A DNA stretch of 64,000 nucleotides from assembly GCF_003403315.2 (NCBI RefSeq), contig NZ_CP048407.1, forward strand, positions 1,178,001 through 1,242,000. Reading direction: 5' to 3'. The translations under genes and the position numbers were made by a program. The stretch is from Thermaerobacter sp. PB12/4term. Its GTDB lineage: Bacteria; Bacillota; Sulfobacillia; Thermaerobacterales; Thermaerobacteraceae. This document shows, one piece after another, positions 1 through 64,000 of the stretch; position 1 is the first letter of the stretch, and each line of letters opens with the position of its first letter. The notes under the pieces are model-generated. The model was not told the DNA's origin. It worked only from the letters and a program-made list of their open reading frames with translations, and ran no database searches.

Positions 1-172
1 CGCGCCAGCCGGTGCACACCAGACCCAGGATGGTGGATGCGCCACAGGCCCAAGACGACGGAGGGCCGCCGCCCTCCCCGGCCTCCGGCAACCGCCGGCT
101 CTCTGGGGCGGGGAGCACCGCCTCCTCCGTATCCGGCACGGGCCTCACCTCCCCGTTGACCACGGTGCTCAT
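1..172 (-). CDS. Truncated leftward reading frame, unknown product (N-terminal 57 codons)
   Basis: An open frame begins with ATG at 172 on the minus strand and runs off the window without a stop. Its visible start reads MSTVVNGEVRPVPDTEEA, followed by a Pro/Gly/Glu-rich stretch and a Cys-containing segment. I recognise no family. It has no Shine-Dalgarno sequence, but a near-consensus promoter (181-210) would start transcription about at the ATG, so a leaderless message is possible. The frame could also be non-coding sequence downstream of a promoter whose real gene starts further left. It diverges from the solute-binding protein gene. Confidence 0.35.
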   Translation of the reverse strand, partial: MSTVVNGEVRPVPDTEEAVLPAPESRRLPEAGEGGGPPSSWACGASTILGLVCTGWR

Positions 173-180
173 GCGATGTA

Positions 181-210
181 ATTATATGGATTGAAGGTAA
201 AAATTGTAAA
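181..210 (-). promoter_or_regulatory. SigA-type promoter reading left
   Basis: On the minus strand TTTACA (210-205) and TATAAT (186-181) are separated by 18 bp, in a markedly AT-rich island within a GC-rich region. The expected start site lies around 174, next to the ATG at 172. It is the closest match to the classical consensus in the window. Confidence 0.65.
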
Positions 211-290
211 CCCAGGCGCGGTGGAAAGGGGCCGGGGCATGGGGAGGTACGGGAGGGCGTATACATGCCCCGGCGGCGGAGGTGGGATCC

Positions 291-1886
291 ATGGCGCCGG
301 GGCGCTGGCGGTGGACGCTGGCCATGGCGGTGGTACTGCTCTTTGCCCTGGCCTGGTGGGGCGGGGGCCCGGCCCAGCCCGCAGGCCGGCGGCCGCCCGG
401 GCAGCCTGGCGGCCGCTGGGTGGAGAGCGTCCCTGCTCTGCCCGCCTCCCTCGATCCGGCCCGCGCCCGGTCCGAGGTGGAGGTCCGGGTGGCCTCCCTG
501 CTCTATGAGGGCCTGGTCCGCCTGGGACCCGACGGGAAGATCCGGCCGGCCCTGGCGCGGCGCTGGGAAGTGCGCGACGGCGGCCGGCGGTACGTCTTCT
601 GGCTTCGCCCCGGCCTGCGCTTCCACAACGGGAGACCGCTGACGGCGGCGGATGTGGTCTTCAGCCTGACACGGCTGGCCGATCCCAGGCATCCTGCGCC
701 GCGGGCCTGGGTCCTGGAAGGGGTGGAGGGGGTTTCTGAATACCGGCTGGGGCAGGCTCCCGCCATCCGCGGCATCCGGGCGCTGGGGCCCGATCGGGTG
801 GAAATCCGCCTCAGCGGGCCCCGGCCGGCCTTTCTCTACCGCCTGGCCACGCCGGGGGCCGCCGTCCTGGATGCCGAGATCGTCCGGGCGTCCGGCCGCG
901 GTGCCTTCGCACCGGTGGGGGCGGGCCCCTTCCGGCTGGTGGCGCAGGAGGGCCGGGAGCTGCGGCTGGCGGCCTTTCCGGACTACTACAGGGGCCGGCC
1001 GTACCTGGACGAGGTGCGGCTGGTGGCCGGCGGTCCCCGTTCCCAGGTCCTCGGCGCCTTCGCCGCCGGCCGGCTCTCCGCCATCCGGCTGCTGCCCCAC
1101 GAGGTGCGGGAGCTGGCGGCCCGCGGGTGGGCAGGACCCCAGTGGCCGGCAAACCTGCCGGCCACGGTCTGGATCGACGTCAACGGGACCCGGCCGCCCC
1201 TGGACCGGCCCGCTGTGCGGCAAGCCCTGGCTTATGCCACCGACCGCGAGACCCTGATCGCCGGCCTGGCTCCCGGAGGCTACCGCCTGGCCGAAGGCTG
1301 GCTGCCGCCCGGCTGGCCGGGATTCCGGCCCACGCCGGTGCTACCGCCCTACCGGGTTCTGGAGGCCCGGGCCGCCCTGGAGCGGGCCGGCCTGAAGCCC
1401 GGCACCACCCTGCGCTGGCTCCAGCCCGGCGATCCCTTCTGGGCGGCGGTGTCGGGGCGCCTGGACTACTTGCTGGGCCGGGTGGGCCTGGAACTGGATG
1501 TGGCCACCGTGGCCTACGCCGACTTTCCCCTGACCGGAGGCCGGCGGGCACCCTATCACCTGGCACCCCGGACCCTGTGGGCCGAGTATCCCGACCCGGA
1601 GGCCGTCTTCCTGCCCTGGCTGCTCGGGGCGGAGGGCGGGCCGGCCGCGGCGCAGGATCCGGCGGTCCGGCAGGCGCTGGGTGAGCTGCTGACGGCTTCG
1701 GGAGGCCGGCGGGGCGAAGCGGCTGCACGGCTCGACCGCGCCCTGCTGGAGGCGATAGCGGGCCTGCCCCTCTACCACCCCGTGGCGGTCTGGGCGGTGC
1801 AGCCGGGAGTGCGCGGGTTCGTCCCCTCGCCCTTCCCGCAGGGGGCCGATCTCTGGGCCGTCTCCCTGGAAGAACCGGCCCGGTAG
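291..1886 (+). CDS. ABC transporter substrate-binding protein, peptide/nickel family (SBP family 5)
   Basis: Extracellular solute-binding component of an oligopeptide/nickel-type ABC importer, 531 residues. After a basic N-terminus and one hydrophobic segment (about residues 8-24) the family pattern follows: a segment with ASLLYEGLVRLGPDG, then WLRPGLRFHNGRPLTAADVVFS, and a later block with RQALAYATDRETL. No lipobox Cys follows the hydrophobic segment, so it is anchored by an uncleaved helix or secreted rather than lipidated. The ATG at 291 is chosen because GGAGG (278-282) lies 8 nt upstream; a GTG at 282 lacks that spacing. No permease or ATPase gene is adjacent, so the substrate cannot be read from context. 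Confidence 0.85.
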   Translation: MAPGRWRWTLAMAVVLLFALAWWGGGPAQPAGRRPPGQPGGRWVESVPALPASLDPARARSEVEVRVASLLYEGLVRLGPDGKIRPALARRWEVRDGGRRYVFWLRPGLRFHNGRPLTAADVVFSLTRLADPRHPAPRAWVLEGVEGVSEYRLGQAPAIRGIRALGPDRVEIRLSGPRPAFLYRLATPGAAVLDAEIVRASGRGAFAPVGAGPFRLVAQEGRELRLAAFPDYYRGRPYLDEVRLVAGGPRSQVLGAFAAGRLSAIRLLPHEVRELAARGWAGPQWPANLPATVWIDVNGTRPPLDRPAVRQALAYATDRETLIAGLAPGGYRLAEGWLPPGWPGFRPTPVLPPYRVLEARAALERAGLKPGTTLRWLQPGDPFWAAVSGRLDYLLGRVGLELDVATVAYADFPLTGGRRAPYHLAPRTLWAEYPDPEAVFLPWLLGAEGGPAAAQDPAVRQALGELLTASGGRRGEAAARLDRALLEAIAGLPLYHPVAVWAVQPGVRGFVPSPFPQGADLWAVSLEEPAR

Positions 1887-2003
1887 CCGGAACGCACGCA
1901 CCGGCGCCGGGGCGCAGGCCGGCCGCGGGGACAAGCCCCATGACACCCGGCCGGAAAGATCCGCCAACCCGGCAAGATCCGCCAGCCCGAGGAGGAATCG
2001 CCC

Positions 2004-2918
2004 GTGGACCCTGCCCACGCATGGATGGGCCTGCTGGCCCTGCCGGGTCTCGGCCGGCAGCGAGCCCGGCAGCTGGCTGCGGCGCTGGGCGGCCCGGTAC
2101 CGGCCTGGGAGGCCCCCGATGCCGCCTGGCGCGAGGTGGGCGCCGCGCCGGCAGGCGTGCTGGAGCGGGCCCTGGAGGCCCGCCGGCGCATCGATCCCGA
2201 GGCGCTGGCCGGAAGTGCCCGAGCCATGGGCATTCACTGGCTTACCTGGGAGGATCCCGCCTATCCGCGGCGGCTACGCGAGGTGGCCGATCCGCCGCTC
2301 ATCCTTTATTACAGGGGGCGGTTGCCCTCCCAGGCGGTGCCCTGGGTGGCCGTGGTGGGTTCGCGTAGGGCCTCGGCGTACGGGACCCAGGTGGCCTTCC
2401 GGCTGGCCGCCGACATGGCGGCGGCGGGCTGGGTGGTGGTGTCGGGCCTGGCCGTGGGCATCGACGGCGCTGCCCACCGGGGGGCCCTGGCCGGCGGCGG
2501 GGTGACGGTGGCCGTCCTGGGCCACGGACCCGACCGGGTCTATCCGGAGGAGCACCGCCCGCTGGCGGCCCAGGTGGCGGCCCGGGGCTGGCTGGTGTCG
2601 GAGTACCCGCCTGGGACACCGGCGGAGGCCTTCCGCTTCCCCGAGCGGAACCGCATCCTGGCCGGCCTGTGCGACGGCGTGGTGGTGGTGGAGGCCGCCC
2701 CGCGCAGCGGGGCCCTGGTGACCGCCGACCTGGCCCTCGATGCCGGCAGGGCGGTGATGGCCGTGCCGGGCCCCGTGACGCGGCGCCAGGGTCAGGGGAT
2801 CCTGGAGCTGTTGCGGGCGGGGGCGCCGCCGGTGGCCGGCCTGGAGGATGTGAAGGCGGTGCTGGCCGGACAAGGCTGGCCGGACTCGCCTTGGATCGGG
2901 GGTGCCAGCTCGTCCTGA
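2004..2918 (+). CDS. dprA: DNA-processing protein DprA
   Basis: DprA/Smf loads RecA on incoming single-stranded DNA during natural transformation. The 304-residue protein has an N-terminal helix-hairpin-helix-like region (LLALPGLGRQRARQL) and then the Rossmann-fold core: VAVVGSRRASAYG, SGLAVGIDGAAHRGAL, AVLGHGPDRVYPEEHR, FPERNRILAGL and RSGALVTADLA. It ends soon after the core, so the C-terminal winged-helix domain of longer DprA proteins is missing. GTG start with GGAGG at 1991-1995. It sits directly upstream of topA, as in many Firmicutes. Confidence 0.95.
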   Translation: MDPAHAWMGLLALPGLGRQRARQLAAALGGPVPAWEAPDAAWREVGAAPAGVLERALEARRRIDPEALAGSARAMGIHWLTWEDPAYPRRLREVADPPLILYYRGRLPSQAVPWVAVVGSRRASAYGTQVAFRLAADMAAAGWVVVSGLAVGIDGAAHRGALAGGGVTVAVLGHGPDRVYPEEHRPLAAQVAARGWLVSEYPPGTPAEAFRFPERNRILAGLCDGVVVVEAAPRSGALVTADLALDAGRAVMAVPGPVTRRQGQGILELLRAGAPPVAGLEDVKAVLAGQGWPDSPWIGGASSS

Positions 2919-2946
2919 AGGCGTCACCAGGAAATGCCACTGCGCG

Positions 2947-2976
2947 TTGCCCCCCGTCCCGTGCCAGTGCTACACT
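2947..2976 (+). promoter_or_regulatory. Extended -10 SigA promoter for topA
   Basis: TTGCCC (2947-2952) and TACACT (2971-2976) are 18 bp apart, and TGC immediately precedes the -10 hexamer (TGn extension). The expected start is near 2983, giving a short topA leader. Confidence 0.65.
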
Positions 2977-3013
2977 AAGTTGCAACGCGCCATGGCGCCG
3001 GAGTGTGATCCCA

Positions 3014-5146
3014 TTGCCCAGGACGCTGATCATCGTCGAGTCGCCGGCCAAGGCGAAGACGATCAAGAAGTTTGTCGGGCGCGACTATGCCGTCGAGGCC
3101 TCCATGGGCCATGTGCGGGATCTTCCCAAGAGCCAGCTCGGGGTGGACATTGACGACCACTTCACCCCCCACTACATCACCATCCGCGGCAAGGGCAAGC
3201 TCATCGAGCGGCTGCGGCAGCAGGCGCGCCAGGTGGACCGGGTCCTCCTGGCCACCGACCCCGACCGGGAAGGCGAAGCCATCTCCTGGCACCTCTGCCA
3301 GCTTCTTGACATCGACGAGAACTCCCCGTGCCGGATCGTGTTCCATGAGATCACGCGGGAGGCGGTGCGCCGCGCCCTGAAGGAGCCGCGCCCCATCGAT
3401 GAGAACCTGGTGGACGCCCAGCAGGCGCGGCGGGTGCTGGACCGCCTGGTGGGCTACAAATTGAGCCCGCTGCTCTGGCGGAAGGTGCGGCGCGGCCTCT
3501 CCGCCGGCCGGGTTCAGTCGGTGGCCGTGCGCCTCATCGTCGATCGGGAGGAAGAGATCGAGGCCTTCACGCCCCAGGAATACTGGACCCTGGAGGCCGA
3601 TCTGGAGCGGCTGCCGGGCGGGGAAGCCTTCACCGCCCGTTATTACGGCGACGCCGAGGGAAAGAAGGAACTGCCGGACCGGGCTGCCGTCGACCGCCTG
3701 CTGGCCGATCTGGAGGGGCGGCCGTTCTCCGTCCTGGGGGTCGAACGCAAGGAACGGAAACGCAACCCGGCGCCGCCTTTCACCACCTCGACCCTGCAGC
3801 AGGAAGCGGCCCGCAAGCTGGGGTTCACCGTGCGCCGCACCATGCGCATCGCCCAGGAACTGTACGAAGGGATCGAACTGCGGGGCGAGGGCGCCGTGGG
3901 TCTGGTGACCTACATCCGCACGGACTCGACCCGCATCGCCGACCAGGCCCTGGACGAGGCGGCCGCCTACATCGCCGAGCGCTTTGGCGCCGAATTCTCG
4001 GCGCCCCGCAAGCAGGCGGGGCGGCGGGCGGCTCAGGCCCAGGATGCCCATGAGGCCATCCGCCCCACGTCGGTGGCCCGGGAACCCGACGCCATCAAGG
4101 ACGATCTGACGCCCGACCAGTACAAGCTGTACCGGCTGATCTGGGAGCGGTTCGTCGCCAGCCAGATGGCCCCGGCGGTGCTGGACACCGTCACCGCGGA
4201 GATCGGGGCCGGTCCCCACCGCTTCCGGGCGACCGGTTCGACCGTCAAGTTCCCGGGCTTCATGAAGCTCTACGTGGAGGGCCGGGACGAGGGGGGCGAA
4301 GGGGAAGGCGAGGAGGCGGAGGGCATGCTGCCCGACCTGGCCGAGGGCGATGCCCTGGCGCTCAAGCAGCTGCGGCCGGAGCAGCACTTCACCCAGCCTC
4401 CGCCGCGCTACACCGAGGCCATGCTGGTCCGGGCGCTGGAGGAAAAGGGCATCGGCCGGCCCAGCACCTACGCGCCCATCATCGAAACCATCCAGGAGCG
4501 GGGCTACGTGGTGAAGGAAGACCGGCGCTTCCGGCCCACCGAGCTGGGCCGGGTGGTCACCGCGTTGCTGAAGGAGCACTTTCCCGACATCGTGGACGTG
4601 GAGTTCACCGCCCGCATGGAGGCCGACCTGGACCGCATCGAAGAGGGCCAGCGGGAATGGGAGGACGTGGTCCGGGAGTTCTACGAGCCCTTCAGCGCCA
4701 CCCTGGCCCGGGCGGAAAGGGAGATCCAGCGCGTTGCCCTGCCCGTGGAGGAGACGGACGAGATCTGCGAGAAGTGCGGCCGGCGCATGGTGATCAAGCA
4801 CGGGCGCTACGGCCGCTTTCTGGCCTGCCCGGGCTTTCCCGAGTGCCGCAATACCCGGCCCCTGGTGGAAAAGACCGGCGCCCGCTGCCCGCGCTGCGGC
4901 GGGGAGATGGTGCAGCGCCGGTCCCGCAAGGGCCGGGTCTTCTACGGGTGCAGCAACTATCCGGAGTGCGACTTCACCACCTGGGACCGGCCGACGGCGG
5001 AAACCTGCCCCGAGTGCGGCACCTTCCTGGTGGAGAAGCGGTCCCGCCAGGGGGTGCGCCTGGTGTGCGCCAACCCCCAGTGCACCTACCAGCGGGAAGG
5101 GGCCGCCGAGACCGCCGGTGCCGGTGCCGGGGCGGGGAGGCGTTGA
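3014..5146 (+). CDS. topA: DNA topoisomerase I (type IA)
   Basis: Relaxes negative supercoils through a transient 5'-phosphotyrosine link. The 710-residue protein has an N-terminal Toprim domain ([13 protein letters not shown] near the start, [13 protein letters not shown] about residue 80), the type IA core with active Tyr about residue 300 in YIRTDSTRI, and three C-terminal Cys4 zinc ribbons opening CEKCG, CPRCG and CPECG. The TTG at 3014 is chosen because GGAG (3000-3003) lies 10 nt upstream; GTG at 3005 is the alternative and adds three residues. It has its own promoter and probably leads the topA-trmFO-xerC-hslV-hslU unit. Confidence 0.96.
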
Positions 5147-5148
5147 GC

Positions 5149-6522
5149 ATGGCGGAACGAGTCACGGTCATCGGCGGCGGCCTGGCGGGCAGCGAAGCCG
5201 CGTGGCAGGTCGCCCGCCGGGGCATTCCGGTGCGGCTTTACGAAATGCGGCCGGTGAAATCCACCCCGGCCCACCACACGGGCCAGCTGGCCGAACTGGT
5301 CTGCAGCAACTCCCTGCGGGGGAACCAGCTGGACCAGGCGCCGGGGTTATTAAAGGAAGAAATGCGGCGGCTGGGCAGCCTGATCATGGCGGCGGCCGAC
5401 GCCAGCGCCATTCCGGCAGGGAGTGCCCTGGCCGTCGACCGGGAGGAGTTCGCCCGGCGCGTCACGGAGGCCATCACCGCCCACCCGCTGATCGAGGTGG
5501 TGCGGGAAGAGGTGACGGAGCCGCCCGCGGAAGGTCCCGTGATCATCGCGACCGGACCCCTGACCTCCGACGCCCTCTCCGCGTGGATCCGGTCCTTCAC
5601 CGGCGAGGAGTACCTGGCGTTCTTCGATGCCGCCGCGCCCATCGTCACCTACGAGTCGTTGGATCTGTCCAAGCTGTTCCGCGCGTCCCGTTACGGCAAG
5701 GGCAGCGGCGACGACTACCTGAACAGCCCCATGACCCGGGAGGAGTACGAGGCCTTCTGGCAGGCCCTGGTCGAAGCGGAAAAGCACGTGCCCCACGACT
5801 TCGAACAGGGCCTGTTCTTTGAAGGCTGCCTGCCCATCGAGGAGATGGCCCGCCGGGGTCCGGACACCCTCCGCTACGGGCCGTTGAAGCCCGTGGGCCT
5901 GGTCGACCCGCGCACGGGCAAGGAGCCCTACGCCGTCGTCCAGCTGCGCCGGGACAACCGCTACGGCACCCTGTACAACCTGGTGGGCTTTCAGACGAGC
6001 CTCAAGTGGGGCGAGCAGAAGCGGGTCTTCCGCATGATCCCGGGCCTGGAGAACGCCGAGTTCGCCCGGTACGGGGTGATGCACCGCAACACCTTCATCT
6101 GCTCGCCCAAGGCGCTCAAGCCCACCATGCAGGCGCGGAAGCGCCCCGACCTGTTCTTCGCCGGCCAGATCACGGGCGTGGAAGGGTACATCGAATCGGC
6201 CGCCACGGGCATCGTGGCCGGCATCAACGCGGCCCGGCTGGTGCGCGGGGAAGAACCCGTCGCCTTTCCGGCCGAGACGGCCCATGGGGCCCTGACCCGG
6301 TACATCACCGAAGCGCATCCCGACCACTTCCAGCCGATGAACATCGCCTTCGGCCTGTTGCCGCCCCTGGAGCGGCGGGTGCGGGACCCGCGGCGCCGCA
6401 AGCTGCTCATGGCCGAGAGGGCCCTGGCCGCGCTGGAGCGGTTTGCCCCCGCCCGGCTCCCCGAGACGGTACCGGGGCCGGCGGTCCCGGGCGGTGACCC
6501 GGCGCCTGTGCCCGGGCGGTGA
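5149..6522 (+). CDS. trmFO: Methylenetetrahydrofolate--tRNA-(uracil-54-C5) methyltransferase TrmFO
   Basis: FAD- and folate-dependent enzyme that makes ribothymidine at U54 of tRNA, used by most Firmicutes instead of TrmA. The N-terminus carries the dinucleotide-binding motif [15 protein letters not shown], followed by the family blocks [20 protein letters not shown] and, late in the protein, [19 protein letters not shown]. It has 457 residues, slightly longer than usual because of a Pro/Ala/Gly tail. It starts 3 nt after the topA stop with GGGGAGG upstream. The topA-trmFO-xerC order is standard for the phylum. Confidence 0.95.
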
Positions 6523-6526
6523 GACC

Positions 6527-7636
6527 GTGACCCGGATCCCTGCCGGTTCCCGTCCGGCTGCCGACGTGGTGGAGGCCTACCTGGATCACCTGCGCCTGGA
6601 GCGGGGTCTTTCCCCCCGCACGGTGGAGGCGTACGCGGGGGACCTGGCAGGCTGGCTTGAGTTCCTGGGCCTGGAGCCGCCCGTCGGGGCGGCGGCCCTG
6701 GCGGGCGTCAGCGGCCGTGACCTGCGCCGCTGGCTGGCCCATCTGGAAGAACGCGGCCTGGCCCGGGCGTCTGTGGCCCGCAAGCTGGCGGCGGTGCGGG
6801 GCCTTTTCCGCTACGCCGTGCGGGAGGGCTGGCTGGCCGCCAGTCCCGCCGCCCGTCTGGCCACGCCGCGGGTCCGGCGCCGGCTGCCGCGGGTGTACAC
6901 CTCGGAGGAAGCCCAGGCCCTGCTGGAGGCGGCGGCCTGTGGCCAGGGTCCGGCGGCCCTGCGGGACCGGGCCATCTTGGAACTCCTCTACGGCTGCGGC
7001 CTGCGAGTGGCCGAGCTCAGCGGGCTCGACCTGGACGACGTGGACCTGGAGGGCGGCTGGCTGCGGGTGTACGGCAAGGGCGGAAAGGAGCGGATTCTGC
7101 CGCTGGCCGGTCCGGTGGCGGCGGCCCTCCGGGCGTACCTGGAGGAAGGGCGCCCCGGGTTCCTGGAGGGCCGGCGACACCGTCCCTGCCGGCCGGCCGA
7201 TGCCCAGGCCGTGTTCCTCAACCGGTGGGGCGGCCGGCTCTCGCCCCGCGGCATCCAGGCCATCGTGCGGCGGGTGGGGGCGGTGGTGGCGCGGCTGCAG
7301 GCCCACCCCCACCTGCTGCGCCACACCTTCGCCACCCACCTGCTGGACGGCGGCGCGGGGCTCAGGGCGGTCCAGGAGCTGCTCGGCCACGCCAGCCTGG
7401 CCGCAACCCAGGTGTACACCCACGTGTCCCGGGCGCGGCTCTGGGCGGTCTACCAGCAGGCCCATCCCCGGGCCCGGGCCCGCCCTGCCCCGGCTGCGCC
7501 CGCGCCGGGGGCTGCGGCGCCGGGGCCGGAAGGCCTGGACGCCCCGCCCTCGGCAGGCGCACCCGGTTCCCCCGCCGGGTACGGGCCGGCAGGGGGGCGC
7601 CAGGGGCCGCGGCCGGGATCGTCGCCGTCCGGGTAG
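6527..7636 (+). CDS. xerC: Tyrosine recombinase XerC
   Basis: Site-specific recombinase that resolves chromosome dimers at dif. It has an N-terminal SAM-like core-binding domain (AYLDHLRLERGLSPRTVEAY) and a C-terminal catalytic domain with the full residue set: Arg in GCGLRVAEL, Lys in GKGGKER, HxxR in HLLRHTF, His in LLGHASL and the nucleophile Tyr297 in TQVYTHV. Of 369 residues, about the last 65 are a Pro/Ala/Gly-rich tail not found in typical ~300-residue XerC. GTG start 4 nt after trmFO. It corresponds to codV of the Bacillus cod cluster. Confidence 0.93.
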   Translation: MTRIPAGSRPAADVVEAYLDHLRLERGLSPRTVEAYAGDLAGWLEFLGLEPPVGAAALAGVSGRDLRRWLAHLEERGLARASVARKLAAVRGLFRYAVREGWLAASPAARLATPRVRRRLPRVYTSEEAQALLEAAACGQGPAALRDRAILELLYGCGLRVAELSGLDLDDVDLEGGWLRVYGKGGKERILPLAGPVAAALRAYLEEGRPGFLEGRRHRPCRPADAQAVFLNRWGGRLSPRGIQAIVRRVGAVVARLQAHPHLLRHTFATHLLDGGAGLRAVQELLGHASLAATQVYTHVSRARLWAVYQQAHPRARARPAPAAPAPGAAAPGPEGLDAPPSAGAPGSPAGYGPAGGRQGPRPGSSPSG

Positions 7637-7789
7637 TCCCCGTCGCCGGGGTTCCCGGCACCGCCCGGGCGGGGTGGTCGCCGCCCGCGGCGGGCAACGG
7701 ATCCGCGCCCTTCGGCAGGGCGGACCGGCACCGTCACCAGGCCCCAGCGCGAGCCGGAAGGCCGGCGGGCCAGAGCGAGGGATCAGCGC

Positions 7790-8338
7790 ATGGGCGAGGG
7801 GCAACCCCGCTTTCACGGCACCACCATCCTGGCCGTGCGCCGCAACGGCCGGGTGGCCATGGCCGGCGACGGCCAGGTGACCCTGCAGCAGCACATGGTG
7901 ATGAAGCACCGGGCCCGCAAGGTGCGGCGGCTCTACCACGGGCGGGTGCTGGCCGGGTTCGCGGGCAGCGTGGCCGACGCCGTGGCCTTGATGGAGCGCT
8001 TCGAGGGGAAACTGGAGGAACACGGCGGCCAGCTGGTCCGGGCGGCGGTGGAACTGGCCAAGGACTGGCGCACCGACAGGCTGCTGCGCCGCCTGGAAGC
8101 CCTGCTGGTGGTGGCCGACGCCGACCACCTGCTGCTGGTGTCGGGGTCGGGGGAAGTGCTCGAGCCCGACGACGGGATCGTGGCCGTGGGTTCGGGCGGC
8201 GGTTTTGCCCTGGCGGCGGCCCGGGCCCTGGCCCGGCACACCGGCCTGGATGCCGCCGCCATCTGCCGGGAGGCGATGCGCATCGCCGCCGAGCTCTGCG
8301 TCTACACCAACGACCAGCTGGTGATTGAGGAGCTCTAG
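7790..8338 (+). CDS. hslV: ATP-dependent protease peptidase subunit HslV (ClpQ/CodW)
   Basis: Proteolytic core of the HslUV (ClpQY) protease, a proteasome-like N-terminal nucleophile hydrolase working with the HslU unfoldase. The sequence [18 protein letters not shown] and the [26 protein letters not shown] region identify it. It has 182 residues. The usual Thr-Thr nucleophile pair is at residues 11-12, behind a ten-residue leader [10 protein letters not shown] with no Ser at position 2, so it would need processing or differs from CodW of Bacillus, which uses a Ser. ATG start with GAGGGA upstream. Confidence 0.94.
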
Positions 8339-8436
8339 CCGTGCTCTCGCCGTACTCTCGCCGTACTCCAGCCGCACGGGCCCGGGCCGGGGGCCGGCCC
8401 GATCCGGGCGGCCACCCGCCAGGGGGAGGGACGACC

Positions 8437-9879
8437 GTGGAACGGGGAGCCGTCCAGGGCGCTGCGTGGGAACCCGACCGGCTGACCCCCCGCCAGATCG
8501 TGGCGGAGCTGGACCGGTACATCGTCGGCCAGGCGGAGGCCAAGCGGGCGGTGGCCATTGCCCTGCGCAACCGCTGGCGGCGGCAGCAGCTGCCGCCGCA
8601 CCTGCGGGACGAGGTGGCGCCGAAGAACATCCTGATGATCGGCCCCACCGGGGTGGGCAAGACGGAGATCGCCCGGCGGCTGGCCCGGCTGACGGGAGCT
8701 CCCTTCATCAAGGTCGAGGCGACCAAGTTCACCGAAGTGGGCTATGTGGGCCGCGACGTGGAGTCCATCATCCGGGACCTCTTGGAGACGGCCATCCGCA
8801 TGGTCAAGGCGGAGCGGGTGGCCGCCGTCGAGGACCGGGCCCGGGCGGCGGCCGACGACCGCCTGCTGGACGTGCTGGTTCCGCCGCCCCGGCGGCGCCC
8901 CCAGCGCGCCGGGTCGCCCTGGGAGATGCTGCTGGGGTCCCTGGGGGCCGGGATGCCGGGTCCGGCCGAGCCCGCCCGGCCCGAGGAAGAGGAGGACTGG
9001 CGCCGGCGCCGCCAGGAGGCGGCTGCGCGGCTGCGCAGCGGGCAACTGGAGGACCAGGTGGTCGAAATCGAGGTGGAAGACCAGGCGCCGCCCATGGTCG
9101 ACATCCTGGGCGGGCCGGGTCTGGAAGAAGTCACCCTGAACGTGCAGGACCTGCTCAAGGACTGGCTGCCCCGGCGCAAGCGCCGGCGCCGCCTGCCGGT
9201 GCGGGAGGCCCGGGAGGTGCTGGCCCAGGAAGAGGCCCAGAAGCTGATCGACATGGACCAGGTGGTGGCCGAGGCCATCCGGCGCACGGAGCAGGCGGGC
9301 ATCGTCTTCATCGACGAGATCGACAAGATCGCCGGCCGGGAGCGGGGCCACGGGCCCGACGTCTCCCGGGAAGGGGTGCAGCGGGACATCCTGCCCATCG
9401 TCGAGGGCTCCACGGTGATGACCCGGCACGGCCCGGTGCGCACGGACCACATCCTGTTCATCGCGGCGGGAGCCTTCCACATCGCCAGGCCCTCGGACCT
9501 GATCCCCGAGCTGCAGGGCCGGTTCCCCATCCGGGTGGAGCTCCAGCCCCTCACCCGGGACGATTTCAAGCGCATCCTGACCGAGCCGGACAATGCCCTG
9601 CTGCGCCAGTACCAGGCCCTGCTGGCCACCGACGGGGTGGAGCTGGAGTTCACCCCGGACGCGGTGGAGGCCCTGGCGGACATGGCGGCCCGGGCCAACC
9701 AGCAGGCGGAGAATATCGGTGCCCGGCGCCTGCACACCCTGCTGGAACGGCTGCTGGAGCCGGTGGCCTTCGACGCCCCGGACGCCCTCCAGGGCAAGGT
9801 GGTGGTGGATGCTGCGTTCGTCCGCCAGCGGCTGGAGGGAGTCCTCCAGGATCAGGATCTGAGCCGGTACATCCTCTGA
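8437..9879 (+). CDS. hslU: ATP-dependent protease ATPase subunit HslU (ClpY/CodX)
   Basis: AAA+ unfoldase that feeds substrates to HslV. The 480-residue protein has Walker A GPTGVGKT (residues 69-76), the pore-region sequence [16 protein letters not shown], an I-domain (about 105-290), Walker [12 protein letters not shown], and the C-terminal LSRYIL tail that docks in HslV. The GTG at 8437 is chosen for GGGGAGGG six nt upstream; an in-frame GTG at 8341 would add a non-conserved Arg/Pro-rich leader. It ends the xerC-hslV-hslU unit. The codY gene that follows in Bacillus is absent. Confidence 0.95.
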
Positions 9880-9939
9880 TGGGGCCTGCCCCCTGGTGGT
9901 GGCGCCGGGGGTCCCGGGGCCGGCCGGGGAGCCGGCCGG

Positions 9940-10050
9940 CGAGCTCCAGGCGGTCTGCGCGGGCGAAATCCTGACCGCCCACCGCCTGGGGGCGAGCGAA
10001 GGAGCCAGGGCAAGCGATGCCTGGCTGGCAAAACCCACCCTGTCGCAAGA
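9940..10050 (+). other. Hairpin-rich non-coding stretch after hslU, possible structured RNA
   Basis: No convincing gene lies between hslU and flgB. This part holds several inverted repeats: CCAGGCGG (9946-9953) with CCGCCTGG (9982-9989); GGCGGTC (9949-9955) with GACCGCC (9973-9979), which competes for the same left arm; and AGCCAGG (10003-10009) with CCTGGCT (10020-10026). It runs straight into the terminator at 10051. Mutually exclusive pairings upstream of a terminator look like a regulatory leader, but I match no known riboswitch class. It may instead be a 3' UTR of hslU. Confidence 0.4.
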
Positions 10051-10086
10051 GGGACCCAAAACCAGGACCCGGGTCCCAAATTTTTT
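10051..10086 (+). terminator. Intrinsic terminator downstream of hslU
   Basis: GGGACCC (10051-10057) pairs with GGGTCCC (10071-10077) around a 13-nt loop, followed by AAA and six T residues (10081-10086). It would end the topA-hslU transcript or act inside a longer leader before the flagellar operon. Confidence 0.75.
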
Positions 10087-10229
10087 GTCGCCGATAGAAG
10101 GAATGACCAGTTCCGGTGCAGAATCATGTCGACCAGTGCCGGCTGGAAAGCCGCTACAACTGGATAAGCTTCGGGGGTGAGCCGCGGTTTCTGTCCCGGT
10201 TGAAACGGCCAGAGCCCGGCCACCCCCCG

Positions 10230-10323
10230 CGGCAGCGACAAAGGCACCCCTGTCGAAAGGCAGGCTCGCAAAGTCACGGGTCTACGGCCCCGCTGGGGCG
10301 GGGCTATGACGGCCGGACTGCCG
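10230..10323 (+). promoter_or_regulatory. Cyclic-di-GMP class I (GEMM-I) riboswitch aptamer
   Basis: Closing stem CGGCAG (10230-10235) pairs with CTGCCG (10318-10323). Inside, a GACAAAGGCAC strand leads into hairpin CCTGTC-GAAA-GGCAGG (10249-10264). Then comes the conserved CTCGCAAAGTCACGGGTCTA segment, and a second hairpin CCCCGC/GCGGGG with the tetraloop-receptor-like CTATGAC. The order of GNRA tetraloop, CGCAAAG and GGGTCTA elements is that of GEMM-I. It lies about 100 nt upstream of flgB and is followed by a terminator, so it should sense c-di-GMP and set transcription of the flagellar operon, as described for Clostridioides difficile flgB. The OFF polarity is inferred. Confidence 0.88.
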
Positions 10324-10333
10324 AACGCCGCAC

Positions 10334-10399
10334 GGTTGAGTTTGCTCAACCCTGGCGTCCGCCCGTGGTGCCCCTGCGCGCCGCGGGCGCCTTTCTTTT
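10334..10399 (+). terminator. Riboswitch expression platform: hairpin and intrinsic terminator
   Basis: A small hairpin GGTTGAG-TTTG-CTCAACC (10334-10351) is followed by GGTGCCC (10367-10373) pairing with GGGCGCC (10385-10391, one G-U pair) and the tract TTTCTTTT (10392-10399). The T tract ends 24 nt before the flgB GTG, the arrangement expected for transcriptional control by the upstream c-di-GMP aptamer. Confidence 0.7.
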
Positions 10400-10423
10400 C
10401 CAGCGGCGGGAGGGGGTGGACCC

Positions 10424-10987
10424 GTGTGGGGGCGCATCAACGATGAACTGGCTGCCGGGCTGGAGGTTCTGGCCCTCCGCCAGCGGCTGCTGGCCCAGAA
10501 CGTAGCCAACGCCGAGACGCCCGGCTACAAGCGGTATGACCTGGACTTCGCCCGGGCCCTGGAGGCGGCGCTGACCGGCCGCGGGCCGGCGGGAGGCCAG
10601 GCCGCGGGGTGGGCAGCCGGGGCCGGTGAGGCCGGTGGGGCCGGCGGGGTAGAGCCGGCCGGGGCCGCCGCACCGGTCACCGGGGCCGGGGGGATGGGGG
10701 CCGCCGGCGCGGGCGGGGTGGCGGCCGGGCCCGCCGTGCCCGGTGGCCCGCTGCCCCTGGCCGTCACCCACCCGGGCCACCTGCCGGGCCGGTGGGCGTC
10801 GGGGGATCCGGCGGCGGCGGTGTACCGGGAGACCGGTTCCTCCCTGCGCAACGACGGCAACAACGTCGACCTGGACGTGGAGATGGCGCGGATGGCCGAA
10901 AACGGCGTTCACTACCAGGCCCTGGTGCGGCAACTGTCCGATCGCATCGCCCTGCTGCGCACGGTCATCGCCGAGGGGAGGCGGTAA
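10424..10987 (+). CDS. flgB: Flagellar basal-body rod protein FlgB
   Basis: Proximal rod subunit exported by the flagellar type III system. The N-terminus has the rod/hook signature (LLAQNVANAETPGYKR), and the C-terminus has the helical block NNVDLDVEMARMAENGVHYQ. It has 187 residues against about 130 in relatives. The excess is a Gly/Ala/Pro-rich insert of about 70 residues between the two conserved ends, where rod proteins tolerate variation. GTG start behind a GGGAGGGGG ribosome site. First gene of the operon under riboswitch control. Confidence 0.93.
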   Translation: MWGRINDELAAGLEVLALRQRLLAQNVANAETPGYKRYDLDFARALEAALTGRGPAGGQAAGWAAGAGEAGGAGGVEPAGAAAPVTGAGGMGAAGAGGVAAGPAVPGGPLPLAVTHPGHLPGRWASGDPAAAVYRETGSSLRNDGNNVDLDVEMARMAENGVHYQALVRQLSDRIALLRTVIAEGRR

Positions 10988-10990
10988 GCG

Positions 10991-11557
10991 GTGCCGGGCG
11001 GGATGTTCAGCACCTTCGACATCGCGGCCAGCGGCATGACGGCCCAGCGGCTGCGCCTCGACCTGATCGCCAGCAACCTGGCCAACGTGGACTCCACCCG
11101 CACCCCCCAGGGCGGGCCCTACCGCCGGCTGGTGCCGGTCTTCCAGGAGCGGGCGACGCCCTTCGCCCGGATCCTCCGGGAACGGGGTGCGGTGCCGGGG
11201 CCGGTTCCGCAGGCGGGTGCCGCGGCCGGCTGGGCACGTCCCGCCGTGGCCGGCGTAGCGGGCGGGCCGGTGCCGGCCGTAGCCGGTCGGGGAGTGGCGG
11301 GTCCGGGCGGGACCGGAGCCGCCCCCGGCGGGGTCCAGGTGGCGGCAGTGGTCGCCGATCCCTCGCCGCCCCGGCTGGTGTACGACCCGGCCCATCCCGA
11401 TGCGGGCCCGGATGGTTACGTGGCGTACCCCAACGTGGACCCCCTGGCGGAGATGGTCAACCTGCTGGCGGCCACCCGGGCCTACGAGGCCAATGTGGCG
11501 GTCTTCGCCGCGGCCCGCACCCTGGCCCTGCGGGCCCTGGACATTGGCCGCGGCTGA
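10991..11557 (+). CDS. flgC: Flagellar basal-body rod protein FlgC
   Basis: Proximal rod protein partnering FlgB. The N-terminal motif FSTFDIAASGMTAQRLRLDLIASNLANVDSTRT and the C-terminal YPNVDPLAEMVNLLAATRAYEANVAVF region are diagnostic. The 188-residue protein includes a central Ala/Gly/Val-rich insertion of about 50 residues. GTG start with GGGGAGG nine nt upstream; an ATG at 11003 is possible but lacks a ribosome site. It begins 3 nt after flgB. Confidence 0.94.
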   Translation: MPGGMFSTFDIAASGMTAQRLRLDLIASNLANVDSTRTPQGGPYRRLVPVFQERATPFARILRERGAVPGPVPQAGAAAGWARPAVAGVAGGPVPAVAGRGVAGPGGTGAAPGGVQVAAVVADPSPPRLVYDPAHPDAGPDGYVAYPNVDPLAEMVNLLAATRAYEANVAVFAAARTLALRALDIGRG

Positions 11558-11637
11558 ACGGCCTTGCGGCTACCGGACGCCCCTGGGGCCGCCAGGGTCC
11601 CGGCAACTCCGCGGCTTCGACGGAGGAGGTTTGAGCC

Positions 11638-12015
11638 ATGAACCCATGGGGAGTCCAGCCCTCCGGCAACGCCGCCTGGCCCGGCCCATCCACGGCTACC
11701 GGCCTGGGCGGGACCGCCGGCTCGTCCGGAAGGGCGGCGGTTGCCGCCGCGGGCGACGGTACGGCGGCCGGTTCCACCGGGCCGGGTGGCGTGGGAGCCA
11801 GCTTTCTGCAGGAGCTGGCCCGAGCCCTCCAGCAGCTGGAGGGAGCGGCCGGCGAGGCCGACGCCATGGCCCGGCGCCTGGTGACGGGCCAGGTCCAGGA
11901 CCTGTCCCAGGTCATGGTGGCCAGCGAGAAAGCCCGGCTGGCCATCGAACTGGCGGTGCAGCTGCGCAACAAGGCGCTCGAGGCCTACCAGGAGATCATG
12001 CGCATGCCCGTGTGA
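11638..12015 (+). CDS. fliE: Flagellar hook-basal body complex protein FliE
   Basis: FliE joins the MS ring to the rod. The conserved C-terminal half reads SFLQELARALQQLEGAAGEADAMARRL and then VMVASEKARLAIELAVQLRNKALEAYQEIMRMPV, typical of FliE. The first 50 residues are a Gly/Ala/Ser/Pro-rich leader. It has 125 residues, slightly above the usual ~100. ATG start with GGAGGAGG upstream. Confidence 0.93.
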   Translation: MNPWGVQPSGNAAWPGPSTATGLGGTAGSSGRAAVAAAGDGTAAGSTGPGGVGASFLQELARALQQLEGAAGEADAMARRLVTGQVQDLSQVMVASEKARLAIELAVQLRNKALEAYQEIMRMPV

Positions 12016-12104
12016 CGGGCACGGCCCTGCGGCGGCAGGCGGGATGAGCGGAACGGGGCCGGAAGGCAGGGTCGCGGTCGGTCGAGGAGGCGGCGGAATC
12101 CTTC

Positions 12105-13760
12105 ATGCCCCTGGCACAGGTGCGGCAGATTCCCCAGCAATTCATGGCCTGGTTCCGGCAGCTTAGGCCGGCAGCCCGGTGGGTGGTGGTCTCGGCGGCG
12201 GCTCTGGCCCTGGCCGGCCTGGTGGCGCTGGCCCTGGCAGGGCGCAGCGGGCCCCAGTGGGCCCCCCTCTTCACTCAGCTGGACCCCACCGACGCCGCGG
12301 CCATCGCCGGCCAGCTTGAGGAGCAAGGCATCCCCTTCCAGCTGGCCCAGGGCGGCCAGGCCATTCTGGTGCCGGCGGAACAGGTCGACCGGCTGCGCCT
12401 GGACCTGGCCGCCCAGGGACTGCCGCGCCAGGGGACGGTGGGCCTGGAGCTTCTGGAGAACATGCCGATGGGCGCCACGGAGTTCGAGCGGCAGGTGCAG
12501 TACTTGCGGGGGCTCCAGGGCGAGCTGGCCCGCACCATCGGCCGGCTGGAGGGGGTGGAGGCGGCGCGGGTGCATGTGGTGCTGCCCGAGCGCAGCCCCT
12601 TCGTCAGCCAGCAGCGGCCTGCCACCGCGGCGGTGCTGGTCCAGCTGAAACCAGGGGCAGAGCTCGAGCCGGAGCAGGTGCGGTCCATCATGCACCTGGT
12701 CGCCTCGGCGGTGGAAGGCCTGAAGCCCGAAGACGTGACGGTGGTGGATACCACCGGCCGCCTGCTCTCGGCCGGGGTCGAGCCGGCCCAGGAAGGGAGC
12801 GCCGTGGTGCCGGGTGACCGCTTCGAGGTGGAACGCCGCTTCGAGGCGGAGCTGCAGCGCAGCCTCCAGACCCTGCTGGAACAGGTCCTGGGTCCGGGCA
12901 ACGTCATCGCCCGGGTCAATGCCGAGCTCAACTTCGACCAGCAGGTGGTGGAACGTCACCTCTTCGAGCCCCCGGCCGACGGCGGCCAGGGCATCCTGCG
13001 GTCCATCCAGGAGCTGCAGGAAACCTTCACCGGCCGGCCCGCACCGGGCGGGGTGCCGGGGGACAGCAACATCCCCACCTACCCCCAGGTGGGCGGCGGC
13101 ACCGGCGACTACCAGCGCAGCGAGCGGACGGCCAACTACGAGGTCAACCAGGTGGTCGACCGGGTGCAGGTGGCCCCGGGCGCGGTAAGGCGCCTGTCGG
13201 TGGCCGTGGTGGTCAATGGCGATCTCACCCCCGAGCGGCGGCAGGCCCTCCAGCAGGCGGTGGCCGCGGCCATCGGCAGCGACCCCCAGCGCCAGGACCA
13301 GGTCGAGGTGGTGGCCATGCCCTTCGACACCACGGTGGCCGACCGCCTGCAGCAGTCCCTGGAGGAGGAGCGGCAGGCCCGGGAAGCGACCCGGCGGATG
13401 GCCCTGCTGGCCGGCGCGGCCGGGCTGGCGCTGCTGGCCCTGGTCCTCCTGGTGGTCGCCTGGCGGCGCCGGCGGCTGGCCCGCCGGCTCCTGGAAGCAC
13501 AAGCCGCCGGTCACGGGTTGCCAGCCGCGCCGGGGAGCACCGCCGGCACGGTGGCGGCCGGTCCGGCCGGGCGGGGCACCGCGGCCGTACCCGGCCCCGG
13601 CGGGCCCGTTCCGGGACCGGCCGGGGCCGCGGCGACGGGTGCCAACGGCAGGGCGGCGGAGGCCACGGTCCTCGAGCAGGTCAGCGAGCTGGTGAAGAAC
13701 CAGCCGGAGCACGTGGCCCAGGTGATCCGCAGCTGGCTGGCCGAGCGGTCCGCCAACTGA
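12105..13760 (+). CDS. fliF: Flagellar MS-ring protein FliF
   Basis: Forms the membrane-embedded MS ring on which the motor and export gate assemble. The 551-residue protein has a first membrane helix (about 24-46), the ring-building repeats (LFTQLDPTDAAAIAGQLEEQGIPFQL, then HVVLPERSPFVSQQRPATAAVLV), a second membrane helix (about 425-448) and a C-terminal FliG-binding peptide (EQVSELVKNQPEHVAQVIRSWL). Length is normal. The cytoplasmic tail carries a Gly/Pro-rich spacer before the FliG-binding end. It begins about 90 nt after fliE. Confidence 0.95.
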   Translation: MPLAQVRQIPQQFMAWFRQLRPAARWVVVSAAALALAGLVALALAGRSGPQWAPLFTQLDPTDAAAIAGQLEEQGIPFQLAQGGQAILVPAEQVDRLRLDLAAQGLPRQGTVGLELLENMPMGATEFERQVQYLRGLQGELARTIGRLEGVEAARVHVVLPERSPFVSQQRPATAAVLVQLKPGAELEPEQVRSIMHLVASAVEGLKPEDVTVVDTTGRLLSAGVEPAQEGSAVVPGDRFEVERRFEAELQRSLQTLLEQVLGPGNVIARVNAELNFDQQVVERHLFEPPADGGQGILRSIQELQETFTGRPAPGGVPGDSNIPTYPQVGGGTGDYQRSERTANYEVNQVVDRVQVAPGAVRRLSVAVVVNGDLTPERRQALQQAVAAAIGSDPQRQDQVEVVAMPFDTTVADRLQQSLEEERQAREATRRMALLAGAAGLALLALVLLVVAWRRRRLARRLLEAQAAGHGLPAAPGSTAGTVAAGPAGRGTAAVPGPGGPVPGPAGAAATGANGRAAEATVLEQVSELVKNQPEHVAQVIRSWLAERSAN

Positions 13761-13811
13761 CGGCGGCGGCAGCCGGGACGGCCAGACCCGGCGCGGGCGG
13801 GGAAGGAGGCG

Positions 13812-15011
13812 ATGGCCATGGCGACAAGGCAGGTTGCGGTGGCAACGGCCGGCACGGCGGCGGCCGGGGGTACCCCCCGGGGTGGAATCAGGGCCCCGGC
13901 AGCGCCGGTCGCCGGGGAGGTGGCCGAGGGTCTGGAGGGCGGGATCGCGGCGGAGCCGGGGGCCGGTGCGGCGGCCGCCGGTGCCCGGCCTGCCCTCCGG
14001 GAGGCGGCCCGCGACCTGTCGCCGCGGCGCAAGGCCGCCATCCTGATGATCTCCCTGGGACCGGAGCTGGCCGCCCGGGTCTTCCGCTACCTGCGGGAGG
14101 AGGAGATCGAACAGCTCACCCTGGAGATCGCCAACACCGACCGGGTCGCTCCCGAACAGCGGCTGGCGGTGCTGGAGGAGTGCCGGGATCTGGCCCTGGC
14201 CCACGCCTACATCGCCCAGGGCGGCATCGACTATGCCAGGGAGCTGCTGGTGCAGGCCTTGGGCCACCAGCGGGCGGCGGAGGTGATCAACCGCCTCACC
14301 TCGACCCTGCAGGTCCGGCCCTTCGAGTTCGTGCGCCGGGCCGACCCGCTGCAGATCCTGAACTTCATCCAGCAGGAGCACCCCCAGACCATCGCCCTGA
14401 TCCTCGCCTACCTCCATCCGGAGCAGGCCGCCGTCGTCCTCAGCGGCCTGCCGCCCGAGCGCCGGGCCGACGTGGCCCGCCGCCTGGCCCTGATGGAGCG
14501 CACCTCGCCCGAACTGATCCGCGAGGTGGAGCGGGTCCTGGAACGCAAGCTGTCGTCGGTCCTGGGCGAGGAGGGCACCGTCGCGGGCGGGCTGCAGGCT
14601 GTGGTCCAGGTGCTGAACAACGTGGACCGCGGCACCGAGCGCAGCATCATGGAGGTCCTGGAGGTCACCGATCCCGAGCTGGCCGAGGAGATCAAGAAGC
14701 GGATGTTCGTCTTCGAGGACATCGTGCTGCTGGACGACCGGTCCCTCCAGCGGGTGCTCCGGGAGGTCGACCTCAACGAGGATTTGCCCCTGGCCCTCAA
14801 GGCCGTCAGCGAGGACGTCAAGCAGAAGATCTTCCGCAACCTGTCCCAGCGGGCCGTGGAGATCCTCCAGGAAAACCTGTCGTACCTCGGGCCCGTGCGC
14901 CTCCGCGACGTGGAAGAGGCCCAGCAGAAGATCGTCAACATCATCCGCCGCCTGGAGGAAGAGGGCGAGATCGTCATCGCACGGGGTGGCCAGGATGAAG
15001 TGGTCGTCTAG
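13812..15011 (+). CDS. fliG: Flagellar motor switch protein FliG
   Basis: Rotor protein that contacts the MotA stator and transmits the switch. The conserved part starts about residue 74 (LSPRRKAAILMISLGPELAARVF), with the EHPQ motif (QEHPQTIALILAYL) and the charged torque-generating C-terminal domain (MFVFEDIVLLDDRSLQRVLREVD). It has 399 residues; typical FliG has about 335. The extra is an N-terminal Ala/Gly/Pro-rich extension ahead of the FliF-binding domain. ATG start; a start just before residue 74 cannot be excluded, but no good ribosome site is seen there. Confidence 0.95.
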   Translation: MAMATRQVAVATAGTAAAGGTPRGGIRAPAAPVAGEVAEGLEGGIAAEPGAGAAAAGARPALREAARDLSPRRKAAILMISLGPELAARVFRYLREEEIEQLTLEIANTDRVAPEQRLAVLEECRDLALAHAYIAQGGIDYARELLVQALGHQRAAEVINRLTSTLQVRPFEFVRRADPLQILNFIQQEHPQTIALILAYLHPEQAAVVLSGLPPERRADVARRLALMERTSPELIREVERVLERKLSSVLGEEGTVAGGLQAVVQVLNNVDRGTERSIMEVLEVTDPELAEEIKKRMFVFEDIVLLDDRSLQRVLREVDLNEDLPLALKAVSEDVKQKIFRNLSQRAVEILQENLSYLGPVRLRDVEEAQQKIVNIIRRLEEEGEIVIARGGQDEVVV

Positions 15012-15879
15012 GGTGGGAGACGCCCGGCGGCCGGTTCCCGCCCGCTGGCCGGTGCTGGGGCCCCTGCCCGGCCCCGGCACGGCGGCCCCCGGGCTCCGGC
15101 CGGTGAACTGGCAGCCCGTGGGCCCGGCGGGCGGGACGGTGGCCCCCGCCGCTGCGGGCGAGGCCGCTGCCCCAGCGGAGGCCGCACCGGCTGCCGGACC
15201 GTTGCCGGCAGCTGCCCAGGCGGCGGCCGGCCGGCGGGCCCGCCGCTGGCTCCGGAGGGCCAGGCGGGCGGCGGCCGCCCACCTGGAGAAGGCCCGGCGG
15301 GAGGCTGACGCCCTGTGCCGTCAGGCGCGGGAGGAGGGCTTCCGCCGGGGCGAGCAGGAAGGCCGGGCGCGGTGGGAGACGGCCTGCCGGCAACTGGAGG
15401 AACAGGCAGCCCGCCAGCGGGAGGAACTGGCCGCCGCCTACCGGCAGCTGGTGGAGGCTTCCGCAGGGCCCGTGCTGGAGCTGGTCCTGGTCCTGGCCCG
15501 CCGGGTGGCGGGCGAGGCCCTGGCGGTCGATGCCGCCGCCCTGCGCCGCCAGATCGAGGCGGCCCTGGCCCGGCTGGGGAGCGAGGGGGCCCGGGTGCTG
15601 GTGCATCCCGAGAGCCTGGCCCGGCTGGAGGAGGCGTCGCCCCTGCCCGCTGGCGTGGAGCTGGTGGCCGACCTGACCCTGGCGCCCGGCGACTACCGGG
15701 TGGACACACCCCGGGGGCTCATCGACGGCCGGGTGGAGGCCCAGATGCAGCGCCTCGGTCGGGCCCTCCGGGAGGCCCGGCCCGGGGGCGGGGCGGGCTC
15801 CGGGTCGGATGTCACCGCCGGCGAGGAGGCCGCCGGGGTCCGGACCGATGCCGCCCCGGAGGGGAGGGAAGGAGCATGA
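14995..15879 (+). CDS. fliH: Flagellar assembly protein FliH
   Basis: Stator-like regulator of the FliI ATPase in the export apparatus. It shows the family plan: a Pro/Ala-rich N-terminus, a long charged coiled coil with a GxxxG-type element (EEGFRRGEQEGRARWE), and a C-terminal V-ATPase-E-like domain (VLELVLVLARRVAGEALAVD). It has 294 residues. ATG start at 14995, overlapping the end of fliG by 17 nt; a GTG at 14986 is the alternative. Its stop overlaps the fliI ATG (ATGA). Confidence 0.9.
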   Translation: MKWSSRVGDARRPVPARWPVLGPLPGPGTAAPGLRPVNWQPVGPAGGTVAPAAAGEAAAPAEAAPAAGPLPAAAQAAAGRRARRWLRRARRAAAAHLEKARREADALCRQAREEGFRRGEQEGRARWETACRQLEEQAARQREELAAAYRQLVEASAGPVLELVLVLARRVAGEALAVDAAALRRQIEAALARLGSEGARVLVHPESLARLEEASPLPAGVELVADLTLAPGDYRVDTPRGLIDGRVEAQMQRLGRALREARPGGGAGSGSDVTAGEEAAGVRTDAAPEGREGA

Positions 15880-17306
15880 CGGTGCCGGCCGCCCCGACCC
15901 GGCCCGGTCCCCCGGGCCGGGTCGGAGCTGGGGCTACATCGGGTCCTGGCCTTCAAGGCGCGCAGGGGACCGGTGGGCTCCTGGACTGGGACCGGCTGAA
16001 GGCGGCCGTGCAGGCGGCCGAACCTCGCCCCTGCCAGGGCTGGGTGGAACAGGTGGTCGGCCTGGCGGTCGAGGCCCGGGGCCCCGTGAGCTCCCTGGGG
16101 GAGCTTTGCTGGATCGACCGGCCGGGACGGCCGCCGGTGCCGGCCGAAGTGGTGGGGTTTCGCGGCGCCCGCACCCTGCTGATGCCCCTGGGTGATGCCC
16201 GGGCCATCCGGCCGGGCAGCCGGGTGGAGGCCACGGGCCAGGGGTTCCGGGTGGCCGTGGGCGAGGGCCTGCTGGGCCGGGTGCTGGACGGGCTCGGCCG
16301 GCCCCTGGACGGCGGGGGTCCGGTGGCGGCGGAAGCCTGGTACCCGGCGGAAGCCGACCCCCCGCCGCCCCTGGCCCGCCGGCCCATCCGGGAGCCCTTG
16401 CCCGTGGGGGTTCGCGCCATCGACGCCCTGCTGACCTGCGGCCGGGGCCAGCGGGTGGGCATCTTCGCCGGCAGCGGCGTGGGCAAGAGCACCCTCCTGG
16501 CCATGATGACCCGGCACACGGCGGCGGACGTGGTGGTGGTGGCCCTGATCGGCGAGCGGAACCGGGAGGTGCGGGACTTCGTCGACCACCATCTGGCCGG
16601 TAGCCGCCGGCGCACGGTGGTGGTGGCGGCCACCGCCGACCGGCCGGCCCTGGTGCGCATCAAGGCGGCCCAGGTGGCCACGGCCATTGCCGAGTTCTTC
16701 CGCGACCGGGGCCGCCACGTGCTGCTGGTGATGGATTCGGTGACCCGCTACGCCATGGCCCTGCGGGAGGTGGGCCTGGCCGTGGGCGAGCCGCCGGCCA
16801 CCCGCGGCTACCCGCCGTCGGTCTTCGCCGCCCTGCCGCGGCTGCTGGAGCGGGCGGGGACCGGGGACCGCGGCAGCATCACCGGCTTCTACACGGTGCT
16901 GGTGGACGGGGACGACTTCAACGAGCCCGTCGCCGACGCGGTGCGGGGAACGCTGGACGGCCACATCGTCCTTTCCCGCCAGCTGGCCGAGGAGGGCCAG
17001 TTCCCCGCGGTGGACGTGCTGGCCAGCGTCAGCCGCCTGATGCCGGAGCTGGTCGATGCGGCCCACTGGGCGGCGGCCCAGCGGCTGCGGCGGTGGCTGG
17101 GCGCCTACCGGGAGGCCCGCGACCTGGTGGAGATCGGCGCCTACCAGCGGGGCACCAACCCCGATGTCGACCGGGCCCTGGAGCGCATGCCGGCCATCCG
17201 GGCCTTTCTCTCCCAGGGGCGCGACGAGGCGGCTTCCTTTTCCGAGGCGGTGGCCCGGCTCCAGGAGGTGGCCGGCGGGGACGCCGCCGGCGAGCAGCGT
17301 GCCTGA
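15876..17306 (+). CDS. fliI: Flagellum-specific ATP synthase FliI
   Basis: Export ATPase energising delivery of rod, hook and filament subunits, homologous to F1 beta. Walker A is GSGVGKS from residue 199, with VVALIGERNREVRDFV, Walker B LLVMDSVTRYAMALREV, and the type III ATPase signature GEPPATRGYPPSVF. The protein has 476 residues; the first 35 are a variable Pro/Gly-rich segment. ATG overlaps the fliH stop by 4 nt, with GGAAGGAG upstream. Confidence 0.96.
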   Translation: MTVPAAPTRPGPPGRVGAGATSGPGLQGAQGTGGLLDWDRLKAAVQAAEPRPCQGWVEQVVGLAVEARGPVSSLGELCWIDRPGRPPVPAEVVGFRGARTLLMPLGDARAIRPGSRVEATGQGFRVAVGEGLLGRVLDGLGRPLDGGGPVAAEAWYPAEADPPPPLARRPIREPLPVGVRAIDALLTCGRGQRVGIFAGSGVGKSTLLAMMTRHTAADVVVVALIGERNREVRDFVDHHLAGSRRRTVVVAATADRPALVRIKAAQVATAIAEFFRDRGRHVLLVMDSVTRYAMALREVGLAVGEPPATRGYPPSVFAALPRLLERAGTGDRGSITGFYTVLVDGDDFNEPVADAVRGTLDGHIVLSRQLAEEGQFPAVDVLASVSRLMPELVDAAHWAAAQRLRRWLGAYREARDLVEIGAYQRGTNPDVDRALERMPAIRAFLSQGRDEAASFSEAVARLQEVAGGDAAGEQRA

Positions 17307-17336
17307 GGATCCAGGAGCAGCAGCAGGGGTGGGGGG

Positions 17337-17807
17337 ATGGCCATGGCAAGCGGGGAGCCGTTCCGCTTGCAACGGGTATGGGATGTACGCCGCCTGGAGG
17401 CCCTGGCCCGGCTGGGGGAGTGGGGTCGCTGGCAGGCCCGGGCCCGGCAGGCGCAAGAGGAAGCGACCCTGCTGGAAGCCCAGCGGCGGCAGGCGGCGGG
17501 CGAGCTGGCGGCCGTGGGACCGGCCCGGCCGGCCTTGGAGATGGTGGCCCGCTGGCGGGAGCTGGAGCAGCTGGGACGGCGCTGCCAGGCGGCGGCCGGG
17601 CGGGCCCAGGTCCTGCGGCGGGAAGCCGAAACCCGCCAGCAGGCGGCCGTCGCGGCCCGGCGGGAGGAACAGGCCTACGAGCGACTCCACGACCGGCACC
17701 AGCGGCGGCAGCGCCAGGAGGCGGCGAGGCGGGAGCAAGCCCATCTGGACGAGGTGGCGGGCCGCCGGCCGGCGAGGGAGGAGGTGACGGGCCATGACCC
17801 GTGGTGA
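17337..17807 (+). CDS. fliJ: Flagellar export chaperone FliJ
   Basis: General export chaperone that sits in the FliI ring. Identification rests on position between fliI and fliK and on the almost entirely coiled-coil, Arg/Glu/Ala/Gln-rich sequence of 156 residues beginning FRLQRVWDVRRLEALARLGEW, which fits the N-terminal FliJ pattern. Sequence conservation in this family is low. ATG at 17337, or a second ATG two codons later. The 3' end overlaps fliK by 14 nt. Confidence 0.82.
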   Translation: MAMASGEPFRLQRVWDVRRLEALARLGEWGRWQARARQAQEEATLLEAQRRQAAGELAAVGPARPALEMVARWRELEQLGRRCQAAAGRAQVLRREAETRQQAAVAARREEQAYERLHDRHQRRQRQEAARREQAHLDEVAGRRPAREEVTGHDPW

Positions 17808-19815
17808 TGGGCCGGTGGCGGTGCCGGTGCGATGGGGGTCTGCCGCCGCAGGTGCCGCGGGAACGGGGGCGGCGGTCCCGGGTGGCATTCGTACCGCCGG
17901 GGGCCCCCAGGGGCAGGCGGCGGGCCGGCGGCCGGGAGAGGTATTCGCCGAGCTGCTGGACCAGGCCCGGGCCGGGCGGGGCAGTTCCCCTGGTCCGGCG
18001 GGCGGTACGGCTCCCGCCGGCTCCGGCAGTGCGGGATCTGGAGAGGACAGCGGCCGTGACACCCGCCGTGCCGCCGGCGGAGAGGTCATGGGGCTGGTCG
18101 TGCCTGCCCTGTTTCCCCTGAGTCCCATGCCGGCCCCCGGCGACCAGGTTGGGGCCGGCCTCGAATCCCGTGCCCGGGGTCACGGGACCGAGGCGGTTGC
18201 GGTGGAAGGGTGGTTCGGCACCCGTGAAGCTGCCGGGCCGCGGCCGGCAGGGCTACCGGCGCGGGGGGGTGCAGCGGGCGGATTCGAACCCCGGGAGGCT
18301 GCCGCCAGGTCCGGTACGGCGCCGGAGGCCGGGACGGAAAGCGAAGGCAGCGGCCGGCTGGGGGTCGCGAAGGCGCAGGACAGCGGTCCTGGCGCCGGGC
18401 ACAACGGCGCCCCCGGTGGGGCACCGGGGGCGGGAGGGGCCGAAGGAGCGGGGCGTGACGCCCCGGCGACAGGGGGACCGGATCCCACTGCCGCCGGCGG
18501 GACGGCGGCAGGCCGGAGCCCGTCTCCTGCCCCCGAGGCCGGCAGCGCCTCCCAGGGCAAGGCCGGCCCGGCGGAATCCGCAGGGCCCTCGACCGGCCGC
18601 GCCCAGCCCGTCGCGGGGACCACCGGGGCGGCCGCCACCGCCGCTTCCGGCTCCGGCACGACCTCGGGCCCCACCGCCCCGGCTGCCGGCCCGGTGTCGG
18701 GAACCGGGGCGATGGTTGGGGCAGGGGCGTTCCTTGAGCCGCCGGGAAGCGGAACGCCGGTTTCGGCGGCGGGTGGCCCGGACGCGGCCACGGGTCCGGG
18801 TGCTGCCGCCGGCGGAGCCGCCGGACCCGGCGGCGTCCCGGGTAGCGGCCGGCCGGAGACGCCGGCGCCGGCCCCGGCCTTGTTGCCCGGACAACCCGGT
18901 GGCGGGCTCCTGGCCGGAGGCGGCGAACCGGCGGCAGGGGATGGCAAGGCCGGGACCACCTCGCCGGCGATGACGGGTGCGATGGCTGCCGCGGCCGGCG
19001 GGGCACCGGTCCCCGCCGCCGCGGGGCCGGGGGCCGGGGCGGAAGCTTACGGCGCAGGGTGGCCTGGGCCGGCCTCCGGCCAAGCGGCGGCCGTAGCCGG
19101 CATGGCGAGCCTGCCTGCGGGACAGGGTGGGCCGCTGCTGCCGGGGACAGCCGGGGTCGTGGTGCCGGCGTCCCAGGGGACCGGCATCCCCGAGGGCACG
19201 GCCGCGGCGGGAGCGGCCGGCCCGGGCCGGCCGCTCCCGCCGCCGGGGAGGGGTGAAGGGGAGCCCCTGGCGCCTGCGGCTGCGGCGGCCAGGGGGATGG
19301 CATCGCCGGCGGCGGCCGCGCTGCCGGGAGCGGCCGGTGGCGGCCCCGTGGACGCCGGCCGGTGGGCGGCGGCGGTGGCCCGCTGGATTGAAGGGCTCGA
19401 GTGGCACCGGGCCGGCGACCGGCACCGGTTGCGGCTGGAACTGGCTCCGGCCCACCTGGGACCCCTGCACGTGGAGGTAGCGGGGGACGGCAGCGCGCTG
19501 GCGGCCCGGCTCACGGTGTTCCACCCCGACACCCTGGCCCTGGTCCAGCGTCACCTGGACGAACTCCGCCAGGCCCTGACCGCCCGCGGCTACCAGGTAC
19601 AGGGTCTCGAAGTGGGGCTGGCGGCCGGCGGGACTCCCGGTCAATCCGGGCAGCAGGGGCCGGGCGGCCAGGGTGGCCAGGGCACGGCCTGGGCCTGGGC
19701 CGCAGGCGGGGTCCCGAGCGCGGCCGGCCCCAGCCCGAGGGACGTTCCTTCTGCCGGCCCGGGCACGGCGGCCTTCCCGGGAGGGGGCGGCGGGCGGCTG
19801 GACGTCCGGATCTAG
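17794..19815 (+). CDS. fliK: Flagellar hook-length control protein FliK
   Basis: Secreted molecular ruler that sets hook length and switches FlhB specificity. Only the C-terminal part is conserved: a Flg_hook domain of about residues 526-610 (HRLRLELAPAHLGPLHVEV, TVFHPDTLALVQRHLDELRQAL). The preceding ~520 residues are Gly/Ala/Pro/Thr-rich and low in complexity, as in other FliK proteins but unusually long; the protein has 673 residues. ATG start behind GGAGGAGG, overlapping fliJ. Confidence 0.9.
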   Translation: MTRGDGPVAVPVRWGSAAAGAAGTGAAVPGGIRTAGGPQGQAAGRRPGEVFAELLDQARAGRGSSPGPAGGTAPAGSGSAGSGEDSGRDTRRAAGGEVMGLVVPALFPLSPMPAPGDQVGAGLESRARGHGTEAVAVEGWFGTREAAGPRPAGLPARGGAAGGFEPREAAARSGTAPEAGTESEGSGRLGVAKAQDSGPGAGHNGAPGGAPGAGGAEGAGRDAPATGGPDPTAAGGTAAGRSPSPAPEAGSASQGKAGPAESAGPSTGRAQPVAGTTGAAATAASGSGTTSGPTAPAAGPVSGTGAMVGAGAFLEPPGSGTPVSAAGGPDAATGPGAAAGGAAGPGGVPGSGRPETPAPAPALLPGQPGGGLLAGGGEPAAGDGKAGTTSPAMTGAMAAAAGGAPVPAAAGPGAGAEAYGAGWPGPASGQAAAVAGMASLPAGQGGPLLPGTAGVVVPASQGTGIPEGTAAAGAAGPGRPLPPPGRGEGEPLAPAAAAARGMASPAAAALPGAAGGGPVDAGRWAAAVARWIEGLEWHRAGDRHRLRLELAPAHLGPLHVEVAGDGSALAARLTVFHPDTLALVQRHLDELRQALTARGYQVQGLEVGLAAGGTPGQSGQQGPGGQGGQGTAWAWAAGGVPSAAGPSPRDVPSAGPGTAAFPGGGGGRLDVRI

Positions 19816-19834
19816 GACGTGGGGAGGTGGGGAC

Positions 19835-20314
19835 GTGGCCGGGATGGCCATCACCAGCAGCACGGCGCAAGCGGCGGCCGCGGCGGCGGGTTCCGGCCCG
19901 GGCAGCGCCGGCGGCGCGGCCGGCCGGGCCGGCCCGGGCGGTCCGGGCGGCCTGGCACCCGACGCCTTCTTTCGGTTGCTGGCGGCCCAGCTGCGCTATC
20001 AGGACCCGCTGCAGCCCATGCAGGACACCGCCTTTGTGGCCCAGCTGGCCCAGCTCACCCAGCTGGAGGAGACCCGGGCCCTGCGGGCGGCCCTCAGCGG
20101 GCTTTCGGCCCTGCCCCTGCTGGGCCGGACGGTGGAGATCACCACCGCCCAGGGGACCCGGACCGGCACGGTCACGGGGGTGCGGATGGATCCTGCCGCA
20201 CCGGGCCTGATGATCGACGGCCAGCCCGTGGCCTGGGCCGACGTGCTGGCCCTGCGCCTGGCGGGTGAGGCGGAGCCCGCGGGCGGGCCGCCGGGGCGCC
20301 CGGTGACGGCGTGA
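19835..20314 (+). CDS. flgD: Flagellar hook assembly scaffold FlgD
   Basis: Hook cap needed for polymerisation of FlgE. The diagnostic N-terminal block is FFRLLAAQLRYQDPLQPMQDTAFVAQLAQLTQLE, followed by LLGRTVEI and a short Tudor-like C-terminal region. It has 159 residues, at the short end of the family, lacking the Fn3-like domain of longer FlgD. GTG start chosen for GGGGAGG 7 nt upstream; ATG at 19844 is too far from it. Confidence 0.93.
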   Translation: MAGMAITSSTAQAAAAAAGSGPGSAGGAAGRAGPGGPGGLAPDAFFRLLAAQLRYQDPLQPMQDTAFVAQLAQLTQLEETRALRAALSGLSALPLLGRTVEITTAQGTRTGTVTGVRMDPAAPGLMIDGQPVAWADVLALRLAGEAEPAGGPPGRPVTA

Positions 20315-20464
20315 GGCGGCGGGCACCGGCGGGAGAGCGGTGAGGAACGGGCCCGCCTGGGGCCGCCGGAGGCCCCGGCGGGAGCCGGGGCCGGCCACGG
20401 GGCCGGGCCGGCCGCGTGGGGGAAGGCCCGGCAGGGGGATGACCTTGAGGGAGGGTGAGGCGCC

Positions 20465-21685
20465 ATGATGCGCTCGCTGTACGCCGGCATCTCTGGGCTT
20501 CAGAACCACCAGCTCCGGATGGATGTGGTCGGCAACAACATCGCCAACGTCAACACCGTGGGCTACAAGTCGAGCCGCGTGACCTTCAAGGAGCTGTTCA
20601 ACCAGACCCTGCGGGGGGCCTCGGCGCCCGCCGGGCCGGCCCGGGGCGGGACGAACCCGATCCAGATCGGCCTGGGCACGGCCCTGGGCGGGATCGACGT
20701 GATCCACCAAGCCGGCAACCCCCAGGTGACGGGCGTGGTCACGGACATGGCCATCCAGGGCGACGGGTTCTTCGTGCTGCAGGACGCCACGGGCGGCTAC
20801 GCCTACACCCGGGCCGGCGACTTCCGGCTGGATGCCGAGGGTTACCTGGTGAATGCCGATGGCCTGCGGGTGCTCGGCTGGCAGGCCCAGGGCGGTGTGC
20901 TGCCGGCCCGGGACGCCCTCAACCTGGGCGCCGTCCGCGTCCCCGTGGACCTGGCCGTACCGGCCCAGGCCAGCACCCGGGTGACGTGGTCCAGCAACCT
21001 GGATGCCACGGCACCCACGTCCAGTCCCCTGACCCAGGCCATCGACGTCTACGACTCGCTGGGGAATTCCCATACGCTGATCTTCACCTTCACCCGTACC
21101 GGGCCGAACCAGTGGTCGTGGGACGCCGCCGCGGCCGCCGACCCGGTCACCTCCCTCGGCTCGGGCACCCTGACCTTCAGCAGCGCGGGACTTCTCACGG
21201 CCGGCAGCCCGGGCACCGTGAACTTCAACCCGCCCGGCGCCGACCCCATGACCCTGACCGTCGACTTTGCCGGCTTGACCCAGTACGCCGGGCCGTCCAC
21301 CGCCGAGGCCACGGCCGACGGTTATCCCGCCGGGCAGCTGACGTCCTTCAGCGTCGATGCATCGGGCACCATCACCGGCACCTTCTCCAACGGGATGACC
21401 CAGCCCATCGCCCAGGTGGCGCTGGCCGCCTTCGCCAACCCGGCCGGCCTGCTGCGCGACGGCAACCTCTACTGGGAATCCAACAACTCCGGGGTGGCCC
21501 GGATCGGGGAGGCGGGCATCGGCGGGCGCGGCTCCATCACCCCGGGGGCCCTGGAGATGTCCAACGTCGACCTGTCCCGGGAGTTCGTCGACATGATCGT
21601 GACCCAGCGGGGCTTCCAGGCCAACTCCCGGGTCATCACCACCTCCGACGAGATGCTGCAGGAGCTGGTCAACCTCAAGCGGTAA
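20465..21685 (+). CDS. flgE: Flagellar hook protein FlgE
   Basis: Hook subunit, 406 residues. The N-terminus MMRSLYAGISGLQNHQLRMDVVGNNIANVNTVGYKSSR and the C-terminal block ALEMSNVDLSREFVDMIVTQRGFQANSRVITTSDEMLQELVNLKR form the paired helices of rod/hook proteins. In between are the flagellar basal-body domains (IQGDGFFVL, YTRAGDFRLDAEGYLV). Its place after flgD and its size mark it as FlgE rather than FlgG. ATG start. The 150 nt upstream hold no gene. Confidence 0.94.
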   Translation: MMRSLYAGISGLQNHQLRMDVVGNNIANVNTVGYKSSRVTFKELFNQTLRGASAPAGPARGGTNPIQIGLGTALGGIDVIHQAGNPQVTGVVTDMAIQGDGFFVLQDATGGYAYTRAGDFRLDAEGYLVNADGLRVLGWQAQGGVLPARDALNLGAVRVPVDLAVPAQASTRVTWSSNLDATAPTSSPLTQAIDVYDSLGNSHTLIFTFTRTGPNQWSWDAAAAADPVTSLGSGTLTFSSAGLLTAGSPGTVNFNPPGADPMTLTVDFAGLTQYAGPSTAEATADGYPAGQLTSFSVDASGTITGTFSNGMTQPIAQVALAAFANPAGLLRDGNLYWESNNSGVARIGEAGIGGRGSITPGALEMSNVDLSREFVDMIVTQRGFQANSRVITTSDEMLQELVNLKR

Positions 21686-21768
21686 GCCGGCCGGCTGAGA
21701 GCCCGGCCCGCCGGATGCCGCGGCGGGGACCCGGCCTCAGCGGCCTCAGGTGACGGGAGGGAGCCCCG

Positions 21769-22047
21769 GTGGTGCCGGTGACCCGCCTGGACGGCCGGGA
21801 AGTGGTGGTCAACGCGGAGCTGATCGAGACCCTGGAGGCCACGCCCGATACGGTGATCACGCTGACCACGGGCCGGCGCCTGGTGGTGCGGGAACCCGTG
21901 GAACGGGTGATCGAGCGGGTGGTGGCCTACCGGCGGCGCATCCTGGCGCCGGCCGGGGGACCGGGAGGGGCAGGGGCGTCCTGCGCCCCGGCCTCGCCCG
22001 CCCCGGCCGCCGGGTCCACCGGGCACGAGGACGGTGACCCCAGGTGA
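21769..22047 (+). CDS. flbD: Flagellar protein FlbD (SwrD/YlzI family)
   Basis: Small cytoplasmic protein found after flgE in Firmicutes; in Bacillus subtilis SwrD increases motor power. The 60-residue conserved part reads VTRLDGREVVVNAELIETLEATPDTVITLTTGRRLVVREPVERVIERVVAYRR. A Pro/Ala/Gly tail of about 30 residues follows, overlapping fliL by 4 nt (GTGA). GTG start with GGGAGGG upstream. Confidence 0.9.
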   Translation: MVPVTRLDGREVVVNAELIETLEATPDTVITLTTGRRLVVREPVERVIERVVAYRRRILAPAGGPGGAGASCAPASPAPAAGSTGHEDGDPR

Positions 22048-22538
22048 AAGGCAAACTCCGGTTGCTGTTGATCGTGGTGGTGACGGCGGTGGCCGCCGCT
22101 GCGGGCACCTGGTGGGCCGCCACCCGGGCGGGGGCGGGGGAGCCCCCGCCCCCGCCGGAGCCGGTGGACGTGGCCCTGGAGCCCTTTACCACCAACCTGC
22201 GGGACGGTCGGGTGGTGCAGGTGGCCCTGGTCCTCCGGGTGGCAGGGGAAGAGGCGGCCCAGGCGCTGGAGCACGGCCGCACGGCCGAGGTGCGCCATCA
22301 GGTCTACCGGGTCCTGCGCGGGATGACCGCGGCCGACCTGGCCGGAGCCGGCGGCATGGACCGGCTGCAGCAGGCGCTGCGGGCCGTCCTGGCGGGACAG
22401 GGCGGCGGGTCCGGCCCCGGGGAGGGCGACCCGGGGGCGGGGTCCGGCCTGCCTGCCGGATCCGGGCCCGGTGGACATGCCCCCGGGGGCGGGTTGCCCA
22501 TTCAGGACGTGTTGATCACGGACCTGATCGTCCAGTAG
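22044..22538 (+). CDS. fliL: Flagellar basal body-associated protein FliL
   Basis: Single-pass membrane protein that stabilises stator units around the motor. It has an N-terminal membrane helix (about residues 5-27), a Pro-rich linker (EPPPPPEP), and the periplasmic-type FliL domain with the start of its beta strand (VALEPFTTNLRDGRVVQVALVLRV) and an ITDLIVQ-type end. A Gly/Pro-rich insertion precedes the last strand. 164 residues, GTG start. Confidence 0.88.
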   Translation: MKGKLRLLLIVVVTAVAAAAGTWWAATRAGAGEPPPPPEPVDVALEPFTTNLRDGRVVQVALVLRVAGEEAAQALEHGRTAEVRHQVYRVLRGMTAADLAGAGGMDRLQQALRAVLAGQGGGSGPGEGDPGAGSGLPAGSGPGGHAPGGGLPIQDVLITDLIVQ

Positions 22539-22574
22539 GGGCCTGCAGAGCACGGGCAGGAGGAGGGCTGCGGG

Positions 22575-23543
22575 TTGAACCAGGGCGTGCGCCGCAAGGG
22601 CAGCCGGAGGACGCCGGTGGTCCGGCTCTATGACTTCCGGCGCCCGGACAAGTTCTCCAAGGAGCAGTTGCGCACCCTGGCCATGGTGCACGAGAACGTG
22701 GCCCGGCTGGCAACGGGCTTCTTGTCGGGCCAGCTGCGCACGGTGGTCGAGGTGGCGGTGCTGGAGGTGGAGGAGACGACCTACGGTGAGTTCATCACCG
22801 GGCTCTCCAACCCCACGGTGCTGGCGGTCTTCAACCTGCCGCCCCTGGAGAGCAGCGCCGTCATGGACGTGGAGCCCTCCATCGCCTTTCCCATGGTGGA
22901 CCGCCTGTTCGGCGGGCCGGGCACGGGGGCGGCCACCGGCCGCGGCCTGACGGAGATCGAGACGGTGGTCATGCGGGCCATCCTGCAGGGGCTTCTGGGA
23001 TCCGTCGCCGAGGGGTGGAGCCAGCTCGTCCAGGTGCAGGGCGAACTGGTCACGGTGGCGGCCAATCCCCTGTTCGTCCAGGTTCAGGCGCCCAACGAGA
23101 TCGTCGTGCGGGTGGTGCTGTCGGTCCGGTTCGGCCAGCAGTCCGGAGCCTGGCGGATCTGCCTGCCTTATCCCCTGCTGGAGCCCCTGCTGCCGCGGCT
23201 GGCCGTGCACCAGTACTACGCCCGGGAGACCCGCAGCCAGGCGCGGTCCCGGGAGCGGTGGGAAGAAGGCTTGCGCCAGGTGCCGCTGCCGGTGCAGGTG
23301 GTCCTGGGGCGGGCTCAGCTGACGGTCCGGCAGCTGCTGGACCTGGCGCCGGGGCACGTGCTGCCGCTGGATACCCGGGCCGGAAGCCTGGTCGACATCC
23401 TGGTGGGCGGCCGGCTCAAGTTCCGGGGCCTGCCCGGGCAGCACGGGCAGCGGCTGGCGGTGCAGGTGGTGGAACGGGTGGTAGAGGAGGAACGCGGCCA
23501 TGGGCACGGGCGAGTGGGAGATGCTGTCGCAGGAGGAAATTGA
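22575..23543 (+). CDS. fliM: Flagellar motor switch protein FliM, lacking the CheY-binding N-terminus
   Basis: C-ring protein linking FliG to FliN. The conserved region starts at once ([26 protein letters not shown]), continues through the CheC-like middle domain ([35 protein letters not shown]), and ends in a FliN-like C-terminal domain ([29 protein letters not shown]). The LSQxEIDxLL peptide that normally opens FliM and binds phosphorylated CheY is missing, and an in-frame stop at 22536-22538 rules out an upstream extension. TTG start with AGGAGGG at 22561. It overlaps fliN by 44 nt. Confidence 0.93.
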
Positions 23544-24309
23544 TGCCCTGTTGCGCAGCCTGGCCGAGGAGGGGAGCGGGGCCGGCCCCGCCGGCGGCGA
23601 CGACCCGGCGCGGGGCGCCCCAGGCGGTGCGGAAGGCGCGTCCGGAGGTGCTGCCGGATCCGACGCCCCTCCCCCCGCAGCTTCCGGGTCCGCCGGCGGG
23701 GCATCGGGGTCCGTTGAGCCCCAGGAGGCCTCCCCCATCGCGACGGGCCCCTCCGCCGGAGCCGGGGAGGCCACGGGCAGGCGCCCATCCGCTCTGCCGG
23801 CCGCGACCCCGTCGGCCACCTTCCAGGAGGAGGCGCTTCCGGCGGGCAGGCCGGGCGCGGAGGGGCCGGCCGGTGCCGGCCGGGGTAGTGGCCCGGCCCA
23901 GGCGGCGGCCGCAGCCGAGCCGGCCCCGGCGGGCATCACGGGGGCCGGTAGCCGCCCGGCGGCCGGGTTCTACCCCCTGCACGGCGGTCCCGAGGCCGGC
24001 GAGGGCTGGCCGCCGGAAGGGGAAGGCGGCGCCGGGCCGGCCCTGGCCCGGGGAACCTTGGATCTTCTGCTGGATGTCCCCCTGCAACTGACGGTGGAGC
24101 TGGGCCAGACCCAGCGCACGGTGCGGGAACTGCTGGAGATGGCGCCGGGCACGGTGGTGGAACTGGACCGACTGGCGGGCGAGCCGGTGGACCTGCTGGT
24201 GAACGGCCGCCTGATCGCCCGGGGCGAGGTGGTGGTGATCGATGAGAACTTCGGCATCCGCATCACCGACATCGTCAGCCCCGGCGAGCGCCTCCGTCGC
24301 CTCCGTTGA
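23500..24309 (+). CDS. fliN: Flagellar motor switch protein FliN with a CheY-binding-type N-terminal peptide
   Basis: The C-terminal 85 residues are a standard FliN/SpoA domain ([32 protein letters not shown], then [18 protein letters not shown]). Residues 9-18 are [10 protein letters not shown], the motif that in FliM (and in Bacillus FliY) binds CheY-P. The two are joined by about 160 residues of Gly/Ala/Pro-rich linker. The CheC-like phosphatase domain that makes Bacillus FliY is not present. 269 residues, ATG start with GAGGAGG. An ATG at residue 8 would start exactly at the motif but lacks a ribosome site. Confidence 0.93.
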
Positions 24310-24313
24310 GGGG

Positions 24314-24850
24314 GTGCCGGGGGAGGGCGTTCGGGGGGGACCGGAGCCCGCGGTGGTGGTCATCGACCCCGCCGCCTTTGCCCGGCGCCAGGTCCGGGCC
24401 CAGCTGGCTCCCCTGGGGTGCGTGGTGCTGGAGCTTTCCGGGTCCGAACCCGAGCCCGTGGTCCGCCGCCAGCTCCAGCGGGCCCGGGTGGTCCTGGCCG
24501 AACCGGCTCCGTGGGGCCGGGACGCCGGCCGGTGGCTGGCTGCCCTGAAGGCGATGAATCCCGCCGCCACCCTGGTGGTGTGCACGGCCCTGACCACCCG
24601 GGCGGCCGTGGTGGCCTACCGGCGGGCGGGAGCGGCCGACGTGGTGGCCAAACCGTGGGATCCGGCCCGCCTGCAGGCCGCGGTGCGGTTTGCCCTGGCG
24701 GCCCGGGGGCCGGCGGGAAGGCTGGATCCCCGCGCCAGCCGGGGCGCCGCAACGTCGCCGGGCGGGGAGTCGCCGGGCCGGGCCTGCCAGGGGGCGGGGC
24801 CGGTCCAGGGGGAGACCGGGGGGACGGGGGAACCTTGTGGACAGGCCTGA
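24314..24850 (+). CDS. Degenerate CheY-like receiver protein (phospho-acceptor Asp replaced by Glu)
   Basis: The position between fliN and fliO is that of cheY in Bacillus. The fold is recognisable as a receiver: VVVIDPAAFARR, VVLAEPAP, VVCTAL and VVAKPW line up with the beta strands of CheY. The switch Thr91 and the Lys113 are kept. The acidic pair is reduced to Asp18-Pro19, and the phosphorylated Asp is Glu63 (codon 24500-24502). It therefore probably cannot be phosphorylated in the usual way and may mimic the active state or act only as a scaffold. A ~50-residue Arg/Gly/Pro tail follows. GTG start is uncertain; GTG 24353 is an alternative. Overlaps fliO by 16 nt. Confidence 0.8.
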   Translation: MPGEGVRGGPEPAVVVIDPAAFARRQVRAQLAPLGCVVLELSGSEPEPVVRRQLQRARVVLAEPAPWGRDAGRWLAALKAMNPAATLVVCTALTTRAAVVAYRRAGAADVVAKPWDPARLQAAVRFALAARGPAGRLDPRASRGAATSPGGESPGRACQGAGPVQGETGGTGEPCGQA

Positions 24851-25095
24851 TCCAGTTTCTCGTTGCTTCGCTGCTGGTGATCGCAGCGGCCGCGTGGGGG
24901 AGCCGGGCCCTGGCCCGGTGGTTGAAGCCTGCTCAGGGGGGGCGCGATCTGGAAATCCGGTCCGTGGTGTCCCTGGGCGGCCGGCGGGTCCTGTGCGTGG
25001 TGCGCTGGCACGGGGATGAGCTCCTGCTCGGGGTGACCGACCAGGGCGTGAGCCTGCTGGACCGGCGGGCGGCCCGGGAGGATGAGCCGGCATGA
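24835..25095 (+). CDS. fliO: Flagellar biosynthetic protein FliO
   Basis: Small membrane protein that helps FliP assemble in the export gate. The 86 residues comprise one N-terminal membrane helix (about 3-21) and the FliO domain (DLEIRSVVSLGGRRVLCVVRWHGDELLLGVTDQGVSLL). TTG start after a G-rich ribosome site, overlapping the cheY-like gene. The stop overlaps the fliP ATG. Identification rests on this domain pattern and on position. Confidence 0.86.
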   Translation: MWTGLIQFLVASLLVIAAAAWGSRALARWLKPAQGGRDLEIRSVVSLGGRRVLCVVRWHGDELLLGVTDQGVSLLDRRAAREDEPA

Positions 25096-25775
25096 TGCCC
25101 CAGGTGAACGTCACCCTGCAGCCGGCCACGGGCCCGGAAGGCCTGGGCGCCGCCCTGCAGATCCTGCTTCTGCTCACCGTGCTGTCCCTGGCGCCGGCGC
25201 TGCTGGTGATGATGACGGGCTTCACCCGCATCGTGGTCGCCCTGTCCTTCCTGCGCGGCGCCCTGGGTACCCAGCAGGCCCCGCCCAACCAGGTGCTGGT
25301 GGGGCTGGCACTGTTCCTGACCGTGTTCGTCATGGCACCGGTCTGGCAGCAGGTCTACCAGGACGCCTGGATACCCTACCGGGACGGCCGGATCGGCCAG
25401 GTCGAGGCCCTGCAGCGGGCGCAGGAACCGGTGCGGGAGTTCATGTTCCGCTACACCCGGGAACGGGACCTGGCCCTGTTCCTGGAACTGTCGGGGCGGG
25501 GGCCGGTGGCGTCGCCCGACCAGGTCCCGACCTACGTGCTGATTCCTGCCTTTGCCATCAGCGAGCTCAAGACGGCCTTCCAGATCGGTTTCATCCTTTA
25601 CGTACCCTTTCTGGTCATCGACATGGTGGTGGCCAGCACCCTGATGTCCATGGGCATGTTGATGGTTCCGCCCATGCTGGTGTCGCTGCCGTTCAAGATC
25701 CTGCTGTTCGTGCTGGTCGACGGCTGGAACCTGGTGGTCCGGTCCCTGCTGGCGTCCTTCGGCATGCCGGGCTAG
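25092..25775 (+). CDS. fliP: Flagellar export gate protein FliP
   Basis: Core membrane component of the type III export channel (FliP5-FliQ4-FliR1). Four hydrophobic segments are visible, with the diagnostic VMMTGFTRIVVALSFLRGALGTQQAPPNQVLVGLALFLT and VPTYVLIPAFAISELKTAFQIGF blocks. 227 residues. There is no obvious cleavable signal peptide of the enterobacterial type. ATG overlaps the fliO stop. Confidence 0.96.
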   Translation: MMPQVNVTLQPATGPEGLGAALQILLLLTVLSLAPALLVMMTGFTRIVVALSFLRGALGTQQAPPNQVLVGLALFLTVFVMAPVWQQVYQDAWIPYRDGRIGQVEALQRAQEPVREFMFRYTRERDLALFLELSGRGPVASPDQVPTYVLIPAFAISELKTAFQIGFILYVPFLVIDMVVASTLMSMGMLMVPPMLVSLPFKILLFVLVDGWNLVVRSLLASFGMPG

Positions 25776-25892
25776 AGGCCGGGCTGGAGACCGGGCCAGG
25801 GCACGGCCCGTGGTCCCCCGTACCGGCGGCTGGGCCGGAGAGGGGCCGGGGGAGCCGCCGGGCGGGTCCGGTAGACGAGGGGGAAAGGGATC

Positions 25893-26162
25893 ATGACCGA
25901 CGCCATGGTGCTTACGGTGGGGCGGGAAGCCCTGTGGACGGGCCTTCTGGTGGCCGCCCCCGTGCTCCTCCTGACGGTGGCCGTCGGGGTGGCGATCAGC
26001 ATTCTGCAGGCGGCCACCCAGGTGACGGAGCAGACCCTGGTCTTTGTTCCCAAGATCCTGGCGGCAGCGGCGGCCCTCCTGCTCTTCGGGCCGTGGATGC
26101 TGGCGACCCTGGTGCGCTACACGGTGCAGCTGTACGAATCCATCCCCGGCGTCCTGGGATGA
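25893..26162 (+). CDS. fliQ: Flagellar export gate protein FliQ
   Basis: Two-helix membrane subunit of the export gate, 89 residues, normal length. LLLTVAVGVAISILQAATQVTEQTLVFVPKILA is the signature of the family. ATG start. The 117 nt after fliP contain no gene. Confidence 0.95.
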   Translation: MTDAMVLTVGREALWTGLLVAAPVLLLTVAVGVAISILQAATQVTEQTLVFVPKILAAAAALLLFGPWMLATLVRYTVQLYESIPGVLG

Positions 26163-26320
26163 TCCCGGCCGGGGACCGGGGATGCGGGGGAGGGGCCGTG
26201 CCCCGCGGCCGTGGCGGCGGCCCGGCCGGCCCCGGCCCAGCAGCCGGGGCCGGTGACCGGCGGCGCCTGCCCGTAGCCCGGGGGTGCGCGGCGGATAGGA
26301 CCGGCGGCGGAGGTGATCCG

Positions 26321-27094
26321 GTGGACCTGGCGGCCATCGCCACCACAGAACTCAACCGGTTCCTGCTCTGCCTGGGCCGGACCAGCGGCCTGGTGGTCGC
26401 CTCGCCGGCCTTCGGCGGGGGCCTGGTGCCGGCGCCTGCGCGGGCGCTGCTGGCGGTGCTTCTGGCCCTGGTGGTATACCCGGTGATGCCGCCCGCCCGG
26501 CCGCCCGCCACGGCCCTGGGTTACGGGGCCGCCCTGCTGGCCGAGGTGGCCGCGGGGCTTGCCCTGGGGCTGGTCACCGCCCTGGTCTTCGCCGCCGTCC
26601 AGCTGGCGGGCCAGCTGCTCGACCTGTCGGCGGGCTTCGGCCTGAGCGGGGTCTTCGATCCCGTCTCGAGCCAGTCCATGCCCGTCCTGGGGCACTTTCT
26701 CTACCTGGTCATGTGGGTTCTGCTGCTGGCCACCGACGGCCACCACCTGATCCTGCGGGCCCTGGCTGACAGCTACCGCCACCTGCCACCGGGGGGAGCC
26801 GGCCTGGCCGGCGGTGCCCCGGTGCTGCTCGACCTGGCGGGCTGGATGTTCGCCACCGGCCTCCTGTTGAGCCTCCCCGTCCTGGCCGTGCTGGTGGCCG
26901 TGATGGTGGCGCTGGGCCTGGTGTCCCGGGCGGTGCCCCAGCTCAACGTGTTCATCACGGGCCTGCCGGTGCAGGTGGCCGTGGCCCTGGTAGCCCTGCT
27001 GGCCGCCCTGCCGGCGCTGGCCGGAGCCCTGGCCGGCCTGGCCCGGCCTCTGGGCGAGTTCCTGGCCCGGCTGCTGGAGGCGATGGGCCCATGA
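26321..27094 (+). CDS. fliR: Flagellar export gate protein FliR
   Basis: Multi-pass membrane subunit closing the export gate. The 257-residue protein shows about six hydrophobic stretches and the family sequences RTSGLVVASPAFGG, QLAGQLLDLSAGFGLSGVFDPVSSQSMPVLGHF and SRAVPQLNVFITGLPVQV. GTG start with GGCGGAGG upstream. Its stop overlaps flhB (ATGA). Confidence 0.95.
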   Translation: MDLAAIATTELNRFLLCLGRTSGLVVASPAFGGGLVPAPARALLAVLLALVVYPVMPPARPPATALGYGAALLAEVAAGLALGLVTALVFAAVQLAGQLLDLSAGFGLSGVFDPVSSQSMPVLGHFLYLVMWVLLLATDGHHLILRALADSYRHLPPGGAGLAGGAPVLLDLAGWMFATGLLLSLPVLAVLVAVMVALGLVSRAVPQLNVFITGLPVQVAVALVALLAALPALAGALAGLARPLGEFLARLLEAMGP

Positions 27095-28539
27095 CCCCGC
27101 CTGCCCTCGTGCGCCCGGCGGGCCCGGCGGTCCCGGCCGGTGTTTCCGCGGCGGCCCGCCTCGATCCCAGGGCGGCCGGGCGGGCCGGCCGGGAGAGCGG
27201 CGGGACCGCCTGGCCAGCCCGAGGGGCAGCCGCCGGGGCAGGGGCCCCCCTCCGCCGGATCCGGCTCCAGCTCTTTGCCGGCGAGCGGGTGCTGCCCCCG
27301 TCCCCCCGGCGACTCAGGGAGGCCCGCCGCCGGGGCCAGGTGGCCCGCAGCGCGGACCTGCCGGCAGCCCTGGTGCTGCTGGCGCTGGCGGCCCTGGCGG
27401 GCACGCTGGTGCCCCTGGCCGCCCGGCAGGTGGCGGGGCTGGCGCGGCGGCTGTGGGCGCCATCCCCGGCCCCGCTGCCGGGGGACTGGACGGTGGCCCA
27501 GGCGGCGGATCTGGGGCGGGTGGTGCTGCTGGGAACCCTGGCCGCCGCCGGCCCCCTGGCCCTGGCGGGCTGGGTGGTCGCGGCGGCGGCCGGGTTCGTC
27601 CAGGCAGGGGGGCTGTTTCAACCGGGTCTGGCCGCTCCCCGCTGGGAGCGGGTGAACCCCCTGGCCGGCCTGCAGCGGCTGGTGTCCCGCCGCGCCCTGG
27701 TGGAGCTGCTGAAGGCGCCGGTCAAGCTGGCGGTGATGGCCGCCGCCCTGGGACCCGCCTTGCTGGGTGCCGGGATGCAGCTGATCACGGCCACGGGAGC
27801 GCCGCTGCCGGCGATGCTGGGCCTGGCGGGCCGGTCCCTGCAGGGGTTGCTCTGGCGAGGGGCCCTGGCCTACCTGGTGGTAGCCCTGGCTGATTACGCC
27901 TACCAGTGGTGGGAGCACCAGCAGTCCCTGCGGATGACGGTCCAGGAGTGGAAGCAGGACCAGAAGGAAGCCGAAGGCGACCCGGTGCTGCGCCAGCGGA
28001 TCCGCCAGCGGCAGCGGTACCTGGCCCGCCGCCGCATGCTCCAGGAAGTACCCCGGGCCGACGTGGTGGTGACCAACCCGACCCACGTGGCCGTGGCCCT
28101 GCGCTACGACCCGGCCCGCATGGGGGCGCCGGTCGTGGTGGCCAAGGGGGTGGACTTCCTGGCCCTGCGCATCCGGGCCCTGGCCGAGCAGCACGGCGTG
28201 CCCGTGATGGAAGAACCGGCCCTGGCCCGGGCCCTCTACCGGGCGGTGGAGGTGGGGCGCGAGATCCCCGCTGCGTTCTACGTGGCCGTGGCGGAAGTGC
28301 TGGCCTTCGTGTGGCGGCTGCGCGGCAGAGCAGGGCCCGCCGGCGGCCAGGACACCGCGGGGCCGGGACGCGGGCCCGGTCCCGCGGTCCCGGCCGGGGT
28401 GCCCTCTCCCGGGGCCGAGGGGAGCGGGGAGGGGGCCCGGCGGGCGGCGGGCCCAGGCGGGTGGGGCTCCGGCGAGCCGGGCGCCGGGGAGCCGGGCCGC
28501 CGGCCGCCGGTTCGTCCCGGCCGAGGGGAGGTGAGGTGA
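27091..28539 (+). CDS. flhB: Flagellar export switch protein FlhB
   Basis: Export-gate protein whose cytoplasmic domain autocleaves to switch from hook to filament export. The cleavage motif NPTH is at residues 329-332, followed by VAVALRYDPARMGAPVVVAKGVD. Four membrane helices precede it. It has 482 residues, about 100 more than usual: an N-terminal Pro/Ala/Gly leader of about 55 residues precedes LQLFAGERVLPPSPRRLREARRRGQV, and a Gly/Pro tail follows. ATG start overlapping fliR. Confidence 0.95.
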   Translation: MTPPALVRPAGPAVPAGVSAAARLDPRAAGRAGRESGGTAWPARGAAAGAGAPLRRIRLQLFAGERVLPPSPRRLREARRRGQVARSADLPAALVLLALAALAGTLVPLAARQVAGLARRLWAPSPAPLPGDWTVAQAADLGRVVLLGTLAAAGPLALAGWVVAAAAGFVQAGGLFQPGLAAPRWERVNPLAGLQRLVSRRALVELLKAPVKLAVMAAALGPALLGAGMQLITATGAPLPAMLGLAGRSLQGLLWRGALAYLVVALADYAYQWWEHQQSLRMTVQEWKQDQKEAEGDPVLRQRIRQRQRYLARRRMLQEVPRADVVVTNPTHVAVALRYDPARMGAPVVVAKGVDFLALRIRALAEQHGVPVMEEPALARALYRAVEVGREIPAAFYVAVAEVLAFVWRLRGRAGPAGGQDTAGPGRGPGPAVPAGVPSPGAEGSGEGARRAAGPGGWGSGEPGAGEPGRRPPVRPGRGEVR

Positions 28540-28540
28540 G

Positions 28541-30625
28541 ATGGCCCGCCCTTTGACGGGCAGGGCAGGAGGCCTGGCGGCTGCCGGGCAGTGGCTGGCC
28601 GGTTCCGCCGACGCGGTGGTGGCGGGACTGGTGGTCACCATCGTGGTGATGATGGTGGTGCCCCTGCCCACGGCGCTGCTGGATCTGCTGATCGCGGCCA
28701 ACCTGACCTTTGCCCTGGTGGTCCTCCTGATGACCATGTACACCCAGGAGCCGCTGGAGATCGCCGTCTTCCCGTCGTTGCTGCTCCTGGCCACCCTCTT
28801 TCGCCTGGCGCTGAACGTCTCGTCCACGCGGCTCATCCTGCTGCAGGGTGACGCGGGGGCCATCATCCGCCAGTTCGGGCACTTCGTGGTGGGCGGCGAC
28901 CTGGTGGTCGGCCTGGTGGTCTTCCTCATCCTGGTGGTGATCCAGTTCGTCGTCATCACCCGCGGGGCCGAGCGGGTGGCGGAGGTGGCGGCCCGCTTCA
29001 CCCTGGATGCCCTGCCGGGCAAGCAGATGAGCATCGACGCCGACCTGGCGGCGGGCCTGATCGACGAGCAGGAGGCCCGCCGCCGCCGGCAGCAGGTGGC
29101 CCGGGAGGCGGACTTCTACGGCGCCATGGACGGTGCCAGCAAGTTCGTCAAGGGCGACGCCATCGCCGGGCTCATCATCACCGTGATCAACCTGGTGGGG
29201 GGCGTGCTGATCGGCGTCCTGCGGGACGGCCGGCCGGCGGCCGAGGCGTTGCAGGTCTACTCCCTGCTGACGGTGGGCGACGGGCTGGTCTCCCAGATCC
29301 CGGCCCTGCTCTTGTCGACCGCCACCGGTATCGTGGTGACCCGGGCGGCGGGGGACGACCACCTGGGCGGCGAGCTGCGCCGGCAGGTGTTTTCCAATCC
29401 CCGGGTGCTGGCCGTGGCGGCGGTGTTCCTGGTGCTGCTGGGGCTGGTGCCGGGGCTGCCCAGGGTGCCCTTCTTCGTCCTGGCGGGCATCGCCGCCGCC
29501 GGGGCCCGGGGGCTGCAGCTACAGGCCCGGCGCCAGGCGGAAGAAGAGGCCGCCCGGGCGCGAGCGGAAGCGGCGGCAGCACGGGCGGAGCCGGAGCCCG
29601 TCCACGCCGTGCCGGTCGACCCCATTGAAATCGAGCTGGGGTACGGTCTGCTGGCCCTGGCGGACGAGGGCCGGGGTGGCGACCTTTTGGCCCGCATCGC
29701 CGCCATCCGCCGGCAGATGGCCCAGGAGCTGGGCGTGGTGGTGCCCCTGGTGCGGGTCCGGGACAACGTGCTGCTGGAAAGCCATACCTATGTCATCCGC
29801 CTGCGGGGGGCCGAGGTGGGGCGGGGCCGGCTGCTGCCCGACCACTACCTGGCCATGGCCACGGGCCTGGAAACGGAACGGGTGGAAGGGATCGAGACCA
29901 CCGAGCCGGCCTTCGGCCTGCCGGCCCTGTGGGTGCCGGCCGAAACCCGCCAGCGGGCCGAGCTGGCGGGTTACACGGTGGTCGATCCGGCCTCGGTCCT
30001 GGCCACCCACCTGTCGGAGCTCTTGCGGCAGAACGCCTACCGGCTGCTCACCCGGCAGGACACCCGCCAGCTGCTGGACGGGCTGCGCCAGGTGGCCCCG
30101 GCCCTGGTGGACGAGCTGCAGCAGCACCTGAGCCTGGGCGAGATCCAGAAGGTCCTGCAGAACCTGCTGCGGGAGGGCGTGGCCATCCGCGACCTGGTCA
30201 CCATCGGCGAGGCCCTGGCCGACCAGGCGCCCGTCACCCGGGACACCGACCTCTTGACGGAGTTCGTCCGGCACCGCCTGGCGGCCCAGATCTCCGAGTC
30301 CCTGCCGGTGCGGGACGGCCGGCTGCGGGTCCTGGCCCTGGACCCCGCCGCCGAGCAGGTGATCCGGGAGGCCCTGCAGCAGGCGCCCGGCGGCACCCAT
30401 CCTGCCGTGCCCGCCGACTGGCTGGGACGGCTGCTGCGGGCGGCCCAGGCCGAGGTCCGGCGGGTGGCCGCCCAGGGGGTCGAACCGGTGGTGCTGTGCG
30501 CCCCCGTCATCCGCCTGCACCTCTACCGCATGCTGGAGGCGGCGGTGCCCCAGCTGGTGGTGGTCTCCTATAACGAGCTGGTGCCCCATCTCCAGGTCGA
30601 GACGGTGGGGGTGATCCGGCCGTGA
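28541..30625 (+). CDS. flhA: Flagellar export gate protein FlhA
   Basis: Largest component of the export gate, which couples proton flow to secretion and docks chaperones. 694 residues, normal length. Eight membrane segments lie in the first half with the FHIPEP-family block AARFTLDALPGKQMSIDADL. The cytoplasmic half includes DPIEIELGYGLLALAD and LGVVVPLVRVRDN. ATG one base after the flhB stop. The stop overlaps flhF (GTGA). Confidence 0.96.
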   Translation: MARPLTGRAGGLAAAGQWLAGSADAVVAGLVVTIVVMMVVPLPTALLDLLIAANLTFALVVLLMTMYTQEPLEIAVFPSLLLLATLFRLALNVSSTRLILLQGDAGAIIRQFGHFVVGGDLVVGLVVFLILVVIQFVVITRGAERVAEVAARFTLDALPGKQMSIDADLAAGLIDEQEARRRRQQVAREADFYGAMDGASKFVKGDAIAGLIITVINLVGGVLIGVLRDGRPAAEALQVYSLLTVGDGLVSQIPALLLSTATGIVVTRAAGDDHLGGELRRQVFSNPRVLAVAAVFLVLLGLVPGLPRVPFFVLAGIAAAGARGLQLQARRQAEEEAARARAEAAAARAEPEPVHAVPVDPIEIELGYGLLALADEGRGGDLLARIAAIRRQMAQELGVVVPLVRVRDNVLLESHTYVIRLRGAEVGRGRLLPDHYLAMATGLETERVEGIETTEPAFGLPALWVPAETRQRAELAGYTVVDPASVLATHLSELLRQNAYRLLTRQDTRQLLDGLRQVAPALVDELQQHLSLGEIQKVLQNLLREGVAIRDLVTIGEALADQAPVTRDTDLLTEFVRHRLAAQISESLPVRDGRLRVLALDPAAEQVIREALQQAPGGTHPAVPADWLGRLLRAAQAEVRRVAAQGVEPVVLCAPVIRLHLYRMLEAAVPQLVVVSYNELVPHLQVETVGVIRP

Positions 30626-31968
30626 AGATCAAGCGCTTCCGGGCCCCCGACATGCGCACGGCCCTGGAGCAGGTACGGGCCGAAATGGGGCGCGACGCCG
30701 TGATCCTGCAGTCCCGGTCCGTCCGGGGGCGGGGGATCTGGGCGTGGCTGGGGCGGGGCCGGCGCTGGGTGGAGGTTACCGCCGCCTGGGACGGGACCGG
30801 GCCGGAGCCGGGGGCCGGGGGTGGAGAGGGAACGGGTACGGGATTGCCCGGCCCGGCCCCGGTCGAGGAGGTCACGCCCGTCCGCCTCCCGGTGCCGCCG
30901 AGCGGCCTCCGCATCGACGTGGCGGTGGGGCAAGGTCCCCTTTTGCCCCCCCTGGGCGGGGCGCCGGTCCCGGCCGGCCGCCAGGGGCCGCTTGAAGACC
31001 GGTGGCCCGAGACCGGGGCCGGGCCGGGGAGAGTAGAGCCCCCAAGGCGGGCGCAGGCGGTGCACGCCACGGAGGGGCACCCCCGCCACGAGGGGCCGCC
31101 GGCCCGGGGCGCCCGGCCCTTGCGGTTCCCTCCCGCGGCGCGGCCCCTGGCGGGGGTGGTCGCCGTGCTGGGACCCACGGGAGCCGGCAAGACCACCACC
31201 GTGGCCAAGCTGGCTGCCCGGGCCGTGCTGGACGAGGGCCGGGACGTGGCCCTGCTGGCGGCCGACACCTACCGTCTGGGGGCCACCCGCTCCCTGGCGG
31301 CCTACGCCGAGCTGTTGGGCTTGCCGCTGGCTGTGGCCTACTCCCCCGGCGAGGCAGCGGCCTGGGTTGCGGGCCTGCCCTGGGAGGAGCCCGGCGGCGG
31401 CCTCGCCCGGGCGACGGCGGCAGCGCCGGCGGTGGCGGCGAGCCGCGGCATCACCGGGGCCACGGCCGGGGACGAGGCGCCGGAGCTGCACGCGGGGGGC
31501 GGTGGTCCGGCCGGCCCCGGGGCCCGGCCCGTTCCTCCCTCCGGGGGGTCGGGGGACGGTCCGCTGGCGCTGGTGGACACGGCCGGGCGCAACCTGCTCT
31601 TGCCCGAGGTGGCCGCCGAGCTGGCCACCCTGCTGTCGGCGGTACGCCCCTGGCGGGTGCTGCTGGTCCTGCCGGCCACGCTGGCACCGGCCGAGGCGGC
31701 CGCACTGGTGGCGGTGGGGCGGCAGCTGGGGGCCACGGATCTGGTGCTGACCAAGCTGGACGAGTGCCTCGACCCGGCCGCCGCGCTGAGCCGGGCCGCC
31801 CGCTGGGGCCTGCCCCTGGCCCTGGTGGGCTGCGGGCAGCGGGTGCCCGACGACCTCCTGCCCGGTACCCAACAGGTTCTGGCGTCGTGGCTGGGCGCCC
31901 GCCCAGGGCAGGTGGCGGGGACAGGGGGAGGGTCAGGCCATGGCTTCAGCGGCACCGGGGCTGGCTGA
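30622..31968 (+). CDS. flhF: Flagellar biosynthesis GTPase FlhF
   Basis: SRP-family GTPase that fixes flagellum position and number. The B domain opens MKIKRFRAPDMRTALEQVRAEMG; the NG domain has GPTGAGKTTTVAKLA (from residue 184), AADTYRLGA, VDTAGR and LTKLDE. Two low-complexity regions are present: a Pro/Gly linker between the B and N domains, and an insertion of about 60 residues inside the G domain just before VDTAGR, where other FlhF proteins have a short loop. 448 residues; GTG start. It overlaps flhG by 29 nt. Confidence 0.94.
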   Translation: MKIKRFRAPDMRTALEQVRAEMGRDAVILQSRSVRGRGIWAWLGRGRRWVEVTAAWDGTGPEPGAGGGEGTGTGLPGPAPVEEVTPVRLPVPPSGLRIDVAVGQGPLLPPLGGAPVPAGRQGPLEDRWPETGAGPGRVEPPRRAQAVHATEGHPRHEGPPARGARPLRFPPAARPLAGVVAVLGPTGAGKTTTVAKLAARAVLDEGRDVALLAADTYRLGATRSLAAYAELLGLPLAVAYSPGEAAAWVAGLPWEEPGGGLARATAAAPAVAASRGITGATAGDEAPELHAGGGGPAGPGARPVPPSGGSGDGPLALVDTAGRNLLLPEVAAELATLLSAVRPWRVLLVLPATLAPAEAAALVAVGRQLGATDLVLTKLDECLDPAAALSRAARWGLPLALVGCGQRVPDDLLPGTQQVLASWLGARPGQVAGTGGGSGHGFSGTGAG

Positions 31969-32809
31969 ACAAGCGCGGGCGGTACTGGTGGCCAGCGGCA
32001 AGGGTGGGGTCGGCAAGAGCAACCTCAGCCTCAACCTGGCCATCGCCGCCCGCCGGCTGGAACGGAGGGTGCTGCTCCTGGACGCCGACGTGGGGCTGGG
32101 CAATGCGGAGATTCTGGCCGGCGTGTCGGCACCCCTGCACCTCGGCGACGTGCTGGCGGGCCGGTGCACCCTGGAGCAGGCGGTGGTGGGCGGCCCCGGG
32201 GGTGTGGACCTCCTGGCAGGGGGCCACGGCCTGGGCGAGCTGCCTCCGGTGGACGGGTTGCGGTGGCGGCATGTGCTGGGCCAGCTGGCGGGCCGCCGCT
32301 GGGACCTGGTGGTGATCGACGGCGGTGCGGGGGTGGGAGGTCCCGTGCGGCCCCAGCTGCTGGCGGCGCGGGAGCTGCTGGTGGTGACCACGCCCGAGCC
32401 CACCGCCCTGGCCGACGCCTACGCCGTGATCAAGCTGGTGGCGGCCGGGGGGCAGGGTCTCCCGCCCCGCCTCTGGGTGGCCGTCAACCAGGTGCAGCGG
32501 GCGGCGGAGGGGCAGGCGGCCTTCGCCCGGCTGGCCAGCGTGTGCCGGCGGTTCTTGGGCGTAGAGCCGCACCTGCTCGGCCTGGTGCCTCATGATCCCC
32601 GGGTGCGGGAGGCCGTGCAGCGGCAGGTGCCCCTCCTGCTGGCGGCGCCCCACAGTCCTGCTGCCCGCGCTGTGGAAGCCATGGCCCGCCACTTGCTGGG
32701 ATGCCCTCCGCCCGCCGCCGGAGGCTTGCTGGCCTACCTGGCCCGGCTCTGGCCGGGCCGCGGGGCGCCTCCCGGCCGGGAAGCCGCCGGCGGGCCGGTC
32801 CCGGGCTAG
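31940..32809 (+). CDS. flhG: MinD-like ATPase FlhG (YlxH)
   Basis: ParA/MinD-type ATPase that partners FlhF and counts flagella. The deviant Walker A GKGGVGKS begins at residue 20; LLLDADVGLGNAEIL and VVIDGGAGVG follow. The usual N-terminal DQA-type activating motif is only weakly present (AEQARAV). 289 residues, ATG start inside the flhF end. Next in line is the PilZ gene instead of the che genes found in Bacillus. Confidence 0.94.
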   Translation: MASAAPGLAEQARAVLVASGKGGVGKSNLSLNLAIAARRLERRVLLLDADVGLGNAEILAGVSAPLHLGDVLAGRCTLEQAVVGGPGGVDLLAGGHGLGELPPVDGLRWRHVLGQLAGRRWDLVVIDGGAGVGGPVRPQLLAARELLVVTTPEPTALADAYAVIKLVAAGGQGLPPRLWVAVNQVQRAAEGQAAFARLASVCRRFLGVEPHLLGLVPHDPRVREAVQRQVPLLLAAPHSPAARAVEAMARHLLGCPPPAAGGLLAYLARLWPGRGAPPGREAAGGPVPG

Positions 32810-32861
32810 CCCGGGCCGGTGCCACCGGACGGCGAGGCGGGGCAAGGAGTGGGGGAGTGGG

Positions 32862-33524
32862 ATGGACCGGGTGGAGCCTTTGCCGCTGGAGACCAACCAT
32901 CCGGTGGAGGTGACCTTCGTCGGCGAGGCGCCGCCGGGCCACGGTCCGGGGCCCTACCGCACCCACGTCCTGGGGACGGCGGCGGAGGGGCTGGTCCTGG
33001 CCCTGCCCATGGCCCGGCAGCGCTGGGTGCTGCCCCGGCCCGGCCAGGCGGTCAAGGTGGTGTACCGGGACCCCCAGGACCGGGAGGCGGCCCGGGGCCT
33101 CTTCGGCTTCGTCAGCGCCGTGGCCGGCGCCCGGGTGGAGCCGGAGCCGGAGCTGGTGGTGGCCTGGCCCCGGCGGGTGGAGCGGGTGCAGCGGCGGCAG
33201 TGGGTCCGGATCGACCTGCGCCTCCCGGTGCGCATCGAGCGGCGCGGCGATCCGGCCCAGGTCGTGGAAGGCCGGACCTTGGACGTCAGCGGCGGCGGTT
33301 GCCGGGCCCAGCTGTCCCGGCCCGTGCCCCCGGGCGAACTGGTGCGGGTCGACCTGGCCTTCCCCGGCTGGGCCGCCCAGGCCACGGCCCGGGTGGTGCG
33401 GGTGGAACCCGGCGACGGGCCGGTGGTGGGCCTGGAGTTTGTGGAGATCGACCCGCGGGTGCAGGACCGGATCGCCGGGTTCATCCTGGCGGAGCAGGCC
33501 CGGCGGCGCCGGGTGCTAGGCTGA
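32862..33524 (+). CDS. PilZ-domain c-di-GMP receptor (YcgR/DgrA-like flagellar brake)
   Basis: Predicted to bind c-di-GMP and act on the motor. The N-terminal ~105 residues form a YcgR_2-like beta domain (VLALPMARQRWVLPRPGQAVKVVYRD). The C-terminal PilZ domain has both ligand motifs: RxxxR at 112-116 (RQWVR) and DxSxxG at 141-146 (DVSGGG). 220 residues, ATG start with AAGGAG upstream. In Bacillus the homologue (DgrA/YpfA) is encoded elsewhere. Here it lies inside the flagellar operon that also has a c-di-GMP riboswitch at its head. Confidence 0.92.
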   Translation: MDRVEPLPLETNHPVEVTFVGEAPPGHGPGPYRTHVLGTAAEGLVLALPMARQRWVLPRPGQAVKVVYRDPQDREAARGLFGFVSAVAGARVEPEPELVVAWPRRVERVQRRQWVRIDLRLPVRIERRGDPAQVVEGRTLDVSGGGCRAQLSRPVPPGELVRVDLAFPGWAAQATARVVRVEPGDGPVVGLEFVEIDPRVQDRIAGFILAEQARRRRVLG

Positions 33525-33589
33525 GCCCCGGCGCCGGAGCGGCCCGGGGTCCGGACCGGCCGGGGGAGGAAGCCGGAGGGGGGAGCAGG

Positions 33590-34366
33590 GTGTCCGCGGA
33601 GTTGAAACAGCGGCAGGAGCGGGCGGAACTGTGGCGGCGGTACCGGACGGCGGCGGATCCCGAGAGCTGGGAAGCCCTGATCCGGGAGCACCTGCCTCTG
33701 GTCCGCTACCTGGCGGGGCGGCTGGTCGTCCACCTGCCCCCCCAGGTGGAGCTGGACGATCTCATCAGCTACGGCATCTTCGGCCTGATGGAGGCCATCA
33801 AGCGCTACGACCCTTCCCGGGGGGTGAAGTTCGAAACCTACGCCTACACCCGGATCCGCGGCGCCATGCTGGACGGCCTGCGGGCCATGGACTGGGTACC
33901 CCAGGGCCTGCGCCGGCGGGCCCGGGAGGTGGAGGCCTGCTACCGGCGGCTGGAGAACCGGCTGGGCCGGCCTGCCGAGGATGCCGAGGTGGCGGCGGAG
34001 ATGGGGCTGACGCCCGAGGAATTCGGCGAGCTCCTCAAGGACCTGGCCCGCACCACCGTGATCTCCCTGGACGACGTGCTGCGCAGCGAGTCCGACGACC
34101 CGGCGGCGGTGCTGGACCGGCTGGCCGATCCCGGGGCGGCCGACCCCCTGGCGGCCGCCACCCTGGCCGACCTGCGCCAGCGCCTGGCCCAGGCTCTGGC
34201 GGTCCTGCCCGAGCGGGAGCGGCTGGTGGTCACCCTTTACTATTATGAAGGCTTGACCGTCAAGGAGATCGCCGAGGTCATGGGGGTCAGCCCGTCACGG
34301 GTTTCCCAGCTGCACACCCGGGCCATCCTGCGCTTGCGGGCCCGCCTGGGTGAGGACGGGGGGTGA
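33590..34366 (+). CDS. sigD: RNA polymerase sigma factor for flagellar operon (SigD/FliA)
   Basis: Sigma-28 family factor for late flagellar genes. Region 2 reads HLPPQVELDDLISYGIFGLMEAIKRYDPSRGVKFETYAYTRIRGAMLDGLR. Region 3 contains RRRAREVEACYRRLENRLGRP. Region 4 ends LPERERLVVTLYYYEGLTVKEIAEVMGVSPSRVSQLHTRAI. 258 residues, normal length. GTG start with GGAGGGGGGA upstream. Position at the operon's end matches Bacillus. No anti-sigma FlgM gene is in view. Confidence 0.95.
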   Translation: MSAELKQRQERAELWRRYRTAADPESWEALIREHLPLVRYLAGRLVVHLPPQVELDDLISYGIFGLMEAIKRYDPSRGVKFETYAYTRIRGAMLDGLRAMDWVPQGLRRRAREVEACYRRLENRLGRPAEDAEVAAEMGLTPEEFGELLKDLARTTVISLDDVLRSESDDPAAVLDRLADPGAADPLAAATLADLRQRLAQALAVLPERERLVVTLYYYEGLTVKEIAEVMGVSPSRVSQLHTRAILRLRARLGEDGG

Positions 34367-34370
34367 TGGG

Positions 34371-34901
34371 GTGAGCATCGGCGGGCTGGACGGGCCCCAC
34401 GCCATCCAGTCGGCGGCCGAGGCGCAGCGGCTGCAGCGGCAGCCGGCCGAGGCCGGACGCGGGGAGGAACAGGCCCAGCGCTTTGCCGCAACCCTGGACG
34501 AGGCCCGGCGCCGCCGCCAGGTGAGCGGGGCCGGCGCCGGGGAGGCGGCAGGGCGGGCCGGGCACGACCCAGGATCTGGCGGTTCCGGGGCGGCCGGTGC
34601 CGGTGGCCGGCCCCGGCGCCCCGGGGAGGGTGCGGGCGGGCGCTCGGGAACGGGTCACCGGGGGAATGGCCGGCGGTCCGGCGGCAGGGGCCGGCCGGCC
34701 CCGGGCCCGGATGAGGGGGAGGCGTCGGGCGGGGCCGAGGGCGGGGCGGCGATCCCGGCTCCCGCCGGCCCGGTGCCCGGCGCCAGGGCCGAGCCGGCGG
34801 CCGCCGGCGGAGGGGCTCTCGCGCCCGCAGCGGCCCGGGGGGACCGCCCGGTGCCCGAGGATCTTCCACGGAAGGGCCTGAAGCTGGATCGCACGGTGTG
34901 A
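34371..34901 (+). CDS. Unknown small protein after sigD
   Basis: 176 residues. The first 45 (SIGGLDGPHAIQSAAEAQRLQRQPAE, then FAATLDEARRRRQV) are charged and probably helical and resemble the short uncharacterised proteins often encoded after sigD in Clostridia. The rest is Gly/Ala/Arg/Pro-rich, ending DLPRKGLKLDRTV. No membrane helix, so it is not SwrB, which occupies this spot in Bacillus. GTG start 4 nt after sigD suggests translational coupling. Function not known. Confidence 0.6.
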   Translation: MSIGGLDGPHAIQSAAEAQRLQRQPAEAGRGEEQAQRFAATLDEARRRRQVSGAGAGEAAGRAGHDPGSGGSGAAGAGGRPRRPGEGAGGRSGTGHRGNGRRSGGRGRPAPGPDEGEASGGAEGGAAIPAPAGPVPGARAEPAAAGGGALAPAAARGDRPVPEDLPRKGLKLDRTV

Positions 34902-35029
34902 TCCCCAACCGGCGGGGCGGGCGTCCACGACCCTGCCCCCGCCGCCCGTTCCCTGCCCGTCGCCCGGCCACCGGGTCCGCCCGGCCGGGTCGACCTCGCC
35001 TGGGCCGGCCGCATAGGTCGGGACAAGGC

Positions 35030-35040
35030 TGGCATACTAT
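35030..35040 (+). promoter_or_regulatory. Candidate extended -10 promoter
   Basis: TGG-CATACT (35030-35038) forms an extended -10 element about 20 nt ahead of the next gene. No good -35 hexamer is visible at the right distance, so this is tentative. Confidence 0.4.
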
Positions 35041-35060
35041 GCCAGGCAGGGGGTGAGGGG

Positions 35061-35795
35061 ATGCGCGGCTTCTGGCTGGGCTTCACCTGCGGCCTGCTGG
35101 TGGCCGCCCTGGTGACGGCGGCCGGGATCCAGCACCTGGTACGCCGGGGCCTGACGGTGGAGGTGGAAGCCGGGCCCCTGGCCGCAGCGGCCGAGGCGGC
35201 GGTTCAGGAGGCCGTCCGCCGCCAGCTGCCGGCCGTGATGAACCCCCTCAAGGAGCAGCTGCCTGCCGCCATCGCCGCCCAGCTGGCTTCCCGGCTGCGG
35301 GAGGCCGGCATCATCGTCTACGGGGTGCGGCTGGAGCTGCCGCCCGAAGCGGCGGCCGCCCTGGAGCGCCACCTGGAGGAGGAACTGCGCCGGCAGCTCA
35401 GCGCCCAGCTGGATCCGCAGCAGCTGGCCGCCTGGTCCGCGCCGTGGAGCCGCCAGCTGGGGCGCCAGCTGGTGGACGGCCTGGCCACCCACTTGGCCCA
35501 GCAGCCGGTGCCCGTTCGCCCGGTGAACCGGCTACCCCTGGCCATCCCAGTTTACATCCGCCTGAACACCGGCTCCCCGCCACCGGCCTACGGTGCGGCG
35601 GGGCCCGCGGCTCCTGCCGGCCGCAGGCCCCCAGGCAGCACCCGGGGCGGGGAGGCGCCGTCTGCCCCGCCGGCCTCCCGGCCGTGGTCCTCCTGGTCCT
35701 GGTCACTCGCCCCCGGTTCCACCCCGCAGGGCGGGGCGCCCGACCTGATGATCGGGGCGGCGGCGCCCGCCGGCGGTCCCCATCCCCTGCGCTAG
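35061..35795 (+). CDS. Unknown membrane-anchored protein
   Basis: 244 residues. A short N-terminal hydrophobic helix (GFWLGFTCGLLVAALVTAAGI, about 3-23) is followed by about 130 residues of amphipathic, Ala/Leu/Gln/Arg-rich helix (AAQLASRLREAGIIVYGVRLELPPEAAAALERHLEEELRRQL), and then a Pro/Gly/Ser-rich tail. The helical part alternates charged and hydrophobic residues. I do not recognise a family. ATG start with GTGAGGGG immediately upstream. It stands alone between the flagellar operon and rpsB. Confidence 0.65.
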   Translation: MRGFWLGFTCGLLVAALVTAAGIQHLVRRGLTVEVEAGPLAAAAEAAVQEAVRRQLPAVMNPLKEQLPAAIAAQLASRLREAGIIVYGVRLELPPEAAAALERHLEEELRRQLSAQLDPQQLAAWSAPWSRQLGRQLVDGLATHLAQQPVPVRPVNRLPLAIPVYIRLNTGSPPPAYGAAGPAAPAGRRPPGSTRGGEAPSAPPASRPWSSWSWSLAPGSTPQGGAPDLMIGAAAPAGGPHPLR

Positions 35796-35803
35796 CCCCT
35801 TCG

Positions 35804-35832
35804 TTGGCGCACCGGAAACCCTGTGATATACT
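35804..35832 (+). promoter_or_regulatory. Extended -10 SigA promoter for rpsB
   Basis: TTGGCG (35804-35809) and TATACT (35827-35832) are 17 bp apart, with TGA just before the -10 (TGn extension). Start expected near 35839. Confidence 0.75.
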
Positions 35833-35838
35833 ACCGAA

Positions 35839-36048
35839 CGGCTTGCGCCCGGACACCGCCGGTGGACGGCAGCAGCCCCGCAGTGCCTGCCGGGGCTGCG
35901 GGACCGCACCGGGAGGCCGGTGAACCGGTCGCAGGCACATCACACGCCCCCGGAGGGGTGCGGCGGTGCCGGCTGGCGGCGCAGCGGCGCGCCGGTTCCG
36001 CACTCCGGCGAGGGGGGCGGAGGAACCAACCGCGAGGAGGTGAGGCCG
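35839..36048 (+). promoter_or_regulatory. Long 5' leader of rpsB
   Basis: About 210 nt lie between the predicted start site and the rpsB GTG. The leader contains the hairpin GCAGCCCCG with CGGGGCTGC (around 35872-35901) and further GC-rich repeats ending at the GAGGAGG ribosome site. rpsB leaders in bacteria commonly serve in S2 feedback. A matching motif is not proven here. Confidence 0.4.
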
Positions 36049-36750
<702 letters not shown>

Positions 36751-36893
36751 CCCCGGGCGGCCGGCCACCCCGGGCCTGCTGCCGGCGGCGAGGGCCCAGG
36801 TGGGGCCCGGCCGGTGCGGCGACGGGACGTGTCACGCCGGCCGGCGAGAGGGCGGTCACGGCTCGTGAGGCAAGCGGACCCGGCCGGACGAAC

Positions 36894-36954
36894 CGGCGGG
36901 GCCGGAACCGGCGCAGGCCCGCCGCCGGGGCAGCGCCCCGGTTCCGGCCCGCCG
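36894..36954 (+). repeat. Long inverted repeat between rpsB and tsf
   Basis: Left arm 36894-36911 (CGGCGGGGCCGGAACCGG) pairs with right arm 36938-36954 (CCGGTTCCGGCCCGCCG) over 17 bp with a single bulged G. The 26-nt loop holds part of an alternative hairpin CCGGGGC-AGC-GCCCCGG. There is no T tract, so it is more likely a processing or stability element or a pause site than a terminator. The remaining 232-nt spacer has no gene. Confidence 0.7.
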
Positions 36955-36982
36955 TCCGGCAGGGTGAGGAAGGAGGCCATCC

Positions 36983-37579
36983 ATGGCGGTTAGCGCAAAG
37001 CAGGTGGCGGAACTGCGGGCGCGCACCGGCGCCGGCATGATGGACTGCAAGAAGGCCCTGGAGGAGGCGGGCGGCGATCTGGACAAGGCGGCCCAGCTGT
37101 TGCGCGAGTGGGGCATGGCGGCCGCCGCCAAGAAGGCCGGCCGGGAGACGGCAGAAGGCCTGGTCCACGCCTACATCCACGGCCAGGGCCGCATCGGCGT
37201 GCTGATCGAGGTGAACTGCGAGACGGACTTCGTGGCGGCCACCGACGACTTCCGGCAGCTGGTCCACGAGCTGGCCATGCAGGTGGCGGCCACGGCACCC
37301 CAGTACGTCCGGCGCGACGAGGTGCCGGCCGAGGTGGTGGAGCGGGAGCGCGAGGTCCTGCGCCGCCAGGCCGAAGCCGAGGGCAAACCGGCCCCCATCG
37401 TCGACAAGATCGTCGAGGGGCGGCTGGACAAGTTCTTCAGCCAGGTCTGCCTGGAAGAGCAGCCGTACATCCGCGACGACTCCATCACCGTGGGGGACCT
37501 GATCAAGCAGGCGATCGCCAAGCTGGGTGAGAACATCCGGGTGCGGCGGTTCGTCCGCTTTGAGCTGGGCGGCGCCTGA
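36983..37579 (+). CDS. tsf: Elongation factor Ts
   Basis: Nucleotide exchange factor for EF-Tu. It has an N-terminal UBA-like domain (VAELRARTGAGMMDCKKALEEAGGDLDKA) and then the EF-Tu-binding core (IGVLIEVNCETDFVAAT, VCLEEQPYIRDDSITVGDLI). 198 residues: the compact form, with one core subdomain, rather than the ~290-residue form. ATG start with GGAAGGAGG upstream. Confidence 0.96.
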   Translation: MAVSAKQVAELRARTGAGMMDCKKALEEAGGDLDKAAQLLREWGMAAAAKKAGRETAEGLVHAYIHGQGRIGVLIEVNCETDFVAATDDFRQLVHELAMQVAATAPQYVRRDEVPAEVVEREREVLRRQAEAEGKPAPIVDKIVEGRLDKFFSQVCLEEQPYIRDDSITVGDLIKQAIAKLGENIRVRRFVRFELGGA

Positions 37580-37657
37580 GGCCCACCGTCCCGTGCAGCA
37601 GGTTCCGCCTGGTGCCGGGCGCGGACCCGGCGGCGGTCGGAGAAAGGTCGGGGAGCC

Positions 37658-38497
37658 GTGGAGCGCAGCGACAGCGAAGGTCAGCCGTCTCCGCCGGCGG
37701 GGCTCGGTGGGGCGGGAACCGGTCAAGCCCCAGGTCGCCCCGAAGGCGGCCCAGACAACCGTTCGGACAACGGGTTGCCGCGCCCCCGCTATCGGCGGAT
37801 CATGCTGAAGCTGTCAGGTGAGATGCTGGCCGGCGGCGGGTTCGGCATCGACCCCGATGTCGTCGACTCCATCGCCCGCCAGGTGCGGGAGGTGGTCGAC
37901 CTGGGCGTCCAGGTGGCCATCGTGGTAGGCGGGGGCAACATCTGGCGGGGCGTGCAGGGCAGCGCCAAGGGCATCGACCGGGCCACCTCCGACTACATGG
38001 GGATGCTGGCCACGGTGATCAACGCCCTGGCCCTCCAGGACGCCCTGGAGAAGCACGGTGTCGACACACGGGTCCAGACGGCCATCGAGATGAAGGAGGT
38101 GGCCGAGCCTTATATCCGGCGGCGGGCCATTCGCCACCTGGAGAAGGGCCGGGTGGTGATCTTCGCCGCGGGGACCGGCAACCCATACTTCTCCACCGAC
38201 ACGACGGCGGCGTTGCGGGCCGCCGAGATCGAGGCGGAGATCTTCTTCAAGGCGACCAAGGAAGACGGCATCTACGACGCGGACCCGCGCCTTGACCCCA
38301 ACGCCCGCAAGATCGACGAGATCGACTACCTGCAGATGCTCAACCGCGGCTTACGGGTGATGGATTCGACGGCCACGTCCCTTTGCATGGAGAACAACAT
38401 CCCTATCCGGGTGTTTAACCTCAGCGTCCCGGGCAACGTGCGCCGGGCCGTTCTGGGCGAGAACATCGGTACATACGTCAGGGGGGAGCCCCGGTGA
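37658..38497 (+). CDS. pyrH: UMP kinase
   Basis: Phosphorylates UMP to UDP. The conserved region begins [18 protein letters not shown], with [30 protein letters not shown] and [20 protein letters not shown]. 279 residues include an N-terminal Gly/Pro/Ser-rich extension of about 40 residues not seen in relatives. GTG 37658 is chosen for GGGGAG upstream; a TTG at 37775 would give a standard-length protein but lacks a ribosome site. The end overlaps frr by 4 nt. Confidence 0.95.
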
Positions 38498-39048
38498 TCG
38501 AGGACATCCTCCGGGAGACCCGGGAACGGATGGAGGCGCGGGCGGAGAACTTCCGCCGGGAGCTGGCCGGGGTCCGGGCGGGTCGGGCGACGCCGGCCCT
38601 GCTGGAGAAGATCCGGGTCGACTACTACGGCACGCCCATGCCCATCCACCAGCTGGCCACCATCACGGCGCCGGAGCCGCGGATGTTGGTGGTCCAGCCC
38701 TGGGACAAGGGTGTGATGGGCGAGATCGAGCGGGCCATCGCCAAGTCGGACCTGGGTGTGAACCCCTCCAGCGACGGCCAGGTCATCCGCATCGTGCTGC
38801 CGCCGCTGACGGAGGAAACCCGCAACGAGCTGGTCAAGCGGGTGCGCAAGATGGCGGAGGAAGAGCGGGTGGCGGTGCGCAACCTGCGCCGCCAGGCCAA
38901 TGAGGATCTCAAAGACCTGGAGGACGAGGGCTTTTCCGAGGACGAGATCCGTCGCGCCCAGGAGAAGGTCCAGGAGCTGACGGACCGGATCATCGCCCGC
39001 ATCGACGAGCTGCTGGCCGCCAAGGAGAAGGAAATCCGCGAGGTGTGA
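38494..39048 (+). CDS. frr: Ribosome recycling factor
   Basis: With EF-G splits post-termination ribosomes. 184 residues, normal. Typical sequence: [58 protein letters not shown] and the C-terminal helix [28 protein letters not shown] start overlapping the pyrH stop; its own stop overlaps the next gene (GTGA). Confidence 0.97.
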
Positions 39049-39581
39049 CGCCGTTGCAGGACCTGGTGGGCCTGCCCCTGGCGGAAGCGCGCCGGCGCCT
39101 GGCAGGGGCAGGTCTTTCCGTTACCGTCGCGGTGACCGCCGCGCCGGAGGAACCGGCCCGGCGCCGGGCCCGCCAGGTGGGCCCCCGGCTGACCCTGTGG
39201 CGGGTGGTGCGGGCGGAGGCAGGCGAGGCGCCCGGCCAGGTGCGGCTCCTGGTGGCGGCCTTTCCCCTCCCCCCCCTGCCGCGGGCGGACCTGGAGGCCG
39301 CCCTGGGCGAGGCGGCCGCCGGGAGCTGGGGGCCGCCCAGCGGGGGTTCCCTGGATGCCGGTGCGCCCGGCGGGGCAGGCGCCGCCGCGGGGGACGGGGG
39401 CGCAGGCCCGGTCAAGGCGGGCCCCGCGGAGACGGCCGCCCCGCGGCCGGGTGGAGCCGGAACCGGCCCCGGGGCGCCGCGCTCCGGTTGGGGCGCGGCG
39501 AGTGCCGCGGAGCAAGGGAGCGGGGCCGGGCGGGACGCAGCCGGGAGAGAAGGAGAGGGAGCCGGTGACCGATCCCGTTGA
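39045..39581 (+). CDS. PASTA-like protein between frr and uppS, function unknown
   Basis: 178 residues. The N-terminal part ([28 protein letters not shown]) looks like one PASTA unit: a helix followed by a strand. A second strand pair follows ([22 protein letters not shown]). About 90 Gly/Ala/Pro-rich residues follow. Uncharacterised PASTA-like proteins occur at this locus in other Firmicutes. GTG start overlaps frr; the end overlaps uppS by 17 nt. There is no signal peptide, so it is cytoplasmic as read. Confidence 0.65.
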
Positions 39582-40737
39582 GCGGCAAGGCCGGGCAGCG
39601 CCCCGGCCGGAGGAGGTGGAACTTCACCTCCGGATCGACCGGGTGCGGGCTCTGGGCCGGATGCCGCGGCACGTGGCCATCATCATGGACGGCAACGGTC
39701 GCTGGGCCCAGCGCCGGGGCTGGCCGCGGGTGGCCGGCCACCGGGCCGGAGTCGAGAGCGTGCGGGAGATCGTGCGCTTCGCCGGGGACATCGGCCTGGA
39801 GGTCCTGACCCTCTACGCCTTCTCCACGGAGAACTGGCGGCGGCCGCCGGCCGAGGTCCGCGCCCTGATGGGCCTCCTGGTGGAGCACATCCGCCGGGAC
39901 CTCAACGAGCTTCACCGCAACGGCGTGCAGATCCGGGTGATCGGCGACCCCGCGGGGCTGCCGGCGCTGCCGCGGCGGGAGGTCTTGCGGGCGGTGGAGA
40001 CCACCCGCCACAACCGCCGCATGGTGCTGGTGCTGGCCCTCAACTACGGCGCCCGCTGGGAGCTGGCCCGGGCTGCCCGGCTGGTGGCCGAGCGCGCCGC
40101 CCGGGGCGAGATCGACCCTGCGGCCATCGACGAGACGGTCCTGGCGGCCCACCTGCAGACGGCGGACCTGCCCGACCCCGACCTCTTGATCCGGCCCAGC
40201 GGCGAGTGGCGTATCTCCAACTTCCTGCTCTGGCAGATCGCCTACAGCGAGCTCTGGTTCACCCCCGTGGCCTGGCCCGATTTCCGCCCCGTGCACCTGG
40301 TGGAAGCCATCGAGGACTTCGCCCGGCGGGAGCGGCGCTTCGGGGGCCTGGGTCCAGGGGCGGACGCCAGGACCCGGGAAGAAGGGTGGCCCGGCCTGGC
40401 CGGTCACCTGGCCGGCGAAGGGGAGCGTTCCTCCGGCCGGCCGGGGGCGACCGGCGCGGCGGGCCCGGCTGGCCCCGCGGCGCCGCAGCGGGCAGCGGGC
40501 CCGGCGGCGGGGCCGGACGCGGCTGCCGGGGAGGGGGCGGTGCCCGGTGGGGACGGTGCGGTGCTGCAGGCCGGCCGCCCCGCAGCGGGCAACGGTGACG
40601 GCGCCGTGTCGGCCGGCGCCGGACCCGGGGCCGGCGCCGGCGCCGGCAGCCGGGCGGCGAGGGGCGGGAGCTCCCGGCCGGGAAGCGGTGGGGGTTCCCG
40701 GCCCGCAAGCGGCGGGGGCGCAGCCGCTCCATGCTGA
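39565..40737 (+). CDS. uppS: Undecaprenyl diphosphate synthase (isoprenyl transferase)
   Basis: Makes the C55 lipid carrier for peptidoglycan. The cis-prenyltransferase motifs are present: [29 protein letters not shown] and [23 protein letters not shown]. It has 390 residues; the enzyme normally ends at about 250. The remaining ~120 residues are an Ala/Gly/Pro-rich tail running into cdsA by 7 nt. GTG start behind AAGGAGAGGG. Confidence 0.95.
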
Positions 40738-41657
40738 AGGCGCGGGTCATCACCGCCGTCCTGCTGTTGCCGCCGGTGCTGTGGGCCGTCGCCCGGGGCG
40801 GGCTGGCCCTGGCCTCCCTGCTGGCCGTGGTGGGCCTGCTGGCGGGCTGGGAGGCGGCGGGCCTGCTGGCGGCAGGCACTACCGGCGGCCGGCGGGCCGA
40901 ACCGGCGGATCGCTGGCTGCCGGCCCGCCACCGGGCTGCGCAGCCGGCCGCGGCGGTGCGGGGTGCCTGTGCGCTAGGCGGGGCCCTGCCGAGCGTAAGC
41001 TTGGCCCTGCTGCCCGGGCCGGCCATGGCCGCCATGGCAGCGGGCGGGGCTGCGGCGGTCATGGTGGCCGCCCTGGCGGCCGCCATGACCGCCGGGTTCC
41101 GCCGCGGGAGCCCTGGGCCCGGCGGGGCCGCGCCTGCGTCCGCCGATGCCGGGCAGGGCGGCCCCGTCTTCGCCACCGCAGCCCGGGCCGCCCTGCTGGG
41201 GGCGGCCGTCACCCTCTGGGTCGGGGTGCCCCTGGCCCATGCCCTCTGGCTGCGCCGGGCGGGGGTGGCCTGGTTGCTGGTGCCGCTGGTGATCCTGTGG
41301 GTCCAGGACATCGCCGCCTTCTTCGTGGGCCGGGCGGTGGGCCGCCACCGCATGGCACCGCGCATCTCCCCCGGCAAGACCTGGGAGGGGGCGGCGGGCG
41401 GCCTGGCGGCCGGTCTCCTGGTGGCCATCGCCCTGGCCGGCCTTCTGGATGTGCACCCCGCCGGCCTGGTTCCGGCAGCCGCGGCCGTGGCCGTCGCAGG
41501 CCAGGCGGGTGACCTCTTCGAATCCTACTGGAAGCGGCGGGCTGGCCTGAAGGATTCGGGCGCGCTGCTGCCGGGCCACGGCGGCATGCTGGATCGCATC
41601 GACAGCCTGCTGCCGGCTCTGCTCCTCTTCAACTGGTGGATGCAGCCGTGGCGGTAG
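40731..41657 (+). CDS. cdsA: Phosphatidate cytidylyltransferase (CDP-diglyceride synthase)
   Basis: Integral membrane enzyme making CDP-diacylglycerol for phospholipids. The C-terminal signature is complete: [26 protein letters not shown], and then [21 protein letters not shown]. About seven hydrophobic segments. 308 residues; a Gly/Pro-rich loop sits near residue 130. ATG start within the uppS end. The 244 nt downstream hold no convincing gene. Confidence 0.95.
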
Positions 41658-41901
41658 CCGGGTCGGAGGCCGCCCTGGCCGCCGGATTCCTGCCAGGGAC
41701 GGCCCTGTCCGGGACGGGGTGGAAGGCCGCCGCAAGGACCGGGGGAGACCGAGGGGCGAGGGGAGGCCGCGGGCAGGTGCGCAACGGCCGTAATTCGGGG
41801 CCACCGGGGCCACCGGGTCCCGCGCGGCCGCAGGAGCTGCGGCCAGCGGAGCCGGGGCGGCGGCAGCCGGCGGGAAATCCAGGGGGGAGGCGGAAGGACC
41901 G

Positions 41902-43272
41902 TTGAAGAGCGGAAGGCCGGTGGTGGCGGCGGGCCGGGGGGCGCCGGAACCGGCCGCGGCGCCCGCTGCGGGCACCGCCCAGCCGCCCCTGTCGGAACCG
42001 GTTTGGGGTGATGCAGGGCCGTCCGGCTCCGGTGGAGGAGGCAGGCCCCTTGCGGGCCGGCGGCGGGACCGCGGCACGCCGGACGAAGCCGGCGCCGAGA
42101 CGGGCGTGGTGATCCTGGGCAGCACCGGGTCCATCGGCCGGCAGGCGGCCGACGTCATCGCCCGGATGGCGGGCCGCCTGCGGGCCGTGGGCCTGGCCGC
42201 GGGGCGCGACGGGGCCCGCCTGCTGGAACAGGTGCGCCGCCTCAGGCCCGAAGTGGTGGCCCTGGAGGATCCGGAGGCCGGCCGGCGGTGGCAGCCGGTG
42301 CTGGAGCGGGAAGGGGTCCGGGTCCTGGTCGGACCGGGCTCCGCGGAGGTCCTGGCCACCTGGCCGGGCGCCCGGCGCGTCCTTTCCGCCATCACCGGCG
42401 CCGCCGGCCTGCGCCCTACCCTGGCGGCCCTGGAGGCGGGCCGGGACGTGGCCCTGGCCAACAAGGAGTCCCTGGTGGCGGCAGGAAGCCTGGTCACCCG
42501 GCTGGCCGCCGCCCGGGGCGCCCGCCTGCTGCCGGTGGACAGCGAGCACTCGGCCCTCTTCCAGTGCCTTCAGGGTCGCCGGCCCGAGGAGGTGGAGCGG
42601 CTCATCCTCACGGCCTCGGGCGGTCCCTTCCGCGGCTGGAGCCGGGAGGCCCTCGCCCGCGTGACCCCTGCGGAGGCGGTCCGCCACCCCAACTGGTCCA
42701 TGGGGGCCAAGATCAGCGTGGACTCGGCCACCTTGATGAACAAGGGCCTGGAGGTCATCGAGGCCCACTGGCTCTTCGGCCTGCCCGCCGACCGCATCGC
42801 CGTGGTGATCCACCCCCAGAGCATCGTCCACGGCCTGGTCGAACTGGTGGACGGGGCGGCGGTGGCCGTTCTGGCGCGGCCCGACATGCGCCAGCCGATC
42901 CAGTACGCCCTGTGTTATCCTGAACGTGGACCCCGGCTGGTGGAGCGCTTGGATCTGGCCGCCGCGGGCATGCTGACCTTTGAAGAGCCGGACACCGGGA
43001 CCTTCCCCTGCCTGGCCCTGGCCTACCAGGCCCTGCAGGCAGGGGGAACGGCCCCGGCCGTGCTCAACGCTGCCAACGAAGAGGCGGTGGCCGCGTTCCT
43101 TGCGGGGAAGCTGCCCTTTCCGGGCATCGCCGAGACGGTGGCGGCGGTGCTGGACCGGCACCGGCCCCAGCCGGTGACCGGCCTGGACGACGTGCTGGAA
43201 GCCGACGCCTGGGCCCGGGCCGAGGCGCGGGCCCTGCTGGCAGGGGCATGGGAAGCGGGGCGGGCGGAATAA
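41902..43272 (+). CDS. dxr: 1-deoxy-D-xylulose 5-phosphate reductoisomerase
   Basis: Second step of the MEP isoprenoid pathway, NADPH-dependent. NADPH-binding GVVILGSTGSIGRQAADVI begins only about residue 65; ALANKESLVAAG, LLPVDSEHSALFQCLQG and HPNWSMGAKISVDSATLMNKGLE carry the metal and substrate residues. 456 residues against about 385, owing to the Ala/Gly/Pro-rich N-terminal leader. TTG start chosen for GGGGGGAGG upstream. With uppS and ispG it makes a local isoprenoid group. Confidence 0.94.
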   Translation: MKSGRPVVAAGRGAPEPAAAPAAGTAQPPLSEPVWGDAGPSGSGGGGRPLAGRRRDRGTPDEAGAETGVVILGSTGSIGRQAADVIARMAGRLRAVGLAAGRDGARLLEQVRRLRPEVVALEDPEAGRRWQPVLEREGVRVLVGPGSAEVLATWPGARRVLSAITGAAGLRPTLAALEAGRDVALANKESLVAAGSLVTRLAAARGARLLPVDSEHSALFQCLQGRRPEEVERLILTASGGPFRGWSREALARVTPAEAVRHPNWSMGAKISVDSATLMNKGLEVIEAHWLFGLPADRIAVVIHPQSIVHGLVELVDGAAVAVLARPDMRQPIQYALCYPERGPRLVERLDLAAAGMLTFEEPDTGTFPCLALAYQALQAGGTAPAVLNAANEEAVAAFLAGKLPFPGIAETVAAVLDRHRPQPVTGLDDVLEADAWARAEARALLAGAWEAGRAE

Positions 43273-43365
43273 GAACGGGCCGGGGCGCCTTCCGCTCCCC
43301 GGGGCAGGGCCGGCGCAGGCCTCCCGCGGGCGGGGACCCAACGGGTGAGGGCAGGTGAGACCCCC

Positions 43366-44403
43366 TTGACGGTGATCTGGACGATCGCCGTCTTCGCGCT
43401 GCTCATCGTGATCCACGAGCTGGGCCACTTCTGGGCGGCCAAGCGAAGCGGCGTGCTGGTCCACGAGTTCGCCCTGGGTTTCGGGCCCCGGCTGGCCTTT
43501 GTGCGCCGGGGCGAGACGGAGTACAGCCTGCGGCTCCTGCCGCTGGGCGGGTTCGTCCGCATGGCGGGGATGCAGCCCGACGAGGAAGGGCTGGAGGACG
43601 TCCCGCCCCAGCGGCGCTTTCTCGGCCGGCCCCTGGGCGATCGGGTGAAGATCATCGCCGCGGGGCCGCTGATGAACGTGGCCCTGGCCATCGCGCTGTT
43701 CGCCCTGGTCTTTGCCGTCATCGGCGTGCCCGTGGCGCGGCCCGTGGTGGGGGAAGTGGTGCCGGGCTACCCGGCGGCGGACGCGGGCCTGCAGCCCGGA
43801 GACCGCATCGTGGCCATCGACGGCCGGCCGGTCGACTCCTGGGACCAGGTGGTGGCCGCCATCCAGGGCGCGGCCGGCCGGCCCGTTGAGCTCACCATCC
43901 AGCGCCAGGGCCGGGAACTGGCCGTCCAGGTGACGCCCCGGCCCGATCCCCGGCGCCCGGGAACCGGTGTGGTCGGCATCCGTCCCCTGGTGGAGACGGT
44001 GCGAACCGGGGTGGTGGAAGCCGTCAGCCGCGGCGCGCAGGCGACCTGGCAGGTGGCGGCCGGGTTCGTCACCGCGCTGGTCCACATGCTGACAGGTCGC
44101 GGCGGGTTCGATGTGATCGGCCCCGTGGGAATCGGGCAGCAGATCGGCGAGGCGGCCCAGGTGGGACTGAGCCAGGTGGTGTTGCTGGCGGCCATCCTTT
44201 CGGCCAACCTGGCGCTGGTCAACCTGCTGCCCGTCCCGGCGCTGGACGGGGGCCGGCTGGTGTTCCTGGCTGTGGAGGCGGTCCGCGGGCGGCCGGTGGA
44301 TCCGGAGCAGGAGAACTTGATCCACTTCGTCGGCTTTGCCCTGCTGATGCTGCTGGCCATCGTGATCACCTACCGCGACCTCTTGCGACTGAACGCGTCG
44401 TGA
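43366..44403 (+). CDS. rseP: Site-2 protease RseP (M50)
   Basis: Intramembrane zinc protease that cleaves anti-sigma factors or remnant signal peptides. HELGH is at residues 17-21 in the first membrane helix; a PDZ domain ([25 protein letters not shown]) and the second metal motif [13 protein letters not shown] follow. 345 residues, normal. The TTG at 43366 is chosen because it gives the family-type start [22 protein letters not shown] and AGGTGA lies 7 nt upstream; GTG 43345 is the alternative. Confidence 0.95.
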
Positions 44404-44597
44404 CCGCTCGGGGGTGGCCGGCAGATCGCCGGCGGGCCGGCCGGGTGCCCCGCAGCAGGCGGCCAGGCCGCCCGGCGGCGGGCGACCCCAGCGGGCGGTC
44501 GGACCCGTCGCCCCGGCAGGGCGGTCCCGCAGCGGGTGATCGGAGGCCGGCGTCCCGGCCGGGCGGGCGCGCTGGTTTGACCGGAGGAAGGAGCCCC

Positions 44598-46004
44598 ATG
44601 ATGGAACTCGGCCCCAAGCCGCGCCGGCGAACGCCCACCGTGTGGGTGGGCCCGGTGCCCATCGGCAGCGACCACCCGGTGGTCGTGCAGTCGATGACCA
44701 ACACCGACACCGCCGACGCCGAGGCCACCGCCGCCCAGGTCATCGAGCTGGCCCGGGCGGGCAGCGAGGTGGTCCGGATCACCGTCAACCGGGAGGAAGC
44801 GGCCGCGGCCGTGCCTCGCATCGTGGAGCGGGTGCGGGCGGCAGGCTATGCCACGCCCCTGGTGGGCGACTTCCATTACAACGGCCACGTGCTGCTCACC
44901 CGTTACCCCGAATGCGCCCGCGCCCTGGACAAGTACCGGATCAACCCGGGGAATGTGGGCGCCCGGCAAAAGGATCGCAACTTCGCCCAGATCATCGAGG
45001 TCGCCCTGAAGTATGAGAAGCCGGTGCGCATCGGGGTGAACTGGGGTTCCCTGGACCAGGACCTGCTGACGGAGCTGATGGATGCCAATGCCCGCCGGCC
45101 CGACCCCCGCAGCGCCCGGGAGGTGCTTCTGGAGGCCATGGTGGAGAGCGCCCTGCGCTCGGCCCGGTTTGCGGAGGAACTGGGCATGCCCCACGACCGA
45201 ATCATTCTCAGCGCCAAGGTCTCCGAGGTCCAGGACCTGATCGCCGTCTACCGCACCCTGGCCGCCCGCTGCGACTACCCCCTGCACCTGGGCCTTACCG
45301 AGGCCGGCATGGGCATGAAGGGCATCGTGGCCAGCACGGCGGGCCTGGCGGTGCTGCTGCAGGAGGGGATCGGGGACACCATCCGCATTTCCCTGACGCC
45401 CACGCCGGGCGGCGACCGGGCGGAGGAGGTGCGGGTGGCCCAGCAGATCCTCCAGTCCCTGGGCCTGCGCACCTTCCTGCCCCAGGTCAGTTCCTGCCCG
45501 GGCTGTGGCCGCACCACCAGCACGTTCTTCCAGGAGATGGCCCGGGACGTGCAGGCCTACATCCAGCGGCGCCTGCCCGAGTGGCGCCGGCGCTATCCCG
45601 GCGTGGAGACCCTGAAGGTGGCGGTCATGGGCTGCGTGGTGAACGGCCCCGGGGAGAGCCGCCACGCCGACATCGGCATCTCCCTGCCGGGGACCTTCGA
45701 AGAGCCCACCGCTCCGGTCTTCATCGACGGCGAGAAGTACACCACCCTGCGGGGCGACGACATCGTGCCGCGGTTTCTCCAGATCCTGGAGGACTACGTC
45801 GCCCGCCGCTTCGGCCGTGACGGGGATGGAAAGCGGGCAGCCGCTCCGGCCGGCCGGGAAGCGGCGGCTCCGACCCGCCGCGGCGAGGAGGACGCCGGCG
45901 GAGTGGCCGCAGGATCCGCAGCCCGGAGCGAGGCAGGACGCCCCGGCAGGCCCGCCGCCGGTACCCCGGCCGGCAGCGCCGGTGGCCGCGCCGCCGGCAC
46001 GTAG
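44598..46004 (+). CDS. ispG: 4-hydroxy-3-methylbut-2-enyl diphosphate synthase (IspG)
   Basis: Iron-sulfur enzyme of the MEP pathway. The three cluster Cys and the Glu ligand are in [10 protein letters not shown] and [17 protein letters not shown]. The N-terminal TIM-barrel part includes [13 protein letters not shown] and [10 protein letters not shown]. 468 residues; the last ~70 are an Ala/Gly/Arg/Pro tail. ATG start with GGAGGAAGGAG upstream. The 194-nt spacer after rseP has no gene. Confidence 0.95.
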
Positions 46005-46040
46005 GCCGGCCGCACCGGCGAACCCGCCGCCGGCCGAATC

Positions 46041-46069
46041 TTGTTCGGTCCCCAGGGACATGGTAGGAA
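46041..46069 (+). promoter_or_regulatory. Candidate promoter upstream of proS leader
   Basis: TTGTTC (46041-46046) and TAGGAA (46064-46069) are 17 bp apart, with TGG before the -10 (TGn). Start expected near 46076, about 300 nt ahead of proS and 90 nt ahead of a terminator. Confidence 0.5.
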
Positions 46070-46075
46070 TAAGAG

Positions 46076-46371
46076 GAGAAAGGTGGCAGGACAGGCCCTG
46101 GGGCGCTGGGCCGGAGGGTCTCCCAGGCCGAGCCCGGCCGTTGACGTTCCGGGTCACAGGTGCCGGCCTTTCGTCCGACGCGGGCGAAAGGCTTTTTTGG
46201 CGCCCGGGTGCCGGCGGGGCGGCGGGTGTCGCGGGAAAGCCCCGGACCGGGACCGGTGCCCTGGGGACGACCCCCAGGGCCGGGGCCAGGGTGCCCCGGC
46301 GGCCCCGGCCGCCCCAGCCTGCAACCAAGCCTGCAACCAGGAGCCGCGATGCAAGACGGGAGGCGGAGCCC
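46076..46371 (+). promoter_or_regulatory. proS leader region, no gene seen
   Basis: The 367-nt gap between ispG and proS contains the candidate promoter, a GC-rich 90-nt segment, an intrinsic terminator (46166-46198) and then about 170 nt with a small direct repeat GCCTGCAACCA (two copies around 46318-46339). I find no T-box specifier-antiterminator sequence. It could be an attenuated leader of proS, or a short independent RNA followed by the proS untranslated region. Confidence 0.45.
46166..46198 (+). terminator. Strong intrinsic terminator upstream of proS
   Basis: GCCTTTCG (46166-46173) and CGAAAGGC (46185-46192) form a perfect 8-bp stem with an 11-nt loop, followed at once by six T residues (46193-46198). 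It ends either ispG transcripts or the short RNA begun at about 46076. Confidence 0.88.
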
Positions 46372-48132
46372 ATGCGGTGGACCCGGCTGCTGATTCCCAC
46401 CCTGCGGGACGACCCGGCCGAAGCGGAGATCGCCAGCCACCGCCTGATGTTGCGGGCGGGATTGATCCGGCGGGTGACGGCCGGCATCTACGAGTGGCTG
46501 CCCCTGGGCCGGCGGGCGGTGGTCAAGGTGGAGACCATCGTCCGGGAGGAGATGAACCGGAAGGGCGGCCTGGAGGTCGGCCTGCCCATCGTCCAGCCGG
46601 CGGAGCTCTGGCGGGAGACGGGCCGCTGGGCCCAGTACGGCGAGGAGATGTGGCGCCTCAAGGACCGGCACGGCCGCGAGTACTGCCTGGGGCCGACCCA
46701 TGAGGAGATCATCACCGACCTGGTGCGGGCCACGGTCAGCTCCTACCGGCAACTGCCCCTGTTGCTCTACCAGATCCAGAACAAGTACCGGGACGAGATC
46801 CGGCCCCGCTTCGGCGTGATGCGCGCCCGGGAGTTCATCATGAAGGACGCCTACTCCTTCGACGTCGATGCCGAGGGGCTGGAGCGCAGCTACCAGGCCA
46901 TGGACGACGCCTACCGGCGCATCTTCAGCCGCTGCGGCCTGGTCTTCCGGCCGGTGGCGGCCGATCCGGGCGCCATCGGCGGCTCGGGCACCCACGAGTT
47001 CATGGCCCTGGCGGACTACGGGGAGGCCCTGATCGTATACTGCGATGCGTGCGGTTACGCGGCCAACGTGGAGAAGGCCACCAGCCGCCTGGCCCCGCCC
47101 GTCGACGAGGCGCCCCGGCCCCTGGAGAAGCGGGCCACGCCGGGCGTCCGCACCATCGCCCAGCTGGCCGAGGCGGAGGGCATCCCGCCCCAGCGCCAGA
47201 TCAAGATCCTGTTCTACTGGGCGATCTACGACGGGCGGGATCCTCAGCTGGTGGCGGCCCTGGTGCGCGGGGACCGCGAGCTCAACGAGGTGAAGTTGAA
47301 GAACGCCACCGGCGCCCTGGACGTGCGGATGGCCTCCCGGGAGGAGGTGCTGGAGGTGGCCGGGGCCCCCACGGGGTCGGCGGGGCCGGTGGGCCTCAAG
47401 GGCGTGCCCGTGCTGGCCGACGAGGAAGTGATGGCCCTGCGCAACACCGCCTGCGGCGCCAACGAGGAAGGCTACCACTTCTTCAACGTCAACCCGGGCC
47501 GGGACTTCACCCCCGACCGGGTGACGGACCTGCGCCTGGTGGGCGCGGGCGACGCGTGTCCCGAGTGCGGCACGCCCATGGCCGCGGCCCGGGGGATCGA
47601 GGTGGGCCAGATCTTCAAGCTGTGGACCAAGTACAGCGAGGCCCTGGGCTGCACCTTCAAGGACGCCGACGGCCAGGAGCGGCCCATGGTGATGGGCTGC
47701 TACGGCATCGGCATCACGCGGACGGTCGCGGCGGTCATCGAGCAGCACCACGACGAGAAGGGCATCATCTGGCCCATGTCCGTGGCGCCGTACCACGTGG
47801 TGGTGGTGCCGGTCAACTATGCCGAACCCGACCAGCGCCAGGCCGCCGAGCGGGTCTACGGCCAGCTGCTCGAGGCGGGCGTGGAGGCGGTGCTGGACGA
47901 CCGGGACGAGCGGCCCGGCGTCAAGTTCAACGACGCCGACCTGATCGGGTTCCCCCTGCGGGTTACCGTGGGGCCGCGCGGCCTGGCGGAGGGCAAGGTC
48001 GAGGTGGTGGAACGGGCTACCGGCCAGGCCACGCCGGTGCCGGTGGACCAGGCGGCGGCCGAGGTGGCTCGCCGGGTCCGGCAGGCCCTGGATGAGCTAA
48101 ACCGGCGGGACGGCTCGGTGGGCAAGCGTTAA
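46372..48132 (+). CDS. proS: Prolyl-tRNA synthetase, bacterial type with editing insertion
   Basis: Charges tRNA-Pro. Class II motifs: motif 1 region [25 protein letters not shown]; motif 2 [28 protein letters not shown]; motif 3 [17 protein letters not shown]. The editing (INS) domain lies between motifs 2 and 3 (about residues 225-390), followed by the C-terminal anticodon-binding domain. 586 residues, normal for this type. ATG start with GGGAGGCGGAG upstream. polC, which often follows in Firmicutes, is absent. Confidence 0.96.
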
Positions 48133-48220
48133 GGGGGCCCGCACCGGAGAGCGGAGGGATACGGCAGGCCCTGGGCCAGGGCGGGCGGCAACCGGGTCCG
48201 GGAGGCGAAGGAGGGCGGCC

Positions 48221-49492
48221 ATGCGGCCGGAAGCAACCTGGGTCGACCTGCAAAACCTGGCCCTGTCCCTGGCCCTGGGCCTCCTGGTAGGCCTGGAGCG
48301 ACACCGGGCGGGCAAGGAACTGGGCATGCGCACCTTCGCCTTCACCGCCCTGGCCGGGACCCTGGCGGCCTCCACCGATCCGCCCTACCGGTTGCCCTTC
48401 ATGCTGGGCGTCCTGGCCTTCACCGCCCTGGTGGTGCTGATCAACAGCTGGCAGAACCTGCGCGCCCACGAAAGTGTCGAGATCACCACCTCCGTGGCCC
48501 TCCTGCTCACCGCCCTGAACGGCATCCTGGTGGGCCGCGGCCAGATCTTCACGCCCGTGGCGGCCACCATCCTGATGCTGCTCTTGCTTTCCTGGAAGGA
48601 GGAACTGGTGGGCTGGACGGCCCTGATCTCCCGGGACGAGGTCCACGCGGCGATCTACCTGGGGGTGATCTCCTTTGTCATCCTGCCCGTCCTGCCGGAC
48701 GAGCCCGTCGACCCCTGGGGCCTGTTCGATCTGCGCCGGGTGTGGCTCATGGTGGTGCTGATCTCGGCCATCGGGTTCGCCAACTACGTGCTCCTGCGGG
48801 TCTACGGCGCGCGGGGCGTCACCTACACGGGCTTCCTGGGCGGGCTGGTCAACAGCACCGCCACCGTGGCCGAGATGGCCCTCAAGGTCGGTGCGAACCC
48901 GCCGCTGGAGCGGTTTGCCTTCCGCGGCGTGATGCTGGCCAAGGCGGCGATGTTCATCCGCAACGGCCTGGTCCTGGGCCTTTTCGCTCCGGTGGCCCTG
49001 CCCTACGGCCTCCTGCCCGTGGGGCTCATGCTGATCCTCGCCCTGGTGCTGGCCATCCGGGCCCGGGTGCCGGCCGGGGAAGAAGCGCCGGAGGTCCGGC
49101 TGACCTCGCCCTTTTCGGTGCGGGCGGCCCTGGAGTTCGGGCTGGTGTTTCTGGTGCTGAACGTCATCGCCACCCTGGGCCAGCGCTACCTGGGCACCGC
49201 CGGGTTCTACGGCGTGAGCTTCCTCGGCGGCCTGGTGTCCAGCGCCTCCAGCGCCGCCACCGCCGCCAACCTGGCCGCCCAGGGGCGGATCGCGCCGTCC
49301 CAGGCCGCCTACGGCACCGTTCTGGCCTCCCTGGCCAGCGCCGTCATCCTGGTGCCCATCGTCCAGCGGGCGGCCCGGGGCACCGCCCTGGGCCGCCAGA
49401 TCCTGATCACCATCATGGGGATGGTGGTGGCGGGGGGGCTGGGCTTGCTCCTGAACCCCCTCTTCCTGGCGGCCACCGGCCTGGCGCCGTAG
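48221..49492 (+). CDS. MgtC/SapB family membrane protein with DUF4010 domain
   Basis: Polytopic membrane protein, 423 residues, about 12 hydrophobic segments. The N-terminal third is MgtC/SapB-like (LALGLLVGLERHRAGKELGMRTFAFTALAGTLAA). The rest is DUF4010-like (YTGFLGGLVNSTATVAEMAL, then FLGGLVSSASSAATAANLAAQG); these two similar blocks suggest an internal duplication. Transport or ion-homeostasis function is likely, but the substrate is not known. ATG start with GAAGGAGGG upstream. Not functionally linked to proS or rimP by any sign I can see. Confidence 0.88.
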   Translation: MRPEATWVDLQNLALSLALGLLVGLERHRAGKELGMRTFAFTALAGTLAASTDPPYRLPFMLGVLAFTALVVLINSWQNLRAHESVEITTSVALLLTALNGILVGRGQIFTPVAATILMLLLLSWKEELVGWTALISRDEVHAAIYLGVISFVILPVLPDEPVDPWGLFDLRRVWLMVVLISAIGFANYVLLRVYGARGVTYTGFLGGLVNSTATVAEMALKVGANPPLERFAFRGVMLAKAAMFIRNGLVLGLFAPVALPYGLLPVGLMLILALVLAIRARVPAGEEAPEVRLTSPFSVRAALEFGLVFLVLNVIATLGQRYLGTAGFYGVSFLGGLVSSASSAATAANLAAQGRIAPSQAAYGTVLASLASAVILVPIVQRAARGTALGRQILITIMGMVVAGGLGLLLNPLFLAATGLAP

Positions 49493-49538
49493 CGGCCGGC
49501 CCATGGCGGGGCTTGCCGCGGCATGATCAGGGCCCGGG

Positions 49539-49674
49539 CCGGGGTCACGCCTGCGGCGACCTCGTGCAGACACGCGACCGCGGGCTGGGGTGACGCCAGC
49601 CGGAGCTTGGTGCAGTCCCGGGCCCGGCTGCCCGGGGTGTCGGTCCACCGGAGCCTGCAGTCCCGGGCCACGGC
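49539..49674 (+). repeat. Three degenerate tandem repeats, 46-47 bp period
   Basis: Copies begin at 49539, 49585 and 49632. Each starts CCGGGGTnnCG-like (CTGGGGTGACG in the second) and contains a GGAGC...TGCAG core followed in copies 2 and 3 by TCCCGGGCC. They sit directly upstream of the rimP promoter in the 527-nt gap after the DUF4010 gene. They might be operator sites or remnants of duplication; no coding frame is convincing. Confidence 0.55.
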
Positions 49675-49678
49675 TTTC

Positions 49679-49707
49679 TTGCCGGCCCCTGGGGCCTGTG
49701 GTATACT
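49679..49707 (+). promoter_or_regulatory. Extended -10 SigA promoter for the rimP-nusA-infB operon
   Basis: TTGCCG (49679-49684) and TATACT (49702-49707) are 17 bp apart, with TGG immediately before the -10. Start expected near 49714, giving a leader of about 300 nt before rimP. Confidence 0.78.
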
Positions 49708-49865
49708 GGCCCCAAGGTAGCGCCCTCAGGGCGCTGGTCTTGCTTCTGGGCAGGTGCGCCCGGCCCCGTGGCCGGCGCGGGCGCCCGTTGCGGGGTCCGG
49801 CGGTAGGCCGGAAGGTGGCCGGTTCGTCCCCGCCGGGCCATGCCGCCAACCAGCGATGGTCCCGG

Positions 49866-49892
49866 AAGAGTGGGTTCTGCACCCACTCTTTT
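49866..49892 (+). terminator. Terminator-like hairpin in the rimP leader (possible attenuator)
   Basis: AAGAGTGGGT (49866-49875) pairs perfectly with ACCCACTCTT (49881-49890) around a 5-nt loop and ends in TTTT (49889-49892). It lies between the promoter and rimP, so it could limit read-through into the operon. A second hairpin AGCGCCC-TCA-GGGCGCT lies closer to the start site (about 49718-49734). Feedback by NusA, encoded in the operon, is a reasonable guess only. Confidence 0.7.
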
Positions 49893-50019
49893 CGATCGTT
49901 ATGGGGCGGTGTCGTGTAAACCGGGTGGCGGGACCGGCCCGCCCGCTGGGGAACGCCCGGGGGATGCCGGGCGGCCGGGGCAGCCCGGTCCGGCGGGCCA
50001 CCCGCGGGGAGGCGACAGG

Positions 50020-50481
50020 GTGAGCAACCGCAAGGTGGAGGCGGCCGTCGCCCAGCTGGCGGAGCCCCTGGCCGAGCAGCGGGGGCTGGTCCTGCTGGAC
50101 GTGGAATACCGCCGGGAGGGCGGGCGCTGGTTCCTCCAGTGCGTGGTGGACCGGGAGGGCGGCGTGACCATGGATGAGTGCGCCGCCTTCAGCGAAGCGC
50201 TGGATCCGGTGCTGGAGGGTGTGGAAGGCCTGGCCGAGGACGTGGTGGTGGAGGTCATGTCCCCGGGCCTCGACCGCACCCTGCGCAACGATCGGGAGTT
50301 TGCCTGGTTCCGGGGGCGCGAGGTGGAGGTGACCACCTACCGCCCTGTGGACGGCCGGCGGCGATTCCAGGGTCGCCTGGAGGGACTGGAAGACGGGCAC
50401 GTGGTGGTCACCGACCAGGAGGGGATCCACCGCATTCCCCGCGACGCGGTGGCCAAGACCCAGCTGCAGGTGCGGATCTAG
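50020..50481 (+). CDS. rimP: Ribosome maturation factor RimP
   Basis: 30S assembly factor. 153 residues with the family blocks QRGLVLLDVEYRREGGRWFLQCVVDREGGVTMDECAAFSEALDP and VEVMSPGLDRTLRNDREFAWFRGREVEV. GTG start with GGGGAGG upstream. First gene of the rimP-nusA-ylxR-ylxQ-infB operon. Confidence 0.95.
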   Translation: MSNRKVEAAVAQLAEPLAEQRGLVLLDVEYRREGGRWFLQCVVDREGGVTMDECAAFSEALDPVLEGVEGLAEDVVVEVMSPGLDRTLRNDREFAWFRGREVEVTTYRPVDGRRRFQGRLEGLEDGHVVVTDQEGIHRIPRDAVAKTQLQVRI

Positions 50482-50561
50482 ACCGTGGACGCTGAACGCG
50501 TCACGGTCCCCGGCCAGGGCGACGGGTCCGGTGTCAGGGGAAAGGAGGCGCCTGGCCGCCC

Positions 50562-51980
50562 ATGAATGCGGAATTCATTGAGGCGCTGGAGGATCTGGAG
50601 CGGCAGAAGGGCATCGACAAGGATACGCTGCTGGAGGCCATCGAAGCGGCGCTGGTGGCGGCCTTCCGCCGCCATTTCGGCACGGCCCAGAACGTGGCCG
50701 TGCGCATCGACCGGGAGACGGGCGAGATCCGGGTGGTGGCCCGCCGCGACGTGGTCGAGGAGGTGGAGGATCCTTCGACCCAGATCAGCGTGGCCGAGGC
50801 CCGGGAGATCGACCCCCGCTACAAGCCCGGGGACGTGGTGGAACAGGAGGTCACGCCGCGGGACTTCGGCCGCATCGCTGCCCAGACCGCCAAGCAGGTC
50901 GTCCTGCAGCGGATCCGCGAGGCCGAGCGCGACCTCATCTACGAAGAATTCATTGCCCGCGAGGGCGACATCGTCACCGGCGTGGTCCAGCGGGTGCAGG
51001 GGCGCAACGTCTTCGTCGACCTGGGCCGGACCGAGACGGTGCTCTTTCCGTCGGAGCAGATTCCCGGCGAGCGCTACCGGCCGGGCGACCGGATCAAGGT
51101 GTACATCGTGGAGGTGCGCAAGACCCCCAAGGGGCCGCAGATCCTCATCTCCCGCAGCCATCCCAACCTCATCAAGCGCCTCTTCGAGCTGGAGGTGCCG
51201 GAGATCCACGACGGCATCGTGGAGATCAAGGAGGCGGTGCGGGAACCCGGCGTCCGGGCCAAGGTGGCCGTCGACACCCGGGACGAGCGGGTGGACCCCG
51301 TGGGGGCCTGCGTCGGGCCCCGGGGCGCGCGGGTCCAGGCGGTGGTGGCCGAGCTGCGCGGCGAGCGCATCGACGTGATCCGCTGGGCGGACGAACCGGA
51401 ACAGTTCGTGGCCAACGCCCTGTCGCCGGCCAAGGTGACCCGGGTGATCCTGGAGCCGGAAACCCGAGTCGCGCGGGTGATCGTCCCCGACCACCAGCTC
51501 TCCCTGGCCATCGGCAAGGAAGGCCAGAATGCCCGCCTGGCCGCCCGGCTGACGGGCTGGAAGATCGACATCCACGCCGAGTCCCAGGCGGCCGAGTGGC
51601 TGGCCCGGGAGGACGACTGGGACATCGACGCCGTGCTGGCCGGAGCCGGCGGGGAGGGTCAGGAGGGCGCCGGTGACGACGACCTGGACGAGCTGTTCGG
51701 CGCCGGGGCCTTCGGCGATGCCGGCGATGGCGGCGGCGCGGGCGGCGAGAACTGGGACTGGTGGTCTGGTGAGGGTGGCCGCGGGGATGATCACGGCGCC
51801 GGGGCCGCTGAGGAGTGGGCCGGAGAGGACGGCTCCGGCGGTTGGGATGAGACCGGCGACGGCGGCGACGGCCGCTGGGAGGAAGGCGACGGGGCGGCAG
51901 GCGGCTGGGACGGCGAGGGCCCGGCGCAGGACCAGGATGGCAGCCCGCGGGCGGAGACGCCCGGCCCGGAATCGAGGTGA
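50562..51980 (+). CDS. nusA: Transcription termination/antitermination protein NusA
   Basis: RNA polymerase-associated pausing and termination factor. N-terminal domain from MNAEFIEALEDLERQKGIDKDTLLEAIEAAL, then an S1 domain (GDIVTGVVQRVQGRNVFVDLGRTETVLF), KH1 (VDPVGACVGPRGARVQAVV) and KH2 (SLAIGKEGQNARLAARLTGWKIDI). The conserved part ends about residue 360; the last ~110 residues are an acidic, Gly-rich tail with seven Trp, unlike the short ends of other Firmicute NusA. ATG start with AAAGGAGG upstream. Confidence 0.96.
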   Translation: MNAEFIEALEDLERQKGIDKDTLLEAIEAALVAAFRRHFGTAQNVAVRIDRETGEIRVVARRDVVEEVEDPSTQISVAEAREIDPRYKPGDVVEQEVTPRDFGRIAAQTAKQVVLQRIREAERDLIYEEFIAREGDIVTGVVQRVQGRNVFVDLGRTETVLFPSEQIPGERYRPGDRIKVYIVEVRKTPKGPQILISRSHPNLIKRLFELEVPEIHDGIVEIKEAVREPGVRAKVAVDTRDERVDPVGACVGPRGARVQAVVAELRGERIDVIRWADEPEQFVANALSPAKVTRVILEPETRVARVIVPDHQLSLAIGKEGQNARLAARLTGWKIDIHAESQAAEWLAREDDWDIDAVLAGAGGEGQEGAGDDDLDELFGAGAFGDAGDGGGAGGENWDWWSGEGGRGDDHGAGAAEEWAGEDGSGGWDETGDGGDGRWEEGDGAAGGWDGEGPAQDQDGSPRAETPGPESR

Positions 51981-51986
51981 CGGTCC

Positions 51987-52280
51987 GTGCCAAGGCACAT
52001 TCCGCAGCGGACGTGCATCGGCTGCCGGGCAGTCCGGCCCAAGCGGGAGTTGCTCCGGGTGGTGCGTACCCCGGAGGGTGAGGTGGCCTTCGACCCCACC
52101 GGCCGCCGGGCCGGGCGGGGAGCGTACCTCTGCCCCGACCCGGCGTGCCTGGACCGGGCCCTCAGGGCGCGGGAGCTGGGACGGGCGCTGAAGACCGATC
52201 TGGACGCTGCCACGGTGGAGGCCTTGCGGCGCCAGCTGGCGGAACTGGTGACGGGAGCGGATGCCGGTGCCGGGCGGTAA
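51987..52280 (+). CDS. ylxR: YlxR/RnpM, RNase P modulator family
   Basis: 97-residue RNA-binding protein of the YlxR family; Bacillus YlxR (RnpM) is reported to modulate RNase P. Family motifs: RTCIGCRAVRPKRELLRVVRTPEG and GRRAGRGAYLCPDPACLDRAL. GTG start 6 nt after nusA. Overlaps ylxQ by 20 nt. Confidence 0.93.
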   Translation: MPRHIPQRTCIGCRAVRPKRELLRVVRTPEGEVAFDPTGRRAGRGAYLCPDPACLDRALRARELGRALKTDLDAATVEALRRQLAELVTGADAGAGR

Positions 52281-52641
52281 GGGTGATCCGCGGGGACTCA
52301 TCGGGCTGGCCCGCCGCGCCGGCCGGTTGGCGGCGGGGGATCACGCCGTCCGTCACGCCTTCCAGCAGGGGCGGGCGGCGCTGGTGGTGGTGGCGGCCGA
52401 CGCAGGGGCTGCATGCCACCGCCGCTTTGCCCGGCTGGCGGCCCGGGATGCCGTGCCCCTGGTGGTGTGGGGCGGGAAAGGCGAGCTGGGTGCGCTGACC
52501 GGCCGGCCCCAGTGCGCGGTGCTGGCCGTCACGGACAAGGGACTGGCTGCAGCCCTGCGGGAACGGCTATCGGCCGGGGCCGGAGGAACGGGCGCAGAAT
52601 CGGGGGGTGAGCCGTTTGTCACGCAGCATTCGCATCTATGA
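52261..52641 (+). CDS. ylxQ: YlxQ, L7Ae-family ribosomal-like protein
   Basis: 126-residue L7Ae/L30e-type kink-turn RNA-binding protein usual between ylxR and infB. Core: [38 protein letters not shown] and [21 protein letters not shown]. The C-terminal ~25 residues are variable. Start overlaps ylxR, and the 3' end overlaps infB by 26 nt. Confidence 0.88.
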
Positions 52642-55600
52642 ACTGGCTCGCAAGCTGGGTGTGCAGAGCAAGGAGATCCTGCGCATCCTGCACGACGAGC
52701 TGAACATCGACATCCAGAACCACATGAGTACCATCAACGACCAGGTGGCGCGCCGGATCACCCAGATTCTGCGCGGCGACTCCGGGCCCGCAGGCCAGGG
52801 ATCGCAGAACGGGGGCACGGCGAGGTCCGGCACCGGGCCGGCTGGGGGTCCTGGAGGATCCGGTACCGGGACCGGCGGGGCAGCCGCGGGCCGGGGCACG
52901 CCACCAGCAACCGGCGGCAACGGCGGGCGCGCCCCGGCCACGGCCCAGGGATCCCGGCCGGGGATGCCGCCGGCCGCCCGGCCGGGCGGGCCGGCAGCCG
53001 GTTCGGGCACCCGGCCCGCCGGCGCAGGGGCGGGCAGCACGCCGGGGGCCGGCAGGCCAAGCGGGATGCCGAACCCGGCGGCCGGTGGCCGCCCGTCCGC
53101 CGGGGTGCGGCCGGGTGATGCCCGTTCCCAGGGGGCCGCGCCCGGGGCAGCGGCGGGAGCGGGCCGGCCGGCAGGCCCGCAGCCCGTTGCCGGGAGGGCG
53201 GGTGCGCCCGGCGGTGCGGGCAACGGCATGGGCGCCCGGCCTGCGGCTCCCTCTCGGCCCGGTGGCGGGCCGGGGGCACCGGCCACAGGCTCCGGGGGGC
53301 CGCGCCCCGGGGCACCAGGGACTGCGGCAGGCCCGGGGGCCCGGCCTGTGGCCCCCGGGCAGGGAGCCGGGCCGGGCGGAGCGTCGGCCGCCGGAGGGCG
53401 GCCGGCAGCGCCGGCGGGAGCGCGTCCGGGAGCCGGTGCGCTCCCCGGAGCAGCGGCCGGGGCTGGCGGCGCGACGCAGACCCGGCCGGGTGCGCCCGCG
53501 GCGGGCGGCGGAGCCCCGACGGGCGGGGCGGCGGCCCGGGCCGGCGGTCGGGGGGCTGGGGCGGCCGGTACCGGAGGGATGCCGCCCGCCGGTCCTGCCC
53601 GGGGCGGGCCGCAAGGATCCACCGGAGGCGGGGCCGCCGGCTCGCGCCCCCAGGCTCAAGGAGGCCCGGCCGGGCCCGTGCCGGGACGGGGGCCCCAGCC
53701 GGCGGGAGCCCAGGGCCGGGGCGGTCCCGGGGGCGGGCCTGCGCGGGGCGAGCGGCGGGATGACCGCCGGGGCGACCGGCCCGGGCGGCCCGGCCGCCCC
53801 GGCGAGGGCCGCCCGGGCGATGCCCGTGCCGGCGGGCCGCGGGGTGGCGCCGCCGGCCGGCCCGGCGGGGGGAGGCCGGGCGGCCCCCGGCCCGGCGGCG
53901 GCCGCCCGGGTGGCGGGTTTGCACCCCCGCGGCCCGGTGGCGGGCGGCCGGGCGTGGCCGGCAGGCCGGGTGCCGGCCGGCCGGCGGCCGGTGCCCGGCG
54001 CGGGGCCAAGCGCAAGGAATACGAGCGGGACGAGCGGGAGTTCCTGGACGACGAGGACGACGGGCGCCTCTTCGGCGGCCGTAAGGAGGAGCGGCGCCGG
54101 CGCCGGGCCCAGGACGATGCCACCCACGAGATCCGCCACGGCTCCCGGGTGGGCGGCGAGGTGACGCTGACCGGTGCCGTGACCGTGGGCGCCTTTGCCG
54201 AGCTGCTGGGCCTGACCCCCGCCCAGGTGATCCAGACCCTGATCGGCATGGGCGTCATGGCGGCGATCAACCAGGAGATCGATGCCTCCGTGGCGGCCAG
54301 GGTGGCCGAGAAGTTCGGCTTCACGGTGAAGATCCAGGAGCCCGAGCCCGAGCTGGCCAGGAAGGCCGACCCGGCGGCCGCCGAGGAGGATCCTAAGCGG
54401 CTGAAGCCCCGCTGGCCGGTGGTGACGGTGCTGGGCCACGTGGACCACGGCAAGACGTCCCTGCTGGACCGCATCCGGAGCACCCGGGTCACGGCCCAGG
54501 AGGCGGGCGGCATCACCCAGCACATCGGCGCCTCGGTGGTCGAGGTGGGCGAGAAGAAGATCGTCTTCCTCGACACCCCGGGCCACGAGGCCTTCACCGC
54601 CCTGCGGGCCCGCGGCGCCCAGGTGACGGACATCGCCGTGCTGGTGGTGGCTGCCGACGACGGCGTCATGCCCCAGACCGTCGAGGCCATCAACCATGCC
54701 CGGGCGGCGGGCGTGCCCATCGTGGTGGCCATCACCAAGATCGACAAGCCGGAGGCCAACCCCGACCGGGTCCGGCAGCAGCTGGTGGAATACAACCTGG
54801 TGCCCGAGGAATGGGGCGGCGACACGGTCATGGTCGAGGTGTCGGCCCACACCGGCCAGGGCATCGCCGAGCTGCTGGAGATGATCCTGCTGGTGGCCGA
54901 GCTGCAGGAGCTCAAGGCCAACCCCGACCGGCCCGCGGTGGGCACCGTGATCGAGGCCAAGCTGGACCGCGGCCGCGGTCCGGTGGCGACGGTCCTGGTC
55001 CAGACGGGCACCCTGCGGGTGGGCGACGCCTTCGTCTGCGGCACGACCTACGGCCGGGTCCGCGCCCTGTTCGACGACCGCGGCCGGCCGGTGGAGGAGG
55101 CGGGCCCCTCCACGCCGGTGGAGGTGCTGGGCGCCTCGGAGGTGCCGGAAGCCGGCGACCGGCTGGAAGTGATGGCCGACGAGCGGGAGGCGCGGGAGAT
55201 CGCCACCCGGCGCCAGGAGGAACGGCGCCAGGAGGAGATGCGGGCCGCCCGTGGCCTGACCCTGGAGCAGTTCTCCCAGCAGGCCGGCGGCGACGCGGGC
55301 GAGCGGGAGCTGCGCCTGATCGTCAAGGCCGACGTGCAGGGCTCGCTGGACGCCCTGATCCCGGCCCTGGAGCGCCTCTCCACCGACGAGGTCTACGTCC
55401 GGGTGCTGCACACCGGCCTGGGCGCCATCAGCGAATCCGACGTGATGCTGGCCGCCGCCTCGCGGGCCATCGTCGTCGGGTTCAACGTCCGGCCCGATGC
55501 CAACGCCCGGCGGGCGGCGGACCAGGAGAACGTGGAGATCCGGACGTACCGGGTCATCTACGAGCTGCTGGATGACCTCAAGAAGGCCCTGCAGGGCCTG

Positions 55601-55915
55601 CTCAAGCCGGAGATCCGGGAGGTCGTCCTGGGGCAGGCGGAAGTCCGCGCCACCTTCAGGGTGCCCGGGGTGGGAACGGTGGCCGGTTGTTACGTCACCG
55701 ACGGCAAGATCGCCCGCAACGCCCGGGTCCGGGTGATCCGCGACGGGACGGTGATCTACGAGGGCCGCATCGCCTCCCTCAAGCGGTTCCAGGACGACGT
55801 GCGCGAGGTGGCCCAGGGCTACGAGTGCGGCGTGGGCATCGAGCGTTTCAACGACATCAAGGAGGGCGACGTCCTGGAGGTGTTCCAGGAGCAGGAGGTG
55901 GCCCGGGCCCTCTGA
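52616..55915 (+). CDS. infB: Translation initiation factor IF-2 with a very long low-complexity N-region
   Basis: GTPase that places initiator tRNA. 1099 residues. N-terminal IF2 subdomain about 1-50 ([21 protein letters not shown]). Next is a Gly/Ala/Pro/Arg-rich region of about 410 residues ending in RPGGG repeats and the charged patch [18 protein letters not shown]. After it come the second N domain, the G domain (GHVDHGKTS from residue 607, [18 protein letters not shown]), and domains II to IV. TTG 52616 is chosen because GGGTGA ends 5 nt upstream; GTG 52607 is the alternative. Confidence 0.96.
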
Positions 55916-55994
55916 TGCCCCGCCGGCCAGGCAAGGTGCCTGGATCGTCCGTCATGGGCCCCGGGTCCTGGGTTCGGGGCCGGGAGGTGGCGGC

Positions 55995-56282
55995 ATGGCG
56001 GCCTTCGTAGGCCTGTGCCAGGTGACTCTGACGGTTCCGGGCAGCACGTCCCTCAAGGACAAGCGCCGGGTGCTGCGCAGCATCGTGGACCGGTTGCGGC
56101 AGCGGTACGCCCTGGCCGTAGCGGAAGTGGGCTCCCAGGACGCCTGGCAGCGGGCGGACATCGCCTTCGCCTGCGTGAGCGGAGAACCGTCCCGCTGCGA
56201 AGCCATCCTGGCGGAGTGCGTCCGCTGGCTGGAGACCCGGTCCGACATCGAGCTGGTGCACGTGGAGACCGAAATCCTTTGA
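55995..56282 (+). CDS. ylxP: YlxP, DUF503 family
   Basis: 95-residue protein usual between infB and rbfA in Firmicutes. Pattern: CQVTLTVPGSTSLKDKRRVLRSIVDRLRQRYALAVAEVG and VHVETEIL. Biochemical role unknown; context suggests ribosome biogenesis. ATG start with GGGAGGTGG upstream. Confidence 0.92.
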   Translation: MAAFVGLCQVTLTVPGSTSLKDKRRVLRSIVDRLRQRYALAVAEVGSQDAWQRADIAFACVSGEPSRCEAILAECVRWLETRSDIELVHVETEIL

Positions 56283-56431
56283 CGCCCCCGCCGGCTCGTC
56301 CGGGCTTCAAGGGCCCGCTGGATGGAACATCCCGCCGGCCCGGAGTCCAGGGGAGCCGGGAAAGCTGCCCGGCCGCAGGCCGGTCGGCCGTACCGGCCCT
56401 GCGGGCGGAGGCGCGGGGCAGCGGGCAGGTG

Positions 56432-56839
56432 ATGGGCGTGTCGGCGAAGCGCCACCAGCGGGTGGCCGATGCCATCCAGGAGGCCCTGGCGGAGATCCTG
56501 CGCCGGGTCAAGGATCCGCGGGTGGGGATGGCCGCGGTGACGGGCGTCGACCTGTCCCCCGACCTGCGCCACGCCCGGGTCCGTATCAGCGTCATTGGCG
56601 ACGAGGCGGAGCGCCAGAGGACCATGGAAGGGCTTGAACACGCCCGCGGCTTCATCCGTTCCGAGCTGGGCCGGGCCGTGCGCTTGCGCCACGTGCCGGA
56701 GCTGGACTTCCGCCTGGACGACTCGGCCGCGTACAGTGTCCGGATCGCCCAGATCCTGCGGGAGATTCGCCCGTCCGATGACGTCCCCGCTCCCGGTCCG
56801 GACCGGGGGGAGGCGTCCGGCGAGGAGGAGGCGCATTGA
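56432..56839 (+). CDS. rbfA: Ribosome-binding factor A
   Basis: 30S maturation factor with a KH-like fold. 135 residues: KRHQRVADAIQEALAEILRRVKDPRVGMAAVTGVDLSPDLRHARVRISV and the C-terminal RLRHVPELDFRLDDSAAYSVRI. ATG at 56432, or GTG at 56438, which has better spacing to GCAGG. The end overlaps nrnA by 1 nt. The 149 nt upstream contain no gene. Confidence 0.94.
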   Translation: MGVSAKRHQRVADAIQEALAEILRRVKDPRVGMAAVTGVDLSPDLRHARVRISVIGDEAERQRTMEGLEHARGFIRSELGRAVRLRHVPELDFRLDDSAAYSVRIAQILREIRPSDDVPAPGPDRGEASGEEEAH

Positions 56840-57942
56840 TGGCCGGCGTGATGGACGGCCCGGCGGGGCCGGAGGAACCCGGCGCGGCCAGCGGGCCCGC
56901 CGGCGCCCCGCTGGGGCAGGTCGTGGAGGCGCTGCGGGCGGGACGGCGCTTTGCCCTGTTCCTCCACCTCTCACCCGACGGGGACAGCATCGGCTCGACC
57001 CTGGCCCTGGGGCTGGCCCTGGAGCGCCTGGGCAAGCGCACGGTGTGGGTGGGGGCGGACCTGCCCGGCGACGCCTACCGTTTCCTTCCGGGAAGCGAGC
57101 GGTTCCGTCTCTGGAACGAGGTGGAGGAGGACTGGTCCCAGTACGATGCGGCGGTCCTGCTGGACTGCGCCGACCTGGACCGGGTAGGGCCGGCCCGCTC
57201 GGCCATCGAGCGCATCGGCCGGGTGATCAACGTCGACCATCACCCGTCCAACCGGCGGTACGGCGACATCAACTACATCGAACCCGGGGCGGCGGCCGTG
57301 GGGGAGATCACCGCCCGGCTGATCGACACCCTGGGCGTGCCGCTGGACACCGCCATGGCTTACGGGCTCTATACGGCCATCCTGACGGACACCGGCTCGT
57401 TCCAGTACGAGAACACGCGGCCGGAGACCCTGCGCCTGGCCGCCCGCCTGCTGGAGCTGGGCGTCGAGCCCCAGCGGGTGTCCCAGTCGGTCTTCGAGCA
57501 GCGGCCCCTGCGTGTCCTGCGGCTGCTCCGGGAGGCCCTGGGTACCCTGGAGGTGGGTGCCGGCGGCCGCCTGGCCTGGATGACCGTCTCCCGGGCCATG
57601 CTGGACCGGGCCGGGGCCCAGCGGGGGGACACGGAGGGGTTCGTCAACTACCCGCGCTCCCTGGCGGGGGTGGAGGTCGCCCTCCTCTTCCTGGAGGAGC
57701 CCGACGGCCGGGTGCGGGTCAGCTGGCGTTCCAACCGGGAGGTCGATGTCAGCCAGCTGGCGGCCCGCTTCGGCGGGGGCGGCCACGCCCGGGCGGCGGG
57801 GTGCACCCTGGCCGGACCGCTGGACCGGGCCCGGGTGCAGGTGCTGCAGGAGGTCGCCCGCTACCTGGAAGAACAGGCTGCCGGGACCCGCGACGAGGGA
57901 GCCCGGGGCCGGGCGGGTCCGGGCGGGGAGGGGCGCCTGTGA
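56839..57942 (+). CDS. nrnA: Bifunctional oligoribonuclease / pAp phosphatase NrnA (DHH family)
   Basis: Degrades 2-5-nt RNAs and dephosphorylates 3'-phosphoadenosine 5'-phosphate. In organisms that use c-di-GMP such enzymes may also clear pGpG. The DHH motifs are visible: FLHLSPDGDSIGS, LLDCADLDRVG, INVDHHPSN and the C-terminal DHHA1 motif RFGGGGHARAAG. 367 residues, slightly longer than usual at both ends. ATG overlaps the rbfA stop, with GAGGAGGAGG upstream; its own stop overlaps truB. Confidence 0.94.
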   Translation: MAGVMDGPAGPEEPGAASGPAGAPLGQVVEALRAGRRFALFLHLSPDGDSIGSTLALGLALERLGKRTVWVGADLPGDAYRFLPGSERFRLWNEVEEDWSQYDAAVLLDCADLDRVGPARSAIERIGRVINVDHHPSNRRYGDINYIEPGAAAVGEITARLIDTLGVPLDTAMAYGLYTAILTDTGSFQYENTRPETLRLAARLLELGVEPQRVSQSVFEQRPLRVLRLLREALGTLEVGAGGRLAWMTVSRAMLDRAGAQRGDTEGFVNYPRSLAGVEVALLFLEEPDGRVRVSWRSNREVDVSQLAARFGGGGHARAAGCTLAGPLDRARVQVLQEVARYLEEQAAGTRDEGARGRAGPGGEGRL

Positions 57943-59192
57943 CCGGCGCCGGCCGCAGCCGCCGCGCCGCCGGTTCGCCCGGTGGGGTCGTGCCGGTGCT
58001 CAAGCCGCCGGGCATGACCTCCCACGACGTGGTGGACTGGTGCCGCCGCCTCTTCGGCCTCCGCCGGGTGGGCCACGCCGGCACCCTGGACCCGGCCGCC
58101 GCGGGCGTGCTGGTGATCTGCCTCGGGCCGGCCACCCGGCTGGCGGAGTATTTGAGCGAGGCTCCCAAGGCGTACCGGGCGGAGATCTGGCTGGGGGTCA
58201 CCACGGACAGCCTGGACAGCGAGGGGCAGCGGGTGGAACCGCCCGGGCCGCCGCCATCCCGGCCGGCCGCTGAGCTCGACGAAGGCATGGTGCGGCGAGC
58301 GCTGGCCGCGCTCAGCGGGCCCCAGCTGCAGGTGCCGCCGGCGGTGAGCGCCGTCCGCCAGGACGGCCGGCGAGCCTACCACCGCCACCGGGAGGGCGAG
58401 GCGGTCGAACTGGAGGCGCGGCCGGTGACCGTCTACCGGTTCGAGCTGCTGGCGTGGTGGCCCGGTCCGGTGCCCCGCCTGCTGGCCGATGTGGTGTGCA
58501 GCAAGGGCACCTATGTGCGTGCCCTGGCTAGGGATCTGGGCCGGGCCTTGGGCGTGCCCGCCCTCCTGGGGGCGCTGGTGCGTACGGCCCAGGGCGCCTT
58601 CCGCCTGGAGCAGGCCGTGACCCTGGAAGCTCTGGCCGCGGCGGCAGGGGAGGGGCGTGACCAGGCGGCCGGGGCCATCCCCGGGGAAGGAGAACGTCCT
58701 GCCGGGGCCGGCGCCCATGGTCCCATCGTGCCGCCGGCCCAGGCCCTTGCCTTCCTGCCGGCCTGGGTGCTGGATCCGGCCGAGGCACGGCGGGTGGTCC
58801 AGGGCGGGCGCCCCCGGGCGCGCAGCCGGCCGTGGGATCGGCCGCCGGAGGCTGGCATGGCCATGGCGGGGGACGCCGGCACCGGGGGAGGCGCCGCGAC
58901 CGGCGCCCCGGCCGGGACCCCCGTTCCCCGGCCGGAAGGCGGCAGGGCCGAGGCCGCGCCGCCGGTGACGCCGCTCCCCCAGGGGACCGCGACCCCTCCG
59001 GTCCCCCGGGTTCCGCCGGTTCCGGCCGGGGCCGGGACCCGGCGGGCACCGGGGGCGGGCGGCGGGGCGGCAGCAGGCCGGGTGCGCCTCCTGGACGAGG
59101 ACGGGCGCCTCCTGGCGGTGGCCCGGCTCCAGCGGGCTGGACCGGGCTGGGCGGCTGTGCCGGAAAAGGTTTTCCCTCCGGAGCTCCGGTAG
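57939..59192 (+). CDS. truB: tRNA pseudouridine-55 synthase TruB
   Basis: Isomerises U55 of tRNA. The catalytic Asp is in VGHAGTLDPAAAGVLV; VLKPPGMTSHDVV, YRAEIWLGVTTDSLDSEG and CSKGTYVRALARDLG are family motifs. 417 residues against about 300. The excess is an Ala/Gly/Pro-rich insert of about 100 residues within the C-terminal PUA-like part, between EARRVVQGGRPRAR and GRVRLLDEDGRLLAVARL. GTG start overlapping the nrnA stop. Confidence 0.95.
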   Translation: MTGAGRSRRAAGSPGGVVPVLKPPGMTSHDVVDWCRRLFGLRRVGHAGTLDPAAAGVLVICLGPATRLAEYLSEAPKAYRAEIWLGVTTDSLDSEGQRVEPPGPPPSRPAAELDEGMVRRALAALSGPQLQVPPAVSAVRQDGRRAYHRHREGEAVELEARPVTVYRFELLAWWPGPVPRLLADVVCSKGTYVRALARDLGRALGVPALLGALVRTAQGAFRLEQAVTLEALAAAAGEGRDQAAGAIPGEGERPAGAGAHGPIVPPAQALAFLPAWVLDPAEARRVVQGGRPRARSRPWDRPPEAGMAMAGDAGTGGGAATGAPAGTPVPRPEGGRAEAAPPVTPLPQGTATPPVPRVPPVPAGAGTRRAPGAGGGAAAGRVRLLDEDGRLLAVARLQRAGPGWAAVPEKVFPPELR

Positions 59193-59322
59193 CGGGGCCG
59201 GGAGGGGAGGCGGGGGTGCCGGCCGGCTGCGCCGCCAGGTCGGCGGGGCGGCGCCGCTCCCCGGTGGCCGGGCGGCCGGATCCTGAGGGCGGAACGCATC
59301 GTGACGGGCTAGGAGAGTGGGC

Positions 59323-60327
59323 ATGGAGGTCATCCACGGAATCGCCGACTGGCGGGAGGCGCAACCCACCTGCGTAGCCATTGGAACCTTTGACGGCGTC
59401 CACCGCGGCCATCAGGCTCTGCTGCGCGGCGCCGTGGCCGCTGCCCGGGCGCAGCAGGCGGTGGCGGTGGCCCTGACCTTCGACCCGCACCCGCTGGCGG
59501 TGCTGGCGCCCGACCGGCTGCCGCCGCTTCTGGGGGCCCTGGACGACAGGCTGGCCCTGTTTGCGTCCCTGGGCATCGACCGGACGCTGGTGGCCCGGTT
59601 CGACCACGCCCTGTCTCAAACGACGGCCGAGGACTTCGCCCGGGAGGTGCTGGCCGGGAGGCTCCAGGCCCGGGCCGTGTTCGTCGGATACAATTTCCGG
59701 TTCGGCCGGGGCGGCCAGGGTACGCCGGCCGACCTGGAGCGCTGGGGAAGCCAGTGGGGATTCTGGACCCACACGGTGCCGCCGGTACGGGTCGGCGCCC
59801 AGCTGGTATCCAGCAGCTGGGTGCGCAGCCTGCTGGAGATGGGACAGGTCGAGCTTGCCGCCACCGCTCTGGGACGGCTGTATTCCGTGGCCGGGCGGGT
59901 GGTGCGGGGCGAGGGCCGCGGTGCCGGCCTGGGCTTTCCCACGGCCAACCTGGAGCTGGTGCCGGGGCTGGCCCTGCCCGCGGCAGGCGTCTACGCCGTG
60001 TGGGTGCGCACGGCCCGGGGCCTGGAGCCCGGGGTGGCCAACCTGGGCCGGCGCCCCACCTTCGGCGGCGGCGCCGTGCGCCTGGAGGTCCACCTGCTGG
60101 ACGGGGCAGGGGACCTGTACGGTCAGGTCCTGCGGGTGGGCTTCGCCCGCCGGCTGCGGGAAGAGCGCCGGTTTCCGGGTCCTGAGGAGCTGGCCCGGCA
60201 GATTGCCCGCGACGTGGCGGCGGCCCGGGAGGCGCTGGGCACCCCGCCCGAGGGGGATCCCTTGCTGGGGGTGGCGCCGCGGCAGGGTGCCACGCCCGTG
60301 CCGGGGCCGGAGGAGCTGCCCCGCTAG
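59323..60327 (+). CDS. ribF: Bifunctional riboflavin kinase / FAD synthetase RibF
   Basis: Makes FMN and FAD. N-terminal FAD synthetase with VAIGTFDGVHRGHQALL and FVGYNFRFGRGGQG, with SSSWVRSLLEMGQVELAATALGR before the C-terminal kinase domain (GRGAGLGFPTANLEL, GVANLGRRPTFGG). 334 residues, normal plus a short Pro/Gly tail. ATG start with AGGAGA six nt upstream. Confidence 0.95.
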   Translation: MEVIHGIADWREAQPTCVAIGTFDGVHRGHQALLRGAVAAARAQQAVAVALTFDPHPLAVLAPDRLPPLLGALDDRLALFASLGIDRTLVARFDHALSQTTAEDFAREVLAGRLQARAVFVGYNFRFGRGGQGTPADLERWGSQWGFWTHTVPPVRVGAQLVSSSWVRSLLEMGQVELAATALGRLYSVAGRVVRGEGRGAGLGFPTANLELVPGLALPAAGVYAVWVRTARGLEPGVANLGRRPTFGGGAVRLEVHLLDGAGDLYGQVLRVGFARRLREERRFPGPEELARQIARDVAAAREALGTPPEGDPLLGVAPRQGATPVPGPEELPR

Positions 60328-60356
60328 CGGCGGCGGGCCGGGCGGGACGGGGCCGT

Positions 60357-60385
60357 TTGCCAACACCCGGCGCCGTTGTTACAAT
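60357..60385 (+). promoter_or_regulatory. Extended -10 SigA promoter for rpsO
   Basis: TTGCCA (60357-60362) and TACAAT (60380-60385) are 17 bp apart, with TGT just before the -10 (TGn). Start expected near 60392, about 150 nt before rpsO. Confidence 0.75.
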
Positions 60386-60543
60386 CTTTTCGACCTTGCA
60401 TGCAGCCGGGCGCGCGCCCGCAAGCCGGGTGCCGGGAGCCGGCGCGGGTCCCGGGCGGCGATCCTCCGGCGAGGCCGGCCGTTCCTCCGGCGGCGGCCTG
60501 GCCGGGCGGGGATGCCCGGACCCAGGGAAAAGGAGGAACCCCG

Positions 60544-60813
60544 ATGGCCCTGAGCCAGGAGCGGAAGCAGCAGCTGATCAAGGAGTTCGCCCAGCACGAG
60601 CAGGACACCGGTTCCCCCGAGGTCCAGGTGGCGATCCTGACCGAGCGCATCAACGAGCTGACCGAGCACCTGCGCCGCCACAAGAAGGACCACCATTCCC
60701 GCCGGGGGCTGCTCAAGATGGTGGGCAAGCGCCGCCGCCTGCTGCAGTACCTGAAGAGCCGCGATGCAGAGCGCTACCAGGCCGTCATCACACGCCTCGG
60801 CCTGAGGCGGTAG
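60544..60813 (+). CDS. rpsO: 30S ribosomal protein S15
   Basis: 16S rRNA-binding protein of the central domain. 89 residues, exact family length: [56 protein letters not shown] start with AAAGGAGG upstream. Followed by a hairpin and pnp, the usual pairing. Confidence 0.97.
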
Positions 60814-60822
60814 GTTTGCCGG

Positions 60823-60850
60823 CAAGAGCGGGCACCCGCCCGCTCTTGTC
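60823..60850 (+). terminator. Hairpin between rpsO and pnp
   Basis: CAAGAGCGGG (60823-60832) pairs perfectly with CCCGCTCTTG (60839-60848) around a 6-nt loop. The following TCCTTTCC is only partly T-rich, so it may act as a weak terminator allowing read-through or as a processing site. Confidence 0.65.
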
Positions 60851-60877
60851 CTTTCCTGGAGGGGAGGGCCTGACGAC

Positions 60878-63157
60878 TTGACAGTAGAGATCCAGACAGG
60901 CGACGGGAAGAAGGTCTTCCGTACCGAACTGGCGGGCCGGCCGCTGGTGGTGGAGATCGGCCAGCTGGCCCAGCAGGCCAACGGCAGTGCGCTGGTCCGC
61001 TACGGCGACACCGTCATCCTGGCCACGGCCACGGCGTCCAGGGAGCCGCGCCAGGGCATCGACTTCTTTCCCCTGCGGGTGGACTGGGAGGAGCGGCTGT
61101 ACGCGGCGGGGCGCATCCCCGGTTCCTTCTTCCGCCGCGAAGGCAAGCCCAGCGAGCGCGCCATCCTTTCAGGGCGGCTGACGGACCGGCCCTTGCGGCC
61201 GCTGTTCCCCAAGGGGTACCGCAACGACGTGCAGATCATCGTCACCACCCTCTCCTACGACGATGACTGCTCCCCGGAGATCGCCGGCATCATCGGCGCC
61301 TCGGTGGCCCTGGGGATCTCCGACATCCCGTGGAACGGGCCGGTGGGGGCCGTGGAGGTGGGCTTGCTGGACGGCGAGCTGGTGATCAACCCCACCGCCG
61401 CCCAGCGGGAACACAGCCGCCTTGACCTGACGGTGGCGGGCACCAGGGACGCCATCAACATGGTGGAAGCCGGCGCCTACGAGGTGCCCGAGGCGACCAT
61501 CCTGGATGCCATCTTCCGCGGCCACGAGGAGATCCGGCGCCTGGTGGAGTTCCAGGAGGCCATCATCGCCCAGTGCGGCAAGCCCAAGGCCGAGCCCGTG
61601 CTCTACGAGCCCGACCCCAACGTGGCGGTGGCGGTGCGCACCCGGTACACCGAGCGGTTGCGGGCGGCCATCAACCATCCGGACAAGCAGGCCCGGGAAC
61701 AGGCCGTGGACGAGGTCAAGAAGACCGCCCTGGAGGAGCTGCTGGCCGAGTTTCCCGAGGCCGAGCTGGACATCAAGCACGTGCTGGATGACGTCCTCAA
61801 GGAGATCGTGCGGCGCCAGATCCTGGACGAGGGGATCCGGCCCGACGGCCGCCGCCCCGACGAGATCCGGCCCATCCACGTGGAGGTGGGGCTTCTGCCC
61901 CGGGCCCACGGCTCGGGCCTGTTCCAGCGGGGCCAGACCCAGGTGCTGACGGTGGCCTCCCTGGGCGCCCCGGGCGACCGGCAGATGCTGGACACCCTGG
62001 GCCAGATCGAGGAGTTCAAGCGCTACATGCACCACTACAACTTCCCGCCCTACAGCACGGGGGAGGTGGCGCCCCTGCGGGCGCCCAGCCGGCGGGAGAT
62101 CGGCCACGGCGCTCTGGCCGAGCGCGCCCTAGTGCCGGTTCTTCCCGACGAGCTGGACTTTCCCTACACCATCCGCCTGGTGTCCGAAGTGCTGAGCTCC
62201 AACGGGTCCACCTCCATGGCCAGCACCTGCGGCAGCACCCTGGCCCTGATGGACGCAGGCGTGCCCATCAAGGCGCCGGTGGCCGGCGTGGCCATGGGCC
62301 TGATCAAGGAGGGCGACCGCTTCGCCGTCCTGACGGACATCCAGGGCATCGAAGACCATCTGGGCGACATGGACTTCAAGGTGGCCGGCACCCGGGAGGG
62401 CGTCACGGCGATCCAGATGGACATCAAGATCGCCGGCGTGGACCGGGCGGTGCTGGAGACGGCCCTGGAGCAGGCGCGGGCAGGGCGGCTGTTCATCCTG
62501 GAGAAGATGCTGGCCGTCATCGACAAGCCGCGACCGGAACTGTCGCCCTACGCGCCGCGGATCATCATCATGCAGATCCCGGTGGAAAAGATCCGCGAGG
62601 TCATCGGCCCCGGCGGCCGCATGGTGAACCGCATCGCCGACGAGTGCGGGGTCAAGATCGACATCGAGGACGACGGCAAGGTCTATATCGCGGCCCAGAC
62701 CCAGCAGGGTGGGCAGAAGGCGAAGGAGTGGATCGAGCAGATCGTCGCCGACGTGGAGGTGGGCAGCGTCTACCTGGGCAAGGTGACGCGGCTCATGACC
62801 TTCGGCGCCTTCGTCGAGATCCTGCCGGGCAAGGAGGGGCTGGTCCACGTCTCGCGCCTGGCGCCGCAGCGGGTGCCCAAGGTGGAGGACATGGTCCGTC
62901 CCGGCGATACGGTGCTGGTCAAGGTGGTGGAGATCGACGACCTGGGACGGGTCAACCTCTCGCGCAAGGACGCCATCGAGGAACAGCCCGAGAAGAAGCA
63001 CATGGAACAGCTCAGCGGCCCGCGGGCCCACGACTTCGACGAGCCGGTGGCCGTGGCCGGGCCGGGCGAGCGGCGAGGTCCTGCCGGCCGCAACGGGCGG
63101 CCCGGAGGCGGGCCGGGGGGCGGCATGGGCGGCCCCCGCGGGCGCCGGCGCCGGTGA
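60878..63157 (+). CDS. pnp: Polyribonucleotide nucleotidyltransferase (PNPase)
   Basis: Phosphorolytic 3'-5' exoribonuclease. Two RNase PH-like domains: the first contains [34 protein letters not shown], the second [17 protein letters not shown] and [28 protein letters not shown] ([20 protein letters not shown]) and S1 ([31 protein letters not shown]) follow, then a Gly/Arg tail. 759 residues. TTG start with GGAGGGGAGGG upstream. Confidence 0.97.
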
Positions 63158-63211
63158 CCGCCGGCCCGGCCCGGGAGGCCGGCTCCGGTGGTGCGCGGGC
63201 CCAACCAGGTG

Positions 63212-63242
63212 AAGCTTCCCCGTGGCGGGAAGCTTTTTCTTT
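63212..63242 (+). terminator. Intrinsic terminator after pnp
   Basis: AAGCTTCCC (63212-63220) pairs with GGGAAGCTT (63227-63235) around CGTGGC, followed by a T-rich tract TTTCTTT. It ends the rpsO-pnp unit. Confidence 0.85.
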
Positions 63243-63284
63243 GACCGCACAACCCCCGGCCGGGGGAGGGGAAGGAGGTTGGGG

Positions 63285-64000
63285 ATGAACGGAGGGCACG
63301 GTGTGCCGGCGGCCGGCGCCTGGGCCGGCACGCCCTACCGCATCACCACACTGCCCAGCGGCCTGCGGGTGGTCAGCGAGACGGTGCCGGGCGTGCGCTC
63401 GGTGACGTTGGGCATCTGGTTCCGCACCGGGTCCCGGTTCGAGCCGGAGGAGCAGGCCGGGATCGCCCACCTGCTGGAGCACATGGCCTTCAAAGGAACC
63501 GAATCCCGCAGCGCCCGGGAACTGGCCGAAGCGGTGGACCGGGTGGGCGGGCAGATGAACGCATATACGTCGAAAGAGGATACGTCCTTTTACATCAAGG
63601 TGCTGGATGAGCACTTCGGCCTGGGCATGGAGATCCTGGCGGACATGCTCCTGCACTCCCGGCTGGACGGCGACGAACTGGAGAAGGAGAAGCGGGTCAT
63701 CCTGGAAGAGATCAAGATGTACGAAGATGACCCGGAGGACGTGGTCCACGACCTGGCGGTGCGGACCCTGTGGCCGGGTCATCCCCTGGGCCGCCCCGTG
63801 ATCGGGTTCGAAAGCACGGTGGGGGCCGTGGACCGCGACGCCTTGGTGGATTTCTGGCGCCGGCACTACGAGCCCGGCCGCACCGTCATCGCCGCAGCCG
63901 GCCACATAAGCCACCAGCAGGTGGTGGAGGAGGTCCAGCGCTGGTTCGGCGGCTGGGTCCGGGCCGGGGAGCGGGCCCGCCAGGCACCTCCCGTGCCCCA
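63285..64000 (+). CDS. M16 family zinc peptidase (MlpA/YmxG-like), truncated by window end
   Basis: The first 238 residues are visible. The inverted zinc motif HxxEH is at residues 62-66 (HLLEH) and the third ligand Glu is probably at 142 in ILEEIKMYEDDPEDVVHDL. N-terminal GLRVVSETVPGVRSVTLGIWFRTGSR is typical of the processing-peptidase-like group. Position after pnp matches ymxG/mlpA of Bacillus, with the intervening deacetylase gene missing. ATG start with GAAGGAGG upstream. Confidence 0.93.
   Translation, partial: MNGGHGVPAAGAWAGTPYRITTLPSGLRVVSETVPGVRSVTLGIWFRTGSRFEPEEQAGIAHLLEHMAFKGTESRSARELAEAVDRVGGQMNAYTSKEDTSFYIKVLDEHFGLGMEILADMLLHSRLDGDELEKEKRVILEEIKMYEDDPEDVVHDLAVRTLWPGHPLGRPVIGFESTVGAVDRDALVDFWRRHYEPGRTVIAAAGHISHQQVVEEVQRWFGGWVRAGERARQAPPVP

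Follow-up and report, generated by a model that had tools for sequence, protein, structure and literature searches.

A SigH-type promoter motif and a class I c-di-GMP riboswitch precede the flagellar operon of Thermaerobacter

In the window (the whole 64,000-nucleotide stretch of Thermaerobacter sp. PB12/4term DNA that was analyzed), flgB is preceded by a SigH-type promoter motif, a GEMM-I aptamer and an intrinsic terminator (Table 1), which we interpret, with a probability of roughly 80%, as a c-di-GMP off switch that works with an antiterminator. The aptamer class, terminator, gene order, conservation and promoter motif are read from the sequence itself, and the placement of the GEMM-I element for control of the flagellar operon through transcription termination is supported. 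Both the kind of riboswitch and its position are well known; the SigH-type promoter tells more, and it is what appears to be new here.

Table 1 Features of the flgB leader and the downstream operon, in window coordinates
Feature	Position	Strand	Basis or remark
Predicted SigH-type promoter: -35 GAAGGAATG (10097-10105), 12-nt spacer, -10 GCAGAAT (10118-10124)	10097..10124	+	
Leader hairpin P0: GGGGGUG (10173-10179)/CACCCCC (10221-10227)	10173..10227	+	Predicted fold
GEMM-I (c-di-GMP-I) aptamer including extended P1	10229..10331	+	RF01051, RF03167, covariation
Aptamer parts: outer P1 GCGGC/GCCGC, inner CG/CG, P2 with GAAA loop, P3	10229..10331	+	
Presumed ligand-contact G, equivalent of Vc2 G20	10243	+	Rfam alignment
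Intercalating A, equivalent of Vc2 A47	10270	+	G in c-di-GMP-I-GGC consensus
Presumed ligand-contact C, equivalent of Vc2 C92	10321	+	Unpaired GC before inner P1 strand, Rfam alignment
Intrinsic terminator: 12-bp stem 10360-10371/10378-10389, tail CCUUUCUUUU	10360..10399	+	Predicted fold
flgB, first operon gene	10424..10987	+	TIGR01396, 93.2 bits, cut-off 59
Flagellar operon (predicted single unit), closely spaced genes	10424..34901	+	Family matches
YcgR-like PilZ protein (c-di-GMP receptor), inside operon	32592..33524	+	PilZ 3.3e-16, PilZNR (YcgR) 1e-7

A covariance search of the 2.82-Mb single-contig genome with RF01051 matched the aptamer site at 70.6 bits (cut-off 35, E = 8.5e-14) over positions 1-87 of the 87-position model, which bears out the GEMM-I layout claimed in a first-pass annotation, and in the Rfam scan of the 64-kb window with all families this was the sole site above cut-off. 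The sequence elements listed in that annotation also lie where it had placed them, with the GAAA tetraloop at 10255-10258, CGCAAAG at 10267-10273 and GGGTCTA at 10278-10284. The aptamer shares with the Vc2 type of RF01051 a full-length match, the GAAA tetraloop, the equivalents of G20, A47 and C92, and the P1-P2-P3 architecture; the contact roles of G10243 and C10321 are presumably those of G20 and C92 in the Vc2 structure.

The same scan placed RF03167 (c-di-GMP-I-GGC) at this site as well (10234-10326, 61.2 bits, cut-off 59), with an E-value almost equal to that of RF01051, so that the Rfam label is the outcome of a close competition. RF03167 is preferred by cmscan here and in about half of the leaders from the bacterial class, and both labels are found among the 25 class flgB loci with a match. 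This preference would speak for membership in the c-di-GMP-I-GGC variant class, whose ligand preference may differ. However, although the aptamer passes the RF03167 cut-off, it carries A10270 rather than G at the A47 position, which is the diagnostic one if, as the RF03167 model consensus suggests, the name GGC stands for positions 20/47/92. CGCAAA is moreover invariant in 30/30 aligned aptamers (from 29 genomes), and RF01051 outscores RF03167 and exceeds its own cut-off by a far wider margin. Because CGCAAA stands where the RF03167 consensus reads CGCGAA, we assign the aptamer to the canonical GEMM-I (class I c-di-GMP) type, as a predicted binder of c-di-GMP, and consider the variant class very improbable. 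The c-GAMP (GEMM-Ib) riboswitches, in which A replaces G20, were rejected as a class given the G at 10243. More generally, Rfam clan competition tags many canonical aptamers c-di-GMP-I-GGC though their diagnostic base is A, and annotations relying on this automatic label may mislead.

The P1-P2-P3 architecture is backed by covariation among the class aptamers: in the consensus fold of 30 sequences, 13 of the 21 pairs are altered at both bases in one or more of the sequences. The conserved closing helix consists of CG/CG (10236-10237/10322-10323) and an outer GCGGC (10229-10233)/GCCGC (10327-10331). For this outer P1, strands paired with their own partners average -8.7 kcal/mol versus -6.2 (s.d. 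0.39) when shuffled, and none of 5,000 shuffles was as good. The closing stem proposed earlier, CGGCAG/CTGCCG, is complementary in this sequence, but across the class its pairing is at chance level (4,942 of 5,000 shuffles as good) and it would also cover the ligand-contacting C; it was discarded as the conserved closing stem. One feature counts against our preferred explanation, namely an altered P2 internal loop in the flgB aptamers of the Thermaerobacter family, which reads ACC/CUC (ACC/UUC in genome G001; window positions 10246-10248 and 10265-10267) where nearly all other class aptamers have AAA/G-R-C, a two-sided change that also sets the family apart from its RF01051 relatives. The second aptamer of the same Thermaerobacter-family genomes has a normal P2 internal loop.

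Over the 75 nt of the terminator region, the predicted folding energy is -38.9 kcal/mol (z = -5.0), and the U-tract of the terminator ends at 10399, which agrees with the earlier placement of a terminator 24 nt before flgB (GTG at 10424). Its strands (10360-10389) and those of P1 (10229-10331) are separate, and in most class leaders, too, a terminator lies between aptamer and flgB, usually clear of P1. In the C. difficile Cd1 riboswitch, shown by experiment to switch flagellar genes off, the terminator can form alongside the aptamer and the two can compete with an antiterminator; in the pilM riboswitch, which is of the on type, they are mutually exclusive (PMC9262584). Given the absence of strand sharing, as in Cd1, c-di-GMP should favor termination here, and high c-di-GMP most likely turns the operon of ~26 genes off. 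The opposite direction, in which c-di-GMP prevents termination and switches the flagellar genes on, has a precedent in on-type riboswitches with GEMM-I-like aptamers such as pilM (PMC9262584) but requires aptamer and terminator to exclude one another, which their separate strands do not provide; the flgB riboswitch studied by experiment, that of C. difficile, is an off switch in which c-di-GMP binding leads to termination (PMC6200980). We consider an on switch improbable.

An off switch of this kind would need an antiterminator, for which there are three candidate pairings: the P1 5' strand with the terminator 3' arm, the P1 3' strand with the terminator 5' arm, and CACGGG of the aptamer with CCCGUG. 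Folding from position 10219 gave an antiterminated ground state and folding from the predicted start gave a terminator ground state, and because the outcome flips with the chosen 5' end, an energy-minimized antiterminator is not taken as evidence. Shuffling tests for P1 strands that co-vary with the terminator arms, run on the one-per-group set of leaders, were not significant (418 and 855 of 5,000 shuffles as good), and when truncated leaders were folded, the 5' arm of the terminator had no consistent pairing partner. Upstream of the aptamer, the predicted hairpin P0 has different paired bases in the relative G003 (GGGGGCGGGC/GCCCGCCCCC in the leader alignment).

Control of flgB by GEMM-I in C. 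difficile, mentioned in the first-pass annotation, is indeed established, and the flgB operon there comprises 29 genes over 23 kb (PMC6200980). C. difficile Cdi-1-3 (Cd1) and the Thermaerobacter leader have in common a GEMM-I aptamer and an intrinsic terminator leading a long flgB-first flagellar operon. According to PMC7438776, Cd1 has a SigA-dependent promoter, a 496-nt leader and an invertible DNA switch, whereas the Thermaerobacter leader has a SigH-type promoter and a length of about 290 nt (from its inferred start), with no invertible element seen, and Thermaerobacter has a second GEMM-I heading flgF-flgG.

GEMM-I matches were found in 59 of 61 related genomes, and at 25 of the 30 class flgB loci the aptamer lies directly upstream of flgB on the same strand. 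The arrangement is thus the rule in the class and not an oddity of a high-GC organism, and the novelty once ascribed to it on that ground falls away. Tandem copies occur in two genomes (G007:C56 and G023:C69); in the former (L089:2011-2303), each of the aptamers upstream of flgB has its own predicted terminator. The Thermaerobacter genome itself holds two GEMM-I elements only, the second at 156692 between mreB and flgF-flgG, and both head flagellar operons. This second element (L004:1501-1780; genome 156692-156970) has a P3 insert of ~170-190 nt, shorter in G002 and G003, owing to which its covariance match covers 57 nt only. Of four Thermaerobacter species, two have the exact SigH-type motif in its leader, and the others have one and two mismatches.

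About 26 genes follow closely on the same strand, as had been described, the first being flgB at 10424 and the last an ORF that ends at 34901. Their order is flgB, flgC, fliE, fliF, fliG, fliH, fliI, fliJ, fliK, the flgD position, flgE and flbD; then fliL, fliM, fliN/Y, a CheY-like fragment, fliO, fliP, the fliQ position, fliR, flhB and flhA; and finally flhF, flhG/MinD-like, YcgR/PilZ, a fliA/whiG sigma factor and one ORF without assignment. The family search gave no match at the flgD and fliQ positions. The suggestion that one RNA switch could set flagellar gene expression holds as to its placement before the operon but not as to its being the sole switch, given the further GEMM-I before flgF-flgG. 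Three GGDEF domains and one EAL domain are encoded in the genome, which speaks for the presence of the signal in this organism; with the YcgR-like PilZ gene in the operon, c-di-GMP could act on both flagellar synthesis and flagellar rotation.

The promoter motif and the aptamer downstream of it are ~100 nt apart, and transcription would be expected to start at about 10130-10134. The SigH consensus is RnAGGAww(w)-N11/12-RnnGAAT; GAAGGAATG-N12-GCAGAAT fits RnAGGAww-N-RnnGAAT and is the only match in the window. It shares with C. difficile SigH promoters, such as AGGATTATGAGAGTTCGTGTAGAAT and that of CD0142, the AGGA box, the spacing of 11-12 nt and a -10 box of the GTAGAAT/GTCGAAT type (PMC7438776). 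The early flagellar operon is not named among the C. difficile SigH targets in the available portion of that source, whereas the Thermaerobacter motif precedes one. Our literature search for links between SigH and either flagellar operons or c-di-GMP riboswitches, which was incomplete in coverage and does not prove novelty, returned nothing relevant.

When five family leaders were aligned with MAFFT, a block ahead of the aptamer proved to be conserved; it contains the motif, which is kept in all five members. Across the class, 15 of 29 leaders carry the exact motif ahead of the aptamer, at a distance of no more than 250 nt, and 176,880 nt elsewhere in the same loci contain none; with at most one mismatch, the figures are 22 of 29 leaders and one match elsewhere, though the loci share ancestry and such counts are not independent trials. 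Three permuted control patterns had no match near aptamers and one had a single match. Genome-wide, the scan yielded 22 matches versus none for the reversed pattern, most of the other 20 not lying before obvious SigH targets. As a positive control, the same scan found the motif ahead of the gene, at a distance of up to about 300 nt, in 14/26 spo0A and 10/29 spoVS loci of the class, and the C. difficile counterparts of both genes are SigH targets (PMC7438776). In 57 of the 61 genomes, sigH exceeded its cut-off. Conservation of the motif is strongly supported, and as a promoter the site is putative.

With the riboswitch itself being real, the site might instead be used by a sigma factor other than SigH or by a Spo0A-type regulator acting at TGTCG. 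Promoter assignment from sequence is weak, a TGTCG-containing sequence adjoins the motif, and the C. difficile flgB operon uses a SigA promoter (PMC7438776). Yet among the class leaders both boxes and the 11-12-nt spacing are constant while the spacer sequence varies, as expected of a sigma-factor site, and the class also has this motif in front of spo0A and spoVS. No promoter of the sigma-70 type was found in 9850-10500. A FliA (sigma-28) promoter was considered and rejected, as GCCGATAG at ~10090 resembles a -10 box but has no TAAA about 15 nt upstream, and the FliA pattern is absent from 30/30 class flgB loci. We regard a different user of the site as unlikely and retain a SigH-type promoter as the preferred reading. 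Just upstream of it (10050-10087), a conserved inverted repeat, GGGACC...GGTCCC, is followed by a T-run and probably terminates hslU or serves as an operator.

We infer that the aptamer binds its ligand, that the switch works in the off direction, that an antiterminator pairing forms and that SigH is used in the cell; the resulting mechanism would run as follows. RNA polymerase with SigH or a close equivalent would start transcription near 10130. At high c-di-GMP, the ligand would bind the nascent aptamer and lock P1, the downstream terminator would fold and transcription would end at about 10399, leaving the operon off. At low c-di-GMP, an antiterminator using one P1 strand would delay terminator folding, and the polymerase would carry on into flgB and the ~26 genes behind it.

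Beyond Thermaerobacter, clostridial genomes that have no riboswitch at this place also carry SigH-type motifs ahead of flgB (L129, L131, L143, L145 and L146), at distances of 86-165 nt from the flgB match. Exact SigH-type matches occur at several clostridial flgB loci without GEMM-I there (Lutispora, a Thermoanaerobacter and others), though A+T-rich genomes yield more matches by chance; these sites suggest that the link between SigH and flagella may predate the riboswitch.

For the class as a whole, we lean towards a model in which SigH drives the early flagellar operon and a c-di-GMP off switch gates it, so that motility would coincide with preparation for sporulation. If this is true, c-di-GMP would decide whether the flagellar branch runs during that preparation. 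Riboswitch control of a whole flagellar operon, mainly studied in C. difficile, is common in this deep lineage of Gram-positive spore formers. The type species of the genus, T. marianensis, has been described as a spore former that is not motile and in which no flagella were seen, although its genome carries flagellar genes (PMC3035304), which makes the hypothesis directly testable. Gating by SigH and c-di-GMP, if correct, could explain full flagellar gene sets in Thermaerobacter cultures reported as non-motile, and the leader offers two concrete, measurable possible causes of flagellar gene silence in culture, together with a testable link between the onset of sporulation (SigH), the lifestyle signal c-di-GMP and motility.
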